Source: an uncultured Spirochaetia bacterium
Lineage (GTDB): Bacteria > Spirochaetota > Spirochaetia > SZUA-6 > Bin103
Assembly: GCA_958296075.1 (NCBI GenBank)
Contig: CATQHW010000002.1
Location: 930,001 to 994,000, forward strand
Length of the DNA: 64,000 nucleotides
Direction: 5' to 3'
In this document: piece by piece, positions 1-64,000 of the stretch
How positions within the stretch are numbered: position 1 is the first letter of the stretch
How the letters are laid out: each line of letters opens with the position of its first letter
Translations under genes and position numbers: made by a program
The notes under the pieces: generated by a model
What the model was told of the DNA's origin: nothing
What the model saw: the letters and a program-made list of their open reading frames with translations, nothing else
Database searches by the model: none

Positions 1-71
1 GCGGTGCGACCTTGAGCACGAGCCTGCGGGTCGGTACGGTCCGGTGACGATTCTCTGATCGGAGGTAGCCG

Positions 72-1400
72 GTGTCAACGACGAAGAGCGATCTCGACCT
101 GCAGACCTACTGGATGCCGTTTACCGCTAACCGGCAGTTCAAGGGCGCCCCGCGGCTGGTGAAGTCCGCCGAAGGGGTCTACTACCGGTCCCGAGACGGC
201 CGCCGGCTCATCGACGGGATCTCCGGCATGTGGTGCGTGAACGCCGGCCACGGCCGGACGGAGATCGTGGAGGCGGTGCAGCGGCAGGTCGCGGAGCTCG
301 ACTACGCCCCCTCCTTTCAGGTGGGCCATCCGGCCGCCTTCGAGTTGGCAACGGAGCTGTCGGCGGTCCTGCCCGGCGATCTGGGCCACCCGTTCTTCGT
401 CAATTCCGGTTCGGAGGCGGTCGACACCGCGCTGAAGATCGCGATCGCCTATCACCGCCGGCGCGGAGAGGCGGGCCGCACCCGCCTGATCGGACGCGAG
501 CGCGGCTACCACGGGGTCGGCTTCGGCGGGACGTCCGTGGGCGGCATCGGCCCCAACCGGACGCCGTACGGGCCGCTGCTGCCCGGCGTGGACCACCTGC
601 CGCACACCCACGATCCAGAGCGCAACGCCTTTTCCCGCGGGCAACCGAAGCACGGCGCCGAGCGCGCCAACGTCCTGCTCGACCTGATCGCGCTGCACGG
701 CGCGGAAACGATCGCCGCGGTGATCGTGGAGCCGGTGGCCGGCTCCACCGGCGTGCTGGTGCCGCCGATCGGTTATCTGGAGCGGTTGCGGGAGATCACC
801 GCCGCGCACGGTATTCTGCTGATCTTCGACGAGGTGATCACCGGTTTCGGCCGGCTGGGTTCGCCGTTCGCGGCGACGCACTTCGACCTGCTGCCGGACA
901 TGGTCACGCTGGCGAAGGGGCTGACCAACGGCACCGTGCCGATGGGGGCGGTGGCCGTCCGTGACGAGATATTCGATACGTTCATGGCGGGGCCGGAGGG
1001 CGCGATCGAGCTGACCCACGGCTACACCTGCTCCGGCTGTCCGCTGGCCTGCGCGGCGGCGCGCGCCGCGCTCGAGGTCTACCGGCGGGATGGCCTGCTG
1101 ACGCGCGCGGCCGAGCTGGGCGAACACTGGCAGAGCGCCGCGCACGATCTGCGCGGCCGGCCGCACGTGATCGACATCCGCAACATCGGCTTGACGGCGG
1201 CGATCGAGCTGGCGCCGGTTCCGGGAAAGCCGACCGTGCGCGGCATGACCGCGTTGCGCCGCGCCTTCCGGAAGGGGGCGTTCATCCGCGTTACCGGCGA
1301 CACCATCGCCCTGGCGCCGCCGCTGCCGATCACGCCGGCGCAGATCGACGAGCTGTTCGCCCTGGTCGCCGAGACGATCGAGGAGGTCGCCGACCTGTAG
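72..1400 (+). CDS. class III PLP aminotransferase (omega-amino acid:pyruvate type)
   Basis: A 442-aa fold-type I PLP enzyme of the omega-amino acid/beta-alanine:pyruvate transaminase group. It moves an amino group from an omega-amino acid or amine to a keto acid in the cytoplasm. Seen: the N-terminal YWMPFTANRQFK block, the GSEAVDTALK phosphate-binding region, the cofactor Asp in FDEVITGFGR (D253) and the Schiff-base Lys in TLAKGLTNG (K282). Length is normal for the family. The GTG start follows GGAGG by 6 nt. It converges on the hydrolase downstream, so it is probably the last gene of its unit. The exact substrate cannot be read from sequence. Confidence 0.93.
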   Translation: MSTTKSDLDLQTYWMPFTANRQFKGAPRLVKSAEGVYYRSRDGRRLIDGISGMWCVNAGHGRTEIVEAVQRQVAELDYAPSFQVGHPAAFELATELSAVLPGDLGHPFFVNSGSEAVDTALKIAIAYHRRRGEAGRTRLIGRERGYHGVGFGGTSVGGIGPNRTPYGPLLPGVDHLPHTHDPERNAFSRGQPKHGAERANVLLDLIALHGAETIAAVIVEPVAGSTGVLVPPIGYLERLREITAAHGILLIFDEVITGFGRLGSPFAATHFDLLPDMVTLAKGLTNGTVPMGAVAVRDEIFDTFMAGPEGAIELTHGYTCSGCPLACAAARAALEVYRRDGLLTRAAELGEHWQSAAHDLRGRPHVIDIRNIGLTAAIELAPVPGKPTVRGMTALRRAFRKGAFIRVTGDTIALAPPLPITPAQIDELFALVAETIEEVADL

Positions 1401-1465
1401 CGGGATCGGCTCATGGTGCGGCGATTGCCGGCATCATCAGGCCGAAGCTCGATGAGTTGCCGTCA

Positions 1466-2302
1466 TTAACCGACGCTCCCGTGCTCGCTGCCGCCAAGGT
1501 GCGGCACCTCCGGGAGCGGGTCGTTCACGAACTCGGCGACGACGCGGTTGAACTTGTCCGCCTCCGAGTAGAACGGCGCATGATCGCTGTCCTGGAATAA
1601 CTCCAGGCGAGCGCCGACGATGTGTTGGGCCGCGTAGCGGCAGCCCGGCAAGGCGCCGCTGTGGCGGCCGGCGGCGACCAGCACCGGAACGCGGATCGCC
1701 GGGCAGAGCGGGCGCCAGTCCTGCGCCCGGTAGTCGGCGCCCAGCGTTTTTCCGGCCGGCGCGTAGCCGGATGCGGAGTTCACCAGCCGATCGATCTCCT
1801 CGCCGGACGCCTGCGGGCCGTAGACCGGGCCGAGCATGGTCCGCATCATGCGCCGCCGGTGATCGTCTTCGCTCTCCTCCGGGCGCTGCTCCGAACCCGG
1901 CGGCGGCTGGTGGACGGAGACGTGCACGGTCTCGTCGACCAGCACTACGCCGCGCAGCCGATCCGCGCCGAACAGCTCCAGATAGGAGTAGCAGGTGCGC
2001 GCGCCGATCGACCAACCGACCATCGTCACGTCGTGCAGCCCCAGGGCATGGATGATCTCCCGTACGTCCGCCGCGTAGCGGGCGGTGCGGTGTCCCCAGG
2101 GCGTCCGCTGTGAGCGCCCGCAGCCGCGCGTGTCGGGCGCGATCACGTGGAACCGACGGCTGAGCGCCGGCAGGTTGCGCTCCCACCACACGTTGCTGAG
2201 GCCGCCGCCGTGGATGAGCACCACCGCCTTGCCAACGCCGGCTTCGTCGTAGTGCAGCCGCACGCCGTCGTTGGCGATCACGTGTCCCGATTTACGCTGC
2301 AT
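1466..2302 (-). CDS. alpha/beta-fold hydrolase
   Basis: A 278-aa alpha/beta hydrolase. The family pattern is clear: VVLIHGGG oxyanion-hole region near residue 30, DTRGCGRS near 60, nucleophile elbow GWSIGA near 97, and a late DSDHAPF catalytic-His segment. The nucleophile motif G-W-S-I-G is canonical. Start ATG at 2302 is preceded by GGAGGG with a 4-nt gap; the open frame continues far upstream but only as antisense shadow of the next gene. It is divergent from the Gfo/Idh gene 39 bp away. Substrate is unknown; esterase, lactonase or dehalogenase-like activities are all possible. Confidence 0.88.
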   Translation of the reverse strand: MQRKSGHVIANDGVRLHYDEAGVGKAVVLIHGGGLSNVWWERNLPALSRRFHVIAPDTRGCGRSQRTPWGHRTARYAADVREIIHALGLHDVTMVGWSIGARTCYSYLELFGADRLRGVVLVDETVHVSVHQPPPGSEQRPEESEDDHRRRMMRTMLGPVYGPQASGEEIDRLVNSASGYAPAGKTLGADYRAQDWRPLCPAIRVPVLVAAGRHSGALPGCRYAAQHIVGARLELFQDSDHAPFYSEADKFNRVVAEFVNDPLPEVPHLGGSEHGSVG

Positions 2303-2341
2303 CCAACCCTCCACCAAGCGCCGTGCTAAGCTCTGCGCGAC

Positions 2342-3334
2342 ATGAACATCGGCATCGTCGGCGCAGGCGGCATTGGCACCCGCCACGCACAAGCATACGC
2401 CAAGCACCCGAAGAGCGACGTGGCGGCGGTCTGTGACGTCGACGCGGAGCGCGCTGCCCGCTTGGCCGACGCGCACGGCGCGCGGGCGTTCACCTCCATC
2501 GCCGACATGCTGTCCGGCGGCATCGATCTGGCGGCGTGCAGCGTCTGCACCAAGGGCGAGGAGAACGGCGGCGATCACTACGCCCCCACCATGGAGTTGC
2601 TCGAAGCCGGCATCCCGGTCCTGGGCGAAAAGCCGATCTCCAACCGGATCGACGAAGGGCGCAAGATGGTCGAACTGGCCGCGTCCAAGGGACTGCCCTA
2701 CGGGATCAACCTCAACCACCGCTTCACGCCGGCCGCCGAGCGCGCCAAGGATTGGGTCGAATCGGGCCGGCTGGGGACCCTGCACATGATCGGCATGACC
2801 ATGTGGATCGACAACCCGGTGGAGACCTCGCCGTGGTTCCACATCCGCGCGCTGCACCCGCATTCGATCGACGTCATGCGCTACTTCGCCGGCGACGTCC
2901 GGCGGGTGGCGGCGTTCTTCATGAAGGGGGAAGGCCGCGCTATCTGGTCCAACGCCAAGATCGTCTTCGAGTTCGCCGGCGGCATGATCGGATCGCTCAC
3001 CGGCAGCTACGACGCCGGCGGCGGCTTCGGGCTGGAGACCTGCGACGTGACCGGCTCCAAGGGCCGCTTCCTGCTGGAGGAGGCGTGCCAGCGGCTGACG
3101 TTCCATACGCGGGAGAGCCGGGAGGCGGAGACGTTCCACTTCCTGGGCGGGATGCTGGGCTTCAACGAGACCTTCGACAGCCGGATCGGCCGCTGGGTCG
3201 ATCAACTCGACCAGGGCGTGCCCCCGGAGCGGATCGACGCGTCCGGCATGGACGCACTGCAGGCGCAACTCGTCATCGAAGCGTGCGTCCGCTCCTTCGA
3301 GCGTTCCGAGGTAGTCGAGGTGGCGTCGCTCTGA
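2342..3334 (+). CDS. Gfo/Idh/MocA family NAD(P)-dependent oxidoreductase
   Basis: A 330-aa sugar or cyclitol dehydrogenase. The N-terminal Rossmann motif is GAGGIGTRHA (residues 7-16); the EKPISN loop (about residue 98) carries the family's conserved EKP Lys; the second alpha/beta domain includes HPHSIDVMRYF, the usual conserved His/Asp helix. Length is normal. It is divergently arranged with the hydrolase. No Shine-Dalgarno sequence is evident; a weak TAAGCT hexamer lies 9 nt before the ATG. Substrate is not predictable. Confidence 0.92.
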   Translation: MNIGIVGAGGIGTRHAQAYAKHPKSDVAAVCDVDAERAARLADAHGARAFTSIADMLSGGIDLAACSVCTKGEENGGDHYAPTMELLEAGIPVLGEKPISNRIDEGRKMVELAASKGLPYGINLNHRFTPAAERAKDWVESGRLGTLHMIGMTMWIDNPVETSPWFHIRALHPHSIDVMRYFAGDVRRVAAFFMKGEGRAIWSNAKIVFEFAGGMIGSLTGSYDAGGGFGLETCDVTGSKGRFLLEEACQRLTFHTRESREAETFHFLGGMLGFNETFDSRIGRWVDQLDQGVPPERIDASGMDALQAQLVIEACVRSFERSEVVEVASL

Positions 3335-3409
3335 TTGGCCGCTCTGCCACCCTCATTGCGCGCGCGTTGACGTTGCCGCCGGCGCGGCCGGCGCGGTAGA
3401 GTCCGGCGT

Positions 3410-5230
3410 GTGCACGACTCGGCGCCGGCCGACCCTCCCGCCTATCCGCGCATTCCCTACGGCGAAGCCGACATCCGGCGCATCCGCTGGAACGGGTGGC
3501 TGTACGTCGACAAGACGCGCTTCGTGCGCCGGCTGGAGCAGGAGCGCTACGCCTTCCTGATCCGCCCGCGACGCTTCGGCAAGTCGCTGTGGGTGTCGCT
3601 GCTGGAGAACTACTACGACCGCTTCTGGGCCGATGGGTTCGACGCCACGTTCGCCGGCACCGACATCGGCCGCAATCCGACCGAGGAACGCAGCCGCTAC
3701 GTCACCCTGCGCTTCAACTTCTCGATGGTCAACGACAAGCTTGAGACGCTGGAGCGCTCGTTCGAAGGCTACTGCCACATCGAGCTCCGGGGGACGCTGC
3801 GGCGTCATCCCGACCTGTTTCCCGAAGAGGCGTTGCGCGACATCCTCGCGCCGCCCACCATCGACGAGAAGCTCTCCGAGCTGTTCCGGTACGCGGGCGA
3901 CCACGACATCCCGCTGTACGCGCTGATCGACGAGTACGACAACTTCGCCAACACCGTGCTGGCGTACCACGGCGCGGAGGCGTACCATTCCTTCACCCAC
4001 GGCGGCGGCTTCTACCGCAACTTCTTCGCCGCCCTCAAGGGCGGCGCGGACCGCACCGGCGGCGGGCTGGAGCGGCTGTTCATCACCGGCGTGTCACCGG
4101 TCACCATGGACGACGTCACCAGCGGCTTCAACATCGGCAAGAACATCAGCCTGCAGCCGGACTTCAACGAGATGGTCGGCTTCACCGAGGAGGAGGTGCG
4201 GCGCCTGGTCGAGATGTACCGAGACCTGGGCGTATTCAACCAGGACGCCGGCACCGCGCTGGACATCATGGGCGAGTGGTACAACGGCTACCGCTTCGCG
4301 GAGGAGGCCGACACCGATCTCTATAACTCCGACATGGTGCTCTACTACCTGGACCACTCCATTCCGAATCGGCGGGTGCCCAACTACCTGATCGACACCA
4401 ACGTGCGCATCGACTACGGCAAGCTGCGCCACCTGCTGGTGGTCGGCCGGCGGTTGAACGGCAACTTCGATCTGCTGCGAAACGTCATCGGCGAGGAGCA
4501 GGTCGCCACCCGCATCCATCCCGGCTTTCCCCTGGAGCGGCTCGCCGAGCCGGAGAATTTTCTCTCCCTGCTGCACTTCTTCGGGCTGCTGAGCATCCGC
4601 GACGTAGCGCAGGGCACGCCGCGGCTGGCGATCCCGAACCAGACCGTGAAGCGGCTGATGTACGGCTTTCTGCGCGACGGCTACCGCGACGTCGAGGTGT
4701 TCTCGGTCAACCTGTTCCGGTTCGAGCAATTGATGATGCGTATGGCCAACGAGGGCGAGTGGCGGCCGGTGTTCGACTACCTGAGCGAGGCGATTGCGCG
4801 GCAGACGGGGATCCGGGACTACCTCGCGGGGGAGAAGGTGATCCAGGGTTTTCTGGCGGCCTATCTGAGCGTGAGCGACTACTACGTGTTCCGGTCGGAG
4901 GCGGAGTTGGGCAAGGGGCATGCGGACATCGCGCTGGAGCCGCTGGTCGCCGGCTTTCCGCACCTGCGCCGCGGCTACCTGATCGAGCTCAAGTACCGCA
5001 AGCGTTCCGTGGCGATGGATCAGGCTGCGGTCGCCGCGGCGGCCGGGGAAGCGCGGGCGCAGTTGACGCGCTATCTGTCGGACGAGCGCTTGGCCCGGCA
5101 GTTTCCCGGGGTGGGCTTCACCGGCCTGATCGTGATCTTCCACGGCTGGGAGATGGTCTTCTGCGACGCGGTGTCGGGCCGGGAAGACGGCGGCGCGGCT
5201 AGCCGGCGCGGAGCCGACGAGGTCAGTTGA
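3410..5230 (+). CDS. AAA-ATPase-like protein with C-terminal PD-(D/E)XK nuclease domain (DUF1703)
   Basis: A 606-aa protein of the AAA-ATPase-like/DUF1703 family, common in Spirochaetota and Bacteroidota and thought to be linked to mobile or defence functions. Seen: the N-terminal IPYG...YVDKT signature, a variant P-loop RPRRFGKSL (about residue 49), an ALIDEYDNF Walker-B-like segment (about 170), and a C-terminal nuclease-like core with D in GHADIAL and the ELKYRK pair (about residue 525). GTG start; no clear Shine-Dalgarno. Its end overlaps the end of the convergent RNA ligase by 8 bp. The biological role of the family is unproven. Confidence 0.88.
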   Translation: MHDSAPADPPAYPRIPYGEADIRRIRWNGWLYVDKTRFVRRLEQERYAFLIRPRRFGKSLWVSLLENYYDRFWADGFDATFAGTDIGRNPTEERSRYVTLRFNFSMVNDKLETLERSFEGYCHIELRGTLRRHPDLFPEEALRDILAPPTIDEKLSELFRYAGDHDIPLYALIDEYDNFANTVLAYHGAEAYHSFTHGGGFYRNFFAALKGGADRTGGGLERLFITGVSPVTMDDVTSGFNIGKNISLQPDFNEMVGFTEEEVRRLVEMYRDLGVFNQDAGTALDIMGEWYNGYRFAEEADTDLYNSDMVLYYLDHSIPNRRVPNYLIDTNVRIDYGKLRHLLVVGRRLNGNFDLLRNVIGEEQVATRIHPGFPLERLAEPENFLSLLHFFGLLSIRDVAQGTPRLAIPNQTVKRLMYGFLRDGYRDVEVFSVNLFRFEQLMMRMANEGEWRPVFDYLSEAIARQTGIRDYLAGEKVIQGFLAAYLSVSDYYVFRSEAELGKGHADIALEPLVAGFPHLRRGYLIELKYRKRSVAMDQAAVAAAAGEARAQLTRYLSDERLARQFPGVGFTGLIVIFHGWEMVFCDAVSGREDGGAASRRGADEVS

Positions 5231-6275
5231 ACTCCGTTCCGCCCTTGCGCGTCAGGTACTTGCCGGAGACGCTCTTCAGGATCACCCGCCCGCACGAATG
5301 TGACACGCGCTCGACGGCCGGCTTCACGACCACGCCTTCGCGTACGTGGTCGCCGCCGAGCGTGGTCGCGCCGTCGGTGAGCTCCTGCAGCTTCGCCAGG
5401 CTGAACGGCCCGCGATAGATCTCCGGCACCAGCGGGAACAGATCGCTCAGCGACTCCGCCAGTTCCTCCGGGTTGAGGTAGCGGCCGGTTCCCGGTTCGC
5501 CCAGGTAGGCGTCGAACACCCGGAACGACGGATTGGGCTCTCCGTAGTGCAGGTCCTGCACGCCGCGGCCGTACACCTCGCCCAGGACGTAGAACGGCCG
5601 GCCGTCGCCGGCGAGGCGGACGCGCGCCGACTCGAACGCCTCCTGATGCGCGCCCCACGTGCGCACGTACAGGTTGGTCTTGTTCGCGTCGTCGAGCAGC
5701 AGCACCAAGCCCTTGTCCGACATACCCTTGGAGGTGACGATCGGGCCGTGGTCGGCGTGCTGGCCCAGGCAGCACCACGTGCCGTGCAGCTTCTCCGTGA
5801 TCATCACCGGTTCCCCGTCACGGAACTCCTCCGGGTACTTCTTGAAGTCCTCGATGTCATAGCGGAGGGTGGCGCCGTGCGCGGACCGGACCTCACCCTG
5901 CATGGTGATCGGGATCGGCGGTTCGTACTTGACCAGCTCCAGCAGCTCGGTGACATCGTCCCCTTCGGCGACCTGCCGCCCGCGGATCATCCCGTCGCGG
6001 ACCGGATACACCAAGCCCTGTGAAAGCGATCCGCGAAGCTGCACCGCCTTGACGCGGTTCTGCTTGCTGCCGGCCAGCTTGCCTTCCAGCCCCAGCTCCG
6101 CGATCAGCCATGCCGGACAGACTGCCCCTTCCGGGATATACGCTGCCATGTCGCCGTCGACATAGCTGCCTTTGCCGACGACGCAGCGGAAGCCGCCGAT
6201 CGCCGCCAGCTCCAGGCGGTCGGCGTTGGGGTGTGGCTCAATGTGCAGCGCGTAGACCCTTGATTCAAATGCCAT
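5223..6275 (-). CDS. RNA ligase (ATP), DraRnl-like family
   Basis: A 350-aa protein resembling Deinococcus-type RNA ligases (TIGR02306-like): an N-terminal OB-like domain (about residues 1-110, EPHPNADRLELAAIGG) and a nucleotidyltransferase domain. The adenylated Lys lies in motif I, ITEKLHGTW (K162), followed by VLGEVYG (motif III/IIIa region), EGVVVKP (motif IV) and LKSVSGKYL (motif V). Family members seal 3'-OH/5'-phosphate breaks in RNA. The ATG at 6275 starts at the conserved domain; an alternative ATG at 6293 adds six residues, and neither has a good ribosome site. Divergent from the next gene. Confidence 0.88.
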   Translation of the reverse strand: MAFESRVYALHIEPHPNADRLELAAIGGFRCVVGKGSYVDGDMAAYIPEGAVCPAWLIAELGLEGKLAGSKQNRVKAVQLRGSLSQGLVYPVRDGMIRGRQVAEGDDVTELLELVKYEPPIPITMQGEVRSAHGATLRYDIEDFKKYPEEFRDGEPVMITEKLHGTWCCLGQHADHGPIVTSKGMSDKGLVLLLDDANKTNLYVRTWGAHQEAFESARVRLAGDGRPFYVLGEVYGRGVQDLHYGEPNPSFRVFDAYLGEPGTGRYLNPEELAESLSDLFPLVPEIYRGPFSLAKLQELTDGATTLGGDHVREGVVVKPAVERVSHSCGRVILKSVSGKYLTRKGGTEFN

Positions 6276-6421
6276 GGTGTAACGCACGAACATACGGCGG
6301 AGGGGAGCGGCGGTCAAGCGCACGCAAGCGAACCGGCAAGAAGCGGGCAAGGCGGCGCGTTCGCCGCACCGCGTTCGGGCCGGCCCGCGCCCCCGATGGC
6401 GCCGCGGCGGTCCGAAGTGAC

Positions 6422-7240
6422 ATGATGCGGCTACCTATGATCAAACTCGCAGCGAACAGCGTTCTCTTCGGTCGGTCCGGATTCGCGACCGCCGCCCGCC
6501 TGTTGTCCGCGTCCGGTTACGACGGTGTCGAGGTAGCGGCCCTGGCCGGCATGTGCGAGCACCTGGAACTATCGAGCTGGCGCCGGCAGGCGGCCGAGTT
6601 GCGCGCGATCCTGGACGACCACGGCCTGCAGGCGCTGGCCATGGAGGAGTCGGCCCTGAACGAGGAACGCCTGCGCCTCGCCTTCGAGGCCGCAGCCGAG
6701 ATCGGCATCCCGGTGGTGTGCATCGGTTCCGGCGGCACCTCCGGCGATGCCGATTCGCTCAAGGCCGCCCTGGAGCGGATCGCGGCGTTGGCCGACCAGG
6801 CGCACGCGCACGGGGTCACCCTCTGCCTGAAGGCGCACGTGGGCAGCGCCGTGCACGACACGCCGACCACGTTGGCCGCCATGCAGGCGATCGACTCGCC
6901 GGGATTCGGCGTCAACATGGACCCCAGCCACATTCACCGCGCGGGCGAGGACGTGGTGGAGGCGCTCCGCGCGGTGATCGACCGCGTGCGGCACGTGCAC
7001 GTCCGCGACTGCCCGTCGCGCGACCCGTCGCCCGGACTTCCCGCGCAACAGGCGTGCGGCCGCGGTCAGATCGACTTGGCCGGCTACTGCCGCGTGCTGG
7101 TGGAGGCGGGCTATGACGGCGCGCTGAGCCTGGAGGTGATCGGCGCGCAGACGTGGGACGATCCGGCGTTGAGCGCCGCCATCGCCGCCGAGAGCGCGGG
7201 CTACCTCAACGCCTGCCTCAAGGCACTGGGAGCGCGCTGA
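6422..7240 (+). CDS. sugar phosphate isomerase/epimerase family protein (AP endonuclease-like TIM barrel)
   Basis: A 272-aa xylose-isomerase-like TIM barrel. Seen: GYDGVEVAAL near the first strand-helix, VNMDPSHIHRAGEDV (metal-binding Asp/His), VRHVHVRDCPSRDPS and SLEVIGAQ, which match the metal-site strands of the family. ATG at 6422, 6425 or 6437 are possible starts. It ends in an ATGA overlap with the sulfatase-like gene, so four genes (6422-10827) form one likely operon: isomerase, sulfatase-like enzyme, dehydrogenase, dipeptidase. This looks like a catabolic unit for a modified sugar; the substrate is not known. Confidence 0.88.
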   Translation: MMRLPMIKLAANSVLFGRSGFATAARLLSASGYDGVEVAALAGMCEHLELSSWRRQAAELRAILDDHGLQALAMEESALNEERLRLAFEAAAEIGIPVVCIGSGGTSGDADSLKAALERIAALADQAHAHGVTLCLKAHVGSAVHDTPTTLAAMQAIDSPGFGVNMDPSHIHRAGEDVVEALRAVIDRVRHVHVRDCPSRDPSPGLPAQQACGRGQIDLAGYCRVLVEAGYDGALSLEVIGAQTWDDPALSAAIAAESAGYLNACLKALGAR

Positions 7241-8661
7241 TGGCGACCCGAACGAAGAAGCGACCGAATCTGCTGCTGATCGCGATCGACAGCCTGCGCC
7301 GCGATCACATGAGCCTGTACGGCTACCATCGCCTGACCACGCCGCACATCGCCCGCTTCGCCGAGCAGGGGACGATGTTCCGGCACCCGTTCAGTCCGAG
7401 CGTGCCGACGACGCCGGCCTACGCGTCGATGCTCACCGGGCGCGACTGCTTCGGCACCGGCGTGGTGGGCCTGCGCCACAAGGGCGACGTGGCCGCGCCG
7501 ACGCTGCCCGAGATGCTGGAGCAGGCCGGCTACTCGACCTGCTGCGTGGGGTTTCCCGGCAATCCGGCGGCGCGCGGCTTCCGGACCTGTCTGGAATACG
7601 AAGGCTGGGGGGAGGCGCCCGGCGCCATGCCCAAGGCGCACGCCCTGAACGAGGTGACCGTCCCGTATCTGCGCGCGGCCGCCGCGAGCGGCGATCCATT
7701 CTTCCTGTTCCTGCGGCACATGGACCCGCACAGCCCGTACCTGCCGCCGGCGCCGTTCGACCGTCTCTTCTACGAAGGCGACGAGCTCGACCCGGCCAAC
7801 CGCTCGCTCGACGGACTGTACGCGTTCGCGCCGTTCGCGGACTACTTCAGGTCCTGGTTTCCCGGCAAGGTCACCGACGCCCGGTTCGTCGACAGCCTGT
7901 ACGACGGGGCGGTCGCCTACATGGACGCCGCGATCGGCCGGCTGTTCACGGCGCTCGACGAGCTGGGTCTGGCCGAGAACACGGTGGTGGTGATCACCGC
8001 CGATCACGGCGAGACCCTGAACGAGCACGACTGCTGGTACGACCACCACGGCCTGTACGACTCGAATCTGGTGGTGCCGCTGATCATCCGCGCGCCCGGA
8101 AAGCTGCCGGCCGGGCTCCAGGTCGATCCCTGGGTGCAGACCAAGGACCTGACGCCCACGATGCTGGAGCTGCTGGGCGTCGACGCGGGGCTGGAGTTCG
8201 ACGGCCGCAGCCTGCTGCCGCTGGCGCGCGGCGAGCCGTTCGTTCCAGAGAGCGAGCTCTACCTGACGGAGGCGACCTGGATGCGCAAGCACGGCTGGCG
8301 CACGCCGGAGTGGAAGCTCATTCACGCCCTGGAGCCCGACTTCCACTTCAAGCCGGAGGTGGAGTTGTACCATCTGGTGCGCGACCCGGAGGAGCTGGAC
8401 AACGTGGCCGATCGGGAACCGGGCGTCGTCGCCCTGCTGGAGGAGCGGATGGCGGCCCACGTCGAGCGACGCGAGGCGCAGGCCGGCCGTCGCAACCCGA
8501 TGTTCACGCAGCTCGGCTGGCACGGCACCGGCGATGCGCCGTTCGCGTCCGCGCAGGAGGCATACCGGAAGCTCCACATCGGCAGCCGCAGGCAGGCGCA
8601 GCGCCTGCAGGCGCACTTGGCGGACCGGAAACGGGAAGAGAACCCTGAGGCCTCGCCATGA
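7240..8661 (+). CDS. sulfatase-family (alkaline phosphatase superfamily) hydrolase lacking the formylglycine motif
   Basis: A 473-aa sulfatase-fold enzyme. Metal ligands are recognisable: AIDSLRRDHMS at the N-terminus and VITADHGETLNEH near residue 250. In formylglycine sulfatases the nucleophile motif is C/S-x-P-x-R before an LTG turn; here the aligned stretch is VPTTPAYASMLTG, with Thr in place of Cys/Ser and Tyr in place of Arg. This predicts a Thr nucleophile, as in phosphodiesterase or phosphonohydrolase members, rather than a sulfatase needing maturation. No signal peptide, so it should be cytoplasmic. ATGA overlaps join it to both neighbours. Confidence 0.87.
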   Translation: MATRTKKRPNLLLIAIDSLRRDHMSLYGYHRLTTPHIARFAEQGTMFRHPFSPSVPTTPAYASMLTGRDCFGTGVVGLRHKGDVAAPTLPEMLEQAGYSTCCVGFPGNPAARGFRTCLEYEGWGEAPGAMPKAHALNEVTVPYLRAAAASGDPFFLFLRHMDPHSPYLPPAPFDRLFYEGDELDPANRSLDGLYAFAPFADYFRSWFPGKVTDARFVDSLYDGAVAYMDAAIGRLFTALDELGLAENTVVVITADHGETLNEHDCWYDHHGLYDSNLVVPLIIRAPGKLPAGLQVDPWVQTKDLTPTMLELLGVDAGLEFDGRSLLPLARGEPFVPESELYLTEATWMRKHGWRTPEWKLIHALEPDFHFKPEVELYHLVRDPEELDNVADREPGVVALLEERMAAHVERREAQAGRRNPMFTQLGWHGTGDAPFASAQEAYRKLHIGSRRQAQRLQAHLADRKREENPEASP

Positions 8662-9692
8662 CCGCCTGCAAGAAAGCGGTCCTCTACGGACCCGGCGACC
8701 TGCGCATCGAGGAGGACACCCTCGACACCGACAATCTGGCGCCGGACGAGGTGTGGGTGCAGACCACGGTCAGCGCGCTGAAGATCGGCACCGACCGGGG
8801 CAACTACGAGGGGGCGGAGCGAGTCCCCGGCGCGCCCGAATACCCGCGCGGGGTCGGCGACAGCAACCTCGGCATCGTGCGCGGGGTGGGGAGCGCGGTG
8901 CAGCACCTCGCGGTCGGCGATCGGGTGATCTCCGGCACGTGGCACCAGTCGACCTACATCCAGCAGGCCGGCGAAGATCCCGCCAAGGTCCCGGACGGCG
9001 CCGCCGACGAGGACGCGGTGTACGCGAATCTCTACGCGCTGAGCGCGCTCTGCTACCACAAGGCGCTGTTCCGGCCGGGGGAGACGGTGGCCGTGGTGGG
9101 ACTGGGGACCTTGGGGCTCGGCGCGGTGGCGCTCGGTCCGCTGTTCGGCGCTCGCACCGTGGCGTTGGGCAACAGCGACACGCGGCTGCGGGCGGCGCGG
9201 ACCATGGGAGCGCACCAGGCGCTCATGTCCGACGACCCGGAACTGCACGCCAAGCTCGACCGGTTCAGCGACGGGCGCGGCATCGACTTGGTGATTCTGA
9301 CCGCCAACCCCTGGCCGGCGTACCGGACGTCGCTGGAGATCGTGCGCCGGGACGGCCGCGTGGCGATCGTCAGCCTGCTCGGCCGCGGCGAGGAGGCGCT
9401 CGACTTCAACCCGCTGGCGATGCAGCTCTTCTACGACAAGGCGGTGACGCTGATCGCCGTCAGCGGCGGCGACCCCAGTCTGTATCCGCGCCCGGCCGAG
9501 CGCACGGGCATGGCCGCCGGCACGCGCCATCACCGGCCGCACGTGCTGCAGCTCATGGCGGACGGCGTGCTCAAGCCCAGCAAGCTGATCACCCATCGGC
9601 TGCACTACACGGAGATGCGGCAGGCGTACGACATGGCCTTCAAGCGCGACAAGAGCATGATAAACGTGGTGTTCGACTGGACCGGCGCCTGA
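8658..9692 (+). CDS. zinc-type alcohol dehydrogenase-like (MDR) oxidoreductase
   Basis: A 344-aa medium-chain dehydrogenase/reductase. The coenzyme motif VAVVGLGTLGLGAVALG lies near residue 140 and an NSDTRLRAA segment follows the second strand. The N-terminal catalytic domain begins KKAVLYGPGDLRIEE. The usual catalytic Cys/His zinc site (GHE) is not obvious, which is common in quinone-oxidoreductase-like and L-threonine/sorbitol-dehydrogenase-like members. It starts in an ATGA overlap with the sulfatase-like gene and is followed after 19 bp by the M19 peptidase. Confidence 0.88.
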   Translation: MTACKKAVLYGPGDLRIEEDTLDTDNLAPDEVWVQTTVSALKIGTDRGNYEGAERVPGAPEYPRGVGDSNLGIVRGVGSAVQHLAVGDRVISGTWHQSTYIQQAGEDPAKVPDGAADEDAVYANLYALSALCYHKALFRPGETVAVVGLGTLGLGAVALGPLFGARTVALGNSDTRLRAARTMGAHQALMSDDPELHAKLDRFSDGRGIDLVILTANPWPAYRTSLEIVRRDGRVAIVSLLGRGEEALDFNPLAMQLFYDKAVTLIAVSGGDPSLYPRPAERTGMAAGTRHHRPHVLQLMADGVLKPSKLITHRLHYTEMRQAYDMAFKRDKSMINVVFDWTGA

Positions 9693-9711
9693 CGCGCCAG
9701 CGGAGGCGGGA

Positions 9712-10827
9712 ATGCTGATCTTCGACGGCGATTATCCGGTCAATGTGGCGGCGCGGCTCAACGCCGACCTCACCCAGCCGATCAAGGCGGTGCGCTCCGC
9801 GCCGGCGGCGGGAATGGCGGGCGAGGACCTGGGCTATCAGACGGAACTGATGGCGTCGGTGCCGGAGCAGCGGCGCGCCGGCATCGCGGCCTTCATCGGC
9901 AAGCTGACCGCGCGCATCCATCGTCCGGGGGCGCAGCTCTGGGGGCACCGCTCCGGCGAACTGGCCTACGCGGAGACATGGGGCCAGATCGCGTATTACC
10001 GGATCATGGAGCGGCGCGGGCACTACCGCATCCTGAGGTCGGCGGCCGACTTGACCAGGCATATGCGGCGCTGGGAGGCGGCCGAGCGCGCGGGGACGGG
10101 CTTCGACGACCTGCCGGTGGGCGTGATCCTGGGCCTGGAGGGCGCCGATCCGATCCTCGATACCGAGTCGCTGGAGGAGTACCACGCCGCCGGCCTGCGC
10201 ATCGTCAGCCTGACCCACTACGACACCAGCGCGTACGGACACGGCACCGGCACGGGAACCGAAGGCGGGCTGTTTCCACCGGCCGGACGGCTGCTGGCCG
10301 ACATGCGGCGGCTCGGTATCGTGCTGGATGCCACGCACGCCTCCGACGCGACCATCACGCAGGCGCTGGACCGGTTCGACGGCCCGGTGATCGCCACGCA
10401 CCAGAACTGCCGGGCGCTGGTTCCCGGTGAGCGGCAGTTCCCCGACCGGATCCTGCGGGCGATCATCGAACGGGACGGCGTGATCGGGGTGTCGATGGAC
10501 ACGGCCATGCTGTACCGCGGCGGCATCGATTGGGCGAACGTCGTCGGGCTGAAGCGGCCGTTCGGCAAGGCCGACGTCACGCTCGACGATCTGGCCGATC
10601 ACGTCGACCACATCTGCCAGCTCGCCGGAGATGCGCGCCACGCCGGCATCGGCGGGGACACGGACGGTCAGGGCGGGCGCGCCGGCGCGCCGGCGGAGAT
10701 CGACACCGTGGTCGATTACCGCCGGCTGGCCGACGTGCTGGCCCGCCGCGGCTACGACGGCGATCAGGTCTCCGACGTCATGTACCGCAACTGGGTCCGG
10801 CTCTTCTCCCGGCATCTGGCGGGCTGA
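9712..10827 (+). CDS. M19 (renal dipeptidase) family metallopeptidase with altered HxD motif
   Basis: A 371-aa membrane-dipeptidase/M19 family protein with no signal peptide. Conserved zinc-site parts are seen: Glu in LGLEGAD, His in VLDATHAS, the IATHQN His, and GIGGDTDGQGG with the late Asp. The family's first zinc motif, normally DGHND near the N-terminus, reads FDGDYP here, so the HxD His is absent. The enzyme may use one metal or have changed chemistry; some M19 members act on non-peptide amides. It is the last gene of the 6422-10827 unit; a GGAGG sequence precedes the ATG. Confidence 0.85.
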   Translation: MLIFDGDYPVNVAARLNADLTQPIKAVRSAPAAGMAGEDLGYQTELMASVPEQRRAGIAAFIGKLTARIHRPGAQLWGHRSGELAYAETWGQIAYYRIMERRGHYRILRSAADLTRHMRRWEAAERAGTGFDDLPVGVILGLEGADPILDTESLEEYHAAGLRIVSLTHYDTSAYGHGTGTGTEGGLFPPAGRLLADMRRLGIVLDATHASDATITQALDRFDGPVIATHQNCRALVPGERQFPDRILRAIIERDGVIGVSMDTAMLYRGGIDWANVVGLKRPFGKADVTLDDLADHVDHICQLAGDARHAGIGGDTDGQGGRAGAPAEIDTVVDYRRLADVLARRGYDGDQVSDVMYRNWVRLFSRHLAG

Positions 10828-10891
10828 GCGATCGGCGGCGCTGGTCTCTCTGCGCGCCGCATTCATCTGGATCGTGAGGAAGCGGTCTTGA

Positions 10892-11686
10892 GGGGATCGG
10901 CCCAAGTGGTCGCTCAGGAAGCGCTCATGGAGGCTTCGGGCTGTCGCCGAAACCGTGCGTGCGGATCAGCGCCTCGGGTTCGCGCAGGGGATGGTATTCG
11001 CTGCGCTGACCGCCTATTGGAGCGAACTGCATGCAGGATCTGCGCGCGACCGGCCGCTCTGCGAACTCCCGTCCGCCGCCGGCGTCGCTTCACTGCCGGG
11101 GTCGGGGAACGATCTGGCTCTGGCGATCGGGACGTCCGCGGCGACGCTGGATGTGATCGATGCGAGCTACACGATCGGGCTCCTGTACACGGGAGTCATG
11201 CCCGAGAAGGTGCGGGCGAAGCTCGGCGCCTAACTATACGCCGCCTGCCCTGTGCGAGCGATTGCTCGACATGGCGGCGGACGCCGGCGTGGAATGGCAA
11301 ACCGCGCGCGTGCTCGATCCGGCGTGCGGCGGAGGCGCGTTTCTTGCGCCGGTGGCGCGGCGCATGGCGGCGAAGTTGAAGGACTGCAGCGCCGCGACCG
11401 CGCTGAGAAATATCCTGCGGCGGTTGCGTGGGTTCGAGATCGACCCGTTCGCCGCGTGGATGTCGCACGTGTTCCTGGAGGTCACGCTCGACGATCTCTG
11501 CCGGGCTGCCGGGATGCGGCTCCCGCGTGTCGTGCAGGTCTGCCACAGCTTGGAACGGACACCGGGTGGTGAGAATTCGATCTCGTCGTCGGCAATCCGC
11601 CGTACGGCCGTGCGACGTTGTCGCCGGGATTGCGCGAGACATACCGCCGCGGCCTGTTCGGCCATGCCAACCTCTATAGTACCGTC
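10892..11686 (+). pseudogene. frameshifted and truncated N6-adenine DNA methyltransferase relic
   Basis: Fragments of a class I (Eco57I/TaqI-like) N6-adenine methyltransferase in two frames. The first frame ends VMPEKVRAKLGA then a stop at 11231; a one-base shift continues as NYTPPALCERLLD, the usual YTP segment. Motif I is VLDPACGGGAFL (about 11311), followed by LRGFEIDPFAAWMSH. A second shift near 11571 returns to the first frame, giving FDLVVGNPPYG (motif IV, NPPY) and GLFGHANLYS. The rest of the gene is gone: the frame runs without a stop into phosphoenolpyruvate carboxylase. Two shifts plus loss of the whole C-terminal target-recognition region mean it is dead. Confidence 0.85.
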
Positions 11687-11689
11687 ATG
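11675..11689 (+). promoter_or_regulatory. -10 element directly before the ppc start (leaderless candidate)
   Basis: TATAGT at 11675-11680 lies 6 nt before the ATG at 11687, and there is no Shine-Dalgarno sequence. The -35 region (GCCTGT or a neighbour) is weak. If used, transcription would begin at or next to the start codon. The hexamer falls inside the methyltransferase relic, so the promoter arose at, or was brought in by, the truncation junction. Confidence 0.45.
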
Positions 11690-14431
11690 AGCTCCTCGGG
11701 AAACGATGCGGCGCTGCGGTCGGACATCAGGCTGCTCGGCAACCTGCTGGGGCAGACGCTGGTCCGCCAGCACGGCCCGCAGTTGCTGGAGCTGGTCGAG
11801 CAGGTGCGCACGCTGAGCAAACAGGCGCGCGACGGGGCGTCGGGAAGCGGCGCGCGCGCCGAGCTGACCGACCTGCTGACCGGTCTGGACATCGGCGACA
11901 CGACCAATCTGGTGCGCGCCTTCTCTACCTACTTCCACTTGGCGAACGTCGCCGAGATGGCGCATCGGGCGGGCGAGCACGGACCGCGCAGCGGCGTCGG
12001 CCGCGGCCGGCTGCGCGCTCTGTTCGACCACATCGAGGGCGACGAGGATCGGTGCGCCGCCCTGCGCAAGGTGGCGCCGCGTCTCGACGTGCGGCCGGTA
12101 TTCACGGCGCATCCCACCGAGGCGGCGCGCCGCTCCGTGCTGACCAAGCTGCGCCGCATCGCCGAGCTGCTGGACGAGCGGATCGACCCGCGCCAGACCG
12201 AGGTCGATCTGGACCGTATCGAGCGCCGCTTGGCCGAATCGATCGACCTGATCTGGCAGACCGACGAGCTGCGCATCCACCGCCCGCGCCCCGCCGACGA
12301 GGCGCGGGCGGCGATCTACTACCTGAACGAGATGCTGCGCGAGGTGACCGGTGACCTGTTCGACGAACTCGACGAGCAGATGGACCGGATCGGCATTGAG
12401 CTGCCGGCGCACGCGCGGCCACTGAGCTTCGGGAGCTGGGTCGGCGGTGACCGCGACGGCAACCCGCTGGTCACCGCGGAGGTGACCATGGACGTGCTGG
12501 AGCTGCAGCACGACCACGCCCTGCGCGAGTTGATCGGAGCCGTCGACGACCTGTCGGCGGAGCTGAGCAGCTCCGAGCACATCCACGGCGTGTCGGCGGA
12601 GCTCACTCTCAGCCTCCGCCGTGACCGTCAGGCGCCGCCGGCCACCGACCGGCGCTTTCACCGCCGCGACACCGGCGAGAGTTACCGGATGAAGCTCAAC
12701 TACATCCGCGAGCGGCTGGTCAACACGCGCCGGCGGATCGCCGAGCACACCCGTCACGTGCCGCGGCGCGACTACCGCAGCGCCGCCGAGCTGGTCGCGG
12801 AGTTGGAGATGCTGCAGCGGTCGCTGCGCGCCAACCGGGGTCAGGTGATCGCCGACGGGGCGCTGCGCCGTCTGCTGCGCCGCGCGTCGGCCTTCGGCTT
12901 CCATCTGGCGACCCTCGACGTTCGCGAGCATGCCCAGAAGCACCACGCCGCGCTGGCCGCACTGTACCGCCGCCTGCCGGCCGCGCCGGATTACGGCGGC
13001 ATGTCCCCGGCGGAGCGGTTCGAGTTGCTGTCGGAGGAGCTGCGCAACCGGCGGCCGATCGCCACGCCCGCTACCGACCTGCGGGGCGATCCGGGCAGGA
13101 CCCTGGAGACGATACGCGCGGTTCGCGCGGCGCTCGAGCGGTTCGGCCCGCGGGCGATCGAGAGCTACATCGTTTCCGAGACCGTGGGCGCCGACGACCT
13201 GTTGGCGGCGGTGGTGCTGGCCCGGGAGGCGGGGCTGGTCGACACGTCGGCGGGCCGCGCGGCGATCGGTTTCGTGCCGCTGTTCGAGACGCCGGAGGCG
13301 ATTCGGCGCGCAGGAGACACGCTCCGCGACCTGCTGGAGGAGCCGAGCTACCGCGAGCTTTTGCGGCTGCGAGGCGGCCCGCAGGAGGTGATGCTGGGGT
13401 ACTCCGACTCCAACAAGCTGGCCGGCATCACCACCGCGCAGTGGGAACTGCATCGATGCGCGCGGCGGCTGCGCGACGTCGCCCGCGAGTACGGCGTACC
13501 GCTGCGGTTCTTCCACGGGCGCGGCGGCACGGTGGGGCGCGGCGGCGGCCCGACCGCGGAAGCGATCCTCGCGCAGCCCTGGGGGACTGTGGACGGCGCG
13601 ATCAAGATCACCGAGCAGGGCGAGGTGGTGGCGGACAAATACGGGCTGCCGCGGTTGGCCCGCGACAATCTGGAGGTGACGCTGGCCGCGTCGGTCGAGG
13701 CGGCGGTGCTGTACCGGAGCTCGAAGCGCTCGGCGGAGGACCTGAAACGATGGGACGCCGCCATGGACGTCACCTCGCGGGCGGCCTACCGCGCTTACCG
13801 CGAGCTGATCGACCATCCATCCCTGGTCCACTACTTCCTGACCGCCACGCCGGTGGAGGAGTTGGCGTCGCTCAAGATCGGCTCGCGGCCGACTCGGCGC
13901 CCAGGAACCGGCGGCGGCATCGGCGGCATGCGCGCCATCCCGTGGGTGTTCGGCTGGACGCAGACGCGGCAGGTCGTGCCCGGCTGGTACGGGGTCGGCA
14001 GCGGGCTCGCCGCCGCGCGCGACGCCGGGGCGGACACGCTGCCGGAGATGTATGAGCGCTGGCCGTTCTTCCGCATGTTCATCTCCAACGTGGAGATGAC
14101 CTTGGCGAAGACCGATCTGGTGACCGCGCGGCGCTACGTGGAGGCGCTGGTGCCGGCGGAACACCGGCGGATCTTCGACCTGGTAGCCGCCGAGCACGAG
14201 CGGGCGCTTCGTCACGTACTTTCCACCACCGGCAAGCCGACGCTGCTCGCCGACTACCCTGTCCTCAAGCGGACCCTGGAGGTGCGGTCCGCCTACCTGG
14301 AGCCGCTCAACCTGCTGCAGATCGTGCTGCTCGCCCGGCACCGCAGCGCCGGTCAGGTCGATCCGCGCGTCGAGCGGGCGATCCTGCTCACGGTCAACGG
14401 CCTGGCCGCCGGTTTGCGCAACACCGGCTGA
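11687..14431 (+). CDS. ppc: phosphoenolpyruvate carboxylase
   Basis: A 914-aa enzyme that adds bicarbonate to PEP to make oxaloacetate, the main anaplerotic reaction. All family blocks are present: VFTAHPTEAARRSVL with the catalytic His (about residue 141), GSWVGGDRDGNP, EVMLGYSDSNKLAG, FFHGRGGTVGRGGGP with the catalytic Arg/Gly loop, ITEQGEVVADKYG, and FGWTQTR. The C-terminus is LRNTG, close to the usual QNTG. The ATG at 11687 gives normal length; the open frame extends upstream into the methyltransferase relic (NPPY motif), which is not part of the enzyme. Downstream lies the zinc importer promoter. Confidence 0.97.
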   Translation: MSSSGNDAALRSDIRLLGNLLGQTLVRQHGPQLLELVEQVRTLSKQARDGASGSGARAELTDLLTGLDIGDTTNLVRAFSTYFHLANVAEMAHRAGEHGPRSGVGRGRLRALFDHIEGDEDRCAALRKVAPRLDVRPVFTAHPTEAARRSVLTKLRRIAELLDERIDPRQTEVDLDRIERRLAESIDLIWQTDELRIHRPRPADEARAAIYYLNEMLREVTGDLFDELDEQMDRIGIELPAHARPLSFGSWVGGDRDGNPLVTAEVTMDVLELQHDHALRELIGAVDDLSAELSSSEHIHGVSAELTLSLRRDRQAPPATDRRFHRRDTGESYRMKLNYIRERLVNTRRRIAEHTRHVPRRDYRSAAELVAELEMLQRSLRANRGQVIADGALRRLLRRASAFGFHLATLDVREHAQKHHAALAALYRRLPAAPDYGGMSPAERFELLSEELRNRRPIATPATDLRGDPGRTLETIRAVRAALERFGPRAIESYIVSETVGADDLLAAVVLAREAGLVDTSAGRAAIGFVPLFETPEAIRRAGDTLRDLLEEPSYRELLRLRGGPQEVMLGYSDSNKLAGITTAQWELHRCARRLRDVAREYGVPLRFFHGRGGTVGRGGGPTAEAILAQPWGTVDGAIKITEQGEVVADKYGLPRLARDNLEVTLAASVEAAVLYRSSKRSAEDLKRWDAAMDVTSRAAYRAYRELIDHPSLVHYFLTATPVEELASLKIGSRPTRRPGTGGGIGGMRAIPWVFGWTQTRQVVPGWYGVGSGLAAARDAGADTLPEMYERWPFFRMFISNVEMTLAKTDLVTARRYVEALVPAEHRRIFDLVAAEHERALRHVLSTTGKPTLLADYPVLKRTLEVRSAYLEPLNLLQIVLLARHRSAGQVDPRVERAILLTVNGLAAGLRNTG

Positions 14432-14467
14432 CGCGCGCGTCAGCCCGCTGCCGTCGCCGTCGTCCTG

Positions 14468-14496
14468 TTGACTATGATAACTCGTTATCGTATGGT
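14468..14496 (+). promoter_or_regulatory. sigma70-type promoter of the metal ABC operon
   Basis: TTGACT (14468-14473), 17-bp spacer, TATGGT (14491-14496). The start codon at 14504 is 7 nt beyond the -10, with no ribosome-binding sequence between, so the mRNA is predicted to be leaderless or nearly so. The operator palindrome fills the spacer. Confidence 0.7.
14473..14492 (+). promoter_or_regulatory. Zur-like operator palindrome
   Basis: TATGATAAC-TC-GTTATCGTA: 9-bp arms with one mismatch around a 2-bp centre, sitting between -35 and -10. AT-rich TGATAAC half sites resemble Fur-family (Zur) boxes. A Fur-family gene is the fourth gene of the same operon, so zinc-bound repressor blocking RNA polymerase and autoregulation follow by inference. 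Confidence 0.75.
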
Positions 14497-14503
14497 TGCC
14501 GGC

Positions 14504-15466
14504 ATGACACACGCAAGAGTATCGAAGGCGGCGGCGCGCGCCATCGCCGCCGCATTCACGCTGGCAGCCGCGTACGGGTTCGCGGCGGGCGAGCCGGACG
14601 TTCCCGCCGGCCGCATCCCGGTGGTCGCCACCACCAACATCGTCGGGGACATCGTCTCCCGGATCGGGGGAGATCGACTCTCGGTGTACGTGATGCTGCC
14701 GCCGGGCGCCGACCCGCACGCCTTTCGGGCGACGCCACGCGACGCTCGGCAGGTGGCCGACGCGGCGGTCGTGTTTACCAACGGCGCCGGCCTGGAAGCC
14801 GACTTCCTGGGCGACCTGGTCGCCAGCGCCGCGCCGCGTCGCGTCGTCGACCTGTCCGCGCACCTCGATCTCCGGCGCATCGGCGGAGAGGACGAGCGGC
14901 ACGCGGATCACGGCGAGGCGGCCGAACACGGCGATTTCGATCCGCACGTGTGGATGGACCCGACGCTGGTCGCCGCCTGGACGGCGGCGATCGCGAAAGC
15001 GCTGGCCGAGGTCGATCCCGAGCACGGCGCGGACTACGCCGGCCGCGCAGCCCTGCTCGCCGCCGAGCTGCGCGAACTCGACGCCTGGGTCAGGGATCGG
15101 GTCGCTGCCGTTCCGGCGGAACGGCGTATCCTGATCACCGACCACGACATGTTCGGGTACTTCGCCGCCCGTTACGGGTTCACCGTCCTGGATACCGTCA
15201 TTCCCGGATTCAGCACGGTCGCCGAGCCGTCGGCGCGCCACGTGGCGGCGTTGCGGGAGGCGATCGCGGAACACGGGGTGCCGGCGGTCTTCGTCGGCGT
15301 CACGGTCGAAGCACAGGTTGCGCGGGCGGTGGCCGGCGACCTGGGTATCGACGTGGTGCCGGTCTACACCGGATCGCTGAGCGACGCGGCCGGCCCGGCG
15401 GCCAGCTACCCGGACTTCATCCGCACGAACGTGGAGCGGATCGTCTCCGCCCTCGAAGCGTCGTGA
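14504..15466 (+). CDS. znuA: zinc/manganese ABC transporter substrate-binding protein
   Basis: A 320-aa cluster A-I metal-binding protein. Signal-like N-terminus AAARAIAAAFTLAAAYGFAAG, then VVATTNIVGDIV. Metal ligands: His in GADPHAF, a short His-rich loop (HADHGEAAEHGDFDPH, about residues 128-143) whose end DPHVWMDP holds the second His, H in ITDHDMFGYFA, and the late Asp in VVPVYTGSLSD. The His-rich loop favours zinc over manganese. ATG at 14504 is preferred because the earlier ATG lies inside the promoter. GTGA overlap leads into the ATPase. Confidence 0.9.
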   Translation: MTHARVSKAAARAIAAAFTLAAAYGFAAGEPDVPAGRIPVVATTNIVGDIVSRIGGDRLSVYVMLPPGADPHAFRATPRDARQVADAAVVFTNGAGLEADFLGDLVASAAPRRVVDLSAHLDLRRIGGEDERHADHGEAAEHGDFDPHVWMDPTLVAAWTAAIAKALAEVDPEHGADYAGRAALLAAELRELDAWVRDRVAAVPAERRILITDHDMFGYFAARYGFTVLDTVIPGFSTVAEPSARHVAALREAIAEHGVPAVFVGVTVEAQVARAVAGDLGIDVVPVYTGSLSDAAGPAASYPDFIRTNVERIVSALEAS

Positions 15467-16314
15467 CGGCGGGCCGGGCGACCGGGCGGATGCGTATGCG
15501 CGACCGCGAGTCCGCCCACCCGGCGGGAGCCGTGCTGCTCGACATCGACCGGGTATCGGCCGACTACGACGGCCGGCGCGCCCTCGACGGGGTGTCGATG
15601 CGCGTGACCGCCGGCCGGCGCATCGCGGTGGTGGGTCCCAACGGCGCCGGCAAGAGCACGTTGTTCAAGGTGGTGGCCGGCATCCATCGGCCCTCGGCCG
15701 GGACTGTCCGGGTCTACGGCAGCGCCCCCGATCGACACGTCTGCATCGCCTATATCGAACAGCACGCCGACCTCAACTGGCGCTTCCCCGCCACGGTGGA
15801 GGATGTGGTGGCCATGGGCCGCGTCGCCCGCATGGGCTACTTCCGGCTGCCGCGCCGCGCCGACCGGTCGCTCGTCGCTTCGGCCATGGAGCGCGCCGCG
15901 ATCGCCCCGTTGCGCCGCCGCCAGATCGGCGAGCTGTCCGGCGGCCAGCGGCAGCGCATGTTCATCGCCCGCGCGCTGGCCCAGCAGGCGGAGTTGCTGC
16001 TGCTCGACGAGCCGTTCACCGGGCTCGACGCCGGCGCCTGCCGGCGGCTCGAGGCGACCCTGGAGGCGCTGGGCGATGCGGTGGCGGTGCTGCTCGCCAC
16101 CCACGACCTGGCCGTGGCGGAGCGTATGGGGCGGGTCGCGCTGTTGAATCAGCGGCTGATCGCCTGCGGTCCGGCGCGGGAAGTGCTGGTGGCCGATCGG
16201 CTGGCGGAAGCGTACGGAAGCAACCTGCGCCGGGTCGGCGCGGACGGGGAGCGCTACGCGCTGCCGGACAGCCACTGCGACCACGGCCGGCCGGCCGGCC
16301 GCGGCGCCGCGTGA
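15463..16314 (+). CDS. znuC: zinc/manganese ABC transporter ATP-binding protein
   Basis: A 283-aa ABC ATPase. Walker A GPNGAGKST, Q-loop in YIEQHADLNW, signature LSGGQRQRMF, Walker B LLLLDEPFTGLD and switch His ATHDLA are all intact. GTG at 15463 overlaps the znuA stop as GTGA, matching the style of the next junctions; ATG at 15490 would remove nine residues and is also possible. A His-containing tail (DSHCDHG) ends the protein. Works with the permease at 16311. Confidence 0.92.
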   Translation: MTAGRATGRMRMRDRESAHPAGAVLLDIDRVSADYDGRRALDGVSMRVTAGRRIAVVGPNGAGKSTLFKVVAGIHRPSAGTVRVYGSAPDRHVCIAYIEQHADLNWRFPATVEDVVAMGRVARMGYFRLPRRADRSLVASAMERAAIAPLRRRQIGELSGGQRQRMFIARALAQQAELLLLDEPFTGLDAGACRRLEATLEALGDAVAVLLATHDLAVAERMGRVALLNQRLIACGPAREVLVADRLAEAYGSNLRRVGADGERYALPDSHCDHGRPAGRGAA

Positions 16315-17183
16315 TCGACCTGCTGACCGCTCCGCTCGGCTATCCGTTCGTGGTCCGCGCGCTGGCGGCGGTGACCATGGCGGCGGCGGCGTGCGCCCTG
16401 GTCGGCACCTTCGCCGTGCTGCGCGGCATGTCCTACATCGGCAGCGCGCTGGCCCATTCGCTGGTGCCGGGGGTGGCGGTGGGATACCTGGCGGGAGGGC
16501 TCTCTCGCGACCGGCTCTTCTGGTGGGCGACCGGTACGGCGGTCCTGGCCGCTCTGGGCATGTCCGCCCTGGTCCGCCGATCCCGCATCGGCGAGGACGC
16601 CGCGGTCGGCGTCGTCTACTCCGGGATGTTGGCCCTGGGCATCGTGATCATCTCCACCGCCCGCAGCTTCGCCGTCGATCTGGTCCACTTCCTGTTCGGC
16701 AACGTGCTGAGCGTGAGCGGCGCCGACCTGATCCGCATCGGCGCGGTGGCGGCGGTCATCGCCGTCGTCGTCGGCCTGTTCTACAAGGAGCTGGTGCTGG
16801 TCACCTTCGACCGCGTGTTCGCCGCGTCGTTGCGCATCAACAGCAGGTGGCTCACCGCGTTGCAGTATGTGCTGATGGCGCTGGCGATCGCGGTGTCGCT
16901 GCAGACGATCGGCATCGCGCTGGTGGTGACGCTGATGGTGGCGCCGGCGGCCGCGGCGCTGCAGATCGCGCGCCGCTTCCACCACGCGGTCCTGACGGCG
17001 GCGGCGATCGGCATCGTCTCCGGCGTGGTCGGTCTGTACCTCTCGTACCATCTGAACGTAGCATCGGGCGCGGCGGTCGCCCTGGTATGCGTCGCCGTCT
17101 TTCTGATCATCTCGGCCCTGGCGCGTGTACTGCGGGCCGCAGCAGGCGAGGAGCGCCGTGGAACGGCAGACCCGGCAACGTGA
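16311..17183 (+). CDS. znuB: zinc/manganese ABC transporter permease
   Basis: A 290-aa ABC-3 family permease with about eight hydrophobic segments. Family landmarks: VLRGMSYIGSALAHSLVPG near residue 40, GEDAAVGVVYSGMLALG near 100, and the FDRVFAASL loop that contacts the ATPase. GTG start overlaps the znuC stop (GTGA). It overlaps the regulator gene by 26 bp. Confidence 0.92.
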   Translation: MIDLLTAPLGYPFVVRALAAVTMAAAACALVGTFAVLRGMSYIGSALAHSLVPGVAVGYLAGGLSRDRLFWWATGTAVLAALGMSALVRRSRIGEDAAVGVVYSGMLALGIVIISTARSFAVDLVHFLFGNVLSVSGADLIRIGAVAAVIAVVVGLFYKELVLVTFDRVFAASLRINSRWLTALQYVLMALAIAVSLQTIGIALVVTLMVAPAAAALQIARRFHHAVLTAAAIGIVSGVVGLYLSYHLNVASGAAVALVCVAVFLIISALARVLRAAAGEERRGTADPAT

Positions 17184-17541
17184 GGCGATCTGCGCGGCGA
17201 TCGAGTCGTGCGACCGGCCGCTGAGCCCCGCCGAGCTCTGCGAAGCGGCTCGGCGGCGCCTGCCCAGTCTGGGCGTTGCCACGGTCTATCGCGCCATCCG
17301 CGAACTGGTGGCATCGGGGTGGCTGCGGATCGTCGAAATTCCGGGCGCTGCGGCCCGCTACGAGCGCGCCGGCAAACCGCACCATCACCACTTCCTGTGC
17401 CGCATCTGCAACGCTTTATGGGAGGTGAGCGGCTGCCTGCGCGGCGTCGACGCGCTGGCGCCGGCCGGCTTCGTCACCGAGGGCCACGACATCACCCTGT
17501 ACGGGCTCTGCCACGACTGCCGCGGCGCCGGTCCGAAGTGA
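17158..17541 (+). CDS. zur: Fur-family transcriptional regulator, probably Zur
   Basis: A 127-aa Fur-family repressor. Winged helix: LSPAELCEAARRRLPSLGVATVYRAIREL, matching the family recognition helix (VATVYRAI). Metal site HHHHFLCRICNALWE is followed by the structural-zinc Cys pairs CRIC and CHDC. GTG start at 17158 has GAGGAG five nt upstream and gives the usual N-terminus. It is the last gene of the zinc importer operon and very likely binds the palindrome at 14473. Its stop abuts the convergent Gfo/Idh stop. Confidence 0.88.
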   Translation: MERQTRQREAICAAIESCDRPLSPAELCEAARRRLPSLGVATVYRAIRELVASGWLRIVEIPGAAARYERAGKPHHHHFLCRICNALWEVSGCLRGVDALAPAGFVTEGHDITLYGLCHDCRGAGPK

Positions 17542-18591
17542 TCAGCCGGCAGCCGCCGGCGCGATCGGCCGGCCTTCGCGGGCCGACCGCAGCACCGCTT
17601 CGGCGGCGGCCAGGGTAGCCAGGCCGTCCGCTCCCGGCACGAGCGGCGCCTCTCGGCCGCGGATCACCCGGCAGAAGTGCGCGAGCTGAGCGGCGATCGG
17701 GTCGACCGGGTCGACCGGCAGCTCCGTACGGGAAAGCGGATGCTGCCAACCGGCCGCGCCGGGGTGGCGCCACACGGTGAGCCGCGGGAACGCCAGCGAG
17801 CCGGCCGTACCGAGCAGGAAGTAGCAGTTCTGGTCGGTACGCGCGTAGAGCGGGTTCTCATGGGTGGTCAGCTCGTACGACCACGGCGATACCGCGGCGT
17901 CCGAGGCGGCGATCGAGCCGAGCGCGCCGCCGCGCAGGCGCAGCGTGACCGCGACCGAGTCCTCCACCGGCAGGCCGCGGGCCGGCGAGCCGGCGGCGGC
18001 GTAGACGCTGTCAACTTCGCCGCCGAGATGCCGCATCAGGTCGATCTCATGGATCAGGTTGGTGAGGACCGGCCCGCCGCCGAGTCGGGTCCGCCAGCCG
18101 ACCGCGTAGTAGTCGTCCGGCTTGCGGACGAACCAGAGCGCGGTGAAACACAGCAGGCGGCCGATCTCGCCGCGATCGATCGCCTCCTTGGCGCGCCGCA
18201 CGTAGGCGCTGTGACGGCGGTGCTGGCCGACCAGCAGCGGCACGCCCCGGCCGGTGGCCACCGCGATCAGCGCCGCTCCGTCCGCCGCGGTCGCAGCGAC
18301 CGGCTTCTCCATCAACACCGGCACCCCGGACTCGGCGCAGAGCACGCCGCAAGCGCGGTGCTCGGCGGTCGGCGCGGCGACGATCGCCCCGTCGATCCGC
18401 TCGCGCCGCAGCAGCTCGGGCAGCCCGGCGTGGACCGGGCACTCGCCGCCGGCGGCGTGGCGGGCGCGGGACAGGTCCGGATCGCAGACCGCGGCCAGGA
18501 CGCAATCGCCGCTCTCCCGTATCCGTTCGATATGGTTGGCGCCCATTACACCGGCGCCGATCACCGCCAGGCGCAGCGGCGTCGATCTCAC
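17542..18591 (-). CDS. Gfo/Idh/MocA family oxidoreductase
   Basis: A 349-aa NAD(P)-dependent dehydrogenase. Rossmann motif VIGAGVMGANHI, EKPVAATAADG loop, and NLIHEIDLMRHL with the conserved Asp/His. The GTG at 18591 overlaps the stop of the aminotransferase (GTGA), so the two genes are co-transcribed. Such pairs act in amino sugar or inositol-type metabolism; substrate not known. Confidence 0.9.
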   Translation of the reverse strand: MRSTPLRLAVIGAGVMGANHIERIRESGDCVLAAVCDPDLSRARHAAGGECPVHAGLPELLRRERIDGAIVAAPTAEHRACGVLCAESGVPVLMEKPVAATAADGAALIAVATGRGVPLLVGQHRRHSAYVRRAKEAIDRGEIGRLLCFTALWFVRKPDDYYAVGWRTRLGGGPVLTNLIHEIDLMRHLGGEVDSVYAAAGSPARGLPVEDSVAVTLRLRGGALGSIAASDAAVSPWSYELTTHENPLYARTDQNCYFLLGTAGSLAFPRLTVWRHPGAAGWQHPLSRTELPVDPVDPIAAQLAHFCRVIRGREAPLVPGADGLATLAAAEAVLRSAREGRPIAPAAAG

Positions 18592-19658
18592 CGCCGGGCG
18601 AGGTAGCTGCCGATCCGCTCCAGTCCCGCCTCGATCTTGTCCGAGTCGAGGGCGTACGACAGGCGCACGCGGTCGGGGGCGCCGAACCACTCGCCCAGAT
18701 AGGTGATCACCTGATGGCGCTCGAACAGGTCGCTGACGAACCGGTACGGGTCTTCCACCTTGGGCAGCACGTAGAACGCCCCTTCCGGTTTCCACAGATC
18801 AAGGCCCAGGTCCGACAGCCCCGCGTAGATCAGGTCGCGCCGCTGGCGCCAGATGACGAGCTGGTCTTCGATGTACGACGCCGGTGCGCCCAGAGCGGCC
18901 AGCGCCATCCGCTGGCCCAGGATGCCGGTGTTCATGGAGGTATGCGTCTTCATCTCGACGATGCCCTGCACGAAGCGCGCGTCCTCGGACCAGAGGTAGC
19001 CGATGCGGTAGCCGCACATGGCGTAGGTCTTGGAGAACGAGTCGATGGTGATGACGTGCGGCCCGGCCAGGGTATGGGTATCGCTCACGTAGACCAGGTC
19101 CTTGTACACGGCGTCCGACAGCAGGTAGATGCCCAGATCCCGCGTCAGCTCCTCGATCCGCTGCAGGGTCTCGGCAGGCTGCACCCGGCCGGTGGGGTTC
19201 GCCGGCGAGTTGACGATCACCGCCGCGCAGTCGTTCACCTTTGCGGCGAAGTCGGCCAGATCGATGCGGCCGTCGACGGTATCGGTATAGACCGGCTCCA
19301 GTCCCGCGTACTCCACCATGGGCGGATACGAGTAGTAATACGGCCGGGCCATCAGCACGCGCCGGCGGCCGGCGGCGCACGTACGGCCGATCAGACGTAG
19401 CGCCAGATCCAGCGCCTCGCTCGCGCCGTTGGTGATGACGAAGCTGTCCGCGGTCGCGTCCGGGTAGCGGTCCGCGAGCGCTTCGCGCAGATCGGCCGTG
19501 CCCTGGATCAGCCCGTACTTGAACTCCCGGTAATCGCCGAGCACCCGATACGCTTCGGGCGGCGGCGGCAGATCCGGTTGACCGGATCCGAACGAGATGA
19601 TGTCGCCGCCTCGCACGCCGATGAACGTCGCGGGAGAAAGAGCCTCGCGCACCTGCAT
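18588..19658 (-). CDS. class I/II PLP aminotransferase
   Basis: A 356-aa aspartate-aminotransferase-like enzyme. Seen: ITNGASEAL cofactor region, NSPANPTG, the aldimine Lys in IDSFSKTYAMCGYRIGY, and the late carboxylate-binding Arg in VRLSYAL. ATG at 19658 is preferred: TACAGT lies at 19666-19671, 7 nt upstream, and would make a leaderless mRNA; the alternative GTG at 19667 overlaps that hexamer. There is no Shine-Dalgarno for either. Linked by GTGA to the Gfo/Idh gene. Confidence 0.9.
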   Translation of the reverse strand: MQVREALSPATFIGVRGGDIISFGSGQPDLPPPPEAYRVLGDYREFKYGLIQGTADLREALADRYPDATADSFVITNGASEALDLALRLIGRTCAAGRRRVLMARPYYYSYPPMVEYAGLEPVYTDTVDGRIDLADFAAKVNDCAAVIVNSPANPTGRVQPAETLQRIEELTRDLGIYLLSDAVYKDLVYVSDTHTLAGPHVITIDSFSKTYAMCGYRIGYLWSEDARFVQGIVEMKTHTSMNTGILGQRMALAALGAPASYIEDQLVIWRQRRDLIYAGLSDLGLDLWKPEGAFYVLPKVEDPYRFVSDLFERHQVITYLGEWFGAPDRVRLSYALDSDKIEAGLERIGSYLARR

Positions 19659-19766
19659 GACCGCCACTGTAGCAGACTTGCCGGGCTCCCGTACTTACGG
19701 ATCGGCCATGCTGCCGTCGGCTCGCGCCGGCCGCGCCAGGTGACCGTGGTGTTCATGCCGGTGATT

Positions 19767-20243
19767 TCACGTGGCTCCGCTCACCGGCGCCTCGTCGTGA
19801 TCGAAGCGCATGCCGTTGGTGGTGCGCCGGAAGCCGAGCTTGCGGTAGAACGGCGCCACGTCGTCTTCGCAGTAGAGCACGGTCTTGTAGCAGCCGGCCT
19901 GTTGCGCGCGCGCCAGCAGGTAGCGGATCACCGCGCTCCCGACTCCCGATCGCTGCCGGCCGGCGGCGACCGCGACGTCCTCGACGTGGCCGGCAGTGCT
20001 GCCGCCGTGCAGGAACTTGCGCAGCAGGTACAGCGTGCCGGTGCCGACGATGCGGCCGTCCTGCTCGACGACCGCCACGACCGTGTCCGGGCTGCGCTGC
20101 AGGCGCTCGAAGACGGCGGCGGCCGCCGCCGTCTCGATGCCGCTGGTGGGGCGGAGGGCGTCGAGCGTCTCCAGGAATCCGTTGCGCAGGTCGTCCGCCC
20201 GCAGCTCGCGAACGCGCAGGTCGCCGGTGCGCAGGTCGGCCAT
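19767..20243 (-). CDS. GNAT acetyltransferase resembling eukaryotic glucosamine-6-phosphate N-acetyltransferase (GNA1)
   Basis: A 158-aa GNAT protein whose blocks track GNA1 of eukaryotes: GFLETLDALRPTSG near residue 25, IVGTGTLYLLRKFLH, GHVEDVAV, the acetyl-CoA loop GRQRSGVGSAVI, GCYKTVLYCE and APFYRKLGFRR. GNA1 acetylates glucosamine-6-phosphate on the way to UDP-GlcNAc; most bacteria instead acetylate glucosamine-1-phosphate with GlmU. ATG at 20243. An 8-bp inverted repeat (19757-19788) spans the stop. The call rests on motif pattern; substrate specificity is inferred. Confidence 0.82.
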   Translation of the reverse strand: MADLRTGDLRVRELRADDLRNGFLETLDALRPTSGIETAAAAAVFERLQRSPDTVVAVVEQDGRIVGTGTLYLLRKFLHGGSTAGHVEDVAVAAGRQRSGVGSAVIRYLLARAQQAGCYKTVLYCEDDVAPFYRKLGFRRTTNGMRFDHDEAPVSGAT

Positions 20244-20303
20244 GACGGCACGGTACGAGATACTCGCACCGCCGTCATGTCGTATCCTGCAGCGGGAGGC
20301 AGC

Positions 20304-21050
20304 ATGAGACGATTCGAGGGAAAGGTGGCGCTGGTCACCGGCGGCGGTACCGGCATCGGCCGGGCGACGTCGCTGATGCTCGCCGCCGAGGGCGCGGCGG
20401 TTGCGGTCAACTACTCGCGCTCGCGGGAGGATGCGGAGCGGACGGTCGCCGACGCGGAGGCGCACGGCGTGCGGGCCATGGCGTGCCGGGCGGACGTGTC
20501 CGACGACGGAGCGGTGACCGGGATGGTCGACGCGGTGGCGGGCGAGCTCGGCCGGCTCGACTTTCTGATCAACAACGCCGGCACGACGCGGCCGGTGCCG
20601 CTGGCCGACCTGGACGCCATCACGCCGGAGGACTTCCGGCGCATCTACGCCGTCAACGTAAGCGGCGTGTTCTGGTGCTGCCGCGCGGCGATCCCGCACA
20701 TGCGCCGCTCCGGCGGCGGCCACATCGTCACGGTCACCTCGCTGGCCGGATTCACCGGGCAGGGCAGCTCGCTGGTCTACGGCTCCAGCAAGGCTGCGGC
20801 GATAGCGCTGACGCGCGGCCTGGCGGCCAGTCAGGCGCCGCACGTCCAGGTCAACGCGGTCGCCCCGGGGCTGGTGGAGACCCGCTGGATCGACGACTTC
20901 AGCCCGGAGACGATCGAGGCGATCGCCGGCCAGATCCCCATGGGACGTTCCGCGCAGCCGCAGGACGTGGCCGACGCCATTTTCGGGCTGCTGGTCTCCG
21001 GCTACATCACCGGCGAGGTGGTGCTCGTCTCGGGAGGGAGGACGAGCTGA
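20304..21050 (+). CDS. SDR family oxidoreductase (FabG-like)
   Basis: A 248-aa classical short-chain dehydrogenase. TGGGTGIG cofactor motif (residues 12-19), NNAG (about 88-91), catalytic Ser in VTSLAG, YGSSK (Tyr and Lys of the active site) and the PG...T turn. A GGGAGG sequence precedes the ATG. Divergent from the GNA1-like gene. Could be a 3-oxoacyl-ACP reductase or a sugar/alcohol dehydrogenase. Confidence 0.92.
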   Translation: MRRFEGKVALVTGGGTGIGRATSLMLAAEGAAVAVNYSRSREDAERTVADAEAHGVRAMACRADVSDDGAVTGMVDAVAGELGRLDFLINNAGTTRPVPLADLDAITPEDFRRIYAVNVSGVFWCCRAAIPHMRRSGGGHIVTVTSLAGFTGQGSSLVYGSSKAAAIALTRGLAASQAPHVQVNAVAPGLVETRWIDDFSPETIEAIAGQIPMGRSAQPQDVADAIFGLLVSGYITGEVVLVSGGRTS

Positions 21051-21117
21051 GCATCGATTGCCGCCCGCCCGCCGCGCCGGTAACCCGGCGCCCCGTGTCG
21101 GTGTTTTGATACCAGAC

Positions 21118-22101
21118 GTGGACATACGCGAGATAACGGCGCAGGTCGAGCGCGAGGGCGGCACCCTCGCGCAGGTGCGGCGCGAGCTCCGCAAACGGAT
21201 CATTGGCCAGGACCGGCTGCTCGACCGGCTGCTGATCGGCTTGATCTCCAACGCCCACCTGCTGATCGAGGGCGTTCCCGGCCTGGCCAAGACGCTGGCG
21301 GTCACCACGCTGGCGCAGGCGATCCGTTCCAGCTTCCATCGCATCCAGTTCACTCCCGACCTGCTGCCGGCCGACCTGATCGGCACCCTGGTCTATCACC
21401 CGGGAAGCGGAGGATTCACCACCAGGAAGGGGCCGATCTTCGCCAACATCGTGCTGGCCGACGAGATCAACCGCGCCCCCGCCAAGGTGCAGAGCGCGCT
21501 GCTGGAGGCGATGCAGGAACGGCAGGTGACGATCGGCGGCGAGACGCACCGGCTGGACGATCCGTTCATGGTGCTGGCCACCCAGAACCCGATCGAGCAG
21601 GAGGGGACCTATCCGCTGCCGGAGGCGCAGGTCGATCGCTTCATGCTGAAGGTGGTCGTCGGCTATCCCGACCGCGGCGAAGAGCTGGCCATCCTGCGGC
21701 GCGTGGCGCGCACCGATCAGCCGGCGCCGGTCGAGGGGATCGCGCGGCCGGCCGACTTCGCGCGGCTGCGCGAGCTGGCGGACCGCATCTACCTCGACGA
21801 GAAGGTGGAGGAGTACATCGTCGACCTGGTCCGCTCGACGCGGCAGCCGGCCGCGTTCGGCCTCGACATCGGCAACCTGATCGAGTACGGCGCCTCGCCG
21901 CGCGCCACCATCTACCTGACACTCGCTGCGCGCGCCCACGCGCTGCTGCAGGGCCGCGGCTTCGTGACGCCGCAGGATGTCAAGGGCATGGCGCCCGACG
22001 TATTGCGCCATCGGGTGATCGTCACCTACGAGGCGGAAGCCGAGGAGCGCACCTCCGACGACCTGATCGCGCTCATCCTCGAATCGTTGCCGGTGCCGTG
22101 A
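21118..22101 (+). CDS. MoxR family AAA+ ATPase
   Basis: A 327-aa MoxR ATPase: Walker A GVPGLAKT, LLPADLIG insert, Walker B VLADEINRAP, sensor ATQNPIEQEGTYPLPEAQVDRF and the C-terminal lid. MoxR proteins act as chaperones with von Willebrand A partners. GTG at 21118 or TTG at 21106 are possible starts. First gene of the seven-gene moxR-bat operon; joined by GTGA to the DUF58 gene. Confidence 0.93.
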   Translation: MDIREITAQVEREGGTLAQVRRELRKRIIGQDRLLDRLLIGLISNAHLLIEGVPGLAKTLAVTTLAQAIRSSFHRIQFTPDLLPADLIGTLVYHPGSGGFTTRKGPIFANIVLADEINRAPAKVQSALLEAMQERQVTIGGETHRLDDPFMVLATQNPIEQEGTYPLPEAQVDRFMLKVVVGYPDRGEELAILRRVARTDQPAPVEGIARPADFARLRELADRIYLDEKVEEYIVDLVRSTRQPAAFGLDIGNLIEYGASPRATIYLTLAARAHALLQGRGFVTPQDVKGMAPDVLRHRVIVTYEAEAEERTSDDLIALILESLPVP

Positions 22102-23054
22102 TCTCGCCCGAACTGGTCCGCACGATACGCTACATCCAGATACGCACGCGCCGCGCGGTGACCACCGCCTTCGCGGGCGAGTACCGCAGCGTGTTCCGCG
22201 GGCAGGGGATGGAGTTCGACGAGGTGCGCGAGTACCAACCCGGCGACGACGTAGGCAGCATCGATTGGAACGTCACCGCCCGCACCGGCCGGCCGCACGT
22301 GAAGCGCTTCGTGGAGGAGCGCGAGATGACGGTCTTCTTCGTCGTCGACGTCTCCGCCTCCGGCCGCTTCGGCTCCACCGGCAAGGCCAAGACCGAGGTG
22401 GCGGCCGAGCTTGCGGCGCTGGTCTCCTTCGCCGCCGCGCGCCAGAACGACCGCGTCGGGCTGCTGGCGTTCAGCGATCGCATCGAGCTGTTCGTGCCGG
22501 CCAAGAAGGGGATCACGCACGTGTTGCGCATCGTGCGCGAGATCCTCTCGATCCAGCCGGCGGGCGCCGGAACCGATCTGGCCAGCGCGATGCGCTACCT
22601 GAATCTGGTGCTGCGCAGGCGGGCTACCTTATTCCTGATCTCCGACTTCCTGGAGAGCGAGCCGGTCGATGCCCGCCCGCGGCGGTGGCGGCCGGCCGGC
22701 GGCCGTGACCGGAGCGCCGCCGCGCCGATCGCCGCCACGACCGACCTGCGCATGGCCGCCCGCCGCCACGACCTGATCGCGGCATCGATCTTCGACCCGC
22801 GTGAAGCCGAGCTGCCGGCAGCCGGCATCGTCGAGTTGGAGGACGCCGAGTCCGGGCGGCTCACGCTGCTCGATACCGGCAGCCGCCGCGTGCGGCGCGA
22901 GTACGAGCGCCGGGCGAGCGAGCGGCGAGCGGCGCTCACCCGTCAGCTCCGTGAACTCGGCATCGACGAGATTCCGATCCGCACCGATGCCGGCTGGGTC
23001 GATCGGCTGGTGAGCTTCTTCCGGATGCGGGAGAGGAGGGCAGCCTGGGCCTGA
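22098..23054 (+). CDS. DUF58 domain protein (vWA-like)
   Basis: A 318-aa DUF58 protein. The family signature GMEFDEVREYQPGDDVGSI is at about residues 36-54, then RPHVKRFVEEREM, and a MIDAS-like DVSASGRFGS in the vWA part. A 25-residue basic linker around residue 200 separates the vWA core from the C-terminal region. GTGA overlap with moxR, and its end overlaps the start of the lipoprotein gene by 10 bp. Confidence 0.92.
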   Translation: MISPELVRTIRYIQIRTRRAVTTAFAGEYRSVFRGQGMEFDEVREYQPGDDVGSIDWNVTARTGRPHVKRFVEEREMTVFFVVDVSASGRFGSTGKAKTEVAAELAALVSFAAARQNDRVGLLAFSDRIELFVPAKKGITHVLRIVREILSIQPAGAGTDLASAMRYLNLVLRRRATLFLISDFLESEPVDARPRRWRPAGGRDRSAAAPIAATTDLRMAARRHDLIAASIFDPREAELPAAGIVELEDAESGRLTLLDTGSRRVRREYERRASERRAALTRQLRELGIDEIPIRTDAGWVDRLVSFFRMRERRAAWA

Positions 23055-24079
23055 GGGGGCGGCCGGCGGCGATCGGCGGCGCCGCGCTCGCGACGGTCGC
23101 CGCGGCGGCGCTGATCGCCGGCTGCGCGGCGGGCCGGACGCCGGACGGCGAGGCCGCGGTATGGGACGTCGACCACGCCTATACCGACGATACCGTGGCG
23201 GTGCGCCTGCGCGTCGACCGGCTGCGGATCACCACGGCGCAGGTCATCCAGGTCGAAGTCGCCGTCGACGCCCCCGAACGGGTAGCGGTGAAGCTGCCGG
23301 ACGCCGAGCAGTTCGCCGGCAGCGGGTTCGACGTGGAGCTTCGCACCGAGCAGCCGGCCCTCATCGGCGACGGGCGAACGCGGCACATGCGCCGCTACCG
23401 GCTCGAGCCGTTCCTGGCCGGGGAGTACCCGCTCCCCGAGCTGACGGTCGATTGGACGGCGCCGGGGCAGGAGGCGGCGGCGTTGTCGACCGAGGCGCTG
23501 GTGGCGGAGGTGATCTCGGTGCTCGACGCCGGTGTCCGAACGGACGGCGCGGAGGCCCTGGAGCTTAAGGAGGTGGGCGCGCCGATCCGGGCGCCGCTGC
23601 GCTGGTGGCGGCCCGCGCTGGCCGGCATCGCCGCGCTGGCGGCCGCGGCGGCGATCGCCGCGGTCCTCCGGCGCAGGCGGCCGGCGGCGCGCCGGCCGGC
23701 GCCCGCCGAGCCGCCGGCCGCGATCGCGCTGCGCGCGCTCGACGAGCTGGAGCGCGACGGCACGCTCCGCGCCGACCTCGACCGGTTCTACGTGGCGGTC
23801 TCGTCGATCCTGCGCCGGTACGTGGAGGCAAGGTTCGGGCTGCGCGCCCCGGAGCAGACGACCGAAGAGTTCCTGGCTGCCGCCGAGGCGGGGGCGGCCT
23901 TCGACCGGGAACGCCAGCGGATGCTGCGAGCGTTCCTGGCCGCCTGCGACGCGGTGAAGTTCGCGCGGGCGCGGCCGCCGGCGGCCGAGACCATGCGCGT
24001 CACGGCCACCGCCCGCGGCTTCGTGCACGCGACCGCGCAGGCAGAGGCCGCGCCCGCCGCCGAAGGGGCGGCGCGGTGA
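23045..24079 (+). CDS. membrane lipoprotein of the moxR-bat operon (DUF4381-like C-terminus), probable CTG start
   Basis: About 344 aa. A lipoprotein signal, RGRPAAIGGAALATVAAAA followed by lipobox LIAGC (about residues 4-27), lies in the same frame as the body but has no ATG, GTG or TTG in front. GAGGAGGG at 23033-23040 sits 4 nt before CTG at 23045, so a CTG start is proposed. Then a beta-rich periplasmic part, one membrane helix (PALAGIAALAAAAAIAAVL) and a cytosolic tail with FYVAVSSILRRYVEARFG and TTEEFL, typical of DUF4381. The first ordinary start, GTG at 23195, would lose the signal. Confidence 0.82.
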   Translation: MGLRGRPAAIGGAALATVAAAALIAGCAAGRTPDGEAAVWDVDHAYTDDTVAVRLRVDRLRITTAQVIQVEVAVDAPERVAVKLPDAEQFAGSGFDVELRTEQPALIGDGRTRHMRRYRLEPFLAGEYPLPELTVDWTAPGQEAAALSTEALVAEVISVLDAGVRTDGAEALELKEVGAPIRAPLRWWRPALAGIAALAAAAAIAAVLRRRRPAARRPAPAEPPAAIALRALDELERDGTLRADLDRFYVAVSSILRRYVEARFGLRAPEQTTEEFLAAAEAGAAFDRERQRMLRAFLAACDAVKFARARPPAAETMRVTATARGFVHATAQAEAAPAAEGAAR

Positions 24080-25116
24080 GGTTCGAGACGGCCTGGGCGC
24101 TGGCGCTGCTCGCGGCGGTCGCCATGCTGCCGCCGGCGCGCGCCTGGTTGGCGCGCGCCCGCACCGGCGTGGGCTTCCCGTCGGTGGCCGTGCCGGCCGG
24201 CATCGGACCGTCGCTGCGCCACCGGCTGGCGTGGCTGCCGGCGGCGCTCAAGCTGCTGGCCCTGGCCCTGCTGATCGTGGCGCTGGCGCGGCCTCGAGAG
24301 GGCCTGGAGCAGGTCGTGGACGTGAGCCGCGGCATCGCCATCGAGGTGGTCGTCGACCGATCGGGCAGCATGGCGGCGCCGATCGGCGAGGGCGGGCCGA
24401 CGCGCCTGGACGCCGTCAAGCAGGCGGTCACCCGCTTCGTGCACGGCGACGGGGCAGGGCTGGCTGGCCGGCCGAACGACTTGGTAGGGCTCGTAACCTT
24501 CGCCCGCTACCCGGAAACGGTGCTGCCGCTGACGCTGTCGCACGAGACCTTGGACGGCTTCCTGAGCGGCGTGGGGGTCGTGACCGATCGCAGCGAGGAC
24601 GGAACCGCGATCGGCGACGCGCTGGCGTTGGCGGCGGCCCGCCTGCGCGTCGCCGAGGAGGCGCTCGGCTCCCGTGACGACTACGAGATCAAGAGCAAGG
24701 CGATCATCCTGCTCACCGACGGCAGCCACAACGCAGGTGCGCGGACCCCCGCGCAGGCCGCGGCGCTGGCGTCCGGCTGGGGCATCAAGGTGTATGCGAT
24801 CGGCATTGGCGTGGGCGCTCCCGAGCAGACCGTACGCACGCCGCTCGGCACCTTCCGCCTGCCGGCCGGCCAACCGGTCGACGCCGCCGGGCTGCAGGCG
24901 CTGGCGGAACGCACCGGCGGGCTGTTCCGCATGGCGGAGGACGCCGAGTCGCTGGCGGCGATCTACCGCGAGATCGACCGCCTGGAGAGGAGCGAGGTGG
25001 AGTCGGTGCGGTACGTCGACTTTCGTGAACGGTTCGCACCGTGGGCGCTGGCTGCGCTCGGTGCGGTGGCGGCGTCCGCGGCGCTCGCCGCCACCGTGTT
25101 CCGGCGCACTCCGTAG
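24076..25116 (+). CDS. batA: BatA-like von Willebrand A membrane protein
   Basis: A 346-aa vWA protein with N-terminal helices (WALALLAAVAMLPPARAW and LLALALLIVALARP) and one C-terminal helix. The MIDAS metal site is intact: DRSGSM (about residue 95) plus the later TDGSHN. GTG start overlaps the previous stop (GTGA). In Bacteroides and spirochaetes Bat proteins have been linked to aerotolerance and envelope stress; the molecular role is not settled. Confidence 0.9.
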   Translation: MRFETAWALALLAAVAMLPPARAWLARARTGVGFPSVAVPAGIGPSLRHRLAWLPAALKLLALALLIVALARPREGLEQVVDVSRGIAIEVVVDRSGSMAAPIGEGGPTRLDAVKQAVTRFVHGDGAGLAGRPNDLVGLVTFARYPETVLPLTLSHETLDGFLSGVGVVTDRSEDGTAIGDALALAAARLRVAEEALGSRDDYEIKSKAIILLTDGSHNAGARTPAQAAALASGWGIKVYAIGIGVGAPEQTVRTPLGTFRLPAGQPVDAAGLQALAERTGGLFRMAEDAESLAAIYREIDRLERSEVESVRYVDFRERFAPWALAALGAVAASAALAATVFRRTP

Positions 25117-25120
25117 GGCG

Positions 25121-27013
25121 ATGGAGCTCACCGGCGGCGTACGGCTCACCTCTCCGGACGCGTTCCTGCTGCTCTGGGCGATACCCCCGCTGGTCGCTCT
25201 GTTCGCCTTCGCGTCCCTGCGCCGGCGCCGCGCGCTGCTCCGGTTCGCCGGCGACCGCCCGCGGCTGCACGCCGGCCGCCGCAACGCGCGCCCGCTGAAG
25301 GGGGGCCTGCTGGTGGTCGCGCTGGTCCTGATCGTGGTCGCCCTGGCGCGGCCCGGCTGGACCCCGGAGACGCGCACGGTCGAGCGGCGCGGCCGCGACG
25401 TAGTGTTCGTGGTCGACGTCTCGCGCAGCATGCTGGCGGAGGACTTGGCGCCGAACCGCCTCGAACGGGCCAAGCTGGCGATTCTGGATACCCTGGACGT
25501 GCTGAGGGGCGACCGCGTGGCGCTGGTCGCCTTTGCCGGCACGGCGGTGGTGAAGAGTCCGCTCACCTTCGACTACGGTTTCATGAGGTTGGCGGTGGAG
25601 CGCCTGTCGACCGGCAGCGTGTCGCGCGGCGGCACGCTGATCGGCGACGCCCTGCGCGCGGTGCGCGACTCGGTGTTCGGCGACCAGGTCGGTCCGTTCC
25701 GCGACGTCGTGCTGATCACCGACGGCGGCGACCTGGGGAGCCTGCCGCTGCAGGCCGCCGGCGAGCTGGGGGCGCTGGGCGCGCGCATCATCGCCGTCGG
25801 GTTGGGCGACGAGATCACCGGACAGCCGATCCCGGACGCCGGCGCCGACGGCGGCTATCTGCAGTACGAAGGCCGGCCGGTGCTCACCGCCCTGGACGGC
25901 GGGGCGTTGCGCGAGCTGGCCGGAGTGACGCCGGGCGGACGCTACGTGAACGTGGCGACCGGCAACTTCGATCTGGGAGCGCTGTACGCCGAGCTGATCG
26001 CCGGCGCCGATCGGCGGCTGCTGGAGAGCACCGAGCGCGAGGTATTTCAGGAGCGCTTCCAGCCGTTCCTGGCCGCGGCGCTGGCGCTGCTGGCGCTGGA
26101 GTTCCTGCTCCCCGACCTGATCCGGCCGTCTCGCCGGCGGGAGGGGCGCGGGCGGAAGGATCGCCGGCGGGGACCGCGATCAGCGGTGCGAGCGGGCCAC
26201 CCGCGCGCGCCGGTCGCGGCGGCCGCGCTGCTGGCGCTGGCGGCGGCGCTCGCTGCGCCGGCGCCGGCGCGGGCGGCCGGCGTCCCGGAGCGGGCCGCCC
26301 GCGCCGGGCGTCAGGCATACGCGGACGGCCGCTTCCAGGAGGCCGCCGCCGCCTTCGGCGCCGCCGCGGAAGCCCGCCCCGAGGTAACCGAGCTGCGCTA
26401 CGACAGCGGTATTTCCGCCTATCGCGCCGGCGACCTGGAGGGCGCCGTGGAGCTGCTGCGACAGACGATCGAGGAGGCGGGCCGCCCGGAGCTGGCGGCC
26501 GCCGGCCACTTCGCGTTGGGGAACGCCGGCGTGCGCGCGGTCGAACAGGCGCTGGCGGCGGAGGCCGGCGCGCCGGCCGATCCACAGGCGGCGATCGCCG
26601 GCCTGACCGCGGCGGCGCAGTCCTACCGGCGGGCGCTCGACCTGGCCCCGGACTGGGAGGACGCCGCGCATAATCTGGAGGTGACCCGGCTGCGCCTGCA
26701 GCAGCTCCGGGAGCAGCTCCCCCCGCCCGAGCAATCGGCGGGCGATCCGCAGGAGGGACCGGAGCAGCAGAGCGCCGGGCAGGACGCAGCGGGCGCAGGT
26801 GGCGAGGATGCGGACGCGCCGCCGGAACCGGCCGGCGGCGCCGGGGAGCCCCCGGATCGGCAGCAGCCCGCGCCGGCGCAGCCGGCAGCCGGCGAAGCCC
26901 CGGACGTCGAGCCCGACGAGCAGGCTCGGGCGATCATCGCCGAGGAAGAGGAGCGCGCGGAGCAGCGCCGCCTGGATCAGCTCCGTACCGAGCCGGTGGA
27001 GCGGGACTGGTAG
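25121..27013 (+). CDS. BatB-BatC fusion: vWA domain plus TPR region
   Basis: A 630-aa protein joining two usual Bat proteins. Residues 1-330: helices, intact MIDAS DVSRSM (about 104) and LITDGGD, second membrane helix near 320. Residues 350-380: a basic stretch then a second export-like helix (AAALLALAAALAAPAPA). Residues 385-520: TPR-like repeats (AYADGRFQEAAAAFGAAAEA, ALDLAPDWEDAAHNLEV). The tail (530-630) is Pro/Glu/Gln-rich and probably disordered. Starts 4 bp after batA. Confidence 0.88.
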   Translation: MELTGGVRLTSPDAFLLLWAIPPLVALFAFASLRRRRALLRFAGDRPRLHAGRRNARPLKGGLLVVALVLIVVALARPGWTPETRTVERRGRDVVFVVDVSRSMLAEDLAPNRLERAKLAILDTLDVLRGDRVALVAFAGTAVVKSPLTFDYGFMRLAVERLSTGSVSRGGTLIGDALRAVRDSVFGDQVGPFRDVVLITDGGDLGSLPLQAAGELGALGARIIAVGLGDEITGQPIPDAGADGGYLQYEGRPVLTALDGGALRELAGVTPGGRYVNVATGNFDLGALYAELIAGADRRLLESTEREVFQERFQPFLAAALALLALEFLLPDLIRPSRRREGRGRKDRRRGPRSAVRAGHPRAPVAAAALLALAAALAAPAPARAAGVPERAARAGRQAYADGRFQEAAAAFGAAAEARPEVTELRYDSGISAYRAGDLEGAVELLRQTIEEAGRPELAAAGHFALGNAGVRAVEQALAAEAGAPADPQAAIAGLTAAAQSYRRALDLAPDWEDAAHNLEVTRLRLQQLREQLPPPEQSAGDPQEGPEQQSAGQDAAGAGGEDADAPPEPAGGAGEPPDRQQPAPAQPAAGEAPDVEPDEQARAIIAEEEERAEQRRLDQLRTEPVERDW

Positions 27014-27015
27014 CC

Positions 27016-28839
27016 GTGGGACCTGGGAGTAACGCCGGCGGCCGCCGTGTCGTGCGCGCCGCGCTGGCGCTGGCGGCGCTGTGCGGCCTGAGCATGCCGA
27101 TCGCGGCGCAGTCGCTGGCGGCGCGCGCGGCGGTGAGCGCCGCCGAGACCGAAGTGGGCGTGCCGTTCACCCTGCAGGTCTCGGTGGAGGGGAGCGACGC
27201 CGCTCCGGAGATCGACCTGCCGCCGCTCGACGGCGTGTCCGTGCGGCCTCTGTCGGCCGGGCCCAACAACAGCGAGTCGATCACGATCGTCAACGGCCGG
27301 ACCACCCGCCGGGTGGAGCGGAGCTACATCCTCAACTACGAGTTGGTCCCATCCCGCGCGGGCCGGCTGGAGATCCCCGCGATCGACCTCACGGTGAACG
27401 GGCAGCGCCTGTCGACGCAGCCGCTCGCCGTGACCGCCTTCGCGCCGCCGGCGATCGACGAATACCGGTTGCTGGTCCGCACGTCCGCCGGCCGCGCGTG
27501 GGTCGGGCAGCCGGTCGCCGTGACCACCACCTGGATGTGGCGGGAGGGGCTGGGACCGCGGCGCCTGCTGAGCTTCTCCCATCCGGTGATGCACTCCGCC
27601 GACTTCGACGCGGAGATCCGTCCTGCGCAGGGTGATCTGGTCGAGTTGACCGTGCACGGCACCGACCTCATGGCGGCGCGCGGCTTTCTGAGCCTGGAAG
27701 GCGCCGCCTATCAGTCGCTCACCTTCGAGTTGACCGTGGTGCCGCGCGGGCCGGGCCGACTGCAGGTGCCGGCGGCCACGGTCGCGTTCGAGGGGATTGC
27801 CAGCTTCGGCACCGCGCGGGACTTCCTCGGTCGCACGGTCCGCGACATCCGGCGGCTGGTGATCGCCTCCGAGCCGCAGGAGCTGACGGTCGAGCCGCTG
27901 CCGGCGGCCGGGCGCCCCGACCAATTCTCCGGGCTGGTGGGGAGCTTCGAGATCGCCGCAGCCGTCGCGCCGGCGAAGGCCAAGGTAGGCGATCCGATCG
28001 CCTTGGAGGTGACCGTGACCGGGGCGGGCGACCTGTCCGGCCTGGCCGACGTCGACCTGACCCACCTCGAAGCGGCTGGGGACTTCCGGGTGGGAACGCA
28101 GCGGACGGAGCGTTCGCCTGGCCGCTTTCCGTCCCGGGCCGTCTTTCGCGCGACGATCCGCGCCCTGCACGACTCGGTGCGCGCCGTTCCGCCGGTCCGG
28201 CTCTCCTATTTCGATCCGCAGCGCGGCGCCTACGCGGAGGCGTCGAGCGCGCCGATCGCGCTTGACGTGCAGCCGGCCCGGCAGGTGACGCTGCGCGACG
28301 TGGAGGGCGGAGACCCGTTCCCGGCCGAAGGCGGCGGGCTCGCCGCTGCGGCCGACGGCATAGCCCACAACTACGAAGGGGAACGGCTGCTGCGCCACCA
28401 GCGCTTCGACGCGGCGGCGTTCGTGCGGTCTGCCGCCGGCGTGGCGCTGCTCGCCGCGGGCCCGGCGGCGGCCGGCATCGTCGCGCTGTGGAGGCGGCTG
28501 CGGCGGATCGCCGCCGCAGCGCCGGCGGCGCGCGGCGCCTTGGCCCGCCTGCGGCGGTCGGTCGCCGGGGCGGGAGACGACCCGGCGGCGCTGGCGCCGG
28601 CCCTGGACGCCTACCTGTGCGCCTGTGTCGACGCGGCCGGCGCGGCCGGGCCCGAGCGGTGGGAGCAGACGCTCCGGGAGCGCGGCGCCGCGCCCGAGCG
28701 GGTGACCGAGCTGCGGGAAATCCTTGCGCGGCTGGACGCGGCCCGCTACGGCGCCGCGCCGGTCGAGGCGCTCGGCGTTCGCATCGTGCGCTGGGCGGCG
28801 GCGGTCGATCCCACCCTGGCCGGCGGGAGCGGAACGTGA
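27016..28839 (+). CDS. batD: BatD-like protein
   Basis: A 607-aa exported protein: signal ALALAALCGLSMPIAAQ, several beta-sandwich repeats each opening with phrases such as VGVPFTLQVSVEG and VGDPIALEVTVTG, then a membrane helix (GVALLAAGPAAAGIVALW, about residue 475) and a cytosolic helical tail. This is the BatD (oxygen tolerance) layout. GTG start 3 bp after the BatB-C gene; its own end overlaps the next gene as GTGA. Confidence 0.88.
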   Translation: MGPGSNAGGRRVVRAALALAALCGLSMPIAAQSLAARAAVSAAETEVGVPFTLQVSVEGSDAAPEIDLPPLDGVSVRPLSAGPNNSESITIVNGRTTRRVERSYILNYELVPSRAGRLEIPAIDLTVNGQRLSTQPLAVTAFAPPAIDEYRLLVRTSAGRAWVGQPVAVTTTWMWREGLGPRRLLSFSHPVMHSADFDAEIRPAQGDLVELTVHGTDLMAARGFLSLEGAAYQSLTFELTVVPRGPGRLQVPAATVAFEGIASFGTARDFLGRTVRDIRRLVIASEPQELTVEPLPAAGRPDQFSGLVGSFEIAAAVAPAKAKVGDPIALEVTVTGAGDLSGLADVDLTHLEAAGDFRVGTQRTERSPGRFPSRAVFRATIRALHDSVRAVPPVRLSYFDPQRGAYAEASSAPIALDVQPARQVTLRDVEGGDPFPAEGGGLAAAADGIAHNYEGERLLRHQRFDAAAFVRSAAGVALLAAGPAAAGIVALWRRLRRIAAAAPAARGALARLRRSVAGAGDDPAALAPALDAYLCACVDAAGAAGPERWEQTLRERGAAPERVTELREILARLDAARYGAAPVEALGVRIVRWAAAVDPTLAGGSGT

Positions 28840-29675
28840 CGCGGACCTGGGTACGGGCCGCCGCCGCGTCCTTGCTGGCCCTGGCGGTCGCCGTCTGCGC
28901 GGCCGCCCAGCAGTCGGCGGCCGGCGCGATCGATGCCGCCGCGCTCCTCCGCGAAGCGGCCGAGCTCTATCGAACGGCCGACGAGCTGGAGACCGCCGGC
29001 CGGGCCGGGGCCGCCGCTGAGGCGCTGCGCGGCGCGCTGCTCCGCTACGAGCGGGTCGGCGAGGCGACCGGCTGGAGCAACGGCTTGCTCGCCTACAACG
29101 CCGCCAACGCCCATCTGCGGCTCGGCGACGTCGGCCGCGCCCTGTTAGGGTATCGACGTGCTGCGGAGCTGGTCCCCGGCAACCGCTACGTGCGCCGCGG
29201 CTTGGCTTACGCGCGCCGGCTGCGGGCCGATCGGATCGAGGAGCCGGTGTCGGCCGGCGTCGCCCGCGTCGTGCTGTTCTGGCACGACCTGTTGCCCGCG
29301 CGCACCCGCGCGATCGCTTTCCAGGCGCTCTGGACGGCGTTCTGGGTCGGTTTCCTGCTCCGCATGCTGGCTGCCGGCGTGCGGCGTCGGCGCTGGCTGC
29401 GGCCGGCCGGCGCCGCCTGCCTGCTGCTCGCCGGCGCGCTGGCGGCGTCACTGGCGACGGACGCGATCGACGCCTCGGCGCCCGGCGTGATCACCGCCGC
29501 CTCGGTCGTCGCCCGGCAGGGTGACGGCCATTCGTATGAACCCAGCTTCGGGTCGGCGCTGCACGGCGGCACGGAGTTCCGCTTGCTGGAGGATCGCGGC
29601 GAGTGGTGGCGCATACGGCTGGCTGACGGCCGCCAGACGTGGATCGTCGCCGCCGCGGGGGAACTGGTCCGATGA
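28836..29675 (+). CDS. BatE-like protein: TPR plus C-terminal SH3
   Basis: A 279-aa exported membrane protein: signal LLALAVAVCAAAQ, TPR helices (NGLLAYNAANAHLRLGDV, ALLGYRRAAELVPGN), two membrane helices (about 150-200) and a C-terminal bacterial SH3-like segment GEWWRIRLADGRQTWI. Same layout as BatE. Starts in a GTGA overlap with batD and ends in an ATGA overlap with an enolase-superfamily gene that has no evident link to the Bat system. Confidence 0.85.
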   Translation: MTRTWVRAAAASLLALAVAVCAAAQQSAAGAIDAAALLREAAELYRTADELETAGRAGAAAEALRGALLRYERVGEATGWSNGLLAYNAANAHLRLGDVGRALLGYRRAAELVPGNRYVRRGLAYARRLRADRIEEPVSAGVARVVLFWHDLLPARTRAIAFQALWTAFWVGFLLRMLAAGVRRRRWLRPAGAACLLLAGALAASLATDAIDASAPGVITAASVVARQGDGHSYEPSFGSALHGGTEFRLLEDRGEWWRIRLADGRQTWIVAAAGELVR

Positions 29676-30724
29676 AGGTGACCGACGTGCGCGCCGCCTA
29701 CCCCAGGTGGCGGCAGTTGCCGCCGGCCGATGCGTGGCAGGCGCACTTCTGGCAGATCGCGGTGCGCGTCACCACCGACGTGGGCGTGACCGGCTACGGT
29801 TACGGTGGCGGCGGTCAGCCGGCCGTGCACGTGGTCAACGACCACCTCCGTCGCTTTCTGATCGGGCGGTCGATCGACGACGACGCCACCATCGGCGCCG
29901 CCTGGGACGACCTCTACCGGGTGTCGATCCCCTACGGCCGCGGCGGCGTGGCTCAGATGGCGCTCAGCGGGGTCGATCTGGCGCTCTGGGATGCGCTGGG
30001 GCGCGCCGAGCGGTGTCCCGTGCACCGGCTCATCGGCCCGCGCAGCAAGGGGCGCGTGCGCGCCTACGCCACCGGCGGCGACCTTGAGTTGGCGGCGCGC
30101 TACGGCTACTCGGCGATGAAGCTGTCGCATGACTGGCGCGGCCAGGACGACTTCGACAGTGCCGTCGAAGGGGTGGCGGCGGCGCGCGCGGCGCTGGGGC
30201 CGGCGGCGCAGATCATGATCGACTGCTATATGTCCTGGCCGGTCGGGGTGGCGGCCCGCATGGCCGAGCTGCTGGCGCCGTACGCGCCGCACTGGTTCGA
30301 GGACGTGGCAACGCCCGATCACCTGGGCGAGCTGGCCGCATTGCGCCCGCGCGTCAAGCCGGTGCTGCTGGCCGGCGGCGAGCACGATTACACGCCGGCG
30401 GCGTTCGCGGAGGTCGGCCGCCGCGGCGCGCTCGACCTGTGGCAGCCGGACGTCACCTGGGCGGGCGGCATCACCGGCGCGCTGCGCATCCTGGATCTGG
30501 CGCGCCGGCACGGCGTGCCGGTCGTGCCGCACCGCGGCGGCGAACCGTGGGGGCTGCACCTGATCGTCGCCACCGACTGCATCGACTTGGCGGAGACGAT
30601 GCCGGCGCGCTGGCAGGAGCCGCGCGAGGACCTGTGGATAGGCGAGCCCCAGGTCCTCGACGGCTCGATCGAGCCCGGCGACGAGCCGGGCTTCGGCGTC
30701 CGCCTCAACGAAGCGCTGTTGTAG
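29672..30724 (+). CDS. mandelate racemase/enolase superfamily sugar-acid dehydratase
   Basis: A 350-aa enolase-superfamily enzyme. N-terminal capping domain, then barrel residues: Lys in AMKLSHDW, metal ligands in DCYMSW, WFEDV and GGEHDY, and LWQPDVTWAGG. The GEH and QPDVxWxGG blocks match the L-rhamnonate/galactonate-like dehydratase branch. It removes water from an aldonic acid to give a 2-keto-3-deoxy acid. ATGA overlap with the BatE-like gene puts it in the same transcript. Confidence 0.88.
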   Translation: MKVTDVRAAYPRWRQLPPADAWQAHFWQIAVRVTTDVGVTGYGYGGGGQPAVHVVNDHLRRFLIGRSIDDDATIGAAWDDLYRVSIPYGRGGVAQMALSGVDLALWDALGRAERCPVHRLIGPRSKGRVRAYATGGDLELAARYGYSAMKLSHDWRGQDDFDSAVEGVAAARAALGPAAQIMIDCYMSWPVGVAARMAELLAPYAPHWFEDVATPDHLGELAALRPRVKPVLLAGGEHDYTPAAFAEVGRRGALDLWQPDVTWAGGITGALRILDLARRHGVPVVPHRGGEPWGLHLIVATDCIDLAETMPARWQEPREDLWIGEPQVLDGSIEPGDEPGFGVRLNEALL

Positions 30725-30749
30725 GCCAGGGGGCGAGTAAACCGGCCGG

Positions 30750-32456
30750 TTACGTCACCGGGAGGGCGGACCCCTGCGGCGCTGCGCGGCGGGCGCTGGC
30801 CGATACGGTGCGGTTGAGCGCGGAGATCAGCGCCAGCGCGGACGCCTTGGCGATGTTGGGATGGGTGCCGGCTCCGAACCGCTGCGTGCCGTCGTCGCGG
30901 AGGACCTGGATGTAGGCGATGGCGGTCGAATCGGTGCCCTGGCCCAGGGCGTGCTCTGAGTAGTGGGTGAGCTCGAAGTCGTCCCACCCCGCCTGACCCA
31001 GCGCGCTCTTGAGCGCGTCGATCGGGCCGTTGCCGCTGCCGGACAGATACATCTCCTTACCGGCGATCTCCACGGTGAGGCGTCCGTGGACGAGCGAGCT
31101 GTCCTGCTCGTCGCTGGCGAATGCGTAGTCCAGGAAGCGGATCGGCCGGTCCGCCTCCAGGTACTCCTGCCTGAAAACGTCCCAGATCTCCGCCGCGTTC
31201 ACCTCCCGGCCGGCGCGGTCGGTCAGCTCCTGGACCACCAGCCCGACCTCGGGCTGCATGGTCTTGGGGAGTTGGCAGCCGAACTCGTTCTCCATGACGT
31301 AGGCAACACCGCCCTTCCCGGACTGGGAGTTGATGCGGATGATCGCCTGATAGGAGCGGCCGATGTCGGTGGGGTCGATCGGCAGGTAGGGGACCTCCCA
31401 CAGCCCATCACCCTGCGCGGCCATGCCCTTGTTGATGGCGTCCTGATGGGAGCCGGAGAAGGCGGTGAACACCAGCTCGCCGGCATAGGGATGGCGCGGG
31501 CCGACCGGCAGCTCGGTGCAGGCGTCGGAGACTTCGATCAGGCGGCTCAGATCGCTCAGCTGCAGGCCGGGGTCCACGCCTTGCGTGTATAGATTGAGGG
31601 CGACCGTCACGATGTCGACGTTGCCGGTGCGCTCGCCGTTGCCGAACAGGGTCCCCTCGACGCGCTCGCCGCCGGCCAGCAGGCCGAGCTCGGTGGCCGC
31701 CACGCCGGTGCCGCGGTCGTTGTGGGTGTGCAGGCTGAGGATGATGCTGTCCCGGCGCTGCACGTGGCGCAGGAACCACTCGATCTGGTCGGCGTACACG
31801 TTGGGGGTCGCCAGCTCGACCGTGGCCGGCAGGTTGACGATCATGCGCCGCTCGGGGGCCGGGTCCCACACCTCGATGACGGCGTCGCATACCTCCACCG
31901 CAAAGTCGAGCTCGGTGCCGGTGAAGCTCTCCGGCGAGTACTCGTAGACGACCTCGGTGTCGGTACGGCCGGCCAGCTCGCGGACCAGGCGGGTGCCGTC
32001 GACGGCGATCCGGCGGATCGCGGCGCGGTCCTTGCGGAACACCACGCGGCGCTGCAGCTCGGACGTCGAGTTGTACAGGTGCACGATCGCCTGCGGCGTG
32101 CCTTCGATCGCATCGAACGTGCGCTGGATCAGGTGGTCGCGCGCCTGTGTGAGCACCTGCGGGTAAACGCCATCGGGGATCAGGCCGTGGTCGATGAGCG
32201 TGCGCACGAAGTCGAACTCAACGGCGGCGGCGGAGGGGAACCCCACCTCGATCTCCTTGAAGCCGATGTCGGCCAGCAGCGAGAACATGCTGAGCTTCTG
32301 CTGCAGGTTCATCGGATTGATGAGCGCCTGGTTGCCGTCGCGCAGATCGACGCTGCACCAGATCGGCGCGCGGTCGATGGTCCGGTTCGGCCAGGCGCGG
32401 TCCGGCAGGTCGATCGCCGGGAACGGCCGGTATTTGTCGATGACGCCTTGATGCAT
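30750..32456 (-). CDS. leuA: 2-isopropylmalate synthase
   Basis: A 568-aa enzyme of the long LeuA class: condenses acetyl-CoA with 2-ketoisovalerate, the first step of leucine synthesis. CSVDLRDGNQAL (catalytic Arg-Asp), GFKEIEVGFP, LHTHNDRGTG (metal HxH-like), FGNGERTGNVD, and a C-terminal LeuA dimer/regulatory domain (about 430-560) that binds leucine in family members. Start ATG at 32456 has AAGGAGAT 4 nt upstream. An attenuator with a Leu-rich leader peptide precedes it, so expression is predicted to rise when leucyl-tRNA is scarce. Confidence 0.97.
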   Translation of the reverse strand: MHQGVIDKYRPFPAIDLPDRAWPNRTIDRAPIWCSVDLRDGNQALINPMNLQQKLSMFSLLADIGFKEIEVGFPSAAAVEFDFVRTLIDHGLIPDGVYPQVLTQARDHLIQRTFDAIEGTPQAIVHLYNSTSELQRRVVFRKDRAAIRRIAVDGTRLVRELAGRTDTEVVYEYSPESFTGTELDFAVEVCDAVIEVWDPAPERRMIVNLPATVELATPNVYADQIEWFLRHVQRRDSIILSLHTHNDRGTGVAATELGLLAGGERVEGTLFGNGERTGNVDIVTVALNLYTQGVDPGLQLSDLSRLIEVSDACTELPVGPRHPYAGELVFTAFSGSHQDAINKGMAAQGDGLWEVPYLPIDPTDIGRSYQAIIRINSQSGKGGVAYVMENEFGCQLPKTMQPEVGLVVQELTDRAGREVNAAEIWDVFRQEYLEADRPIRFLDYAFASDEQDSSLVHGRLTVEIAGKEMYLSGSGNGPIDALKSALGQAGWDDFELTHYSEHALGQGTDSTAIAYIQVLRDDGTQRFGAGTHPNIAKASALALISALNRTVSASARRAAPQGSALPVT

Positions 32457-32508
32457 GGTTATCTCCTTTTCCATGATGGCTTTATCCAATAAGGACCTGC
32501 GCCGGCTC

Positions 32509-32561
32509 GAAAAAAAGCCCAGGCCCGCCGGTCGATCGGGTCGACCGTCAAGCCTGGGCTG
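32509..32561 (-). terminator. intrinsic terminator of the leuA attenuator
   Basis: Minus strand: AGCCCAGGC (32560-32552) pairs perfectly with GCCTGGGCT (32524-32516), with an inner GGTCGA/TCGACC stem, followed by a run of seven T (to 32510). It lies between the leader peptide and leuA. The 5' arm can instead pair, with one G-U, with GCCTGGGTT at 32619-32611 inside the leader, forming an antiterminator. Confidence 0.85.
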
Positions 32562-32580
32562 CTTCGTGCCGCTCGGTGCG

Positions 32581-32667
32581 CTACATGCGCGCTCCCGCGT
32601 GGCGCCGGGCAACCCAGGCCGTAAGGCCCAGGAGCAGATCGAGCAGGTTCCTCAGAAGCCGGCGCAT
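32581..32667 (-). CDS. leuL: leuA leader peptide (28 aa, leucine-rich)
   Basis: A 28-aa reading frame starting MRRLLRNLLDLLLGL: eight of the first 15 residues are Leu. It ends 125 nt before leuA and upstream of the terminator. Codons 11-15 overlap the first arm of a CTGGGCC/GGCCTGG hairpin, so a ribosome stalled on Leu codons would free GCCTGGGTT to form the antiterminator. This is the layout of leuL in enterobacteria, although the sequence itself is not related in any obvious way. Confidence 0.85.
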   Translation of the reverse strand: MRRLLRNLLDLLLGLTAWVARRHAGARM

Positions 32668-32678
32668 GTAGGCAATGG

Positions 32679-32707
32679 ACTATACGCATACGCGCGGCGG
32701 TGCGCAA
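32679..32707 (-). promoter_or_regulatory. leu promoter
   Basis: Minus strand TTGCGC (32707-32702), 17-bp spacer, TATAGT (32684-32679). The leader ATG is 11 nt past the -10, so the transcript has only a few untranslated bases before the leader peptide. Confidence 0.65.
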
Positions 32708-32846
32708 CCCCGCCGCCGGCGGGACCGGCGGATTTCGCGTCCGGCTGCGGGGCGGGCGCTCAGGTGGATCTTGTGCTCGCGCGGGCGCTCCGGCCCTTTA
32801 CTCCGCCGGGCTTGATTCGTCCGCGCCAGACTGCGAACGTGCCGGT

Positions 32847-33521
32847 ATGCGCGTGCTTCTCAGTCCGACCGACAGCGATCTGGCGCGGAGCCTGCGCGAC
32901 CGGCTGACCGGCCACGAAGCCGTGCTCGACGCGGGTCATGCGCGGATCGACGGGGAGTCGGGCGCCCGGACGGCGCCGGCTGGGTTCGACGCGGTGGTGG
33001 TGGACGGGCTGCCCGGCGGAGGGGCGTCCGGTCCGGTCGATCCGTTGGCGGCGCTCGACCGCGCGACTCGCCTGACCTATGACCTGCTGCGCGCCGCGGC
33101 CGAGTCCGGGGTGAGTCGCTGCGTATACCTCAGCTCGCTGCGGCTGCTCGCCGACTACCCGGACCACTACACGGTCACGGAGGGGTGGCGGACGCTGCCG
33201 CCGTCCGGCGACCCGGCGCTGCTCGGCTGCCACCTGGGCGAGCTGATAGCCCGCGAATTCGCGCGCGAACGGCGTATGCAGGTGCTGGCGTTGCGGCTGG
33301 GGTACCCGATGGTGCCCGGATCGCGCGACGCTCTGAACGGCGCGCACGGCGGCGCGGCGATCTGCACCGATGACGTGGCCGCCGCGGTCGACGCGGCCCT
33401 CACGGCGCCGGTCAGCCGGTCCTGCACGGTCGTGCACGTCCAGTCCCCTCTGCCGCACCCGCGCTACCTGATGGGCGTCGCCAAGGAGCTGCTCGGCTAC
33501 CCGGAAGGTGGGCCGGCGTGA
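32847..33521 (+). CDS. NAD-dependent epimerase/dehydratase-like protein with degenerate cofactor loop
   Basis: A 224-aa extended-SDR relative. VYLSSLRLL and the later VLALRLGYPM and CTDDVAAAVDAAL segments match epimerase/dehydratase proteins. The N-terminal glycine-rich loop is replaced by LSPTDSDLARSL, and the Tyr-x-x-x-Lys pair is not seen, so cofactor binding or catalysis may be lost. GTGA overlap with the next SDR-like gene suggests the two proteins work together. Confidence 0.75.
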   Translation: MRVLLSPTDSDLARSLRDRLTGHEAVLDAGHARIDGESGARTAPAGFDAVVVDGLPGGGASGPVDPLAALDRATRLTYDLLRAAAESGVSRCVYLSSLRLLADYPDHYTVTEGWRTLPPSGDPALLGCHLGELIAREFARERRMQVLALRLGYPMVPGSRDALNGAHGGAAICTDDVAAAVDAALTAPVSRSCTVVHVQSPLPHPRYLMGVAKELLGYPEGGPA

Positions 33522-34285
33522 AGGTGCTGATCGCCGGCGGCAACGGATCGATGGGGCCGCACGTCATCGCCGCCCTGCGCGGCCGGCACGAGCTGCGCGT
33601 GACCGACGTCACTCCGGCGCCGCCGGGCTTCGCGCACGAGTACCGGCAGCTGGACGCCGGCGACCACGACGGCGTGATCGCCGCCGCGGCAGGCATGGAC
33701 GCGATCGTCAACCTGTCGGTGTCGCGTACCGACCGCCGTGGCGCCTTCGACGCCAACGTGCGCGGCAACTACAACCTCGCCGTCGCCGCCGTGCGGCACG
33801 GCATCCGCACCATCGTCAACACCGGCCCGTACTATCAGGTGGCCGGCCCCGCGTACGACGACTTCGACTTCGGCCTGCATCCCGACCTGCCGCCGCAGCC
33901 GGGCACGCGGCTGTACGCGCTGACCAAGGCGCTCGGCCACGAGGTGCTGCGCGTGTTCAGCGAGCGGCATGACCTGTACGTGCAGACGCTGCTGTTCTAT
34001 CTGATGCGCGACCCGGCCGCGTCCCGCAGGCTGGACGCGAACGACAAGGGCGGCGTAGGGCAGGACATGATCCCGCCGTACATCATCGCGTGGCCGGACA
34101 CGGGGCTGGCGGTGCGCGCCGCGCTGGAGATCGATCGCGCGCGGCTGCCCTCGCGGTGCGAGACCTATTTCGTGCTGCCGGCGGTGCCGCACGGCAAATA
34201 CCGCAACGACAAGCTCGGCCGTGTGCTGGGCTGGGAACCGCCGCACCGGCTGGAGTACCTCTGGATGCGGCGGATCGACCGCTGA
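33518..34285 (+). CDS. NAD(P)-dependent oxidoreductase, extended SDR
   Basis: A 255-aa epimerase-like protein with an intact cofactor motif GGNGSMGPHV (residues 7-16), a NLSVSRTDRR segment, VNTGPYYQ and the active-site Tyr/Lys in YALTKALG. GTG start in a GTGA overlap. Followed 14 bp later by the lactonase with its own good ribosome site; a sugar-oxidising module (dehydrogenase then lactonase) is a reasonable inference. Confidence 0.85.
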   Translation: MKVLIAGGNGSMGPHVIAALRGRHELRVTDVTPAPPGFAHEYRQLDAGDHDGVIAAAAGMDAIVNLSVSRTDRRGAFDANVRGNYNLAVAAVRHGIRTIVNTGPYYQVAGPAYDDFDFGLHPDLPPQPGTRLYALTKALGHEVLRVFSERHDLYVQTLLFYLMRDPAASRRLDANDKGGVGQDMIPPYIIAWPDTGLAVRAALEIDRARLPSRCETYFVLPAVPHGKYRNDKLGRVLGWEPPHRLEYLWMRRIDR

Positions 34286-34298
34286 AGAGGAGGCACGC

Positions 34299-35369
34299 AT
34301 GCGCGTCTACACGGGAAGCTATACCGACCACGACGTGGAGGATCACGGATACGGCCGCGGCATCTATCGCTTCGAGCTCGACACGGACAGCGGCGCGCTG
34401 TCCGGCATGCAGCTTGCGGCCGAGGCTTCCAACCCCAACTTCGTGCTGTTCAGCCGCGACGGCGCGCGGCTCTACTCGGTCGCCGAGCTGGGGACCGGCA
34501 GCGACCCGGCCGGGGCGGCGATCCGCCGGTACGACGTGGACCGCGCGACCGGGGCGCTGGCGCTGCGTTCGGAGGTGGAGATCGGCGTGTCCGGGCCGTG
34601 CCACCTGAGCCTGGATCCGCAGGAACGCGCCGTATTCGCCGGCTGCTATACCGGCGGCGGCGCAGTCATGGTGCCGCTCGGCGGCGCGGGCGAGTTGGGT
34701 GCGCCGGTGCGAACGCTGCATCGGGGGTCGAGCGTCAACCCGGAGCGGCAGGAGGCGCCGCATCCTCACTCGGCGAACGTCACCGCCGACGGCCGCTTCC
34801 TGCACGTCCCCGATCTGGGCATCGACCGCGTGGTCACCTACCGCGTCGAGCACGCCCCGGCGCGCCTGACGCGCATCTGTGACGCGGCGTCGAACCCCGG
34901 CGCCGGACCGCGCCACCTGGCGTTCACTCCGGACGGCGCCTTCGCGTACGTGATGGGGGAGATGGCCTCCACGATCATGGCGTTCCGGTGCGAGCGCGAC
35001 GGCCGGCTCACTCATCTGCAGACCCTCACGTCGTTGCCGGCCGGCTACTCCGGGGAGAACTCGACGGCGGACGTGCGCATGCATCCGCGGGGCCACGTCG
35101 TCTACTGCTCCAACCGCGGCCACGACTCGATCGCGGTCTTCTCGGTCGATCGGCGGTCGGGCGAGTTGACGCCGCTCGGCCACGTGTCGACCGGCGGCCG
35201 CACGCCGCGCGGCTTCAACGTCGACCCGTCGGGCACGTGGCTGTTGGCGGCCAACGAGCAGAGCGGCTCGGTGTTGAGCTTCCGCATCGACGGCGCCGGC
35301 ATGCCGGTCCCGACCGGCGCGTCGATCGACGTGCCGCGGCCCACCTGCGTCGCCTTTGCGCCGGCCTGA
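34299..35369 (+). CDS. lactonase family protein (7-bladed beta-propeller, 6-phosphogluconolactonase-like)
   Basis: A 356-aa YbhE-type propeller lactonase. Opening RVYTGSYT, repeated blade phrases (NPNFVLFSRDGARLY, GPCHLSLDPQERAVFAG, GPRHLAFTPDGAFAYVM) and HPRGHVVYCSNRG are typical. It opens sugar lactones. GAGGAGG precedes the ATG. Last gene of the 32847-35369 unit. Confidence 0.9.
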   Translation: MRVYTGSYTDHDVEDHGYGRGIYRFELDTDSGALSGMQLAAEASNPNFVLFSRDGARLYSVAELGTGSDPAGAAIRRYDVDRATGALALRSEVEIGVSGPCHLSLDPQERAVFAGCYTGGGAVMVPLGGAGELGAPVRTLHRGSSVNPERQEAPHPHSANVTADGRFLHVPDLGIDRVVTYRVEHAPARLTRICDAASNPGAGPRHLAFTPDGAFAYVMGEMASTIMAFRCERDGRLTHLQTLTSLPAGYSGENSTADVRMHPRGHVVYCSNRGHDSIAVFSVDRRSGELTPLGHVSTGGRTPRGFNVDPSGTWLLAANEQSGSVLSFRIDGAGMPVPTGASIDVPRPTCVAFAPA

Positions 35370-35537
35370 TCGCCCGGCCGGGCATCCGCTCCGGCCTTCC
35401 TCGTCGACGCGGATGTTTGACACGGATAGTCGACGCAGTGAGATGCTCACGACCACCGCGTTTTCTGGCGATCATTCCCGTGTTGGCGCTGTTCTACCTG
35501 ATCGAAAAGCAGTTGGTTACCGGGCTCACCGGTCAAG

Positions 35538-35570
35538 CGGTAGGCCGCCGCTGTCAGGGGCGGCCTACCG
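35538..35570. repeat. 12-bp perfect inverted repeat around a stop codon
   Basis: CGGTAGGCCGCC (35538-35549) and GGCGGCCTACCG (35559-35570) with a 9-nt loop holding the stop codon of the minus-strand dehydratase. Neither strand has a following T-run. It lies between convergent genes and could slow 3' exonucleases or act as a rho-independent-like end for both. The remaining 168 bp to the lactonase stop hold no gene that I can see. Confidence 0.6.
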
Positions 35571-36720
35571 TGACCCGCTCCAGCCAGTCGGCGTCGATCT
35601 TGATGCCAAATCCAGGCGCGTCGCTCGGCGCCAGATAGCCGTCCTCGATGACCGCGGTGCCGGGCAGCGCCACCGTCTGCGCCAGCGGCACGCCGGGCGG
35701 CGACACGCCACCGGAGCGTTCGCCCCAGGTCACCGCCGGCATGGCTATCGCCAAGTGCTGGCCGTACGGGGAGTTCATGCCGCCGTGCGGGGCGACCGCG
35801 ATGCCGGCAGCCTCCGCGACGTGACAGATGCGCACGCAGGCCGACAGGCCGCCCGCCCACTGTACGTCGGGCTGGAAGTAATCGACCAAGCGCTGCGCGG
35901 CCGCGTCGCCGAACGGGCGCGCCAAGTACCAGTGCTCGCCGGCGGCTAGCCCCTGTCCGGGCAGCCGCCGACGCACCTCGGCGAAACCGGCCATGTCGTC
36001 CGGCAGCAGATAGTCCTCGATCCACAGCAGCCGGTACGGCCGCAACGCCTCGCCGAGCCGCACCGTGTAGTCGACGTCCATGGCCATCCAGCAGTCGAGC
36101 ATGAGGTCCGCGTCAGGACCGACCGTCTCGCGCGCCGCGGCGACCATCTTCTCAGTTTGTCGGATGCCGGCGGCGCCGTCCTCCGGTCCGTACGGGTTGG
36201 GCAGCTTGAAGGCGCGAAAGCCGAGATCCCGGTACCAGTCCAGGTCGAAGCCGGTGGCGTAGCACCGGATGCGCTCCTTCTGCGGGCCGCCGAGCAGTTC
36301 GTACACCGGCACGCCCAGGCGCTTGCCCTTGGCGTCCCACAACGCCAAGTCGACGGCGCTGATCGCGTGCGCGGTCAGGCCGGAGCCGCCGTAGGCGGCG
36401 CTGATGCGGATCATCAGGTCGTACAGCTTCTCGGTGGCCATCACCGGTTGCCCGATCAGGTGGTCGCGGAAGTGGTCGTTGATGATGGCAGCGACCGGGC
36501 CCGCGTAACCGGCCAGCCCCAGGCCGACCGTGCCGTCGTCGACCGTCACCAAGCACGCGCACTGCTTCCATCCCGGACCGGCGGCGCTGCGCGCGCCGCG
36601 ATAGCGCGGGTAGCGCTCCGTGGGCGCCGCCGGCTGCCGGCCGCCGCGCCGGTACGGTCCGGCCGGTCGCATGGCTCGACGCAGGTCGACGGCGAACGCG
36701 CGGACCTCCTTGACCGTCAC
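35554..36720 (-). CDS. mandelate racemase/enolase superfamily dehydratase
   Basis: A 388-aa enolase-superfamily protein. Barrel residues: Lys in AFKLPNPYG, metal ligands in LDCWMAMD, WIEDYLLPDD and AAGEHWY, then FQPDVQWAGGLSA and the late VAPHGGMNSPYG His. Same rhamnonate-dehydratase-like block pattern as the gene at 29672 but clearly divergent from it. GTG at 36720 begins the usual VTVKEVRAF; ATG at 36759 would overlap the upstream gene by 20 bp. Confidence 0.88.
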   Translation of the reverse strand: MTVKEVRAFAVDLRRAMRPAGPYRRGGRQPAAPTERYPRYRGARSAAGPGWKQCACLVTVDDGTVGLGLAGYAGPVAAIINDHFRDHLIGQPVMATEKLYDLMIRISAAYGGSGLTAHAISAVDLALWDAKGKRLGVPVYELLGGPQKERIRCYATGFDLDWYRDLGFRAFKLPNPYGPEDGAAGIRQTEKMVAAARETVGPDADLMLDCWMAMDVDYTVRLGEALRPYRLLWIEDYLLPDDMAGFAEVRRRLPGQGLAAGEHWYLARPFGDAAAQRLVDYFQPDVQWAGGLSACVRICHVAEAAGIAVAPHGGMNSPYGQHLAIAMPAVTWGERSGGVSPPGVPLAQTVALPGTAVIEDGYLAPSDAPGFGIKIDADWLERVTVGRP

Positions 36721-36739
36721 GGCACTGGCGCGGCCGGAG

Positions 36740-37939
36740 CTACGCCACCAGCCCGGCAAGCAGCCGCTCGTACACGCCGAACGCCTCGCCTTCCCGTTCG
36801 TCGGGATCGACCATCTTCAGGAACGAGGCGCTGCCCGGATCGGCGCCGCCGGCGAAGTGGCCGTGGCTCTGAAACGACGGCTGATCGGCGCCGTGCCACA
36901 CGACCTCGCGGTCGCGCAGCACCACCATCTGGCCCGCGTAACGCTCGACCAGCCGCTCCCGCTCATCGCGGTAGAACAGCGCCTGCTCGCACGCGGTGCG
37001 GCGGATGCTGGCGACGACCGGCGGCGGGTCTTGCTGATCGGAGTCGAACTGCGCCAGCGGCGGCTGCAGATCGGTCCGGAAGTCGATCCGGTCCAGGTCG
37101 ACGGTCCCGTAGCCGCGCTCGGCGGCTACCAGCAGGTGGTTGCGGTCGCGGCGGAACGGCGGCGCCGGCCAGTCTCCGGCCGGGTCGTGGCCCATCAGGA
37201 AGGCCGCGCACGCGTCGGTGGCCGTGGTCTGGTCGCCGGCGATCAGCGCGTTCGGTACGACCGGCCGGCCGCCCCATTCGCTGCCCTGCTGGCCGACCAG
37301 CCCGTCGATGACGTTCAGGCACGGGTCGGCGATCATGGCCAGGTCGGGCAGCACGTACGACAGCCGGATGGCGTGGTGGAAGTAGTGGCGGACGCGCCCC
37401 TCCGGCCGATTCGGAGGCGGCAGCCCGAACAGGTTCTTCATGCACAGGGTGATGCCCATGAACAGGTGGTTCTTCATCTTGGCGATCGAGACGAACTCGT
37501 CCGAGTCGCCGATGCAGGAGGTCAGCAGATACCGGTCGAACATGTTGCCGCCGCCGGGCACGTCGTAGAGACGCAGCGGGGGCATCCCGGCGTCGATCAG
37601 CTCGACGCCGAACTCGCGCAGCACGGCCGCCGATTCGGCGTTGGGCGGCGCCGCGCGCAGGCAGGTGTCGGCGGCTGTCAGGGTCGCGCCGGTGCGGGCG
37701 CGCAGCAGCCGCAGCACGGCGCGCATCACCTCCTCGTCCACCAGCTCCTGGCGCCGGCCCGCGTGCCTGACGGTGCGTGGCTGCATCATGTTGAACTTGA
37801 TGACGATGCGGCGCGCCCGCTCCAGCCGCTCCCACGAGCGGGTCAGCGGCTCCGTGATGCGTTCCAGCGTCCGGTATATCTCCTCCGGCGTGGCGCGGTG
37901 GTCGCAGCGCTCGGCGCGCACGGTGTATCGCTCGCTCAT
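36740..37939 (-). CDS. DUF362 domain-containing protein
   Basis: A 399-aa DUF362 protein. Family-like phrases: VIKFNMMQP near residue 46, SIAKMKNHLFMGITLCMKNLFGLPP near 150, and PNALIAGDQTTATDACAAFLMG near 225. No ferredoxin Cys clusters are present. Function of the family is unknown, often near redox or sugar genes. GGGAGGAA precedes the ATG. Probably co-transcribed with the dehydratase 19 bp downstream and the MATE gene upstream (27 bp). Confidence 0.85.
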   Translation of the reverse strand: MSERYTVRAERCDHRATPEEIYRTLERITEPLTRSWERLERARRIVIKFNMMQPRTVRHAGRRQELVDEEVMRAVLRLLRARTGATLTAADTCLRAAPPNAESAAVLREFGVELIDAGMPPLRLYDVPGGGNMFDRYLLTSCIGDSDEFVSIAKMKNHLFMGITLCMKNLFGLPPPNRPEGRVRHYFHHAIRLSYVLPDLAMIADPCLNVIDGLVGQQGSEWGGRPVVPNALIAGDQTTATDACAAFLMGHDPAGDWPAPPFRRDRNHLLVAAERGYGTVDLDRIDFRTDLQPPLAQFDSDQQDPPPVVASIRRTACEQALFYRDERERLVERYAGQMVVLRDREVVWHGADQPSFQSHGHFAGGADPGSASFLKMVDPDEREGEAFGVYERLLAGLVA

Positions 37940-37966
37940 CGTAGTTCCTCCCTCTCCGCGATGCCC

Positions 37967-39349
37967 TCAGGAATTGGTTTGGGCTGCCGGCCGCGGCGGT
38001 CCGTGCGGCTGCGCGGGGCGCGCGAACTGCCGCTCCAGGACAAGGTAGCCGACCCCGGCCGACACCACGTTCGCCAGGATCACCGACAGCCAGACGATGC
38101 CGATCGGCGCGTCGAGCACGGCGGCCAGCACGATCGCGGCGCCCGACAGGACCGCCAGACGCAGCGCCGAGATCGCCGCGCCGCGCCACGATCGGCGCAG
38201 TCCCTGAAAGCTCATGATCACCACCATGCCGGAGCCCATCACGCCGTACGACCACGGGATCGTGCGCAGGTAGCGCTGCGCGTAGCCGATCACCACCGGA
38301 TCGTCGGTGAACGTGCGCGCGATCGGGCCTGCGAAGGCGACCGCCAGGAGGCCCACCACGCTGCCGAACGACAGCGCGAAGAACAGGGCGGTGCGATACG
38401 ACCGGCGTGCCCGCTCCGCATTCCCGGCGCCCATGTTCTGGCCGATCAGCGCCAATCCCGCCACGCCGAAGCCGATGGCCGGCAGCAGCGCGAAGACTTC
38501 CGCGCGGAAGCCGACCGACACGGCGATCGCCCCGTGGTCGCCGAAGGATCGGGCCACCACGGCGGTCAGCGTGGCCATCAGCAGCGGACCCATCAGGCTG
38601 GTGAGCGACGCCGGGAAACCGATCGCCAGGACGCGAGCGGTCGAGTCCCGGCGGATCACCAGCCTGCGGAACCGGAACCGCACCATCATGTCGCGCGTTG
38701 CCAGCAGGGTGAGGCCCGACGCCAGCAGCACGACCTGGGAGATGACGGTCGCGATAGCGGCGCCCCGCACGCCGAGCCGCGGAAAGCCCAGCCAGCCGAA
38801 GATCAGCAGCGGGTCCAGCACGATGTTGAGCGCCGTGGAGATGGCGAACAGCATGGTGACGGTGGTGTTGTCGCCCTGCGAGTTGAAGCCGAATACTGCG
38901 GCGAAGAACAGGAACATCAGCACCATCGCCGAGGCGGTGATGGTCAGGTAGTCCTTCGCCATCGGAAAGATCGCGTCGGTGGCGCCCACGGCGCGCAGGA
39001 TCGGCGCCCGCAGCGCCAGGACCAGGGTGGTGAGGATCGCCGCGGCGATGAAGTTGAGCACGAACGACTGGCCCAGGATGCGCTCCGCTTCGTCGATGGC
39101 GCGGGCGCCGATGCTCATGGCCATGAGGACGCCCGAGCCGACCGTGATGCCGATCGTCAGCGATACCGAGGCGAACAGGGCGAGCTGCGACATGTTCACG
39201 GCGGCCAGCGCCTCGTCGGCGAGCCGGCTTACCCAGAAGGCGTCGACCGCTTGGTACAGGGTCTGAAAGAAGATCGACAGCATCACCGGCCACGCCAAGG
39301 CCCAGGTGTGGGTGCGGATGCTGCCGGTGGTCAGGTCTCTGCCGCGCAT
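37967..39349 (-). CDS. MATE family efflux transporter
   Basis: A 460-aa multidrug/metabolite exporter of the MATE family with 12 predicted helices in two repeats. Landmarks: PVMLSIFFQTLYQAVDAFWVSRL at the first helices, GSGVLMAMSIGAR, FGFNSQGDN, and the second half FGDHGAIAVSVGFRAEVFALLPAIGFG. No ribosome site; a TATAGT hexamer lies 11 nt before the start. Cation (Na+ or H+) coupling cannot be told. Confidence 0.92.
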   Translation of the reverse strand: MRGRDLTTGSIRTHTWALAWPVMLSIFFQTLYQAVDAFWVSRLADEALAAVNMSQLALFASVSLTIGITVGSGVLMAMSIGARAIDEAERILGQSFVLNFIAAAILTTLVLALRAPILRAVGATDAIFPMAKDYLTITASAMVLMFLFFAAVFGFNSQGDNTTVTMLFAISTALNIVLDPLLIFGWLGFPRLGVRGAAIATVISQVVLLASGLTLLATRDMMVRFRFRRLVIRRDSTARVLAIGFPASLTSLMGPLLMATLTAVVARSFGDHGAIAVSVGFRAEVFALLPAIGFGVAGLALIGQNMGAGNAERARRSYRTALFFALSFGSVVGLLAVAFAGPIARTFTDDPVVIGYAQRYLRTIPWSYGVMGSGMVVIMSFQGLRRSWRGAAISALRLAVLSGAAIVLAAVLDAPIGIVWLSVILANVVSAGVGYLVLERQFARPAQPHGPPRPAAQTNS

Positions 39350-39360
39350 GGCAAAGCCGC

Positions 39361-39366
39361 ACTATA
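39361..39366 (-). promoter_or_regulatory. -10 hexamer before the MATE gene
   Basis: Minus-strand TATAGT, 11 nt before the ATG at 39349, identical to the leu and ppc -10 hexamers. The -35 region is weak. Confidence 0.4.
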
Positions 39367-39451
39367 GCACCCGTGCGGGCGGGACGGTCGCACGAGGAGC
39401 CTCCGGCGGGCCGTTTGCCGGATCGGCGCCGGCTGCGTAGCATCCGTGTCG

Positions 39452-40240
39452 ATGCGGGTACCGGATTTCCAGCGCAGCTTCCTGACCTTCACCAGCGACG
39501 ACGACCGCAAGGAGCCCCGGACCCGCTCGCACCGGGCGCCGTACCGGTTCAACGCGGCGCGCATCCAGCTCGAATGTGTCTGCACGCTGACCGCGGCCGG
39601 CGGAGCCACGCACCGCTACGTGCTCGGCGCGTCCTGCAAGAGCGAAATCGTGGGCCTGGACCGCGATCTGTGGTTGCACCCCAACGCCGACTTCTGCCCG
39701 GTGGCCAGCGAGTCGGAAATCATGATCCTGAAGAGCTGGATCACCAATCAGACCGAGGTGATGTTGGAACCGCCGTCACTCGGGCGCCAGCCCGAGCGCC
39801 AGGTCGGCCTGACCGCCGACCTGTTCAGCGACTTCGATCTCCAGGTGCGGGAGACCGACGGCGAGGTCATGGACTCGACCGAGCGCATCATCGAGGCGAC
39901 CTGCGCGCAGCGCCCCCTGGTGGCGCGGCTGCAGTACGAGGACGCCGGATACCGCGTGCGCATCGACCACCCGGTCAAGACCATGAACGTCAATCCGCGC
40001 GACGGCGTGTTTCAGACCGACACCGGTCCGATCCTGCTGCCGGACTTCACGCGTGAGCGCGATCAGGGGCTGCTGGTGTCGGCGTTCGATCTGGCGTTCG
40101 CGGCCTTCAACCGGCCGGCGTTCGCGGAGATGGTGATCCGGCGGCCGACGCCGGTCGCCGGCGGCGGCGCGGTGACCGCCGACCATTACGAGGCGACGAG
40201 GAGGATCGAGGCGATGAACAATCAGGTGCTGGCGCGATGA
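39452..40240 (+). CDS. conserved hypothetical protein paired with PhyH dioxygenase
   Basis: A 262-aa protein I do not recognise. It opens RVPDFQRSFLTFTSDDDRKE and contains CVCTLTAAGGATHRYVLGASCKSE and DFCPVASESE, a beta-rich pattern with several Cys, no signal or membrane helix. The ATG at 39452 has no ribosome site; TAGCAT lies 8 nt upstream. It overlaps the PhyH gene by ATGA, so the two products are expected to act together. Confidence 0.7.
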   Translation: MRVPDFQRSFLTFTSDDDRKEPRTRSHRAPYRFNAARIQLECVCTLTAAGGATHRYVLGASCKSEIVGLDRDLWLHPNADFCPVASESEIMILKSWITNQTEVMLEPPSLGRQPERQVGLTADLFSDFDLQVRETDGEVMDSTERIIEATCAQRPLVARLQYEDAGYRVRIDHPVKTMNVNPRDGVFQTDTGPILLPDFTRERDQGLLVSAFDLAFAAFNRPAFAEMVIRRPTPVAGGGAVTADHYEATRRIEAMNNQVLAR

Positions 40241-41067
40241 GCCGCTCGGCGATCAGGGAAGGGCAGCCGTTCGGCGCCGAGCGGACGGCGCGGCTGCTGG
40301 CCGACTTTCGCCGCGACGGTTTCTGCGTGATCGGCGGCGTACTGGACGCAGAGGAGGTGGACGCGCTCCGCGAGGCGACCGACCGCTACATGGCCGACGA
40401 AGCGGCGATCGCCGGCGGCTACGTGCAGCGCGACCACATCCTGCGTCACGCCAACGAGCTGGCCCCGATCTTCCTGGACTTGCTGGTGCGCGAGCCGATC
40501 TACGGCCTGATGGCGGCGCTGTTCGGCGACCGCATGCAGCAGTGCGGGATGAACGTGCTGCGCAGCGGCCGCGGCGTGGCGATCGAGCACTGGCACGTGG
40601 ACGACGACCTGTTCTTCCCGCTGCCCGACGACCTGCCGCGCCACGATCCGCGCATCCTGATGCCGGTCTACTGGCTCACCGTGCAGATGGCGTTGTCCGA
40701 CATCGAGCGGATCGAGCACGGCCCGACGCAGTACGTACCGGGCAGCCATTACTCGGGCCGCTGGCCGCCGGAGGACGGGACCCCGCAGTTCGAGGGGAGG
40801 GAGCCGCGGTCGATCTACTGCAAGGCCGGCGATATCTACCTGCACGACCCGCAGTGCTGGCACCGCGGCGCCCCCAACGACTCCGACCGGGTGCGCTACC
40901 TGCTGCAGTCGCAATACGGCGCGGAGTGGGGATTTCCGCGCTACAACGCCTATATCCGCCACGCCATGCCGGCGGAGCTGATGGACGGCGCCGGCGAGCG
41001 CCTGCTGCGCCTGATCGGCCCGCAGCGCCACCACCCCGAGAAGCGCTACGTGAGCGCGGACCGATGA
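40237..41067 (+). CDS. phytanoyl-CoA dioxygenase (PhyH) family protein
   Basis: A 276-aa Fe(II)/2-oxoglutarate oxygenase. Iron ligands: His and Asp in IEHWHVDDD (about residues 108-116) and distal His in CWHRGAPNDSDRVRYLLQ, whose Arg would bind 2-oxoglutarate. Starts in an ATGA overlap with the hypothetical gene. Such proteins are abundant in GC-rich symbiont and soil genomes; substrates are rarely known. Confidence 0.88.
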   Translation: MSRSAIREGQPFGAERTARLLADFRRDGFCVIGGVLDAEEVDALREATDRYMADEAAIAGGYVQRDHILRHANELAPIFLDLLVREPIYGLMAALFGDRMQQCGMNVLRSGRGVAIEHWHVDDDLFFPLPDDLPRHDPRILMPVYWLTVQMALSDIERIEHGPTQYVPGSHYSGRWPPEDGTPQFEGREPRSIYCKAGDIYLHDPQCWHRGAPNDSDRVRYLLQSQYGAEWGFPRYNAYIRHAMPAELMDGAGERLLRLIGPQRHHPEKRYVSADR

Positions 41068-41079
41068 GGTGTCATGGGC

Positions 41080-42417
41080 TCAGACGGTCGCCGGCGGGGT
41101 GGCGGACGCGATTCCCTGCTGGACCAGCAGCTTGAGGAAGTCGTCGGCGAGATCGGCCGCGGCGCCCTCGGGGAGCGCCTCCCGGAACGCGCCGGCACGC
41201 ACGCCCGCGCCGCGCAGCAGGGGCGCCAGCAGCTCCATGCAGCGGCCGTCGAACGTCCATCGGTAGCCGTTCGCCTGCAGCACCGCGGCGCCGTCGGCGC
41301 TGCGTTCCAGAGTCGCGCGCCGGGCGCCGCGCAGCCGGATCTCGTAGCGTTCCCAGTCCGGGGACTGCCACGGGTCGAGGTACGGGCCGAGGCTCGTGCG
41401 TGGCCGGTCGGACCAGGTGGCGCGCAGGTGGTCGCGGAATTGCTGTCCGGGGTCTCCTGCCAGTTCCCCGAGGATCAGCTCCCGGAGCGCCGCGTAGTGG
41501 GCGCCGCCGGAGCGGTCCGTCGGGTGCGGGAGGTCGCGGCGGAACGTCTCGTGGCGGGTGAGCCTGCCGGTGAGCCACTCCATGAAGTCGAGACCGGTGG
41601 TCGCGTGAGCGCTGCAGGTGAGGTGCAGGCTGCCGGCGCCGTCGGAGCCGTCTTCAGCCTCGGCGCGGGCGTCGTGCCACCAACCGCGCGGGAGGTAGAG
41701 GACGTCGCCGGCCCGGAGCATTCCGTTCCACACCGGCGCGGCCGGCGGCTCCGCGGGCGGTTCCGAGTCCCGCACGAGCGGAAAGCGCCGCGTTTCGCCG
41801 TAGATCTGCCAGCGCTTCGTTCCGGCCACCTGCAGGATGAACACGTCGTGGTCGTCCCAGTGGGTTGCAAAGCCGGGGGTCGCCACCCACGAAGCGTAGA
41901 GGTTGATCGTCACGTAGCCGCTCAGGGATTCCTCAAGCGCGTCGGCCACGGGACGAATCGGAGGATGGAGCTCCTGGATGCCGGGCAGGACGATGGAGGC
42001 GCCCTGGCGGAGCATCCCTTGCAGCCGCCGGTCATCGAGTTGGCTCGCGTTCTCAGGTGCGCCGCTCCTTCTCCAGCCGTGGCCGAACGGCGGCGTGGTG
42101 TAGGCGATGCTGGGGACGCTCCTGCCGTCCTGGACCAAGTCCATCCGGGCGTACCACGCGTCCGAGCACAGCAGCGCGTTGAGCTGTTCCCAGGTGCACA
42201 GCGAAGCGAAGCGGGGGCCCTCCGCCCGAAACAGGACCGGGCGCTTGTCCCGGTAGCGGGTGTCGAGGAACTCCTGCGTGGTCAGCGGCCGGATGATGCC
42301 GGCGAAGTCGGCCGGTTCGTAGCGCTCCGCGCCGGCGGGGAGCACCTCGACCGCAGCGAGGCCGGCGCCTGCGGGGGCCGCTTGCGGAACGGACACGCGC
42401 GTCCCAGGTTCACCCAC
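41080..42417 (-). CDS. JmjC/cupin-type Fe(II)/2-oxoglutarate oxygenase of the RiPP locus
   Basis: A 445-aa cupin_4/JmjC protein, similar in layout to bacterial ribosomal oxygenases (YcfD/RoxA type). Iron site: HWDDHDVFILQVAGTKRW (H-x-D, about residues 200-217) and GDVLYLPRGWWHDA (distal His, about 250). A winged-helix-like C-terminus follows (LKLLVQQGIA). Known relatives hydroxylate Arg or His in proteins, so a peptide substrate is plausible. GTG at 42417 has AGAGGA 6 nt upstream and overlaps the small gene's end by 8 bp; reading frame continues upstream only as shadow. Confidence 0.88.
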   Translation of the reverse strand: MGEPGTRVSVPQAAPAGAGLAAVEVLPAGAERYEPADFAGIIRPLTTQEFLDTRYRDKRPVLFRAEGPRFASLCTWEQLNALLCSDAWYARMDLVQDGRSVPSIAYTTPPFGHGWRRSGAPENASQLDDRRLQGMLRQGASIVLPGIQELHPPIRPVADALEESLSGYVTINLYASWVATPGFATHWDDHDVFILQVAGTKRWQIYGETRRFPLVRDSEPPAEPPAAPVWNGMLRAGDVLYLPRGWWHDARAEAEDGSDGAGSLHLTCSAHATTGLDFMEWLTGRLTRHETFRRDLPHPTDRSGGAHYAALRELILGELAGDPGQQFRDHLRATWSDRPRTSLGPYLDPWQSPDWERYEIRLRGARRATLERSADGAAVLQANGYRWTFDGRCMELLAPLLRGAGVRAGAFREALPEGAAADLADDFLKLLVQQGIASATPPATV

Positions 42418-42682
42418 CGGGTTCCTCTTTGGCGCGCGCGGCCGGAGCGCGTTCCGGCGGTTCCACCGCAGTGTCGGGTACGATTTCGATGCTGATACGC
42501 GGAACCGCGCCGCGCGAGCTACCGGCAGGCTGGATCCTGCTGAGATAGTCAGCTTCCTGCTTGAAGGCACGGCGGAAGGCGAGGCACACGACCGGCGTCC
42601 CGCCGCGCAGAAGGTTCCGTGGGTCCATATCTCTTACTGCAACGTACCGAGCCGGCGTCTTGCGAGCAACCACCCCGTTCAT
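42410..42682 (-). CDS. small basic protein between NHLP precursor and JmjC oxygenase
   Basis: A 90-aa reading frame (72 aa if begun at 42628). It contains YVAVRDMDPRNLLRGGTPVV and FRRAFKQEADYLSRI, then a charged tail EPPERAPAARAKEEPGG. No motif is recognised. It overlaps the JmjC gene and lies in the precursor-to-oxygenase transcript, so a part in maturation or recognition is possible. Ribosome sites are weak for both starts; codon use at the 5' end is less GC-rich than the neighbours. Confidence 0.5.
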   Translation of the reverse strand: MNGVVARKTPARYVAVRDMDPRNLLRGGTPVVCLAFRRAFKQEADYLSRIQPAGSSRGAVPRISIEIVPDTAVEPPERAPAARAKEEPGG

Positions 42683-42806
42683 GGTTCCCGGGCCGGTAGG
42701 GCCGGCGTCAGAAAGATGCCGGGGGAGTGGCCCTGCCTGTCGATCCCCGCTGCAGCCAGCGGACGGGAAGCGATCCCGAATCGCACCGGCTGCAGCGAAA
42801 CGCCCA

Positions 42807-43151
42807 TCAATGTATATAGGTCGGGCCGTTGATATCGTCCCAGAAGGTAATCGCCTCGTCTTGGCGAACCCAATCTCCACGGTACGGGTCCCGGCGGTAG
42901 ATCGCCCCGCCGGCCGCCTTCTGCAGCTCAGACTCGCCGAGCGCCGCGAGCGGCGGTAGCACCACGTGGCTGGTGTCCGGCACGTCCTCATGCACCTTGA
43001 TGGTGAAGCCGTCGGGAATCGCAAGCCCCAGCTCATCCTTGATCGCGGCCTTCGGGTCGGCGATCAACTGGGCGCGGAACGCCTCGTCCCTGGTCGCCTT
43101 GTCCACCAAGTGCTCGCGCAGTTCGTTGGCAGTCAGGGGTTTGTTACTCAT
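42807..43151 (-). CDS. NHLP-type RiPP precursor A (nitrile-hydratase-like leader)
   Basis: A 114-aa precursor. Leader (residues 1-80) is the nitrile hydratase alpha-like type: ELREHLVDKATRDEAFRAQL, IADPKAAIKDELGLAIPDGF and IKVHEDVPDTSHVVLPP, ending ELQKAAGG. The core after GG runs AIYRRDPYRGDWVRQDEA, then ITFWDDINGPTYIH: rich in Tyr, Trp, Asp and Arg, with no Cys. ATG has GGAGG 8 nt upstream. Heads the operon with the small protein and JmjC oxygenase. Leader nearly repeats that of precursor C. Confidence 0.9.
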   Translation of the reverse strand: MSNKPLTANELREHLVDKATRDEAFRAQLIADPKAAIKDELGLAIPDGFTIKVHEDVPDTSHVVLPPLAALGESELQKAAGGAIYRRDPYRGDWVRQDEAITFWDDINGPTYIH

Positions 43152-43186
43152 GGGTTCTACCTCCACGGCGCTTGCTTGATGAAGAA

Positions 43187-43255
43187 AGTATCGGCTACCG
43201 CCGCCGGCGTGTCAACGCGAACTCCCAGAAAGTCGCTTATCCGGTATTTCCGTGG
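43187..43255 (-). promoter_or_regulatory. NHLP promoter module A
   Basis: Minus strand: 20-bp element CCACGGAAATACCGGATAAG (43255-43236), 20 nt, TTGACA (43215-43210), 17 nt, GATACT (43192-43187). Shares 31 of 40 positions before the -35 with module C. Confidence 0.8.
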
Positions 43256-43332
43256 TAACAGGCTCCATCCCCGTGACCATAAAAGGATCAGACGATCCTC
43301 CCAACGTGTTTGCCAATCGGCATCTCGCGAGG

Positions 43333-43602
43333 TTACCAGAGCCGACCGCCGAGATACTCGACGGTCCAGCCGCCGGAGGCCATTTTCAGATCGGCTCTGG
43401 TCAGCTTGCTGTCGAGCGGCAGCACCAGATGCGCCGTGGTACTACTCTCTTCGTGTATCTTGATCGACATCGACTCTGGAATGGTGATGCGCAACTCCTG
43501 CTCGATCGTTCCCTTGGGATCGCTCCGCAGCCGCGCGCGAAACTCGGCGTCCTCGGCCGCCTTGGCGACGATCTCCGCCTGCATCTCGTGCGCCGACTTC
43601 AT
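43333..43602 (-). CDS. NHLP-type RiPP precursor B
   Basis: An 89-aa precursor of a second leader subtype: MQAEIVAKAAEDAEFRARL, SDPKGTIEQELRITIPESM, IKIHEESSTTAHLVLPLDS, ending KMASGG. The core is WTVEYLGGRLW. AAGGTGAG precedes the ATG at 43602. It stands alone between module A and the ISL3 relic; a diverged copy of the shared element lies about 190 bp upstream at 43788-43809, next to a TTGACG, but with no good -10. May be poorly expressed. Confidence 0.85.
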   Translation of the reverse strand: MKSAHEMQAEIVAKAAEDAEFRARLRSDPKGTIEQELRITIPESMSIKIHEESSTTAHLVLPLDSKLTRADLKMASGGWTVEYLGGRLW

Positions 43603-43787
43603 GCTTCTCACCTTGGATGGATCGGCAGATTGCACGGAGTACGAAAGTACCGAGCCATCCGCCTCGCCGGCTGGACCGGGCGGCGGCTGCGCGGGTTGCG
43701 CACCAGCGCGCCGCCGCGATGCCGGCGCTTGACAACCGCTTGTCGGGTGGCGATGCTGCCGTCAAGGACGTTTGCTGCCGACGAGGC

Positions 43788-44636
43788 GATTATCTTCCGG
43801 GTTTCCGCGTCTCGGTCTGGGGAGGAAGGAGCAGGCGGTTGGCAAAGATCGACATCGGCGATCTTCTCGGAGATTGGGACGGCTACGAAGTCGTGGCCGT
43901 CGCGCGGCGTAGTGGAATGGTCGAGATCGAGTTGAACCCTGTCGGCGGGCTGCCTGGGGTCTGCACCGGTTGCGACCAGGAAGTGCCCACCGTACATGGG
44001 TACGAGCGGCGCCGGGTTCGCGATCTGCCGATCCTCGATACGCCGGCCAGCCTGATACTGCGACGGCGTCGGCTGGCATGCCCGCGGTGCGGTCCGAAAC
44101 TGGAACGGTTGAGCTGGTTGGCCCGCTATGCGCGGGTAACGCAGCGGCTGGCGGACAGCGTGACGCAGATGTGCACGGTGATGACGGTCAAGCAGGTGGC
44201 GGAGTTCTACCGGTTGGGATGGGACACGGTGAGGGACCTGGACAAGCGGTTCCTGCAGCGTCGCTTCGAGCCGGTCGACCTGCACGGCGTGACCTATCTG
44301 GTGGTGGACGAGTTCGCGTTGCTCACCGGAAAGAAGTACGTCACCGTGATCACCGATGCGGTGACCAAGCGGGTGTTGTGGGTGGCCAGAGGGCACCGGC
44401 GCGAAAACATGCGGCCGTTCTTCGAGCTCCTCGGCAGCGCCGGTTGTCAGGCGATCAAGGCGGTCGCGATGGACATGAACAGCGCCTACGAGAAGGAAGT
44501 CCGGCACCACTGCCCGCAGGCCAGGGTCGTGTACAGCCTGTTCCACGCCGCGTTCAAGTACGGCGCGCGGCGCGATCAAGCGGCGGTGCCGGTGACGACG
44601 ACGCCGAAAGCCGCCCACGGAAATCCCGGATGAGTC
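43788..44636. mobile_element. ISL3-family insertion sequence, internally deleted
   Basis: About 0.85 kb against the usual 1.2-1.5 kb. Left end GATTATCTTCCGGGTTTCCGCG (43788-43809) and right end, read inward, GACTCATCCGGGATTTCCGTGG (from 44636) are imperfect inverted repeats flanking a truncated transposase. No 8-bp target duplication is visible. The right repeat is also the upstream element of NHLP promoter C, so the boundary assignment is tentative. Confidence 0.6.
43839..44633 (+). pseudogene. ISL3-family transposase, C-terminally truncated
   Basis: 264 aa where about 400 are normal. Zinc ribbon CTGCDQEVPTVHGYERRRVRDLP...ACPRCG, helix-turn-helix (MTVKQVAEFYRLGWDTVRDLDKR), first catalytic Asp in LVVDEFALLTGKKY and second in AVAMDMNSAYEKEV. 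The frame is normal to LFHAAFKYG (about 44570) and then becomes unrelated, ending inside the right repeat; the DDE Glu is missing. TTG start at 43839 has GGAGGAAGGA 8 nt upstream. Inactive. Confidence 0.85.
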
Positions 44637-44684
44637 ACTTTCTTGGGTTTGGAGTTGACATGCGGGTAAGCGGCGGCCGATACT
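44615..44684 (+). promoter_or_regulatory. NHLP promoter module C
   Basis: CCACGGAAATCCCGGATGAG (44615-44634), 20 nt, TTGACA (44655-44660), 18 nt, GATACT (44679-44684). Drives precursor C and the two genes after it; leader of about 55 nt with GAGGAG before the start. Confidence 0.8.
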
Positions 44685-44746
44685 TGCGCCAAAGACCGCC
44701 GGCCATCGAAATGTCGGGGTCATAAATTCAACCGAGGAGAAAAGTT

Positions 44747-45070
44747 ATGAGTGTCGAATCCAGGACCATCGGCGAACTTCGCGAGCATCTGGTCGACAAG
44801 GCGACCACGGACGAAACGTTCCGCGCTCAGTTGATCGCGGACCCGAAGGCCGCCATCAGGGACGAGCTGGGGCTTGCGATTCCCGACGGGTTCACCATCA
44901 ACGTGCACGAGGAGACTGTGGACGCCAGCCACTTGGTGCTGCCGCCGCACGCGGAACTCGGTCTGGCCGATCTGGAAGAGGCGGCCGGCGGAGCGGGCAA
45001 TTGGCGTTACCGAGCGGACGGGTCGCGCTACTGGCATGAGGACGACAGCTTCTGGACTTTCTGGGACTAG
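44747..45070 (+). CDS. NHLP-type RiPP precursor C
   Basis: A 107-aa precursor, close paralogue of precursor A: leader ELREHLVDKATTDETFRAQL, IADPKAAIRDELGLAIPDGF, INVHEETVDASHLVLPPHA, ending LEEAAGG. Core AGNWRYRADGSRYW then HEDDSFWTFWD. Cores A and C share a Tyr-Arg...Arg-x-x-Trp...Thr-Phe-Trp-Asp order. GAGGAG precedes the ATG by 8 nt. First gene of a three-gene unit with the 365-aa protein and the toroid protein. Confidence 0.9.
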   Translation: MSVESRTIGELREHLVDKATTDETFRAQLIADPKAAIRDELGLAIPDGFTINVHEETVDASHLVLPPHAELGLADLEEAAGGAGNWRYRADGSRYWHEDDSFWTFWD

Positions 45071-45103
45071 ACCGGCCGACTGGGAAACGGGGGCTTCCCG
45101 ATC

Positions 45104-46201
45104 GTGAGCGCGGACGCCGGCCGATCGGCCGGCGACGCGCGCGCCACCTTCGCGTCTACCCTTGATGGGTGTCGGCCCCTGTTTCCACCGGCCCTGCTCG
45201 GCTGCTCCGGCTGGGAGCGTCTCCTGGACCGGGCCCGGCGGCTGCCCCGTTCGGTAATCGACGCCCATTTCGGCTTCGAGTTCCGTCTCGGAGAGCCGAG
45301 CCCGGCCGCCGACCTCTTCGTCGTCGTACTTCCGGCATCGGAGCTGGCGTATCACTATGTCCGGGAGGGAGCTCGCGCCGAACGAGGATCGCCGGCGGCC
45401 GCTCTTGCAGCCGGACTTCAGGAACAGGCCGCGAATCCGGATTCGTACCTTGCCCGCGGCGTGGCTGGAATGGTGCTGGAGTACGATCTGGCCGAGATCG
45501 AGCCAGGTCGGCCGCCGCCGGCCCCCGGTATATTCTTCACGCCACGAGGCTCCGCGCCGGGGTCGCGGGCGGAGTTCCATGAGCACGGAGATCCTGCCGG
45601 CCTGCTTGCGGCGCTTGCCGTGACCGCCGGCTGGAGCGGTCACGAGGAGGAGATCCCGATAGTCGAGCGCATCCTGGCGGCGCTGCCGGACACGGGCTAT
45701 CTGTTCCAGGCGGGAGCGCTCCCGGGGCGCTCCCCGAAGGCGTTCCGGGCCGTTTTCAAGGGAATCGCGAAGGGGGCGGTTCCCGCCCTGCTGGAGCGGA
45801 TCGAGTGGCCCGGCCCGGCGGCCGTGGCGGCGGACGTGCTTGCCGCGATGGACGACCTGGTCGCCTATGTCGCGGTCAGCATGGACGTGACGTCGCGCGG
45901 GCTGGGTCCGCGGCTCGGTCTGGAGTTGTACCGGCCGCCGAAGTGGTTCGCGGTCGATCGCACGGGGTGGCTCCCCTTCATCGCCCGGATCGAGGAGCGG
46001 GGCTGGTGCCTTCCGGCCAAGGCCGGCGGACTGCGGAGCTGGCCCGGTACCGAACGGCTGCTCGATGACGCAGGCATGCATGTCGTTCGCCAGGGCATCA
46101 ACCACGTCAAGGTCGTCATCGACCCGCATGCCCCGACCGCGGCGAAAGCCTACGCCGGCATGGACGTCTATCCCTGCGGATCGACGCCCCGGCTGCGGTA
46201 G
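45104..46201 (+). CDS. unrecognised 365-aa protein of the RiPP locus
   Basis: I do not recognise the family. No signal peptide or membrane helix. Features: SVIDAHFGFEFRLGE near residue 50, a glycine/alanine-rich helical middle, YVAVSMDVTSRGLGPRLGLELY (about residues 263-284), and NHVKVVIDPHAPTAAKAYAGM near the end. Alternating strand-like segments and conserved Asp/Arg suggest an enzyme. GTG start 33 bp after precursor C; its stop overlaps the next gene by 1 nt. Position makes it the prime candidate for a core-modifying enzyme. Confidence 0.7.
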   Translation: MSADAGRSAGDARATFASTLDGCRPLFPPALLGCSGWERLLDRARRLPRSVIDAHFGFEFRLGEPSPAADLFVVVLPASELAYHYVREGARAERGSPAAALAAGLQEQAANPDSYLARGVAGMVLEYDLAEIEPGRPPPAPGIFFTPRGSAPGSRAEFHEHGDPAGLLAALAVTAGWSGHEEEIPIVERILAALPDTGYLFQAGALPGRSPKAFRAVFKGIAKGAVPALLERIEWPGPAAVAADVLAAMDDLVAYVAVSMDVTSRGLGPRLGLELYRPPKWFAVDRTGWLPFIARIEERGWCLPAKAGGLRSWPGTERLLDDAGMHVVRQGINHVKVVIDPHAPTAAKAYAGMDVYPCGSTPRLR

Positions 46202-47196
46202 TGTCTGACGGGCCACGCGGCGGCGTTGCCGGTGCGGCCCCGGCGCGGTTCCGGGAGGCGGTGCGCGACGCGGTCGACCGGGGCCTCGGCTTCCTCGAAG
46301 CGGCCATCCGCGCCGACGGCGCCTGGGCGTCGCGGATCTACCGCAACCTGGACCTTACGGGACCAAGCCAGGACGAACACCCGCCCTTCGTGGCCGGCCT
46401 CGGCGCGCTTACGCTGGAAGCCTGCGGCGACCCCCGGTCCCGGTCGATCCGGGACCGGTCCGGGATGTACGTCGTCCGCTCCATGCGCTATCCGGGCACG
46501 TGGCGCTACTGGCCGAGTCTCCCGCGCGATCTGGACAGCCTGAGCGTCTGCTCCCAGGCGGTCCGGTGGCACCCCTGGGTGCTGTTCGGCGCCAACCTCG
46601 GACTCCTGCCGGCCGCGCAGGACGAACGGGGAAGGTTCAGGACCTGGATCGCCCCGCCCGCCGAGTCCAATGTCGCCGACAGCGTGGTGAACGCCAACGT
46701 CGTCGGCTACCTCGCGCTGCTGGGACGGAACGAGATCGGCGAACGGGCGGCGGCGTGGCTTGCCGGTCTGATCCGGGACGGGAATGCGGCGGGGACCTCC
46801 CATTACTATCCCGATACCATCGACCTGTACGACGCCGTCGCCCGCGCCCGCGGGCGGGGCGTGCCTGCGTTCGAGGACCTGGGGACGCTGCTCGTGGACC
46901 GTATCCGCGCACGGCGCGGCACGGACGGCGGGTACGGCGACACGCTGCGCACCGCGCGCGCCCTCTCCGCGCTGCACGTGCTGGGAGCGCCGCCGGCCGG
47001 CGACGGGTTGTGGGCCGCGCTGGAGCGAATCCTGAGCCGCCAACGGCCCGACGGAAGCTGGCCGGAGCACCGCTACTGGCAGGGACCCCTGCCGCCGAAC
47101 CCGCCGACCGTGGGATTCGGCTGCGCGATGCTCGACACCGCTTCGTGCATCGAGGCCCTGGTCCGGTCCGTCCCGGTGCCGGCGCCCGGCGCGTAA
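46201..47196 (+). CDS. squalene-cyclase/prenyltransferase-like alpha/alpha-toroid protein
   Basis: A 331-aa protein with terpene-cyclase-type repeat motifs: GLGFLEAAIRADGAWASR near the start, GTDGGYGDTLRTARALSAL near 240 and ILSRQRPDGSWPEHRYWQG near 280 (QW-like DGxW turns). It is a single toroid; the DxDD acid motif of squalene-hopene cyclases is not seen. In the precursor C unit it could bind or cyclise a modified peptide, or be a terpenoid enzyme. The stop/start overlap TAGTG couples it to the previous gene. Confidence 0.75.
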   Translation: MSDGPRGGVAGAAPARFREAVRDAVDRGLGFLEAAIRADGAWASRIYRNLDLTGPSQDEHPPFVAGLGALTLEACGDPRSRSIRDRSGMYVVRSMRYPGTWRYWPSLPRDLDSLSVCSQAVRWHPWVLFGANLGLLPAAQDERGRFRTWIAPPAESNVADSVVNANVVGYLALLGRNEIGERAAAWLAGLIRDGNAAGTSHYYPDTIDLYDAVARARGRGVPAFEDLGTLLVDRIRARRGTDGGYGDTLRTARALSALHVLGAPPAGDGLWAALERILSRQRPDGSWPEHRYWQGPLPPNPPTVGFGCAMLDTASCIEALVRSVPVPAPGA

Positions 47197-47225
47197 TACG
47201 ACGCGTTCGACGGCGCCGGCCGGCG

Positions 47226-48032
47226 TCAGCAGGCAGGTCGCGCCGGCGCCGGGCCGATCAGGCGGACGTGCGGGGCGGACGCGCCGGGGTCGCGCTCGAC
47301 CACCGCCTCCACGCCAAACACGTCGCGGAACCGCTGCGGGGTAAGCACCTCTGCAGGTGCGCCTTCGGCCACCAGCTCGCCCTCCGCCAGCAGCCCCAGC
47401 CGATCGCAATAGCGGCCGGCCAGCGACACGTCGTGGAGCGCCACCAGCACCGCCACGCCGCCGGCGGCTTCAGACCTCAAAGTCTCCATGGCCGCGAGCC
47501 GATGGCGGAGGTCGAGGCCGGCGACCGGTTCGTCGAGGAGCAGGACGCGCGCCTGTTGCGCCAGCGAGCGGGCCAGGAGCACCCGCTGCCGTTCGCCGCC
47601 GGAGATGCGGTCGAGCTGCCGGCGCTCGAACCGTTCGGTCTCGGTCCGCGCCATCGCCGCGCGTGCGATCCGCCGGTCCTCGGCGCCCTCCAGCGCGAAG
47701 CGGCTCAGGTGCGGATACCGGCCCATCAGCACCGTCTCCAGCGCGGTGAACGGGTGCGCGGCTTCGTGCTGTGGCAGATACCCGACCTGCCGCGCACGCT
47801 CCTGCGCCGGCAACGCCGTCAGCTCCGCCGGTCCCAGCCAGACCGAACCGGCGTCGGGGCGCAGCACGCCGGCCATCACCCGCAACAGGGTGCTCTTGCC
47901 GGCGCCGTTGGGGCCGACCAACCCGGTCACCCGGCCGGCGCGCGCGGCGAACGACATCGAGCGGAGTACCGGCGTCCCGGCCAGGCGCAGGGATACCGCG
48001 CGCGCCGCCAGCGGGCCGCCGCTCGGGGTCAC
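47226..48032 (-). CDS. btuD: vitamin B12 ABC transporter ATP-binding protein
   Basis: A 268-aa FecCD-type importer ATPase: Walker A GPNGAGKST, Q-loop YLPQHEAAHPF, signature ISGGERQRVLLAR, Walker B LLLDEPVAGLD, switch His ALHDVS. GTG at 48032 overlaps the btuF stop (GTGA). Cobalamin specificity rests on the riboswitch ahead of the operon. Confidence 0.9.
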   Translation of the reverse strand: MTPSGGPLAARAVSLRLAGTPVLRSMSFAARAGRVTGLVGPNGAGKSTLLRVMAGVLRPDAGSVWLGPAELTALPAQERARQVGYLPQHEAAHPFTALETVLMGRYPHLSRFALEGAEDRRIARAAMARTETERFERRQLDRISGGERQRVLLARSLAQQARVLLLDEPVAGLDLRHRLAAMETLRSEAAGGVAVLVALHDVSLAGRYCDRLGLLAEGELVAEGAPAEVLTPQRFRDVFGVEAVVERDPGASAPHVRLIGPAPARPAC

Positions 48033-49051
48033 GGCTCCACGTACGGCTCGAAATCGCCGAAGGTCACGTCGTGGAACCGGTCCGGGTACAGCAGCCGCGC
48101 GGTCACCTCGATGCCGCGCACGTTCCAGTGGGAGAGGGTCGTGTAGTAGCGCGGGTCGGCGACGATCACGCGTTCGCCGGCGATCGCTGGAACCGCGGCG
48201 ATCGCCCGATCGGCCATCAGGTCGTCGCGCAACCGCGTCCCGCCGGAGTCGGCCGGCTGCGTGATCAGGATCACGTCCGGGTTCATGGCGGCGATCGACT
48301 CCACGCTCACCGCCTGATGGCCGGAGATGCCGTCGCGGGCCGCGGCGTTGACGCCCCCGGCCGCTTCGATGATGCCGCCTTCGGTCGAGCCGCCGCCGGC
48401 CGCGCTGATAGTCTCCGCGAAGCGGGCGATCGACAGGACCGCCGGCCGCGACGGGTCGCCGGGCGGCGGCACCCGTTGAGCGACCAGCGCCAGCCGCCGC
48501 TCGATATCGGCGACCAACTCCAGGGCGCGATCCTCGGCGCCGAGCAGATAGCCGAGCAGCAGGATGTTGGGGATGTTGCCGGCCGCCGAACTCTCCAGCT
48601 CCGAGCGCACGACCGGGACGCCGGCCTCCTCGATCAGGTCGACCAGGTCCGCCGTGGTGTACCGGGAGGCCACCACCACGTCCGGCCGCATCGCCAGCAC
48701 CGCCTCGACCCCGCTCTGCACGGTCGCCATGCCGGCGACCTGATCGGCGACGTTGGAGTAGGTCGGATCGGCCGTGAACCGGCCCACGCCCGCGAACCGG
48801 CTGCGCGCGACCAGGGCCAGCAACATCTCGTCGTGGCCGAGCGAGAGGGCGACTATCCGCTGCGGGGGCGCATCCACGCGGACCCGCCCTTCCGAAGTCT
48901 CGATCTCGCGCGGCCAGCCCCGGTTCGATACGTCGACGATGCCGGGCACCGCCGGGTAGTCGACCGGCGTCTGCGCTGCCGCGCCGATCGCGCACGCCGC
49001 GAGCAGGCCGGCGCGGACCGCCGTCCGTAGCGGTTTCTTCCAGGTATCCAT
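48029..49051 (-). CDS. btuF: vitamin B12 ABC transporter substrate-binding protein
   Basis: A 340-aa class III binding protein with signal RTAVRAGLLAAC (possible lipobox LLAAC). Family phrases: RIVALSLGHDEMLLALVARSRFAGVG, MRPDVVVASRYTTADLV, MNPDVILITQPAD. The ATG at 49051 has GAGGAGG upstream. Middle gene of btuCFD. Confidence 0.88.
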   Translation of the reverse strand: MDTWKKPLRTAVRAGLLAACAIGAAAQTPVDYPAVPGIVDVSNRGWPREIETSEGRVRVDAPPQRIVALSLGHDEMLLALVARSRFAGVGRFTADPTYSNVADQVAGMATVQSGVEAVLAMRPDVVVASRYTTADLVDLIEEAGVPVVRSELESSAAGNIPNILLLGYLLGAEDRALELVADIERRLALVAQRVPPPGDPSRPAVLSIARFAETISAAGGGSTEGGIIEAAGGVNAAARDGISGHQAVSVESIAAMNPDVILITQPADSGGTRLRDDLMADRAIAAVPAIAGERVIVADPRYYTTLSHWNVRGIEVTARLLYPDRFHDVTFGDFEPYVEP

Positions 49052-49126
49052 GATTCGCCTCCTCGTGGTATGGGCTCGTTGCATCGGCTCGTGGTACGGG
49101 TGCTCCGGTCGGCTTCAGGTGTCGGC

Positions 49127-50197
49127 TTACAGCATCCCCGCGCGCGCCTTGTGACGGACCAGCAGGAACAGGAAGAACGGCGCTCCGACTACGGCGGTGA
49201 CGATGCCGACGCGCACCTCCGCCGGGGCGATGATCACGCGGGCGACCGTGTCGGCGGCGAGCAGGAACACCGCGCCGCCGAGGGCGCTCAGCGGGACCAG
49301 CACGCGGTGGTCGGCGCCGGCGATCAGGCGGAGCGCGTGCGGGACGATAAGCCCCACGAACGCGATCGTCCCTGAGAACGCCACCGCTGTGCCGGTGATC
49401 AGCGACGCGGCGAGCAGCAGGACGGTCCGGATCAGACCGACGCGCACGCCGAGCGCTCGCGCTTCCTCCTCGCCGATCATGAGCAGGTTCAGGTCGCGCG
49501 ACAGCAGCACGGCGACCGCCATGCCGGCCAGCGCAAACGGCGCCGCGAGCCGCACGTCGGTCCACCGCGACGCATCGAGTCCGCCGGCAAGCCAGAAGAT
49601 CATCTCGCGCTGCGCGCCGAACTCCTCGGTGAACAGCACGATCGCGGCGATGACGGCGGCGATGAACGCGCTCACCGCCACCCCCGCCAGCAGCAGCGCC
49701 GCCATCGAGAAGCGGCCGCCGACCGAGGCGACGGCGAACACCAGCGCCAGGGCGCCGCCGGCGCCGGCGAACGCCATGGCGGGCAGCGCCAGCGGCGACG
49801 CCGCCTGTGCGCCGACCGCGATTGCCGCCACCGCTCCCAGCGCGCCGCCGGTCGACACGCCGATGATGCCGGGGTCGGCCATCGGGTTGCGGAACAGCCC
49901 CTGCATCACGGCGCCCGCCACCCCCAAGGCGGCGCCGACGATCAGCGCAAGGGTGATACGCGACAGCCTGATCGTCTCGATGATGGCGCGCTCGGCATCG
50001 TCGGCCGCGAGGACGCGTACGCCGAACTGCTCCAGCAGGATGGCGGCGGTGTGAGAGAGCGGGATCGCGTACGGGCCGACGGCGGCGGCGGTCACGATCA
50101 GGGCCGCGGCGCAGGCGGTAAGCAGCGCGCTGCCGCACGCCAGCCGCGCGATGACCGGCGACCGCTCTATCGCGTGATCTGTCTGCTCGCCCCGCAC
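49127..50197 (-). CDS. btuC: vitamin B12 ABC transporter permease
   Basis: A 356-aa FecCD/BtuC family permease with about ten helices. Landmarks: RLSRITLALIVGAALGVAGAVMQGLFRNPMADPGIIGVSTGG, GTIAFVGLIVPHALRL and the end VGAPFFLFLLVRHKA. GTG start at 50197. First gene of the operon, directly below the cobalamin riboswitch (about 140 nt). Confidence 0.92.
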   Translation of the reverse strand: MRGEQTDHAIERSPVIARLACGSALLTACAAALIVTAAAVGPYAIPLSHTAAILLEQFGVRVLAADDAERAIIETIRLSRITLALIVGAALGVAGAVMQGLFRNPMADPGIIGVSTGGALGAVAAIAVGAQAASPLALPAMAFAGAGGALALVFAVASVGGRFSMAALLLAGVAVSAFIAAVIAAIVLFTEEFGAQREMIFWLAGGLDASRWTDVRLAAPFALAGMAVAVLLSRDLNLLMIGEEEARALGVRVGLIRTVLLLAASLITGTAVAFSGTIAFVGLIVPHALRLIAGADHRVLVPLSALGGAVFLLAADTVARVIIAPAEVRVGIVTAVVGAPFFLFLLVRHKARAGML

Positions 50198-50337
50198 CCC
50201 GAGCCGCTCCTTCGCCGCTGCTCTGCGCGCAGGGATGACGTCGCCGAACCGACCTGTCCCCCGATCCTGCCGCCGGATCGGGAAAAGGCTCGATCTGAGG
50301 CGCTCCCTGAGCGGAGAGCGGTCACTCAGCCGTGCCC

Positions 50338-50520
50338 GGCAGGTCTCCTGGCTCTCGGCTCGACGCCTGTCCCGCGCCTTCCCATCCGTTCGGGTCCAAC
50401 CCTGTTGTGGACAGTGGCATTTGCGGGCGGCTTACCGGTCACAGTGGCGCCACCGCAGCGGATTCTCACCGCTTTCCCTGTTTCGGCCTTCGTTTCCGAA
50501 AGCACCGGGCAACGTCTGCC
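50338..50520 (-). ncRNA. cobalamin (adenosylcobalamin) riboswitch
   Basis: Minus strand reads GGCAG...CAGGGAAAGCGGTGAGAATCCGCTGCGG...GCGCCACTGTGA...AAGCCG...GCCACTGT...GGGAAGG...GAGCC...CAGGAGACCTGCC. The B12 box (near 50338-50355), the conserved GGTGAGAATCCG block and paired GCCACTG words define class I cobalamin riboswitches. Binding of B12 should reduce btuC translation or transcription. The stretch from 50198 to 50337 between aptamer and gene would hold the expression platform; I could not assign a clear terminator. Confidence 0.92.
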
Positions 50521-50540
50521 TTTCGTGATTGTCGGGCGGT

Positions 50541-50569
50541 AGACTATCGGCCCGCGCGTCCGGTGTCAA
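50541..50569 (-). promoter_or_regulatory. btu promoter
   Basis: Minus strand TTGACA (50569-50564), 17-bp spacer, TAGTCT (50546-50541), placed 20 nt before the riboswitch. Confidence 0.6.
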
Positions 50570-50584
50570 CGCGCGGCCGATCGA

Positions 50585-53329
50585 TCAGGAAGCGGCTCTC
50601 CGTCCGGAGGGACGTTTGGAGGTGGTCGCGCTCTTACGCTGGGCCGGGCGGCGTGCGGCGCGCGTGGCCGGTCCCCGCTCGCGGCGGAGTTGCAAGAGTT
50701 CCGCCGCCCGTTCGGGGGTGACCCGCTCGACGTCGTCTCCCGTACGGAGCGAGGCGTTGGTCTGCCCGTCGGTGACGTACGGTCCCCAGCGGCCGTCCTT
50801 GAGCACCATCGGCCGGCCGGTCGCCGGGTCGGCCCCCAGCTCGCGCAGGGGCGGCTTGGCCGCCTGCTGGCGGCGCCGCTTCGGCTGCGACAGGAGCTCC
50901 AGGCACGCCTCCAGCGTGACGCTGAACAGCAGCGCCTCGGAGTCGAGCGTGCGGCTGTCGGCCCCCTTTTGGATGTACGGCCCATAACGGCCGTTGCGGG
51001 CGGTGATCGGCGTGCCGTCGGCAGGGTCCACGCCCACGGTGCGCGGCAGCGACAGCAGCCGCAGGGCGTCCTTCAGATCGATGCTGTCGAGCGTCATCGA
51101 CTCCAGCAGGGACGCGGTCCGGGGCTTCTTCTTGCCGGCGTCCTCGGCGGTACCGACCTGCACGTACGGCCCGAAGCGTCCCGCGCGGGCGATCACCGGC
51201 AGCCCGGTATCGGGATCGTCGCCGAGCACGCGGTCGTCGTTGGGCGCGTCGATCAGCTCCAGAGCGCGGTCGATGGTCAGCTCGTCGGGCGGTATCTGGC
51301 CGGGGAGGGTGGCCCGTTGCGGGCCGCGTTCCACGTACGGTCCAAAGCGTCCCACGCGCGCCACGACGTCGGCGCCGCTGCCGTCGGTGCCGATCGCGAC
51401 CGAGTTGACCTGGCGCGCGTCGATCGATCCCAGCCGGTCCGAGACCATCGCCTTGAGTCCCGGCGTCCGACCATCGGGCTGTCGGCCGCCGGCGGCGTCC
51501 GCGCCGCCGCGCTCCGGCGCTTCGGCGCCGAAGTAGAAACGGCGCAACCACGGCTGCGGTTGCTCGTCACCGGTGGCGATGTTGTCGAGGTCGTCTTCCA
51601 TCCGTGCGGTGAAGGTGTAGTCGACCAGGTCGGAGAAATGCTGTTCCAGCAGCCTCACGACCGAGAACGCGGTGAAGGTGGGGACCATCGCCGAGCCCCG
51701 TTTCCACACGTAGCCGCGGTCCTGGATGGTGTTCATGATCGCGGCGTAGGTGGACGGCCGGCCCACGCCCAACTCCTCGAGCCGTTTGACCAACGATGCT
51801 TCCGTGTAGCGGGCCGGCGGCGTGGTCTCGTGGCCGGACGGCTCCAACTGTTCCAATCCCAGCCGGTCACCCTCGGTCACCGCCGGGAGCGGATGCTCGG
51901 CGTCGCTGTTCGACCGCTCCGCCGCGCCCCCCTCGGCGTCGGTCCCCTCCGAGTAGACGCGGCGGAAGCCGTAGTGGCTGATCGTGGTGCCGGCTGCGGT
52001 GAACTCGGCGTCGCGTCCGTCCGCGGCGGCGGCGCCGGCGCGGACCTGCACCGTGCTGCCGGTCGCATCGGTCATCTGCGACGCGATCGTGCGCTTCCAG
52101 ATCAACTCGTAGGCCGCCGCCTCGCCGCTCGACAAGGCGCCGCGCACCTCCTCCGGGGTGCGAAATCGATCGCCGGCGGGGCGGATCGCTTCGTGCGCTT
52201 CCTGAGCGTTCTTGACCTTCTTGGCGTAGCGGCGCGGGGACGGCGGCAGGGAGCTCCGGCCGAATCGCGCCGCGATGGCGTCGCGGGCGGCGCGCAACGC
52301 GGCCTGAGAGAGGGTGGTGCTGTCGGTGCGCATGTAGGTGATGTAGCCCTTCTCGTACAGCGACTGCGCCGCGCGCATCGCCGCGGCGGCCGACATGCGC
52401 AGTTTGCGGCCGGCCTCCTGCTGGAACGTGGAGGTCATGAACGGGGCCGCCGGGCGGCGCCGGTAGGGCTTGCGGTCCACGCCTCGCACGCGGAACTCGG
52501 TCTCCTTCAGCGCTGCGGTCAGGGCGCGCGCGGCCGCCTCGTCGAGGTGTACGGCGCCGGCGCGCTTGAGCGTGCCGTCCTGCGCGAAGCTGGAGCCGCC
52601 GGCGACCGGCTTGCCGTCCAGGGTGGCGAGCGCCGCGGTGAAGTCTCGCGGCGCGGCGGAGTCGACCGGACCCAGGACGCCGAAGGTCGCCCTCAGGCTC
52701 CAGTAGTGTGCCGCCACGAACGCCATGCGTTCGCGCTCGCGCTCGACGACGATGCGGGTGGCGACGCTTTGCACGCGGCCGGCCGACAGGCGCGGCTGGA
52801 CCTTCTTCCATAGCACCGGCGACACCTCGTAGCCGTACAGGCGGTCCAGGATGCGCCGCGCCTCCTGGGCGTCGACCAGTCGGCGGTCGATGCCGCGCGG
52901 GGCGGAGATCGCCGCCTCGATCGCGGGCCGGGTGATCTCGTGAAACACCATGCGCTTCACGTCCATGCCCTTCGGCGGGTCGAGCACCTGGTACAGGTGC
53001 CAGGCGATCGCCTCGCCCTCGCGGTCCTCATCGGTGGCCAGGTACAGGACCTCGGCCGCGGCGAGCAGGTCCTTCAGCTTCCTGATCTGCCGCCGCTTGT
53101 CGGGCGACACCACGTACAGCGGCTTGAACCCTTTGTCGACGTCGATACCCAGGCGCGCCCAGGGCAGCTCCTTGTAGCGGGCGGGGACGTCGGCGGCGCT
53201 CCGCGGCAGGTCGCGGACGTGGCCGATCGACGATTCGACCACGAAGCCGTCGCCCAGGAAGCGGGCGATGGTGTTGGCCTTGGCCGGCGACTCGACGATG
53301 ACCAGGGCCTTGGTGGCTTTCTTGGGCAC
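50585..53329 (-). CDS. topA: DNA topoisomerase I
   Basis: A 914-aa type IA topoisomerase. Toprim domain ALVIVESPAKANTIARFLG and YLATDEDREGEAIAWHL (acidic triad), DAQEARRILDRLYGYEVSP, and the catalytic Tyr in GYITYMRTDSTTLS (about residue 320). The C-terminus has four repeat units each with GR(F/Y/W)GPY, the non-zinc type known from actinobacteria, and no Cys4 zinc fingers; then a basic tail. GTG at 53329. Relaxes negative supercoils. Confidence 0.96.
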   Translation of the reverse strand: MPKKATKALVIVESPAKANTIARFLGDGFVVESSIGHVRDLPRSAADVPARYKELPWARLGIDVDKGFKPLYVVSPDKRRQIRKLKDLLAAAEVLYLATDEDREGEAIAWHLYQVLDPPKGMDVKRMVFHEITRPAIEAAISAPRGIDRRLVDAQEARRILDRLYGYEVSPVLWKKVQPRLSAGRVQSVATRIVVERERERMAFVAAHYWSLRATFGVLGPVDSAAPRDFTAALATLDGKPVAGGSSFAQDGTLKRAGAVHLDEAAARALTAALKETEFRVRGVDRKPYRRRPAAPFMTSTFQQEAGRKLRMSAAAAMRAAQSLYEKGYITYMRTDSTTLSQAALRAARDAIAARFGRSSLPPSPRRYAKKVKNAQEAHEAIRPAGDRFRTPEEVRGALSSGEAAAYELIWKRTIASQMTDATGSTVQVRAGAAAADGRDAEFTAAGTTISHYGFRRVYSEGTDAEGGAAERSNSDAEHPLPAVTEGDRLGLEQLEPSGHETTPPARYTEASLVKRLEELGVGRPSTYAAIMNTIQDRGYVWKRGSAMVPTFTAFSVVRLLEQHFSDLVDYTFTARMEDDLDNIATGDEQPQPWLRRFYFGAEAPERGGADAAGGRQPDGRTPGLKAMVSDRLGSIDARQVNSVAIGTDGSGADVVARVGRFGPYVERGPQRATLPGQIPPDELTIDRALELIDAPNDDRVLGDDPDTGLPVIARAGRFGPYVQVGTAEDAGKKKPRTASLLESMTLDSIDLKDALRLLSLPRTVGVDPADGTPITARNGRYGPYIQKGADSRTLDSEALLFSVTLEACLELLSQPKRRRQQAAKPPLRELGADPATGRPMVLKDGRWGPYVTDGQTNASLRTGDDVERVTPERAAELLQLRRERGPATRAARRPAQRKSATTSKRPSGRRAAS

Positions 53330-53335
53330 GGGCAG

Positions 53336-53366
53336 AACATACGGCCCGTGCGCCGACCGTTGTCAA
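53336..53366 (-). promoter_or_regulatory. topA promoter, leaderless candidate
   Basis: Minus strand TTGACA (53366-53361), 19-bp spacer, TATGTT (53341-53336), 6 nt before the GTG start; no Shine-Dalgarno. It overlaps the last codon of the upstream PhyH gene. Confidence 0.5.
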
Positions 53367-54160
53367 GCCAGGGTGTCGCCGATCGCCTGCAGCGGGGTGA
53401 AGTCGCGGTTGTTCTGGAACCACGGGCGGTCGTCGTTGGTACAGGCGTTGCTGCACGCGTTGTAGATCAGGTACAGGATCGCGCGCCGCCACGGGGAGAT
53501 GTTGTTCGCCGAGCCGTGGATGAGGTTGCAGTCGACCAGCGCCACGGTGCCGGCGCCGCCGATCAGCGGCTCGATGCCGTGCTCGTCCGCCAGCCGCGCG
53601 ACGGTGGCGCGGTCCAACTCGTACAGCGAATAGCCCTTGGCGTCGCGGTGCAGCTCGATCGAGTCGATGAACCCGTGGCGGTGCGACCGCGGGATCACCA
53701 GCAGCGGCGAGCGCTCCACCGAGCAGTCGTCGACGAACACCGACGCCATGATGCAGTCGGGCCGCTCCATGCCGTCCACGCGCCGCCACGCGCTGTAGTC
53801 CTGGTGCCAGTCCCAGCGCGCCCCGGAGCCGAAGCCCTCCTTGGGGTTGAGCCGGCTCTGATGCAGGTACACCTCGTCGTCCAGCAACTGCCCGACCGGT
53901 TCCAGCAGCCGCGGCAGCAGCGACAGCCGGCGGAACGGTTCAGAGTAGAGATGCGCCCCGAACACCAGCCGCGCGCCGGACCCGTCCTGCTCGCGGATCA
54001 CCTCCGGCCCGGTCCGACTCAGGACCTCCGGGAGAGCCGCGCGCAGCGCCTGCACCTCCGCCGGCTCGAGCAGCCCCTCGAACAGCAGGTACCCGACCTC
54101 CTGGTACTGCCGGACCTGGCCTTCGCTCAGCCGCACGGGTACGTCGAATTCAAGGTACAT
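53363..54160 (-). CDS. phytanoyl-CoA dioxygenase (PhyH) family protein
   Basis: A 265-aa Fe(II)/2-oxoglutarate oxygenase. His and Asp in ARWDWHQDYSAW (about residue 122), distal His in LIHGSANNISPWRRAILY with the co-substrate Arg. The WHQDY motif and PLLVIPRSHRHG resemble ectoine/proline hydroxylase-like members, but substrate is open. Divergent from the ABC exporter, 26 bp away. Confidence 0.88.
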   Translation of the reverse strand: MYLEFDVPVRLSEGQVRQYQEVGYLLFEGLLEPAEVQALRAALPEVLSRTGPEVIREQDGSGARLVFGAHLYSEPFRRLSLLPRLLEPVGQLLDDEVYLHQSRLNPKEGFGSGARWDWHQDYSAWRRVDGMERPDCIMASVFVDDCSVERSPLLVIPRSHRHGFIDSIELHRDAKGYSLYELDRATVARLADEHGIEPLIGGAGTVALVDCNLIHGSANNISPWRRAILYLIYNACSNACTNDDRPWFQNNRDFTPLQAIGDTLA

Positions 54161-54186
54161 TCACCCATGATGCAGGAGCCTACCCC

Positions 54187-55995
54187 ATGAGCGTACGTTC
54201 CACCGCCGGTACGCGGAGCCGCAACCCCGGCGCGCTGGACGGCCCGAGCAAGAATCGCCCGTCGGTATCGCGGGCCAGCCTGCGCCGCGCACTGGTCACC
54301 ATCATCTGGCCGCGACGCTGGCTGCTGCTGCTCGGGCTGGTCCTGATCGGCATCAACCGGCTGGCTGGTCTGGTGCTGCCGGGGGCATCCAAGGTGCTCG
54401 TCGACGATGTCATCGGCGCGCAGAACACGTCGCTGCTGCCGCTGCTGCTGGTCGCGGTGGGCGCCGCCATGCTGACACAGGCGGCCAGCTCGTTCCTGCT
54501 GACGCGGCTGCTCAGCGTGCAGGCGCAGCGCCTGATCGCGATGCTGCGCGCCCGCGTACAGCGCCACCTGATCCGCCTGCCGGTAGCCTTCTTCGATGAC
54601 AATCAGACCGGCGCGCTGGTGTCGCGCGTGATGCGGGACGTGGAGGGGGTCCGCAACCTGATCGGCACCGGGCTGGTGCATCTGGTGGGCGGCGGGCTCA
54701 CCGCCGTCGTCGTGCTGATCCTGATGCTGCGCATCAGCTCGCAGATGACGCTGTTCACGCTGGTGCCGCTGGCGGTGTTCGGCGTCGTGTCGGGCAAGGC
54801 GTTCCGGTCGATCCGTCCGATCTTTCGCGAACGGGGCGCCATCAACGCGGAGGTGACCGGGCGGCTCACCGAGTCGTTGGGCGGCATCCGCGTGATCAAG
54901 GGCTTTCACGCCGAGTCGCATGAGGACGAGGTCTTCTCGCGCGGCGTGGAACGCATCTTCGACAACGTGCGCAAGTCGCTCACCGCAACCAGCCTGCTCA
55001 CCAGCGGCGGCGTGCTGATCATGGGGCTCTCCGCGGTGCTGATCATGGGCGTGGGCGCCGCCCTGATCCTGCGCGACGCCATGACGATCGGCGACTTCGT
55101 GTCGTTCAGCCTGTACCTGGGCTTCATGATCGCCCCCATCGTGCAGATGAGCCGCATCGGCACCGAGATCACCGAGGCGTTCGCCGGTCTGGACCGGACG
55201 GAGGAGGTGCTGGCCAAACGGCCCGAAGGGGACGAGCCGGGCCGCACGGTGAACCTGTCGAGGGTGCGCGGCGACATCGCCTTCGAGCGGGTCTCCTTCG
55301 GGTACCGGGAGGACCAGGCGGTGCTGCACGACGTGAGCCTGCAGGTTGAAGCCGGCACCATGACCGCGCTGGTCGGCACATCCGGATCGGGCAAGACCAC
55401 GATCGCGGGATTGGCCGCCTCGTTTCTGCTGCCCGATTCCGGCGTGGTCACCGTCGACGGTCACGATCTGACGACCGTCACCCTGGACAGCTACCGGAGT
55501 CAGCTCGGCGTGGTGCTTCAGGACGAGTTCCTGTTCGAGGGCGCCATCCGCGACAACATTCTCTTCGCGCGCCCCGACGCCGGCGAGGAGGCGCTGCTGC
55601 AGGCGGTGCGCGCCGCGCACGTCGACGAGTTCACCGACCGGTTCGACGACGGGCTGGAGACCCTCATCGGCGAGCGCGGCGTCAAGCTGTCGGGCGGACA
55701 GCGGCAGCGGGTGGCGTTGGCGCGCGCCATCCTGGCCGACCCGCGCGTACTGATCCTGGACGAGGCCACATCGAACCTGGACACCGAGAGCGAGGCGCTG
55801 ATACAGCAGAGCCTCGCCGAGCTGATGGTGGGGCGCACCACGCTGGTGATCGCCCACCGCCTCAGCACGATCCGGCGCGCCGATCAGATACTGGTGGTGG
55901 AGGAGGGGCGGATCGTCGAGCGCGGCACCCACGACCAGCTCGTCGCCGCGGACGGACGCTACCGCCGGCTCTACGAGTACCAGGCGCGCATCTGA
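54187..55995 (+). CDS. ABC exporter, fused permease and ATPase (MsbA/LmrA-like half transporter)
   Basis: A 602-aa type IV exporter half: six helices (residues 35-320), then the ATPase with Walker A GTSGSGKT, LSGGQRQRVALARA, Walker B LILDEATSNLD and switch His IAHRLS. Coupling helices and length are normal. AGGAG precedes the ATG. Works as a dimer; lipid, drug or peptide substrate unknown. No peptidase domain, so it is not an obvious RiPP leader-cleaving exporter. Confidence 0.92.
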   Translation: MSVRSTAGTRSRNPGALDGPSKNRPSVSRASLRRALVTIIWPRRWLLLLGLVLIGINRLAGLVLPGASKVLVDDVIGAQNTSLLPLLLVAVGAAMLTQAASSFLLTRLLSVQAQRLIAMLRARVQRHLIRLPVAFFDDNQTGALVSRVMRDVEGVRNLIGTGLVHLVGGGLTAVVVLILMLRISSQMTLFTLVPLAVFGVVSGKAFRSIRPIFRERGAINAEVTGRLTESLGGIRVIKGFHAESHEDEVFSRGVERIFDNVRKSLTATSLLTSGGVLIMGLSAVLIMGVGAALILRDAMTIGDFVSFSLYLGFMIAPIVQMSRIGTEITEAFAGLDRTEEVLAKRPEGDEPGRTVNLSRVRGDIAFERVSFGYREDQAVLHDVSLQVEAGTMTALVGTSGSGKTTIAGLAASFLLPDSGVVTVDGHDLTTVTLDSYRSQLGVVLQDEFLFEGAIRDNILFARPDAGEEALLQAVRAAHVDEFTDRFDDGLETLIGERGVKLSGGQRQRVALARAILADPRVLILDEATSNLDTESEALIQQSLAELMVGRTTLVIAHRLSTIRRADQILVVEEGRIVERGTHDQLVAADGRYRRLYEYQARI

Positions 55996-56013
55996 CCGGT
56001 TTACGCCGCCCGG

Positions 56014-56991
56014 TCAGGCGGCGCGGCGCGCGACGTCGATGAGGGCGCGGATGTAGCCGATCGCGTAGGCGCGGCCGCGGTGGCCCCAGGCGGTGTCGTC
56101 GACCATTGCCGGCACGTGGTCGGTGATCAGGAAGCCGGTGAAGCCGACCTCGTGCAGCGCCTGCATCACCGCGAACGTGTCGACGTTGCCCTGGTCGATG
56201 AAGCACTCGTTGAAGCACGGCACCTCGCCCTGTACGTCGCGGAAGTGCACGTAGACGATGCGGTTCCGGCCGCCGAAGTGGCGCACTGCGTCCAGCACGC
56301 CGCTCGGCCCCATCTCCGACCAGCAGCCCATGCAGAAGTCCAGGCCGTGGTTGGGACTGTCGAAGGTGTCGATGGCGCGCTTGAAGCCTTCGAAGTTGCG
56401 AAAGATGCGTGCCACGCCGCCGAGCGACGGTACCGGCGGATCGTCCGGGTGCAGCGCCAGGGTGACGCCAGCCTCCTCGGCGACCGGCAGCACGGCGCGC
56501 AGGTAGTAGTCGTAATTGGCCCACATCTCGGACTCGTCGAACTCGCGTCCGTGGCTGAGGGGCGCGTCGCGGTGCTCGGCCAGATCGAAACGGGTGGCCC
56601 GCGCGCCGCCCCGCAGCAGCGCGCGCTCGGGCGAGCGCCACACCTGGTTCGGCATCCAGTGGTAGCCCAGGATCGGGATGCCAGCGCGGCCCATGTTGCG
56701 GATGGTCGCCTGCACGTGCTCGATCTGCTCGTCGCGGCCAGGCAGGCCCAGCATGGCCTTGTCGTAGAAGGTCACGGGCACGTTCTCCAGGCACATCAGC
56801 CGCAGCTCGGCGGCATCGGCCCGCTTCCGGAGCGCTACCAGGTCGGCCAGCTCCCACCGCTCGTCGCCGGGCAGGTCGGGTGTGTTCATCAGGAAGTCGT
56901 CGGCGCCGAGTTGCTTGATGAAGGCCAGCTTCTCGTCGGTGAGCCGGCTGAACTGACCCAGTCCGATCCTCATCTCGTTCGCTGATCGCAT
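56014..56991 (-). CDS. mannonate dehydratase-like protein (UxuA family)
   Basis: A 325-aa TIM-barrel dehydratase of the UxuA family, which converts D-mannonate to 2-keto-3-deoxygluconate. Landmarks: ENVPVTFYDKAMLGLPGRDEQIE, LALHPDDPPVPSLGGVARI, GLDFCMGCWSEMG, and YVHFRDVQGEVPCFNECFIDQGNVD with metal-site His, Cys and Asp. GGAGG precedes the ATG at 56991. Neighbours are other sugar-acid genes. Confidence 0.88.
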   Translation of the reverse strand: MRSANEMRIGLGQFSRLTDEKLAFIKQLGADDFLMNTPDLPGDERWELADLVALRKRADAAELRLMCLENVPVTFYDKAMLGLPGRDEQIEHVQATIRNMGRAGIPILGYHWMPNQVWRSPERALLRGGARATRFDLAEHRDAPLSHGREFDESEMWANYDYYLRAVLPVAEEAGVTLALHPDDPPVPSLGGVARIFRNFEGFKRAIDTFDSPNHGLDFCMGCWSEMGPSGVLDAVRHFGGRNRIVYVHFRDVQGEVPCFNECFIDQGNVDTFAVMQALHEVGFTGFLITDHVPAMVDDTAWGHRGRAYAIGYIRALIDVARRAA

Positions 56992-57012
56992 GTCGTCCTC
57001 CTCTCCTTCCGT

Positions 57013-58509
57013 TTACGCGGTCTTCTGCCTGCCCTGGGTGACGTGGAACGCCCAGATGCCGGCAGAACGCAGGTGGAAGCGAATATAGACCGGCCGGCCC
57101 CGCAGCCGTGCCAGATCGGGACTGCCGCCCCAGGTGACGGTTCGGGAGACGTGGTCGCCCGTGATCGGATCGCAATCGGTCAGCGCGAAACCGGGAAGCG
57201 CCTGACCGGGGTACTCGGCAATCTCGGCGCGCAGCTCGCCTGCGGCGCGGCAGTTCACCTGCAGCTCGGAGCCGTCCAGCGACAGCTCGCGCGTCAGCAG
57301 CCAGCCCTCCCCAGCCGCATGCTGCTCCACGAAGCGGTCGCGCCGGATGCGCAGCGCGCCGATCGCGGTTCGACCGTCGATCTGACCCCGCTCCCATCGT
57401 GAGCCGGTATAGAACAGCAGCCGGTCCCGAGCGGCCGGATCGCCGGGCGCCGCAGGAACCGGATCGAGCCCGGCGGTCGCCACGCCGACGCTATCGCGGT
57501 CGAAGTCGCCAGCGTGGCCGGTAGGGCGCAGGAACGGCTCCGCTCCCGGCGTCCGCTCCCATCGATGGCCGTCGGTGGAGAAGGCGATCTCGATCCGCAT
57601 GCGCTGCTCGTGCAGGTCGTCTTCCTCGAAGGCGGCGAGAAGCCCCACCAGCGTACTGCCGTGGGGGAAGATCGCGATGCTGTCGAACTCGTTGCGGTCT
57701 CCCTCGGCGGGCGCCAGCACCGTCCGCACCTTCGACCACTCGATCAGGTCGCGGCTCTCGGCGATCGCCACGCGGCGCCGGTGATGCACCTTGCTCCGTC
57801 CCGGCCAGATGCCGGAACCGAAGGCATACGGGCGGAGATATGCCGTCCACGTGCCTCTGCCGGTGTCGAACAGCAGGTTGAGGTTGCAGTCGTGCCGCTG
57901 GGGCATCACCGGATTGCCGTCGTACGGTCGCCAGCGCAGGCCGTCGGGGGAGAGCGCGAGCTCCTCTCCCGATCTGCCGGACGGATCCTTGCCGCCCTTG
58001 TGCAGCATCTTGTAGCGCCGCGACGGATCGGGGTCGGCGCGATCCATGACGACCGAAAACGCGCTGCAGTTGTCGTGCGCCCCGCGGTAGAGGATGTTGG
58101 TGCGCCGGTGTTCGCCGTCGGGGATCAGGTCGAGGAGCGGTTTCTGCCATGCGATGCCGTCATCGCTTTCGGCGTAGAGCAGCAGGTAGGGCGGGATGAT
58201 GAGGCTGCCGGGATGTCCGCGCAGCGGCGGCAGGGTGCCGTACCACATCCGCAGTCTGCCGGAACGCTCGTCTGCCAGCACCGTGGGGCCGAACGCCTTC
58301 TGGTGCTCCCAACTCAGTTCCGGCTCCAGTACCGGGCCGGTGCGCTCCGGCGGCGTGACGCGCCGTACCACGCCGCGCCGATCCTCGACCAGACCGCCGT
58401 GCCCGAGCAGATGCGTGCCGGTGCCGATGGAGAGCGGCTCGCCCGCGAAGTAGGCGCCAGCTTCGAGAGGCGCCCAGTGCGCCACGTCGATCGGCCGGTA
58501 CCGTGGCAT
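57013..58509 (-). CDS. glycoside-hydrolase-like five-bladed beta-propeller protein
   Basis: A 498-aa protein resembling the GH32/43/DUF glycosidase-like propellers: repeated phrases such as YLLLYAESDDGIAWQKP, ELALSPDGLRWRPYDGNPVM and IAFSTDGHRWERTPGAEP are typical blade edges. A C-terminal beta-sandwich (about 400-498) resembles the accessory domain of GH32. No signal peptide. Catalytic acids cannot be assigned with confidence. ATG at 58509 has GAGGA upstream. Co-directional with the UxuA-like gene, 21 bp apart. Confidence 0.78.
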   Translation of the reverse strand: MPRYRPIDVAHWAPLEAGAYFAGEPLSIGTGTHLLGHGGLVEDRRGVVRRVTPPERTGPVLEPELSWEHQKAFGPTVLADERSGRLRMWYGTLPPLRGHPGSLIIPPYLLLYAESDDGIAWQKPLLDLIPDGEHRRTNILYRGAHDNCSAFSVVMDRADPDPSRRYKMLHKGGKDPSGRSGEELALSPDGLRWRPYDGNPVMPQRHDCNLNLLFDTGRGTWTAYLRPYAFGSGIWPGRSKVHHRRRVAIAESRDLIEWSKVRTVLAPAEGDRNEFDSIAIFPHGSTLVGLLAAFEEDDLHEQRMRIEIAFSTDGHRWERTPGAEPFLRPTGHAGDFDRDSVGVATAGLDPVPAAPGDPAARDRLLFYTGSRWERGQIDGRTAIGALRIRRDRFVEQHAAGEGWLLTRELSLDGSELQVNCRAAGELRAEIAEYPGQALPGFALTDCDPITGDHVSRTVTWGGSPDLARLRGRPVYIRFHLRSAGIWAFHVTQGRQKTA

Positions 58510-58613
58510 CGCGCTATCCTCTGTTACCTCAACCGTCCTCAGCTTAGTACGAACCTCGCTCGACGCGCACCGGGTCGTGTAACCGCACGCACCGTAACGC
58601 CTGTATCGACGGC

Positions 58614-59681
58614 TCAGCCCAGGTCGATGCCGTAGTCGGCCGGGTCCACGCCGGAGTCCTCGGCCAGTCCGCGCAGGCTGATGAGCACGTCCTCCGGCAG
58701 CTCGATCCCGTCGCGCAGCGCCTGCTCGCGCCGTTCCCATTCCATTTGTCCGGGCAGGTAGATACGCTGGCCCGGGGCCATTTCCGCGCTCGCGATCTCC
58801 GCGCTCATGGCGCCGAGTCGCCGATGGAACTCGTCCGCGGGCATGATCGCGCTCACGTCGATGGCGATGAAGGCATGCCCCTGGTCGGAAGGCTCCGGGT
58901 CGTCCGCGACCCAGCTATGGACGGCGCTCATCATCGCCGATCCGGTGAGGACCGCGGTCAGTATCTCCACGAACACCGCCAGTCCGTAGCCCTTGTGGCC
59001 GGCCATCGGGAGCTGCGCCCCCGCCTCCGGGAAGATGGTGGGGTCGGTGGTGGGGACGCCGGCCTCGTCCACCAGCCAGGTGTCCGGGATCGGCCGCCCC
59101 TCGTTCTTGGCGGCGAAGATCTTGGTCGCCGCCACCGCGCTGGTGGCTACGTCCAGCATGATCGTACGTTCGGTTCCGGTCGGCGCCGCGTAGGCGATCG
59201 GGTTGGTGCCCAGGATGCGGCTCTTGCCGCCGGGGACGGTCATGCACGGCTCCACGTTGCACATGGACATGCCGAACATGCCGTGCTCGGCGATCAGGTT
59301 GGCGTAGTAGCCCGCTGCCCCGTAGTGGCTGCTGCGCCGGACGCCGACGTATGCCATGCCGGTCTTCCGCGCTTTGGCGACGGCGGTCTCGACCGCCCGG
59401 CAGGAAATCGCCGGCGGCATGCCGTCCCTGGCGTCGACGATCGCCCACGACGGTCCTTCGGCGACGATCCGTTCCTGCGCGCCGGCCACCAGTCGGCCGC
59501 GGCGGGCGTTCTTCATGAGCCCGCGGATCTGCCGCGTGCCGTGCGTGAAGGTGCCCCAGGTGTCGGTGGTGACGAAGACGCGGGCCGACAATTCCGCATC
59601 ACGTCGGCTGAGCCCCGCCCGGCGCATCGCCTCGATGCAGAACGCCTCCAGCGCTCCGGCTCGAATCCTCACGGCTGCCAT
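58614..59681 (-). CDS. Ldh family (malate/L-lactate/ureidoglycolate) dehydrogenase
   Basis: A 355-aa Ldh_2 family NAD(P)-dependent dehydrogenase. Landmarks: RSSHYGAAGYYANLI (active-site His), LGTNPIAYAAPTG, MLDVATSAVAATKIF and MAGHKGYGLAVFVEILTAVL. Family members reduce 2-keto acids or oxidise 2-hydroxy acids. It lies 56 bp after NHLP precursor D and may be read from the same promoter. Confidence 0.9.
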   Translation of the reverse strand: MAAVRIRAGALEAFCIEAMRRAGLSRRDAELSARVFVTTDTWGTFTHGTRQIRGLMKNARRGRLVAGAQERIVAEGPSWAIVDARDGMPPAISCRAVETAVAKARKTGMAYVGVRRSSHYGAAGYYANLIAEHGMFGMSMCNVEPCMTVPGGKSRILGTNPIAYAAPTGTERTIMLDVATSAVAATKIFAAKNEGRPIPDTWLVDEAGVPTTDPTIFPEAGAQLPMAGHKGYGLAVFVEILTAVLTGSAMMSAVHSWVADDPEPSDQGHAFIAIDVSAIMPADEFHRRLGAMSAEIASAEMAPGQRIYLPGQMEWERREQALRDGIELPEDVLISLRGLAEDSGVDPADYGIDLG

Positions 59682-59737
59682 CGATTCATGATCCTTCCGT
59701 CGATACGCAGGAGAGTGGCAGCCCGGGAGGGCTACCG

Positions 59738-59998
59738 TTACCAGTTATCGACGGGGTTCCAGGAGCCACCGGCGACCGTTTGCAGATCGCTTTGGCTCAG
59801 CCGGCTGCCGGGGGGAAGAATCAGATGCGCGGTCGCGTCGCTATCTTCGTGAACTTCGATCGCCATGGACGCCGGAATGGCGACGCCCAACTCCTGGCTG
59901 ATCGCTCTCTTCGGATCGCTGAGCAGCCGCGCCCGAAAATTCGCGTCCTCGGTCGCCTTGCCGACGATCTTCGCCCGCATGTCCTGTGCCGTTTCCAT
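59738..59998 (-). CDS. NHLP-type RiPP precursor D (distant from the main locus)
   Basis: An 86-aa precursor of the same leader subtype as B: MRAKIVGKATEDANFRARLL, SDPKRAISQELGVAIPASM, IEVHEDSDATAHLILPPGS, ending TVAGG. Core SWNPVDNW, eight residues flanked by Trp. GAGGAGGAG lies about 10 nt before the ATG. It sits among sugar-acid genes with no modifying enzyme beside it, so it probably relies on enzymes of the 41-47 kb locus. Confidence 0.9.
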   Translation of the reverse strand: METAQDMRAKIVGKATEDANFRARLLSDPKRAISQELGVAIPASMAIEVHEDSDATAHLILPPGSRLSQSDLQTVAGGSWNPVDNW

Positions 59999-60079
59999 AG
60001 CTTAGCTGCTCCTCCTCGAGAAATCGTGATAGTTCCGTGGCACGCTGCCGCTCTTCCAGCGAGAAGCGCCCTTGTCCAC

Positions 60080-60149
60080 AGCATCAGCGGCGGTCGTTCC
60101 GGCGTCAACCTCCCGCCCGAAGAACATGGCTTATCCGGGATTTCCGTGG
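60080..60149 (-). promoter_or_regulatory. NHLP promoter module D
   Basis: Minus strand CCACGGAAATCCCGGATAAG (60149-60130), 21 nt, TTGACG (60108-60103), 17 nt, GATGCT (60085-60080). The 20-bp element differs from modules A and C by one base each. Confidence 0.8.
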
Positions 60150-60172
60150 GCTTGCGGGCGGCAGGTGGTGAT

Positions 60173-61030
60173 TCACGCGCCGTCGGGCGCTGTCAGCGCC
60201 GCGCGGGTGTAGGTGATCGCGCGGTCCATGACCGCCCAGGGGTCCTCGGGTCCCTCGTACTCGGGCGAGACGGTGCCGTCGTAGCCGAGCTCGCGCAGCC
60301 GCTCGATCGCCGCCGGCAGCGGCACGATCCCTTCGCCCAGATCGACCGCCTTGAACCACGGGCCGCCGCGCGTTCCCTGCCAGGACGCGCCCGGGAGTTC
60401 GTTATCCAGCGGAATCCAGTCCTTCACGTGCACGTGGATCGTGTACGGGAACACCCGGTCGAGCGCCGCGATCGGGTCGTAGCCGGCCATGACGAAGTTG
60501 CCCACGTCATAGACGGTCCGGACCCGGTTTCCCAACCGCTCGCAGGCGTCGATCACCCATTCGGGACCGCCGTAGATGTCCCCGCGAAACCCCAGGTTGG
60601 CGACCAGCAGGACCAGCCCGAGCTCGCGCGCGACCGGCAGGCTCCGCTCGACCGCCTCGCACAGCCACTCCCGGCACTCCTCGCCGGTCAGGTCGCTGTC
60701 CCAGCCCGGCATCGACGGCAGGATGAGGATGGAGCCTGCGCCCAGCCGGGCCGCGACGCGCAGCCGCTCGTGGAACCGGTCGGTGCCGGCCGCGCGCTCG
60801 CCCGCATCGCGGGAGCCGACGTGACAATTGACGTCGCACGCCAGCACCTTCATGCCGGTCTCGGCGATCGCGTCGATCCTGGCGACCTCGTCCTCATCCG
60901 CGATCCACGGGTCGTAGAGCTCGAGCGAGGTGATCCCGCGCCGGCGGAACCAGCGGATCGCCCTGGCATTGTCGATCGGTCGAGGGCCGGTGATCGGTCC
61001 GAACGCGTAGCTGTATCCGACGATCTCCAT
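60173..61030 (-). CDS. sugar phosphate isomerase/epimerase family protein
   Basis: A 285-aa xylose-isomerase-like TIM barrel: ITSLELYDPWIADEDEVARI, VLLVANLGFRGDIYGGPEW, TVYDVGNFVMAGYDPIAAL (metal Asp) and IHVHVKDWIPL, then TVSPEYEGPEDPW (Glu). ATG at 61030 without ribosome site; CATAAT 6 nt upstream suggests a leaderless mRNA. Not closely similar to the isomerase at 6422. Confidence 0.88.
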   Translation of the reverse strand: MEIVGYSYAFGPITGPRPIDNARAIRWFRRRGITSLELYDPWIADEDEVARIDAIAETGMKVLACDVNCHVGSRDAGERAAGTDRFHERLRVAARLGAGSILILPSMPGWDSDLTGEECREWLCEAVERSLPVARELGLVLLVANLGFRGDIYGGPEWVIDACERLGNRVRTVYDVGNFVMAGYDPIAALDRVFPYTIHVHVKDWIPLDNELPGASWQGTRGGPWFKAVDLGEGIVPLPAAIERLRELGYDGTVSPEYEGPEDPWAVMDRAITYTRAALTAPDGA

Positions 61031-61036
61031 GCGGCG

Positions 61037-61064
61037 ATTATGGACGCCGGCGCGTCGCCGGCAA
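61037..61064 (-). promoter_or_regulatory. promoter, leaderless candidate, of the isomerase at 61030
   Basis: Minus strand TTGCCG (61064-61059), 16-bp spacer, CATAAT (61042-61037), 6 nt before the ATG. Confidence 0.5.
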
Positions 61065-61113
61065 GCTCCGGGGTCCATCGGGACGCCGGTTTTGGCGAGT
61101 CCGAGCATGTCGG

Positions 61114-62337
61114 TCAGTCCCGAAAGGGGTCGATCTCATCCGGCGCTGCCATGGCCACGCCGATCGGCTCCAGCACGTGCACCACGCGGATCGTGCGATC
61201 GTGGTAGCGCAGCACCTCCTCGATCCGCTTGTAACAGTGGGGCGACTCGTCGGTGCCCGCGCCGCGGAGCTCGACGCCGCGCCGGTCCAGCCACTTGCGC
61301 ATCATCTCGCGGGTGATATTGCCTTCGGTGAGTTGAATCCGTCGCCCGCGGCGGAACCGCGACTTGCCGGCCGCTTGCGTGCGCGACAGGACTCGGCCCG
61401 CGCCGTGGATGGTGGAGCGCAGTGCCAGCTCGGACTCCGGGCCGTCGATTCCCTCGATGACGACCGAGATGTCGCCCATGCTGCCGCCGACGAAGCCGCG
61501 CTGGCCGGGGAAGGCGGGGGTCGCGCCCTTGCGCACGACCCAGAGGTCCTGGTCGAAGTGGCGCTCCTGCCAGGCGAAGTTGTGGTGGTTGTGCACCTCC
61601 TCGACGATGCGGGCGCCGAGCAGCCGGGCGACCCGCGCGCATACCCAGTCCCGGCCGGCGTACGCGTAACGCCCGGCCAAGTGCATGCAGGCGAGGTATT
61701 CCCGGCCCAGGTCGCTTGCCGTGTCCAGGAGCACCGGGTCGACGTGCGTGCCGTCGGAGCCGCCGCCGGCCTTGATGAAGTGGGTGGCCAGCTTGTGGCC
61801 CAGGCCGCGCGAGCCGAAGTGCACGCCAACCCAGACGCGGCCCAGCTCGTCGACGAGCAGGTCGACGTAGTGGTTGCCGGAGCCGATGGTGCCGAGCTGT
61901 GTGCGCGCCAGTTCGCGCAGCGCCACAGCCTCGGGGATGTCCCACGCCGGGTCGTCGTCGAACAGCTCGTGATCCGCCGGCTCCGGGTTCTTGCGGCCGA
62001 TGCCGAACGACAGGGTGCGCCACAGGTCGTCCATGATGCGCCGGATGTTGCGGCGGACATCTTTTGCATCGGCGTCCAGCAGCACCGCCTTGTTCCCGCA
62101 GGCAATATCGAAGCCCGCCCCGGACGGGCTGATCCGATCTGCGTAGGCGATGACGCCGCCGATGGGCACGGCGTAGCCGAGGTGGTGGTCGGCCATGAGC
62201 GCCGCTCGCTCGGCGCTCCCGGCGCAGCGCCGCATCTGAGCTACCGCTCCCACGTCGGCCTCGCCCCAGATCGGGATGCCGTCGAGCATCCGATACCCCC
62301 GGCCGTTACCGGCCGCGTCCGGTTCCGTAGTCGTCAT
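61114..62337 (-). CDS. rtcB: RtcB family RNA ligase
   Basis: A 407-aa RtcB-type 3'-phosphate/5'-OH RNA ligase. Metal and GMP-site blocks: FDIACGNKA (the Cys of the D-x-x-C-G motif), GTIGSGNHYVD, VHFGSRGLGH, VHNHHNFAW, VRKGATPA, GSMGDISVV, and the guanylylated His in HGAGRVLSR. Sequence and length fit the shorter RtcB2-like branch. Acts in RNA repair. No archease gene is adjacent. Its start overlaps a possible small gene as ATGA. Confidence 0.93.
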   Translation of the reverse strand: MTTTEPDAAGNGRGYRMLDGIPIWGEADVGAVAQMRRCAGSAERAALMADHHLGYAVPIGGVIAYADRISPSGAGFDIACGNKAVLLDADAKDVRRNIRRIMDDLWRTLSFGIGRKNPEPADHELFDDDPAWDIPEAVALRELARTQLGTIGSGNHYVDLLVDELGRVWVGVHFGSRGLGHKLATHFIKAGGGSDGTHVDPVLLDTASDLGREYLACMHLAGRYAYAGRDWVCARVARLLGARIVEEVHNHHNFAWQERHFDQDLWVVRKGATPAFPGQRGFVGGSMGDISVVIEGIDGPESELALRSTIHGAGRVLSRTQAAGKSRFRRGRRIQLTEGNITREMMRKWLDRRGVELRGAGTDESPHCYKRIEEVLRYHDRTIRVVHVLEPIGVAMAAPDEIDPFRD

Positions 62338-62471
62338 CGCAGTCGGCGTCGATGGCCGCCTTGAGTTCCCAGCGCCCGCACCTGATCGGCCGGCACCGCC
62401 AACCCGGGATCGACCCCGAGCGGTTCCTGGACCTTCCTCATGCCGGCGCGGTCACAGGTACGGTGGGCCAT
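62334..62471 (-). CDS. possible 45-aa small gene between the RraA-like gene and rtcB
   Basis: ATG at 62471 begins 2 nt after the RraA-like stop; the frame ends in an ATGA overlap with rtcB. Sequence starts MAHRTCDRAGMRKVQEPLG, basic at the end. No motif, no ribosome site. Close packing is the only support; it may simply be the short spacer, with translation re-initiating at rtcB, which also lacks a Shine-Dalgarno. Confidence 0.3.
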   Translation of the reverse strand: MAHRTCDRAGMRKVQEPLGVDPGLAVPADQVRALGTQGGHRRRLR

Positions 62472-62473
62472 GG

Positions 62474-63163
62474 TCAGTGCACGTGATACGCGTCGAGCAG
62501 TTCCCGCAACGACACCTCGTCACGTTCCAGCAGCTCGAACAGCGGCGCCTCCACGTCCAACACCGCCTGCGCCTGTTGCGGGACCCGGTCGGCGATCTCC
62601 GTCGGTATCGTCAACAGCCCGCTCTCATCGCCGTGCAACAGGTCGCCCGGATTGATCGTGAGCCCGCAGATCTCCACGGGGACGCCGAAGTCGACGATCG
62701 CCGGGATGCCGTGCGAGACCACCAGACCGGCAGCGAAGAGCTGGAAGCCGGGCACGCGCCGCTCGATCCCCGCGCGGTCGCGCACGCCCCCGTCGGTGAC
62801 CATGCCGGCGGCGCCCAGGTGCCTGAGCGCCCGCGCGGTCATGTCACCGCCGAAGCAGGAGCGCAGCCGATCCTGCCCCACGTGCTTGACCACGTACACG
62901 CTCGGTTGCGGTGCCGCCGCGATTCGCTCGAACAGCTCGGTAAGGCGATCAGGACGCGGATCGGCCGGCGTGGTCGTGTCGGCGATCGCCGTGAACGCAT
63001 GGCCCACCAGCGGCGCGCGCTCCGGAAACAGGCACGTCAGTTCCATGTTCGCGTAACCGGCGGTCCGGTCACGCACCGTGAATCGCTCCACCGCGTTCAT
63101 CACCGTCGGGCTGTCGAACCGCCGCAACGCCTCTATCGTCCGTTCGCTCACCGCTCCGGCCAT
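62474..63163 (-). CDS. RraA family protein (4-hydroxy-4-methyl-2-oxoglutarate aldolase/oxaloacetate decarboxylase-like)
   Basis: A 229-aa RraA/HMG-aldolase fold protein: VGHAFTAIADTTTP, FGGDMTARALRHLGAAGMVTDGGVRD (the metal/substrate Gly-x-x and Arg-Asp motif) and GIPAIVDFGVPVEICGLTINPGDLLHGDESGLLTIP. Conserved VTDGGVRD favours aldolase/decarboxylase over the RNase E inhibitor role. GAGGAAGGTG precedes the ATG. Confidence 0.88.
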   Translation of the reverse strand: MAGAVSERTIEALRRFDSPTVMNAVERFTVRDRTAGYANMELTCLFPERAPLVGHAFTAIADTTTPADPRPDRLTELFERIAAAPQPSVYVVKHVGQDRLRSCFGGDMTARALRHLGAAGMVTDGGVRDRAGIERRVPGFQLFAAGLVVSHGIPAIVDFGVPVEICGLTINPGDLLHGDESGLLTIPTEIADRVPQQAQAVLDVEAPLFELLERDEVSLRELLDAYHVH

Positions 63164-63306
63164 GGCACCTTCCTCAACGATCGCCTCCTCAACGCCCGGG
63201 TATCGGTCAGGGGCGATGTCTCCGGCGCGCGTCGGGACCCATTCTACCCACTGCCGTCCGGCTACGGTACAATGCCGGCAGTCCCGCAAATGGTGACACC
63301 AGCACC

Positions 63307-64000
63307 ATGCCGCAAGAAGGCACGCCGACCTGGGCCGGAAGAGCCTTGAGCGCGATCTTCGGTGGATACCAGGTACGCATAGATCCTTGGGAGGTCGATT
63401 ACGGCGATCAGACGCCGCTCGGGTCCGTGGATCACCGGCCGGACGAGGTGGATCACGAGGTCGAAGTAGCCGATGCGGACTGGGCGGCAATCGGGCCTGC
63501 GGATCGCGGCGTTCCACTCCCCGAATGCGTCGTGTTCATCGACGGCGTCCGCAGGCTGGAGGCGCGGGCGCAGGTGCGGCATGACGAACGGCTGATCTAC
63601 GGCGGATTCGGAAGCTATGCCGTGGGCGCTGTGGTCATGCGCGACTCGGCAGCGAAGTTCGGCCCGGTTCGCGTGTTTCGCAGCTTCGTGCTCGGCGCCG
63701 GCCTCTGCCCGCCGGCTCCGGTTCGGGTCCGCAGCGATCTTGAATATCGCGCCGAGAGTACGCCGAGGACGGAAGCCGACGCGCCGTTGCGCCATGTTCA
63801 GGACGCCATGCGGGACGCGGAAGCGGCGCTGGCTACGACGCTGTGCGGCGCCGGTACGCTGGTCATCGTCGATGGCCCGCTCAGCTTCGTGCCGGAGCGG
63901 CCGGAGCAAGCGTTGGGCTACATCAAACGCTTGCACGATCTCTACCTCCCGAGCCGGTTCCTCCCGCTCCTGGCGCACCTTCCGCGAGGCGCGCGGACGC
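63307..64000 (+). CDS. NurA-like nuclease domain protein (partial, runs off the window)
   Basis: At least 231 aa, open to the window end. It contains ECVVFIDGVRRLEAR (about residue 76), YGGFGSYAVGAVVM, and TLVIVDGPLSF (about 195). The two Asp-Gly segments resemble the acidic motifs of NurA nucleases that pair with HerA-type translocases in DNA end processing. ATG at 63307; another ATG at 63272 is in a different frame. A HerA-like gene would be expected further right. Identification is tentative. Confidence 0.5.
   Translation, partial: MPQEGTPTWAGRALSAIFGGYQVRIDPWEVDYGDQTPLGSVDHRPDEVDHEVEVADADWAAIGPADRGVPLPECVVFIDGVRRLEARAQVRHDERLIYGGFGSYAVGAVVMRDSAAKFGPVRVFRSFVLGAGLCPPAPVRVRSDLEYRAESTPRTEADAPLRHVQDAMRDAEAALATTLCGAGTLVIVDGPLSFVPERPEQALGYIKRLHDLYLPSRFLPLLAHLPRGART

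Follow-up and report, generated by a model that had tools for sequence, protein, structure and literature searches.

A run of Leu codons, alternative 1:2, 2:3 and 3:4 hairpins and a terminator before leuA make up leuL, the attenuator of the leuABCD operon in E. coli and Salmonella. The window, by which we mean the whole 64-kb stretch of DNA analysed here, contains a leuA gene that is likewise preceded by a short Leu-rich reading frame, which raises the question as to whether a switch of this type operates in a different bacterial background. The host genome (5 contigs totalling 4.05 Mb, with 70% G+C in the window) reads as that of a GC-rich spirochaete, and an earlier note on this DNA, made from the sequence itself, was right in placing the locus in a "clearly different GC-rich background". 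That note proposed that a single leuA is controlled by a leucine attenuator. This is still the best reading, and we conclude that the leuA leader is very probably a classical ribosome-mediated transcription attenuator.

The structural gene is a reading frame of 568 codons, the product of which scores above the curated cut-offs of NF002991 and TIGR00970, i.e. it is a LeuA of the long type. The gene stands alone, because the next gene downstream (29639-30724, plus strand) lies on the opposite strand and the best leuC, ilvB and leuB-like matches of the host genome sit away from leuA. Every attenuator element of the leader is located on the minus strand (Table 1). Like leuL, the leader combines a Leu-codon run, the three alternative hairpins and a terminator before leuA; it differs from leuL in having no Rfam match, in preceding a stand-alone gene for a long-type LeuA rather than an operon, and in its spirochaete host.

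Table 1 Features of the leuA leader and gene, in positions of the window
Feature	Position	Strand	Basis and remarks
Candidate -35, TTGCGC	32702..32707	minus	sequence; weak (3/6)
Candidate -10, TATAGT	32679..32684	minus	5/6, 17-nt spacer; ends 11 nt before leader ATG
Leader peptide ORF, 28 codons + TAG	32581..32667	minus	ATG at 32667, TAG ends 32581; 8 Leu in first 15 residues
Region 1, CCTGGGCC	32625..32632	minus	sequence + folding; overlaps Leu codons 12, 13, 15
Region 2, GGCCTGGGTTGC	32609..32620	minus	sequence + folding; partner of region 1 or region 3
Region 3, GCAGCCCAGGCT	32551..32562	minus	sequence + folding; terminator 5' arm and antiterminator partner
Intrinsic terminator hairpin as folded	32514..32562	minus	folding; -36.1 kcal/mol
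T7 run	32510..32516	minus	sequence
Shine-Dalgarno-like AAGGAG (32468-32463) and leuA ATG (32456-32454)	32454..32470	minus	sequence
leuA, 2-isopropylmalate synthase, long type	30753..32456	minus	NF002991, TIGR00970; HMGL-like, IPMS_D2 and LeuA_dimer domains

The leader peptide, MRRLLRNLLDLLLGLTAWVARRHAGARM, has Leu at codons 4, 5, 8, 9, 11, 12, 13 and 15, and the sequence bears out the 28-codon leader with eight Leu in its first 15 residues that had been reported; the short ORF with a run of cognate codons expected of an attenuator is therefore present. Both strands of the window were scanned for short ORFs (10-60 codons, with 6 or more Leu within 12 codons) that have a terminator 40-250 nt downstream of the ORF start; the leuA leader was the single match. 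The promoter is the weakest part of the case and is only partly supported by the sequence. The earlier note overstated it: TATAGT is a good -10 candidate, but with TTGCGC the pair scores 8/12 jointly, under the 9/12 threshold of our promoter scan, which returned no promoter-like site between 31500 and 34500. For the other three members of the family the best scores go to TTGCCA-18-TAGGTT, TTGTCA-18-TAGGCT and TTGGCA-17-TATATT, with a gap between -10 and leader ATG of 20-22 nt vs. 11 nt in the window; two of the family members (G001 and G002) have an additional in-frame ATG 6 nt upstream of the leader ATG used. With a transcription start ~7 nt past the candidate -10 of the window, the leader mRNA would begin with a very short 5' stretch and be nearly leaderless, so that, unlike in leuL, the candidate start site would lie just a few nt before the leader ATG.

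How could such a leader choose between termination and readthrough? The complementarity is between GCCTGGGTT (32619-32611) and AGCCCAGGC (32560-32552), with the terminator 3' arm GCCTGGGCT at 32524-32516, all on the minus strand. On folding, regions 1 and 2 form a pause hairpin, CCTGGGCC-TTAC-GGCCTGGG, of -13.7 kcal/mol, as had been proposed. The pairing of an antiterminator with the 5' arm of the terminator had, if anything, been understated, since GGCCTGGGTTGC and GCAGCCCAGGCT form a 2:3 duplex of 12 bp and -25.2 kcal/mol. The proposed terminator with its seven-T run is present as well, although not as a 9-bp stem: the 3:4 structure consists of a 12-bp outer and a 7-bp inner helix (-36.1 kcal/mol), and this hairpin and the T7 run constitute an intrinsic terminator between leader and structural gene. 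The hairpins are predicted to be mutually exclusive; in silico, the antiterminator competes with the terminator and a hairpin is available that sequesters region 2, this 1:2 hairpin having been examined in four family members. A generic terminator scan of 31500-34500 listed no site because it permits only loops of 3-8 and uninterrupted stems; a dedicated routine and folding do find the leuA terminator. The AAGGAG of leuA sits past the T-run, outside the stretch that was folded.

We then folded the leader with a ribosome placed at different codons, assuming that a stalled ribosome covers the RNA from 15 nt before to 12 nt after the first A-site nucleotide. With this assumed footprint, a stall at Leu11, 12 or 13 removes the 1:2 hairpin and gives 2:3 pairing of 0.99-1.00 once region 3 has emerged; a stall at Leu15 abolishes 2:3. 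Stalls at Leu4, 5, 8 or 9 leave 1:2 possible until region 3 is out and, for Leu8, 2:3 pairing is just 0.06 at the moment region 3 emerges. Without a ribosome, or with the ribosome at the stop codon, 1:2 forms at 0.97-0.99 before region 3 is made. Before the terminator 3' arm emerges, 2:3 is favoured also without a ribosome (0.92) and with the ribosome at the stop (0.98), and for the complete leader of the window the terminator is favoured at equilibrium for every ribosome position. The leader-folding check suggested in the earlier note thus gives a divided answer: 1:2 is lost in a stall-dependent manner, but the two states are not distinguished at equilibrium. On their own, equilibrium folds such as these do not demonstrate a switch that depends on Leu, and the choice between termination and readthrough would therefore have to be kinetic and set by timing. 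Attenuators usually decide by timing. On the downstream side, ~25 nt separate region 2 from the leader stop codon. A ribosome at the stop would therefore leave region 2 exposed, and occupying it would presumably fall to the 1:2 hairpin. When the RNA of the family members is folded over the stretch that begins with the Leu run and ends with the T-run, the terminator is obtained for the genome of the window (G000) and for G003; for G001 and G002 (loci L003 and L004, respectively), the best structure without a ribosome is 2:3 together with pairing of region 1 to the terminator 3' arm, unlike the leader of the window. When the RNA is folded to just short of the terminator 3' arm, 2:3 pairing is found in all four family members.

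From these data we infer a mechanism that would combine the proposed start site, coupling of ribosome and polymerase, a kinetic choice and dependence on Leu. A promoter just upstream would start a short leader RNA, the Leu-rich ORF of which would be translated during synthesis. When charged Leu-tRNA is plentiful, the ribosome would run through the Leu codons to the stop, allowing region 1 to pair with region 2; with 1:2 formed, the 3:4 terminator would halt RNA polymerase ahead of leuA. When charged Leu-tRNA is scarce, the ribosome would stall on Leu codons, codons 11-13 being the most effective, and cover region 1, leaving region 2 to capture region 3 as it emerges, and leuA would be transcribed.

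The mechanism of the classic E. coli kind is known, and the wide distribution of candidate attenuators of this kind in the class is what the present analysis adds. The earlier note held that relatives keeping leuA while losing both the Leu codons and the hairpins would speak against attenuation, and the opposite is seen. A Leu-rich ORF at the corresponding place and a terminator are present in 4/4 family members (G000 to G003), the antiterminator of G003 being just 6 bp by our detector. For the class we searched a sample of 297 genomes, which gave 99 long-LeuA places in 98 genomes (E up to 1e-100) and, after 3 partial genes had been dropped, 96 upstream regions. With a simple threshold of at least 5 Leu in 12 codons for the leader, the detector called a leader in 66 of these regions, a terminator in 76, both in 64 and, in 42 of these, also an antiterminator of 7 bp or longer; in a few of the 64 cases the leader is doubtful, lying far upstream or being Leu-poor (e.g. 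L145, L162, L174 and L177). Leader plus terminator was called in 0/96 regions in each of five dinucleotide shuffles, in 1/96 on the antisense strand and in 4/492 locus stretches. The antiterminator is likewise more frequent than in 100 shuffles: 57/64 at 6 bp or more (shuffle mean 47.7, maximum 54), 42/64 at 7 bp or more (mean 21.8, maximum 30) and 17/64 at 9 bp or more (mean 3.0, maximum 7). At least one leader with terminator was found in 18 of the 19 sampled families with long LeuA, the exception being f26 with its one region, and this places candidate classical Leu attenuation across nearly the whole set of families. Detector negatives make up 32/96 regions and include 10/12 in family f31 and 14/25 in f29 (both elements in 2/12 and 11/25, respectively); several f29 regions have a terminator and no called leader. 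Family f31 (e.g. L115, L119, L120 and L125) retains long LeuA, mostly without leader and terminator by the detector. With the same detector, 0/10 upstream regions of short-type LeuA had a leader or a terminator.

These counts bear on two other explanations of the leader. Dominance of the terminator in all folded states of the window's complete leader is what one would expect if it were a constitutive 5' terminator, or the end of a small RNA made from the leader, next to an incidental Leu-rich ORF. An incidental ORF would, however, hardly be present in every member of the family, or accompany a terminator in two-thirds of the class regions and in none per shuffle, making this explanation extremely unlikely. 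The leader could also control translation rather than termination, with the Leu codon run altering access to the leuA Shine-Dalgarno sequence. The precedent is the actinobacterial LEU element, for which the accessible text of two reports (PMC1262725, PMC8079986) describes a proposed pseudoknot whose base stem involves the Shine-Dalgarno box; in the same text leuL of Streptomyces lividans is reported as leaderless and LeuL1 as being without a typical terminator, and the Leu-rich leaders of actinobacterial leuA are described as lacking one. As far as that text goes, the spirochaete leader shares with these systems a Leu-rich leader peptide before leuA and, with S. lividans leuL, a possibly leaderless mRNA, but differs from LeuL1 in its clear intrinsic terminator and antiterminator. 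The strong terminator and T7 run between leader and leuA, and the frequency of terminators in the class, make translational control very unlikely and favour transcription attenuation. The terminator found here also sets the leader apart from the LEU element, which is characterised by having no obvious terminator.

As a third explanation we considered a T-box or a leucine riboswitch, which would share with the leader nothing beyond a terminator in the 5' region. The leader region has no Rfam match at gathering score; allowing E values up to 10 gives nine matches, all under their gathering scores and none a T-box, and 18 related loci likewise have no match at gathering score. We regard this explanation as having next to no likelihood, and a T-box, a riboswitch or another known RNA family was discarded for the leuA leader and the 18 related loci on the basis of these Rfam results. 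Elsewhere in the window, a Cobalamin riboswitch (Rfam RF00174, 106.9 bits) is present at 50321-50524 on the minus strand.

The letters of the attenuator core vary by family: GCCTGGG faces CCCAGGC in the host family f1, and CTCGGTAGTG faces CGCTACTGAG in G004 of f2, so the pairing is kept while the letters change. A three-arm pattern is found at a single site, the leuA leader, in each of G000, G001 and G002 and is absent from the other 58 of the 61 genomes searched; it is a narrow test, since G003, which has an attenuator, is among the 58 because its arms differ. A paralogous switch elsewhere in the genome was dismissed, as the pattern in G000, G001 and G002 is found solely at the leuA leader.

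Among the 79 named LeuA loci taken from the best 80 matches of a larger number (L106 was excluded, its match starting at base 1), 14 have a leader and a terminator. Two of these are spirochaete (L032 and L084) and apparently duplicate L004 and L015, with identical called leaders; the other 12, among the matches listed, are from Desulfobulbaceae or close to them, except L040, which is titled only "Proteobacteria bacterium". At 324-447 nt upstream, the ORFs called for L034, L060, L065 and L068 are possibly not leaders. In Desulfobulbaceae and relatives, the same LeuA type is preceded by a Leu-rich leader and a terminator at L036, L038, L039, L042, L072 and L075. Pseudomonas leuA regions (L083, L088, L090, L091, L096, L099-L101, L103, L107 and L110) contain a conserved short ORF resembling MKTxxTLILLRQHRSLCLVSARLPG, and no terminator was called between this ORF and leuA. 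A quick tree built from 66 LeuA proteins, 38 from spirochaetes and 28 from elsewhere, does not recover the spirochaetes as one group, and LeuA of f1 does not join that of f2, a family of the same order. A second tree of 64 rows rejects f1 and f2 together (p-AU 0.0065) and, less firmly, f1 with the main spirochaete group (p-AU 0.030); the groups were picked after the first tree had been seen and a fast model was used, and the tree result is a lead. Because f1 LeuA does not group with f2 of its own order and the f1 attenuator core is unlike that of f2, we tentatively raise the possibility, itself rather unlikely, that Leu attenuators arose repeatedly at this LeuA locus, both in spirochaetes and in other phyla, either with leuA and its switch moving as a cassette or with the switch being re-invented after transfer, and that the one in the window is read from a nearly leaderless mRNA.

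Our literature search, which did not extend to Lopatovskaya 2010 and Vitreschak 2004, came upon no spirochaete leuA attenuator in the text accessible to it. The nearest case is the Leptospira ilvB motif, which the available part of PMC10272879 describes as a candidate leader-peptide attenuator with seven representatives and unconfirmed function; its leader contains a Val-codon run and many branched-chain and Thr residues. As described there, it is similar to the present leader in being a candidate branched-chain amino acid leader-peptide attenuator in spirochaetes, and different in that the gene is ilvB with a Val run rather than leuA with a Leu run. A leucine-rich attenuator peptide is also reported, in the accessible part of PMC5794164, to regulate branched-chain amino acid synthesis in Staphylococcus aureus; it resembles the leuA leader peptide in being leucine-rich, but S. 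aureus is a Firmicute. The authors of a 2010 paper (PMC2965389) state in its available text that they knew of no demonstrated leader-peptide system outside Proteobacteria and Actinobacteria, and add a case from Firmicutes. PMC4833913 counts short leader genes in Spirochaetales, leuA not being named in the text available.

Is leuA the only amino-acid gene of this host with such a leader? The routine found no terminator before leuC, ilvB, the leuB-like gene or hisG of the host genome; two Leu/Ile/Val-rich reading frames precede ilvB, also without a terminator. The trpE gene, on the other hand, is preceded by MTDRSVVSTIDFTRGARVWWWPVE and a terminator, which suggests a candidate Trp-codon attenuator. 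A trpE match is present in 69 of the 98 genomes, and we examined 51 trpE regions (30 loci from the search, the host's own and 20 further ones) for an ORF in which 2 or more of 5 codons are Trp and which is followed by a terminator. Candidate Trp attenuation could be placed in 19 of the 51, compared to 0, 0, 0, 0 and 1 in shuffles and 1 in antisense; a few of the 19, those without a WW run, may be chance matches. WWW leaders also precede trpE in the other three members of the family, where no terminator was called. Together, the leuA and trpE leaders point to spirochaete genes that may be regulated in this way and offer a natural collection in which attenuator evolution can be studied. In the host trpE region (L197, G000:C3:696064-697404, plus strand), the leader with its WWW Trp codons and the terminator span 224 to 110 nt upstream of the gene, and a promoter-like TTGACG-17-TAAGAT, recognised by eye, ends 9 nt before the leader ATG.

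Follow-up and report, generated by a model that had tools for sequence, protein, structure and literature searches.

The gene cluster at positions 41,080–47,196 of the window (the whole stretch of 64,000 nucleotides analysed) quite likely directs the formation of terpenylated RiPPs, with prenylation of Trp and cyclization of the isoprenoid on the peptide as predicted modifications. This reading builds on (i) precursor peptides with NHLP-type leaders and a conserved Trp in the core, (ii) a 365-aa protein with the fold of ABBA prenyltransferases, and (iii) a class II terpene cyclase homologue. The features of the cluster, and one dispersed precursor, are:

41080..42417 (−), JmjC_2 (PF08007) Fe(II)/2-oxoglutarate oxygenase, E = 5e-25; start GTG at 42417 or 42396
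42410..42682 (−), conserved small protein of 90 aa; its gene is coupled to that of the JmjC enzyme
42807..43151 (−), precursor peptide 2, 114 aa; type B NHLP leader; core AIYRRDPYRGDWVRQDEAITFWDDINGPTYIH; TIGR03793 62.5 bits
43187..43215 (−), promoter-like site TTGACA-17-GATACT, 5' of precursor 2
43333..43602 (−), precursor peptide 1, 89 aa; type A NHLP leader; core WTVEYLGGRLW; TIGR03793 59.6 bits; gene call
43839..44633 (+), ISL3-family transposase remnant, NF033550 179 bits, profile positions 11–220 of 370; C-terminally truncated
44655..44684 (+), promoter-like site TTGACA-18-GATACT, 5' of precursor 3
44747..45070 (+), precursor peptide 3, 107 aa; type B NHLP leader; core AGNWRYRADGSRYWHEDDSFWTFWD; TIGR03793 62.1 bits
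45104..46201 (+), predicted peptide prenyltransferase (PT) with ABBA (PT-barrel) fold, 365 aa; from AlphaFold2, Foldseek and paralogs adjoining precursors
46201..47196 (+), single-domain toroid of up to 331 aa, similar to class II terpene cyclases; DLD acid motif at residues 110–112
59738..59998 (−), precursor 4, dispersed, 86 aa; type A NHLP leader; core SWNPVDNW; TIGR03793 67.6 bits; gene call

Precursor peptides and cluster organization

The three precursors with GG-terminated NHLP-type leaders proposed in the initial annotation all surpass the 50.9-bit cut-off of TIGR03793 (leader_NHLP), and GG marks the end of the leader in each of them. Eleven NHLP genes exceed this cut-off in the whole genome, in addition to one broken copy. 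Precursor 4 is located beyond the initially annotated region and is not adjoined by a maturase.

The description of the cores as Cys-free and Trp-rich was likewise borne out: Trp accounts for 10.7 % of core residues and Cys for 0, and both are absent from every leader of the core set. Trp occurs in all 28 distinct cores, being the last residue in 16 (3.3 expected upon shuffling of residues within cores) and positioned among the last three residues in 23 (9.1 expected). These counts were unmatched by any of 20,000 within-core shuffles. The Trp at or near the core C-terminus most likely represents a conserved target position, as judged from this positional bias.

LanM, YcaO and radical SAM enzymes are not encoded among the locus genes, in agreement with the previously noted lack of standard maturases. 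The promoter-like sites of precursors 2 and 3 are inverted copies of each other inside the inverted repeats I1, I2 and I6. Between the two divergent halves of the locus stands the ISL3 remnant, which had not been annotated before; a 74 % identical remnant occupies the equivalent place before the precursors in the related cluster of Binatia (L017). Two neighbouring regions were left out of the cluster, i.e., PhyH (40237–41067) with the preceding 262-aa gene and an iron ABC transporter (47226–50197); both are absent from the clusters of Binatia and G398.

Predicted prenyltransferase

The 365-aa protein had been reported as unrecognized, which holds for its sequence: no Pfam or NCBIfam match and no significant PDB sequence match were obtained, and as a profile against PDB it matched no known prenyltransferase (cyanobactin F, DMATS or NphB type). 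Its structure, by contrast, is recognizable. In the AlphaFold2 model (mean pLDDT 89, pTM 0.88), strands and helices are ordered (bbaa)5 to form a ten-strand barrel, and the best 50 PDB matches listed by Foldseek are all ABBA aromatic prenyltransferases. PriB ranks first (E = 2e-6), and the matches listed include enzymes acting on indole, namely IptA, TleC, AmbP and DMATS; TM-scores amount to only ~0.5. The model adopts this PT barrel instead of the isoprenoid synthase fold of the PalQ/ComQ type.

Four PT paralogs are encoded in the genome, each located 92–132 bp from a leader domain (4/4). The best reading of model and gene neighbourhood is an ABBA-fold peptide prenyltransferase, whereby a function is proposed for a family that has no Pfam or NCBIfam model. 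The locus itself contains no gene for a prenyl donor enzyme.

Terpene cyclase homologue

The gene product following the PT had been described as a terpene-cyclase-like toroid, an assignment reinforced by structural and profile comparisons. In addition to a weak SQHop_cyclase_C match in the domain search, Foldseek related the weak model (pLDDT 66, four sequences) to SHC-type cyclases (E = 3e-7) as well as to MstE and drimenol synthase (E = 3e-6 to 1e-5), and the profile match to drimenol synthase reached E = 5.6e-13. In the case of MstE, the isoprenyl chain to be cyclized is already carried by an aromatic group. Of the DxD motif, the second Asp (D112) is invariant and aligns with the catalytic D333, the residue mutated in AsDMS D333N. 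By profile and model, the toroid is homologous to class II terpene cyclases; its interpretation as a LanC-like or non-catalytic scaffold was demoted, the fold and profile matches being class II terpene cyclases. MstE and the bacterial drimenol synthases share the single-domain or C-terminal toroid with an acid Asp, but their known substrates are small molecules, and the window copy carries DLDS in place of DxDD.

Alternatively, the PT may only prenylate Trp, with ComX-like spontaneous closure to a pyrroloindoline being possible, and the toroid may be inactive as a cyclase here or act on another substrate. Such a scenario, considered rather unlikely, would accord with the presence of a single cyclase gene versus four PT paralogs, the other three PT loci of the genome having no cyclase nearby, and with the degenerate acid motif DLDSL of the window cyclase and its Binatia counterpart, as compared to the full motifs DLDDT (G398) and DxDDT (G461 and G471). 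However, the PT stop codon lies within the start of the cyclase gene, conservation of the cyclase with Binatia amounts to 78 %, and both Asp residues of DxD (D110, D112) are retained; moreover, PT and cyclase are encoded in one ORF in G461 and G471. Prenylation with enzymatic cyclization is preferred for this locus, and given one cyclase for four PTs, many of the peptides may be prenylated without being cyclized.

Related gene clusters in other genomes

The Binatia cluster is 70–84 % identical to that of the present genome, as compared to 47 % for RpoB (LeuA and RpoB served as yardsticks of relatedness; TopA was dropped, with no match in G595). Judged from these identities, the cluster has been transferred between very distant bacterial lineages. 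One identical core is common to both, and the stretch DEAITFWDD of the precursor 2 core also appears in the Binatia precursors L017:6565 and L017:8587. Since the cluster occurs in two very distant lineages, with one identical core, strong selection for its products is indicated. The initially considered case of related genomes with the enzymes but without precursors does not apply to NHLP relatives belonging to the same family. In a class survey of 395 genomes, the PT was found in 10 and the cyclase in 4, all 4 of which also harbour the PT (chance ~2e-7).

The Trp terminus extends to partners of more distant PT homologues. In Azospirillum, five of six adjoining NHLP precursors end in Trp, as does the Nif11 precursor adjoining the homologue of Pseudanabaena. 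In G461, G193 and G471, the gene directly upstream of the PT encodes an unrelated protein of 126–216 aa, which ends in Trp or, in the case of G471, in NRWA. PT relatives without a Trp core were found in G398 (core SGYY, together with P450s) and Nostoc UHCC 0926. One may tentatively speculate about a family-wide, leader-independent mark-and-modify system for C-terminal Trp, serving NHLP and Nif11 peptides as well as unrelated proteins of 126–216 aa. If true, cyclized terpenes would be installed on the tail Trp of whole bacterial proteins, as a counterpart of CaaX prenylation, and the kit of the window lineage together with its JmjC hydroxylase would generate a combinatorial library of peptides that distant lineages exchange with each other.

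A non-catalytic role of the 365-aa PT-barrel protein, as leader-binding partner or chaperone, appears very unlikely. The lack of a sequence match to known prenyltransferases, and the fusions of PT-family members to SPASM-like, 2OG-oxygenase and cyclase domains, would also fit a substrate-recruiting domain; yet a set of mostly charged residues on the strands of the barrel (E59, E126, E274, K336, K348 and Y350) does not vary even among very dissimilar family members, and the terminal Trp is common to partner cores whatever the leader type. Five of these residues (E59, E126, K336, K348 and Y350) may include diphosphate-binding and catalytic-acid positions.

JmjC enzyme and small protein

The JmjC/cupin oxygenase recognized initially belongs to JmjC_2, its HxD...H iron ligands being intact in the alignment with NO66; the homologue in the Binatia cluster is 72 % identical. 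The enzyme is predicted, from these features, to be a probable peptide hydroxylase. The 90-aa ORF has weak coding statistics on its own, but is regarded as real, in support of its original annotation, because a homologue also directly precedes the JmjC gene in Binatia (L017:11192–11524, 110 aa; 59 % identity over 68 aa). Paper searches turned up nothing pairing NHLP precursors with JmjC.

That JmjC hydroxylation is the defining modification, with the remaining proteins as accessories, is most improbable: the intact triad and its retention in Binatia together with the small partner would suit this view, but the gene is missing in G398, G461 and G193 and present here in one copy, yet precursors pair with the PT at four places, and the cores have Trp in common, unlike typical ribosomal-oxygenase targets (His, Arg). 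Hydroxylation as the main chemistry, favoured in the initial annotation, is most likely not correct, as the PT fold, the class II cyclase and the conserved Trp point to terpenylation; in the best reading it would be secondary to prenylation and cyclization.

Relation to known systems

The enzyme set had been considered to lie outside known RiPP classes. It is indeed unusual, but Trp prenylation–cyclization chemistry is already reported for NctPC, which a review (PMC13290415), with reference to Hubrich et al. 2024, describes as a fused ABBA prenyltransferase and MstE-like cyclase acting on peptide Trp, which is prenylated before the isoprenoid is cyclized; the barrel is of low similarity to cyanobactin enzymes. 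Going by this description, NctPC resembles the present system in combining an ABBA-barrel PT with an MstE-like cyclase, in a domain order shared by the fusions of G461 and G471, and differs from it in that PT and cyclase are encoded here by separate genes, the PT occurs as four paralogs in the genome, and the JmjC enzyme and the small protein are added. The dispersed precursor library and the transfer across distant lineages also go beyond NctPC.

PalQ/PalX of Paenibacillus alvei likewise involves an NHLP-type precursor (core DNVRRFFW), the conserved C-terminal Trp of which is prenylated (PMC10853753); PalQ, however, has a trans-isoprenyl diphosphate synthase fold, and its system has no cyclase or JmjC gene. 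The lanthipeptide prenyltransferase MppC, as described, shares the ABBA fold, the Trp target, which it geranylates, and the dependence on a leader, in this case a long structured Nif11 leader (PMC12715784), but acts after LanM on a lanthionine macrocycle and without a cyclase. ComX/ComQ of Bacillus is similar in that the peptide varies except for a prenylated Trp close to its C-terminal end, and different in enzyme fold, leader and known signalling role. Peptide terpenylation, known from very few enzymes, would thus be widened by split enzymes, NHLP leaders, a large natural core library and an extra oxygenase. As the Trp position is readable from the sequence and the genes are separate, prenylation, cyclization and hydroxylation are testable singly on ~30 natural substrates.

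Proposed pathway and export

The leaders of the NHLP precursors would be bound by the free-standing PT, which would transfer an isoprenoid (at a guess C15 or C20) to the indole of the conserved C-terminal or near-terminal Trp. The DLD aspartate of the cyclase would then protonate the peptide-bound isoprenyl chain to form rings, and the JmjC enzyme with its small coupled protein would probably hydroxylate one peptide residue. Scattered precursors without an adjoining maturase are probably modified in trans.

The product may finally be cleaved after GG and exported by an NHLM transporter. Such an exporter, of the type composed of C39 ABC1, ABC2 and HlyD, is encoded at C2:261–267 kb, unlinked to the locus, its HlyD component scoring below and its matches to TIGR03796 (905 bits) and TIGR03797 (751 bits) both scoring above the respective cut-offs.

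Inventory and layout of the locus

All genes named in the initial annotation were found in place, and the three proposed precursors carrying a nitrile-hydratase-like leader ending in GG (NHLP) indeed score over the cut-off of the NHLP leader model. The supposed JmjC/cupin oxygenase was assigned to JmjC_2 (PF08007).

~41080–42417, minus strand: JmjC oxygenase
42807–43151, minus strand: precursor 2
43333–43602, minus strand: precursor 1
44747–45070, plus strand: precursor 3
45104–46201, plus strand: 365-aa protein, predicted prenyltransferase
46201–47196, plus strand: toroid, predicted terpene cyclase

The locus consists of two divergent halves with a truncated ISL3 transposase gene between them. 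The minus-strand half holds precursors 1 and 2, a small protein and the JmjC gene. The plus-strand half carries precursor 3 followed by the genes for the 365-aa protein and the toroid, which share one base. Precursors 2 and 3 are preceded by regions that are inverted copies of each other, each with a promoter-like TTGACA-N17/18-GATACT site (2 observed, 0.4 expected). Codon-position composition is coding-like for the precursor, JmjC, prenyltransferase and cyclase genes and weak for the small ORF preceding the JmjC gene; this ORF is supported by a homologue at the same position in a Candidatus Binatia genome. Two phytanoyl-CoA-dioxygenase-like proteins are encoded in the window (40237–41067 and 53363–54160), the first adjoining the cluster and absent from related clusters.

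Predicted prenyltransferase

Sequence search yielded no family assignment for the 365-aa protein. Its structure model, built from a 15-member alignment (pLDDT 89, pTM 0.88), has the helix/strand order (bbaa)5, and each of the 50 solved-structure matches listed is an ABBA aromatic prenyltransferase, in many cases one acting on indole or Trp; best among the matches listed were PriB (E=2e-6), EpzP and IptA. The invariant charged residues of the family (E59, E126, E274, K336, K348, Y350) are positioned on barrel strands. By its modelled fold, the protein is a prenyltransferase with putative prenyl-transfer activity.

The genome harbours four copies, each 92–132 bp away from an NHLP leader domain. 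Candidatus Binatia has three homologues, at most 70 % identical, and two are found in the related genome G398; G461, likewise related, has a homologue as well. More distant ones occur in G193, G149-type genomes and plasmids of Azospirillum, Pseudanabaena and Nostoc. On the Pseudanabaena galeata plasmid (L077, 1–8785), which also carries LanM and a Nif11 precursor, the prenyltransferase domain and a 2OG-Fe(II) oxygenase form one ORF. Prenyltransferase-like domains joined to a Cys-rich SPASM-like C-terminal domain occur in small genomes (1.5–1.8 Mb) of the same class (L062:8104–9714; L060:5144–6769 and 9413–11149; L063:5407–7011), at loci that additionally encode NHLM exporter components, radical SAM proteins and Nif11-like GG peptides.

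Precursors and their terminal tryptophan

Eleven NHLP precursor genes over the cut-off (four within the window) and one broken copy (L021:5304–5715; G000:C1:909330–909552), its leader match divided between two frames, are present in the genome. The 28 distinct cores of this and the Binatia genome are hypervariable, yet all contain Trp; the leaders contain neither Trp nor Cys. Trp is the C-terminal residue in 16 cores (3.3 expected from shuffling residues within each core), preceded by Asp or Asn in 11 of these, and lies within the last three residues in 23 (9.1 expected).

Terminal Trp was also found in five of six Azospirillum NHLP precursors adjoining the prenyltransferase (RKW, KGSW, IKW, KPW) and in the Pseudanabaena Nif11 precursor (IKW), compared to ~3 % of the remaining proteins in the compared loci. 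Directly upstream of the prenyltransferase, G461, G193 and G471 encode proteins unrelated to known leaders, ending in SGW (126 aa, L061:8059–8439), ALW (216 aa, L010:2558–3208) and NRWA (167 aa, L088:10258–10761), respectively; these are possibly protein substrates lacking an NHLP or Nif11 leader. Judged from these C-termini, the terminal-Trp rule reaches beyond this lineage. Exceptions are Nostoc UHCC 0926 (no Trp) and G398, whose cluster (L058:7654–14040) combines an NHLP precursor with the very short core SGYY with two prenyltransferases, two P450s, a cyclase and an NHLM exporter; the Tyr residues of this core may be cross-linked or prenylated.

On the Azospirillum sp. B510 plasmid (L079, 272–10415), homologues of prenyltransferase, TfuA and YcaO accompanying Trp-ending NHLP precursors suggest prenylation combined with thioamidation.

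Two leader types, A (METAKEMQ...IPASL) and B (...LREHLVDKAT...IPDGF), and two supported prenyltransferase clades were distinguished in this lineage. One clade, which contains the 1022-kb copy and L017:15531 (Binatia), is flanked exclusively by type A, while the other mostly accompanies type B, suggesting, from a small sample, that leader type pairs with prenyltransferase clade. Precursors without adjoining enzymes (window position 59738; L019, L020, L024, L064) would require enzymes in trans.

Predicted cyclase and its probable partnership with the prenyltransferase

By sequence, the toroid gave a weak squalene-hopene-cyclase match and nothing else. Its model is weaker than that of the prenyltransferase (pLDDT 66); by structure it resembles class II terpene cyclases, namely SHC-type enzymes with a single domain, MstE and drimenol synthase, and a four-sequence profile retrieved drimenol synthase at 5.6e-13. 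D112, the second Asp of DxD, aligns with the residue mutated in AsDMS D333N. Both Asp are invariant, but G398, G461 and G471 alone have the full DxDD.

Prenyltransferase and cyclase are fused as a single ORF in G461 and G471 (665 and 668 aa). Among 395 genomes of the class, four contain the cyclase and ten the prenyltransferase, all four cyclase genomes having both (chance ~2e-7, a value that makes the association look stronger than it is, since genomes were counted as independent); the G471 prenyltransferase, missed by the profile search, was identified by eye in the fused ORF. Fusion and co-occurrence indicate that both predicted enzymes act together.

Proposed pathway and known systems

The following pathway is considered most likely. 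The leader would dock onto the prenyltransferase, as demonstrated for MppC (PMC12715784), and the terminal Trp indole would receive the prenyl group. The cyclase would then fold the attached isoprenoid chain, as NctPC reportedly does and as MstE does with a chain on a small aromatic, the proposed substrate here being peptide-bound. The JmjC enzyme, retained in the Binatia cluster, would hydroxylate some residue; it was not found in G398, G461 and G193 and is therefore regarded as an add-on. Finally, an NHLM exporter, encoded complete and unlinked to the locus (C2:261–267 kb), would cleave at GG and export the product.

A PT-barrel enzyme acting with an MstE-like cyclase on peptide Trp has been reported as NctPC (PMC13290415), and PalQ, an enzyme of another fold, prenylates the C-terminal Trp of NHLP precursors (PMC10853753). 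Compared to NctPC as described in PMC13290415, it is new that the prenyltransferase is split from the cyclase, occurs in several copies and is combined with NHLP leaders. Also new are the association of JmjC and the small protein with this chemistry, the large precursor library, the presence across distant lineages and the terminal-Trp rule spanning unrelated leaders. Overlap with the genome mining of the original NctPC study is possible and would reduce this novelty.

Spread between distant lineages

Cluster proteins share 70–84 % identity with those of Candidatus Binatia (prenyltransferase 70, JmjC 72, cyclase 78, ABC1 exporter 84 %) and matching DNA stretches 73–94 %, versus 47 % for RpoB and 26 % for LeuA. 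For G398, of the same family, RpoB and LeuA both reach 81 %, yet cluster proteins only 33–57 %. These identities argue strongly for horizontal transfer of the cluster between this lineage and Candidatus Binatia. The core AVMGDIGRIWRVQDW is identical in both genomes (L017:15213–15494 and L023:10128–10409), and the ISL3 remnant is common to both clusters at the same position (74 % identity).

Follow-up and report, generated by a model that had tools for sequence, protein, structure and literature searches.

The question raised by this locus is why one short DNA word stands both at the end of a truncated ISL3 transposase gene and at a nearly constant distance upstream of promoters of NHLP precursor genes. 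The window, by which we mean the whole 64-kb stretch of DNA that was analyzed, carries three copies of this word, and the features around them are the following:

43839..44633 (+): short ISL3-derived gene, 264 aa, the proposed regulator; start codon TTG at 43839; matches PF14690, PF13542 and positions 1-86 of 240 of PF01610
44613..44636 (+): word, proposed class-I operator at the place of a right terminal repeat; ISL3-end matrix rank 1-2
44655..44684 (+): promoter TTGACA-18-GATACT, 18 bp after the word; read from the sequence
44747..45070 (+): gene for an NHLP precursor of 107 aa, assigned to the word at 44613; TIGR03793, 62.3 bits, over the cut-off
43234..43257 (-): word copy; ISL3-end matrix rank 3
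43187..43215 (-): promoter TTGACA-17-GATACT; read from the sequence
42807..43151 (-): gene for an NHLP precursor of 114 aa, assigned to the word at 43234; TIGR03793, 63.2 bits, over the cut-off
60128..60151 (-): word copy, no ISL3 gene nearby; ISL3-end matrix rank 1-2
60080..60108 (-): promoter TTGACG-17-GATGCT; read from the sequence
59738..59998 (-): gene for an NHLP precursor of 86 aa, assigned to the word at 60128; TIGR03793, 67.6 bits, over the cut-off
43333..43602 (-): gene for an NHLP precursor of 89 aa that has no own word (L104); TIGR03793, 59.5 bits, over the cut-off
45104..46201 (+): gene without a Pfam match, of a kind found beside several NHLP cassettes of the window genome; 71% and 68% identical to two Binatia copies (70% for 45104-46198)

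The 24-bp word GCCCACGGAAATCCCGGATGAGTC at 44613-44636 (+) overlaps the stop codon of the short ISL3 gene (TGA, 44631-44633), as the first-pass annotation had described, and its ISL3-like tip is directed away from the transposase gene, as expected of a right end. Relative to this copy, the 24-mer has six differences at 43234-43257(-) and two at 60128-60151(-). The fixed distance to an NHLP promoter, which had likewise been described, is seen at all three copies: they lie 18, 18 and 19 bp before the -35 boxes TTGACA, TTGACA and TTGACG, respectively, which are followed after 17-18 bp by the -10 boxes GATACT, GATACT and GATGCT. The center of the word thereby falls ~66 bp before the expected transcription start, as counted from the -10 box at 44679. 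Two of the copies had also been said to have no transposase beside them: this is correct for 60128 (L035, best E-value 0.03), whereas 43234 is situated ~0.6 kb from the transposase gene.

The termini of full-length ISL3 elements provide the standard against which the word can be compared. Cupriavidus elements end in GGTTCTTCGCCGATCTGCG and GGTTCTTCACCGATTTCCGGGG and a Xanthomonas element ends in GGTTCATCTCCCAAGTG and GGTTCTTCACCCAACTCC, in both cases with identical 8-bp AT-rich flanks on each side; the full-length elements of the window genome itself (L001-L003), whose transposases are 27% identical to the window short protein, end in GGGTCTTCCGGGTTTCGTGTGG and GGGGCTTCAGGAATTCGTGTGG. The termini of both the relatives and the window genome's own elements are of the same type as the word and not of a different one. 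Among plasmids, 2,435 records match the transposase part (three at 60-80% identity, which are lost at E 1e-30), and the best full-length matches are 52-57% identical over 88% of the query, with one from Cupriavidus KK10 reaching 58.5% over 71%; the plasmid ISL3 copies compared are three records, L041-L043, with the two top-ranked matches showing the same alignment.

We compiled the 16 ends of eight full-length elements into a matrix, with no word included, and scored both strands of the window with it. Across 127,958 window positions the three top scores are the three words (19.8, 19.8 and 11.8; next 10.7), while the reversed matrix ranks them 1,134th or lower and in 200 column permutations no word rises above rank 6. 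On leaving out one element at a time, the words remain the top three in seven of eight cases, the exception being the removal of L006, with which the word at 43234 moves to rank 5. This copy is also the one that depends on the composition of the matrix (rank 13 with only L041, L042 and L063; rank 7 with only the five distant elements); the words at 44613 and 60128 stay first with either the closest three or the distant five elements. The same matrix gives its four top scores in L044, a locus of a Candidatus Binatia genome that is considered below, to the four words present there, and in further loci of the window genome the word comes first in eight of nine, the sixth rank in L200 being a point against. 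Conversely, a matrix made from the words puts 20 ends of 10 elements at a median rank of 3. The summed -ln p is 151, whereas 60 permutations averaged 40 and never exceeded 86.5; the sum overstates independence, since the 10 elements include several that are closely related. The first-pass annotation's equation of the promoter word with an ISL3 terminal repeat thus passed two reciprocal matrix tests; the view that the word is an ISL3-type end, with the copy at 44613 standing where a right terminal repeat would be, is supported.

The gene that ends in the word retains matches over cut-off to three ISL3 Pfam families, namely the Zn-ribbon, the helix-turn-helix and, for its first third only, the DDE domain. 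The DDE domain is incomplete: the match extends over profile positions 1-86 of 240 in the window protein and 1-93 in its Binatia counterpart, so that about two thirds of the domain profile are missing, with the aspartates D157 and D212 (likely DDE motifs) being kept and the catalytic glutamate presumably falling within the lost part. The KYG motif is separated from the word by 50 bp in the window and 49 bp in Binatia, as against 470 bp in the full-length L063 and L041, and the two short genes appear to have in common a deletion of ~420 bp that spared the right repeat. In the window gene the deletion amounts to 140 codons, and the reading frame then closes 3 bp short of the tip, the same distance as in L063 (6 bp in L041 and L042). 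The N-terminal Zn-ribbon and helix-turn-helix are presumably the parts that recognize ISL3-type ends; both short proteins have the same cysteines C42, C45, C81 and C84. An AlphaFold model from the two-row alignment had a pLDDT of 43 and was unusable. The short gene could be driven by a promoter-like TTGACA-17-GATGCT without a word at 43729-43757(+), 82 bp ahead of its start codon.

The Binatia counterpart came from searching a genome collection of 84,980 species for exact matches to six peptide words, a procedure that reaches close relatives only and returned one locus, L044, of an uncultured Candidatus Binatia bacterium (G572). The short gene there encodes 252 aa that are ~73% (72-74%) identical to the window protein over 242 residues, and it is followed by the same order of elements as in the window: KYG, 49 bp, CCACGGAAAACCCGGATGATCC, TTGACG-17-TATCCT and an NHLP gene. 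In a phylogenetic tree, whose rows were translated in frames chosen by blastp, the two short proteins form a clade with support of 100/100 beside L041, L042 and L063 (90/90, 89/92). Their dN/dS of 0.31 (0.308 over 242 codons; 0.311 over a longer local alignment) and the values of 0.26-0.37 for five other genes common to both clusters are plain counts on a single pair of sequences each and carry no confidence interval; by part, the same type of count gives 0.25 for the first 140 residues of the short gene and 0.41 for the rest. The short gene is an immobile transposase copy under purifying selection and, since its shortened form has been kept in a second genome, this truncated transposase is not debris. 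One might nevertheless regard it as the decayed remainder of an ordinary IS that abuts an NHLP promoter, with a coincidental likeness between the word and ISL3 ends, given that full-length ISL3 elements are found in the window genome and that such elements insert in AT-rich DNA, as intergenic regions are (witness their 8-bp repeats). We consider this extremely improbable: the same shortened gene, distance and order recur in Binatia, the gene is under purifying selection and the matrix tests speak against coincidence.

The association of the word with promoters extends beyond the window. At up to three mismatches a 22-mer of the word finds 10 copies in the 4.05-Mb window genome versus none for the reversed pattern, a copy number that exceeds chance, and the consensus as query finds 11. 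A sequence profile built from the 11 word-to--10 regions and searched against the window genome recovers 12 strong modules genome-wide (E of 3.7e-12 or lower), of which the one at C1:429266 was outside the 11 profile sequences; below them follow C1:402321 at E 0.01 and then a match at 0.05. These modules are spread over three contigs. The best -35 box is situated 17-21 bp after the word at the 12 sites; in four of the 12 modules (L032, L034, L037 and L038) the -10 box is weaker, with two or three letters off GATACT, which counts against a regulatory role. Mean pairwise identity among the 12 sites is 0.87 in the word, 0.51 in the first 12 bp past it, 0.34-0.37 farther on and 0.28-0.32 in three 20-bp blocks upstream, and no common sequence precedes the word among the sites. 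The Binatia version of the word has five exact copies, all within 4 kb beside the short gene (reversed control 0), and a sixth match with three mismatches elsewhere; its distance to the -35 box is 20 bp in five of five sites.

Genes of the NHLP precursor family TIGR03793 over the curated cut-off number 11 in the window genome and 19 in the Binatia genome. In the former, a strong word is found upstream of eight of the 11 and a variant at C1:402021, and the two NHLP genes at which no word of their own was found are C1:630824 and the window gene at 43333-43602. The contamination estimate of the window genome is 5.24%. Four strong modules are not accompanied by an NHLP gene:

L037: module preceding a solute-binding protein gene (Pfam SBP_bac_3)
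L034: module preceding a lipoprotein-like gene without a Pfam match
L038 and L200: modules with no clear gene after them

The variant, CCCCGGAAATTCCTGATAAC, occurs once in the window genome and three times in Binatia (one of these with two mismatches), with no further match at up to three mismatches in both genomes and none for the reversed control. Its sites are:

C1:402358-402377 (-) of the window genome: variant-class site (L225)
G572:C1:2518003, 2519397 and 2521774: variant-class sites of the Binatia genome (L224, L226 and L227)

All four sites precede NHLP genes, 18-20 bp before TTGACA, and the variant is identical over 20 bp between the two genomes. In each 3-kb locus the site is the best ISL3-end match (4/4), with the one at G572:C1:2518003 scoring 14.2, and 9.6 in a shifted register. 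The variant resembles the CAGGAATT type of ISL3 end; we offer as a suggestion only that its class may go back to the opposite end of the ancestral element, such that the two operator classes may correspond to the two ISL3 ends. Counting both classes, a site lies directly upstream of nine of 11 NHLP genes in the window genome and eight of 19 in Binatia. The 11 of 19 Binatia genes at which a 50-kb scan and genome-wide word searches found no site directly upstream, together with the two such genes of the window genome, count against a regulatory reading; one of the 19 (1712860) is outside the 50-kb scan, and the genome-wide searches list no site near it. Several of the site-less NHLP genes sit in tandem behind a gene with a site.

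Could the words be the ends of units that move? A diverged copy of the word before the transposase start had been proposed as a left end: the string is present at 43788-43809, 29 bp before the start, and has the 13-mer TCTTCCGGGTTTC in common with one end of the full-length ISL3 elements of the window genome, but it makes a poor ISL3 end, with a best ungapped score of -4.8 that is equaled or exceeded at 1,317 of 127,958 window positions, and its role as a left end is not supported. Another candidate pair is formed by the words at 43234 and 44613, which are inverted with respect to each other, span 1,403 bp (roughly the length of an ISL3 element; L063 is 1,341 bp) and enclose, between 43234 and 44636, the NHLP gene at 43333-43602 and the short ISL3 gene; they could be the two ends of one unit, which would be the simpler reading of them as IS ends. 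The 8 bp outside this pair, CAGAAAGT and ACTTTCTT, are mirror images, as two promoter modules pointing in opposite directions would produce, and there are no direct (8-bp target) repeats. In the Binatia locus no word is present on the far side of the short gene.

Two explanations based on mobility are affected by the surroundings of the sites. At 17 of 21 sites no left end scoring above 8.9 is present within 1.4 kb upstream; of the remaining four, two are mutual partners, and L040 and one Binatia site have partner ends scoring 11.9 (at 1,165 and 885 bp, respectively). In the nine other word loci (L032-L040) no ISL3 remnant was detected (best E 0.03). Wherever a clear gene follows the site, the ISL3 tip faces that gene, and the precursor genes therefore lie outside the ancestral element. 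The first explanation, also entertained in the first-pass annotation, is that ISL3 elements preferentially insert upstream of such promoters, or that the sites are ISL3-type MITEs; short ISL3-type elements seem to occur in the Binatia class, and the words at 43234 and 44613 do form an inverted pair. With nine word loci devoid of ISL3 remnants, few partner ends, no direct repeats beside the inverted pair, dissimilar upstream sequences, and a sequence after the word that is conserved with the promoter, unlike random target DNA, insertion at a preferred position or an origin as MITEs is very improbable. In the second explanation the word and the short protein move or copy precursor cassettes, perhaps with a full-length ISL3 transposase acting in trans, the promoter distance being a by-product. 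The cassettes are indeed dispersed in the window genome and common to Binatia at 74-87% protein identity, and full-length ISL3 elements exist in the window genome; yet the tip orientation leaves the precursor outside the element, 17 of 21 sites have no partner end above that score and within that distance, the short protein is without two thirds of the DDE profile and sequence identity is concentrated on the word and the next 12 bp. Mobile cassettes and preferred insertion are both disfavored by the tip orientation, the rarity of partner ends and the nine loci without remnants, and we regard the movement of cassettes as improbable. The other option raised in the first-pass annotation agrees with the observations: an end of the IS would have been taken over as a regulatory site, which then multiplied together with the precursor cassettes.

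We propose that an ISL3 transposase which lost its catalytic end became a DNA-binding regulator and that its right terminal repeat became the operator, a reading to which we assign a probability of about 0.6 on the strength of the matrix tests, the promoter geometry, the Binatia copy and the purifying selection. According to this proposal, an ISL3 insertion sequence upstream of an NHLP precursor promoter would have lost ~420 bp of its transposase gene while keeping the Zn-ribbon and helix-turn-helix, along with the right terminal repeat beside the promoter. The immobile short protein would still bind the right repeat and act in trans as a transcription regulator; the repeat, turned operator, would then have been copied with precursor cassettes to other loci, including some non-NHLP genes. 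With the repeat 17-21 bp upstream of the -35 box and its center near -66, a class-I activator position, activation would be the expected outcome and repression the second choice. The likeness of the word to ISL3 ends, the geometry of the promoters, the common deletion, the purifying selection and the co-occurrence in two genomes can be seen directly in the DNA. That the short protein binds the word we infer from the retention of the Zn-ribbon and helix-turn-helix, and its action as a regulator, together with the sign of that action, is a prediction at the same level.

A rival account accepts the ISL3 origin of the word and assigns its recognition to an unrelated regulator encoded elsewhere, with the short gene as a passenger of the cluster. 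Such a regulator could lie anywhere, and the sites of the window genome are spread over three contigs. As a mere passenger, though, the short gene would hardly be expected to show a dN/dS of 0.31 next to the 0.26-0.37 of the shared biosynthetic genes, still less 0.25 in its DNA-binding part; the repeated site is exactly the one that the short protein should recognize by descent; and no other regulator was found among the annotated ORFs matched between the window and Binatia clusters, which are annotated in part. We consider this alternative unlikely, albeit one to be taken seriously beside the origin of the regulator from the transposase itself.

The domestication of a transposase as a regulator with reuse of its terminal repeats is already known in eukaryotes. 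The nearest functional parallel to the short protein is SETMAR, and the nearest bacterial one is TldR, which originates from TnpB. SETMAR, a human mariner-derived protein, keeps terminal-repeat binding and has a proposed effect on expression, but it is eukaryotic, is fused to a methyltransferase and binds thousands of repeats that are mostly outside promoters (PMC9062482); here we have a bacterial protein, about twenty promoter-proximal sites and predicted binding. The TldR proteins are RNA-guided transcription factors of bacteria (PMC13418256). They too derive from a transposon-encoded protein, but one of nuclease ancestry, in contrast to a DDE transposase with its own DNA-binding domains and a site that resembles a terminal repeat. 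The plant regulators FHY3/FAR1 are another instance of a transposase turned transcription factor, differing in being eukaryotic, of Mutator type and equipped with another DNA-binding domain (PMC13306707; PMC6000157). With regard to the ISL3 elements (L001-L003, L041-L043 and L063), the locus resembles them in the Zn-ribbon, the helix-turn-helix, the start of the DDE domain, the type of terminal repeat and the overlap of the right repeat with the stop codon, the tip being 3 bp from the stop as in L063; it differs from them in the loss of ~420 bp, in having no recognizable left end and no target repeat, and in that solitary copies of the end are present at many promoters.

One study has noted that transposase genes occur near NHLP and other TOMM clusters and reads them as a possible vehicle of transfer between organisms (PMC4603692), and in the main text of the study on NHLP clusters (PMC2887384) the words "transposase" and "promoter" are absent. 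In the part consulted, a review on how prokaryotes recruit mobile elements names regulators of Xre type and antitoxin-derived ones and no bacterial DDE-transposase regulator (PMC8987985). A literature search, whose scope left out most subscription journals and which is weak evidence for that reason, returned no ISL3-derived or bacterial DDE-transposase-derived regulator. If the proposal is true, it offers a compact and testable case of one small protein, one 22-bp site and about twenty promoters, as well as a way to approach silent NHLP peptide clusters. Truncated transposase genes of biosynthetic clusters, which are commonly taken as debris or signs of mobility, may in that case regulate those clusters.

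The window genome and the Binatia genome seem to belong to separate phyla, because 246 further genomes of the phylum of G572 are absent from the phylum and class sets of the window genome. It is conceivable, at somewhat less than even odds, that a bacterial DDE transposase became a sequence-specific transcription factor with the terminal repeats of its element as operators, in two classes (CCACGG...CCGGATAA and CCCCGGAAATTCCTGATAAC) that may represent the two ends, and that regulator, operators and precursors moved between phyla as one self-contained module. The cassettes, which consist of word, promoter, NHLP gene and partner gene, recur in both genomes at 74-87% protein identity. The NHLP genes at L228:9467-9754(-) (C1:402 kb of the window genome) and G572:C1:2522167-2522526 are 87% identical, in keeping with a recent exchange of cassettes between distant lineages.

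Outside these two genomes related sequences are more distant. Apart from the short genes themselves, protein relatives reach at most 33% identity in 296 genomes of the window genome's phylum (17 with a match) and at most 54% in 247 genomes of the Binatia phylum (41 with a match); in the order of the window genome, three of 26 genomes have a match, its own included, the best of the other two being at E 3e-14. As to the word, 10 of 393 other genomes of the window genome's class have one or two matches, those listed having three mismatches, and the reversed control has a match in three genomes. In the Binatia class, 45 of 148 genomes match the Binatia word at up to three mismatches versus two for the reversed control; among the places listed, 0-1 mismatch is seen in this genome only and two mismatches in one other. 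The pairing of short gene and word is found in two genomes only among those searched, which is a point against the derivation of a regulator from the transposase. Some of the three-mismatch matches in the Binatia class look like ends of short ISL3-type elements.

Several minor observations can be added. Seven loci in four Binatia-class genomes have sequences three to four letters from the Binatia word, and tblastn found no ISL3 gene in them. Three of these loci, L184, L185 and L189, are possible non-autonomous elements of ~190-205 bp with ISL3-type ends and no transposase; their possible inverted partner, ~165-185 bp off with six to eight mismatches, is a weak match, unrelated ones with eight mismatches occurring too, and L184 has nearly identical AT-rich flanks. 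A protein scan of viral contigs gave no relative of the short protein, and the matches of a degenerate word pattern to 48 viral contigs are attributable to chance, none of these contigs having ISL3 or NHLP homology by tblastn. In the neighborhood of the window locus, a gene for a JmjC/cupin-type protein at 41083-42570(-) is 71% identical in the Binatia cluster, and a gene at 46201-47193(+) with a weak terpene-cyclase-like match is 77% identical there.
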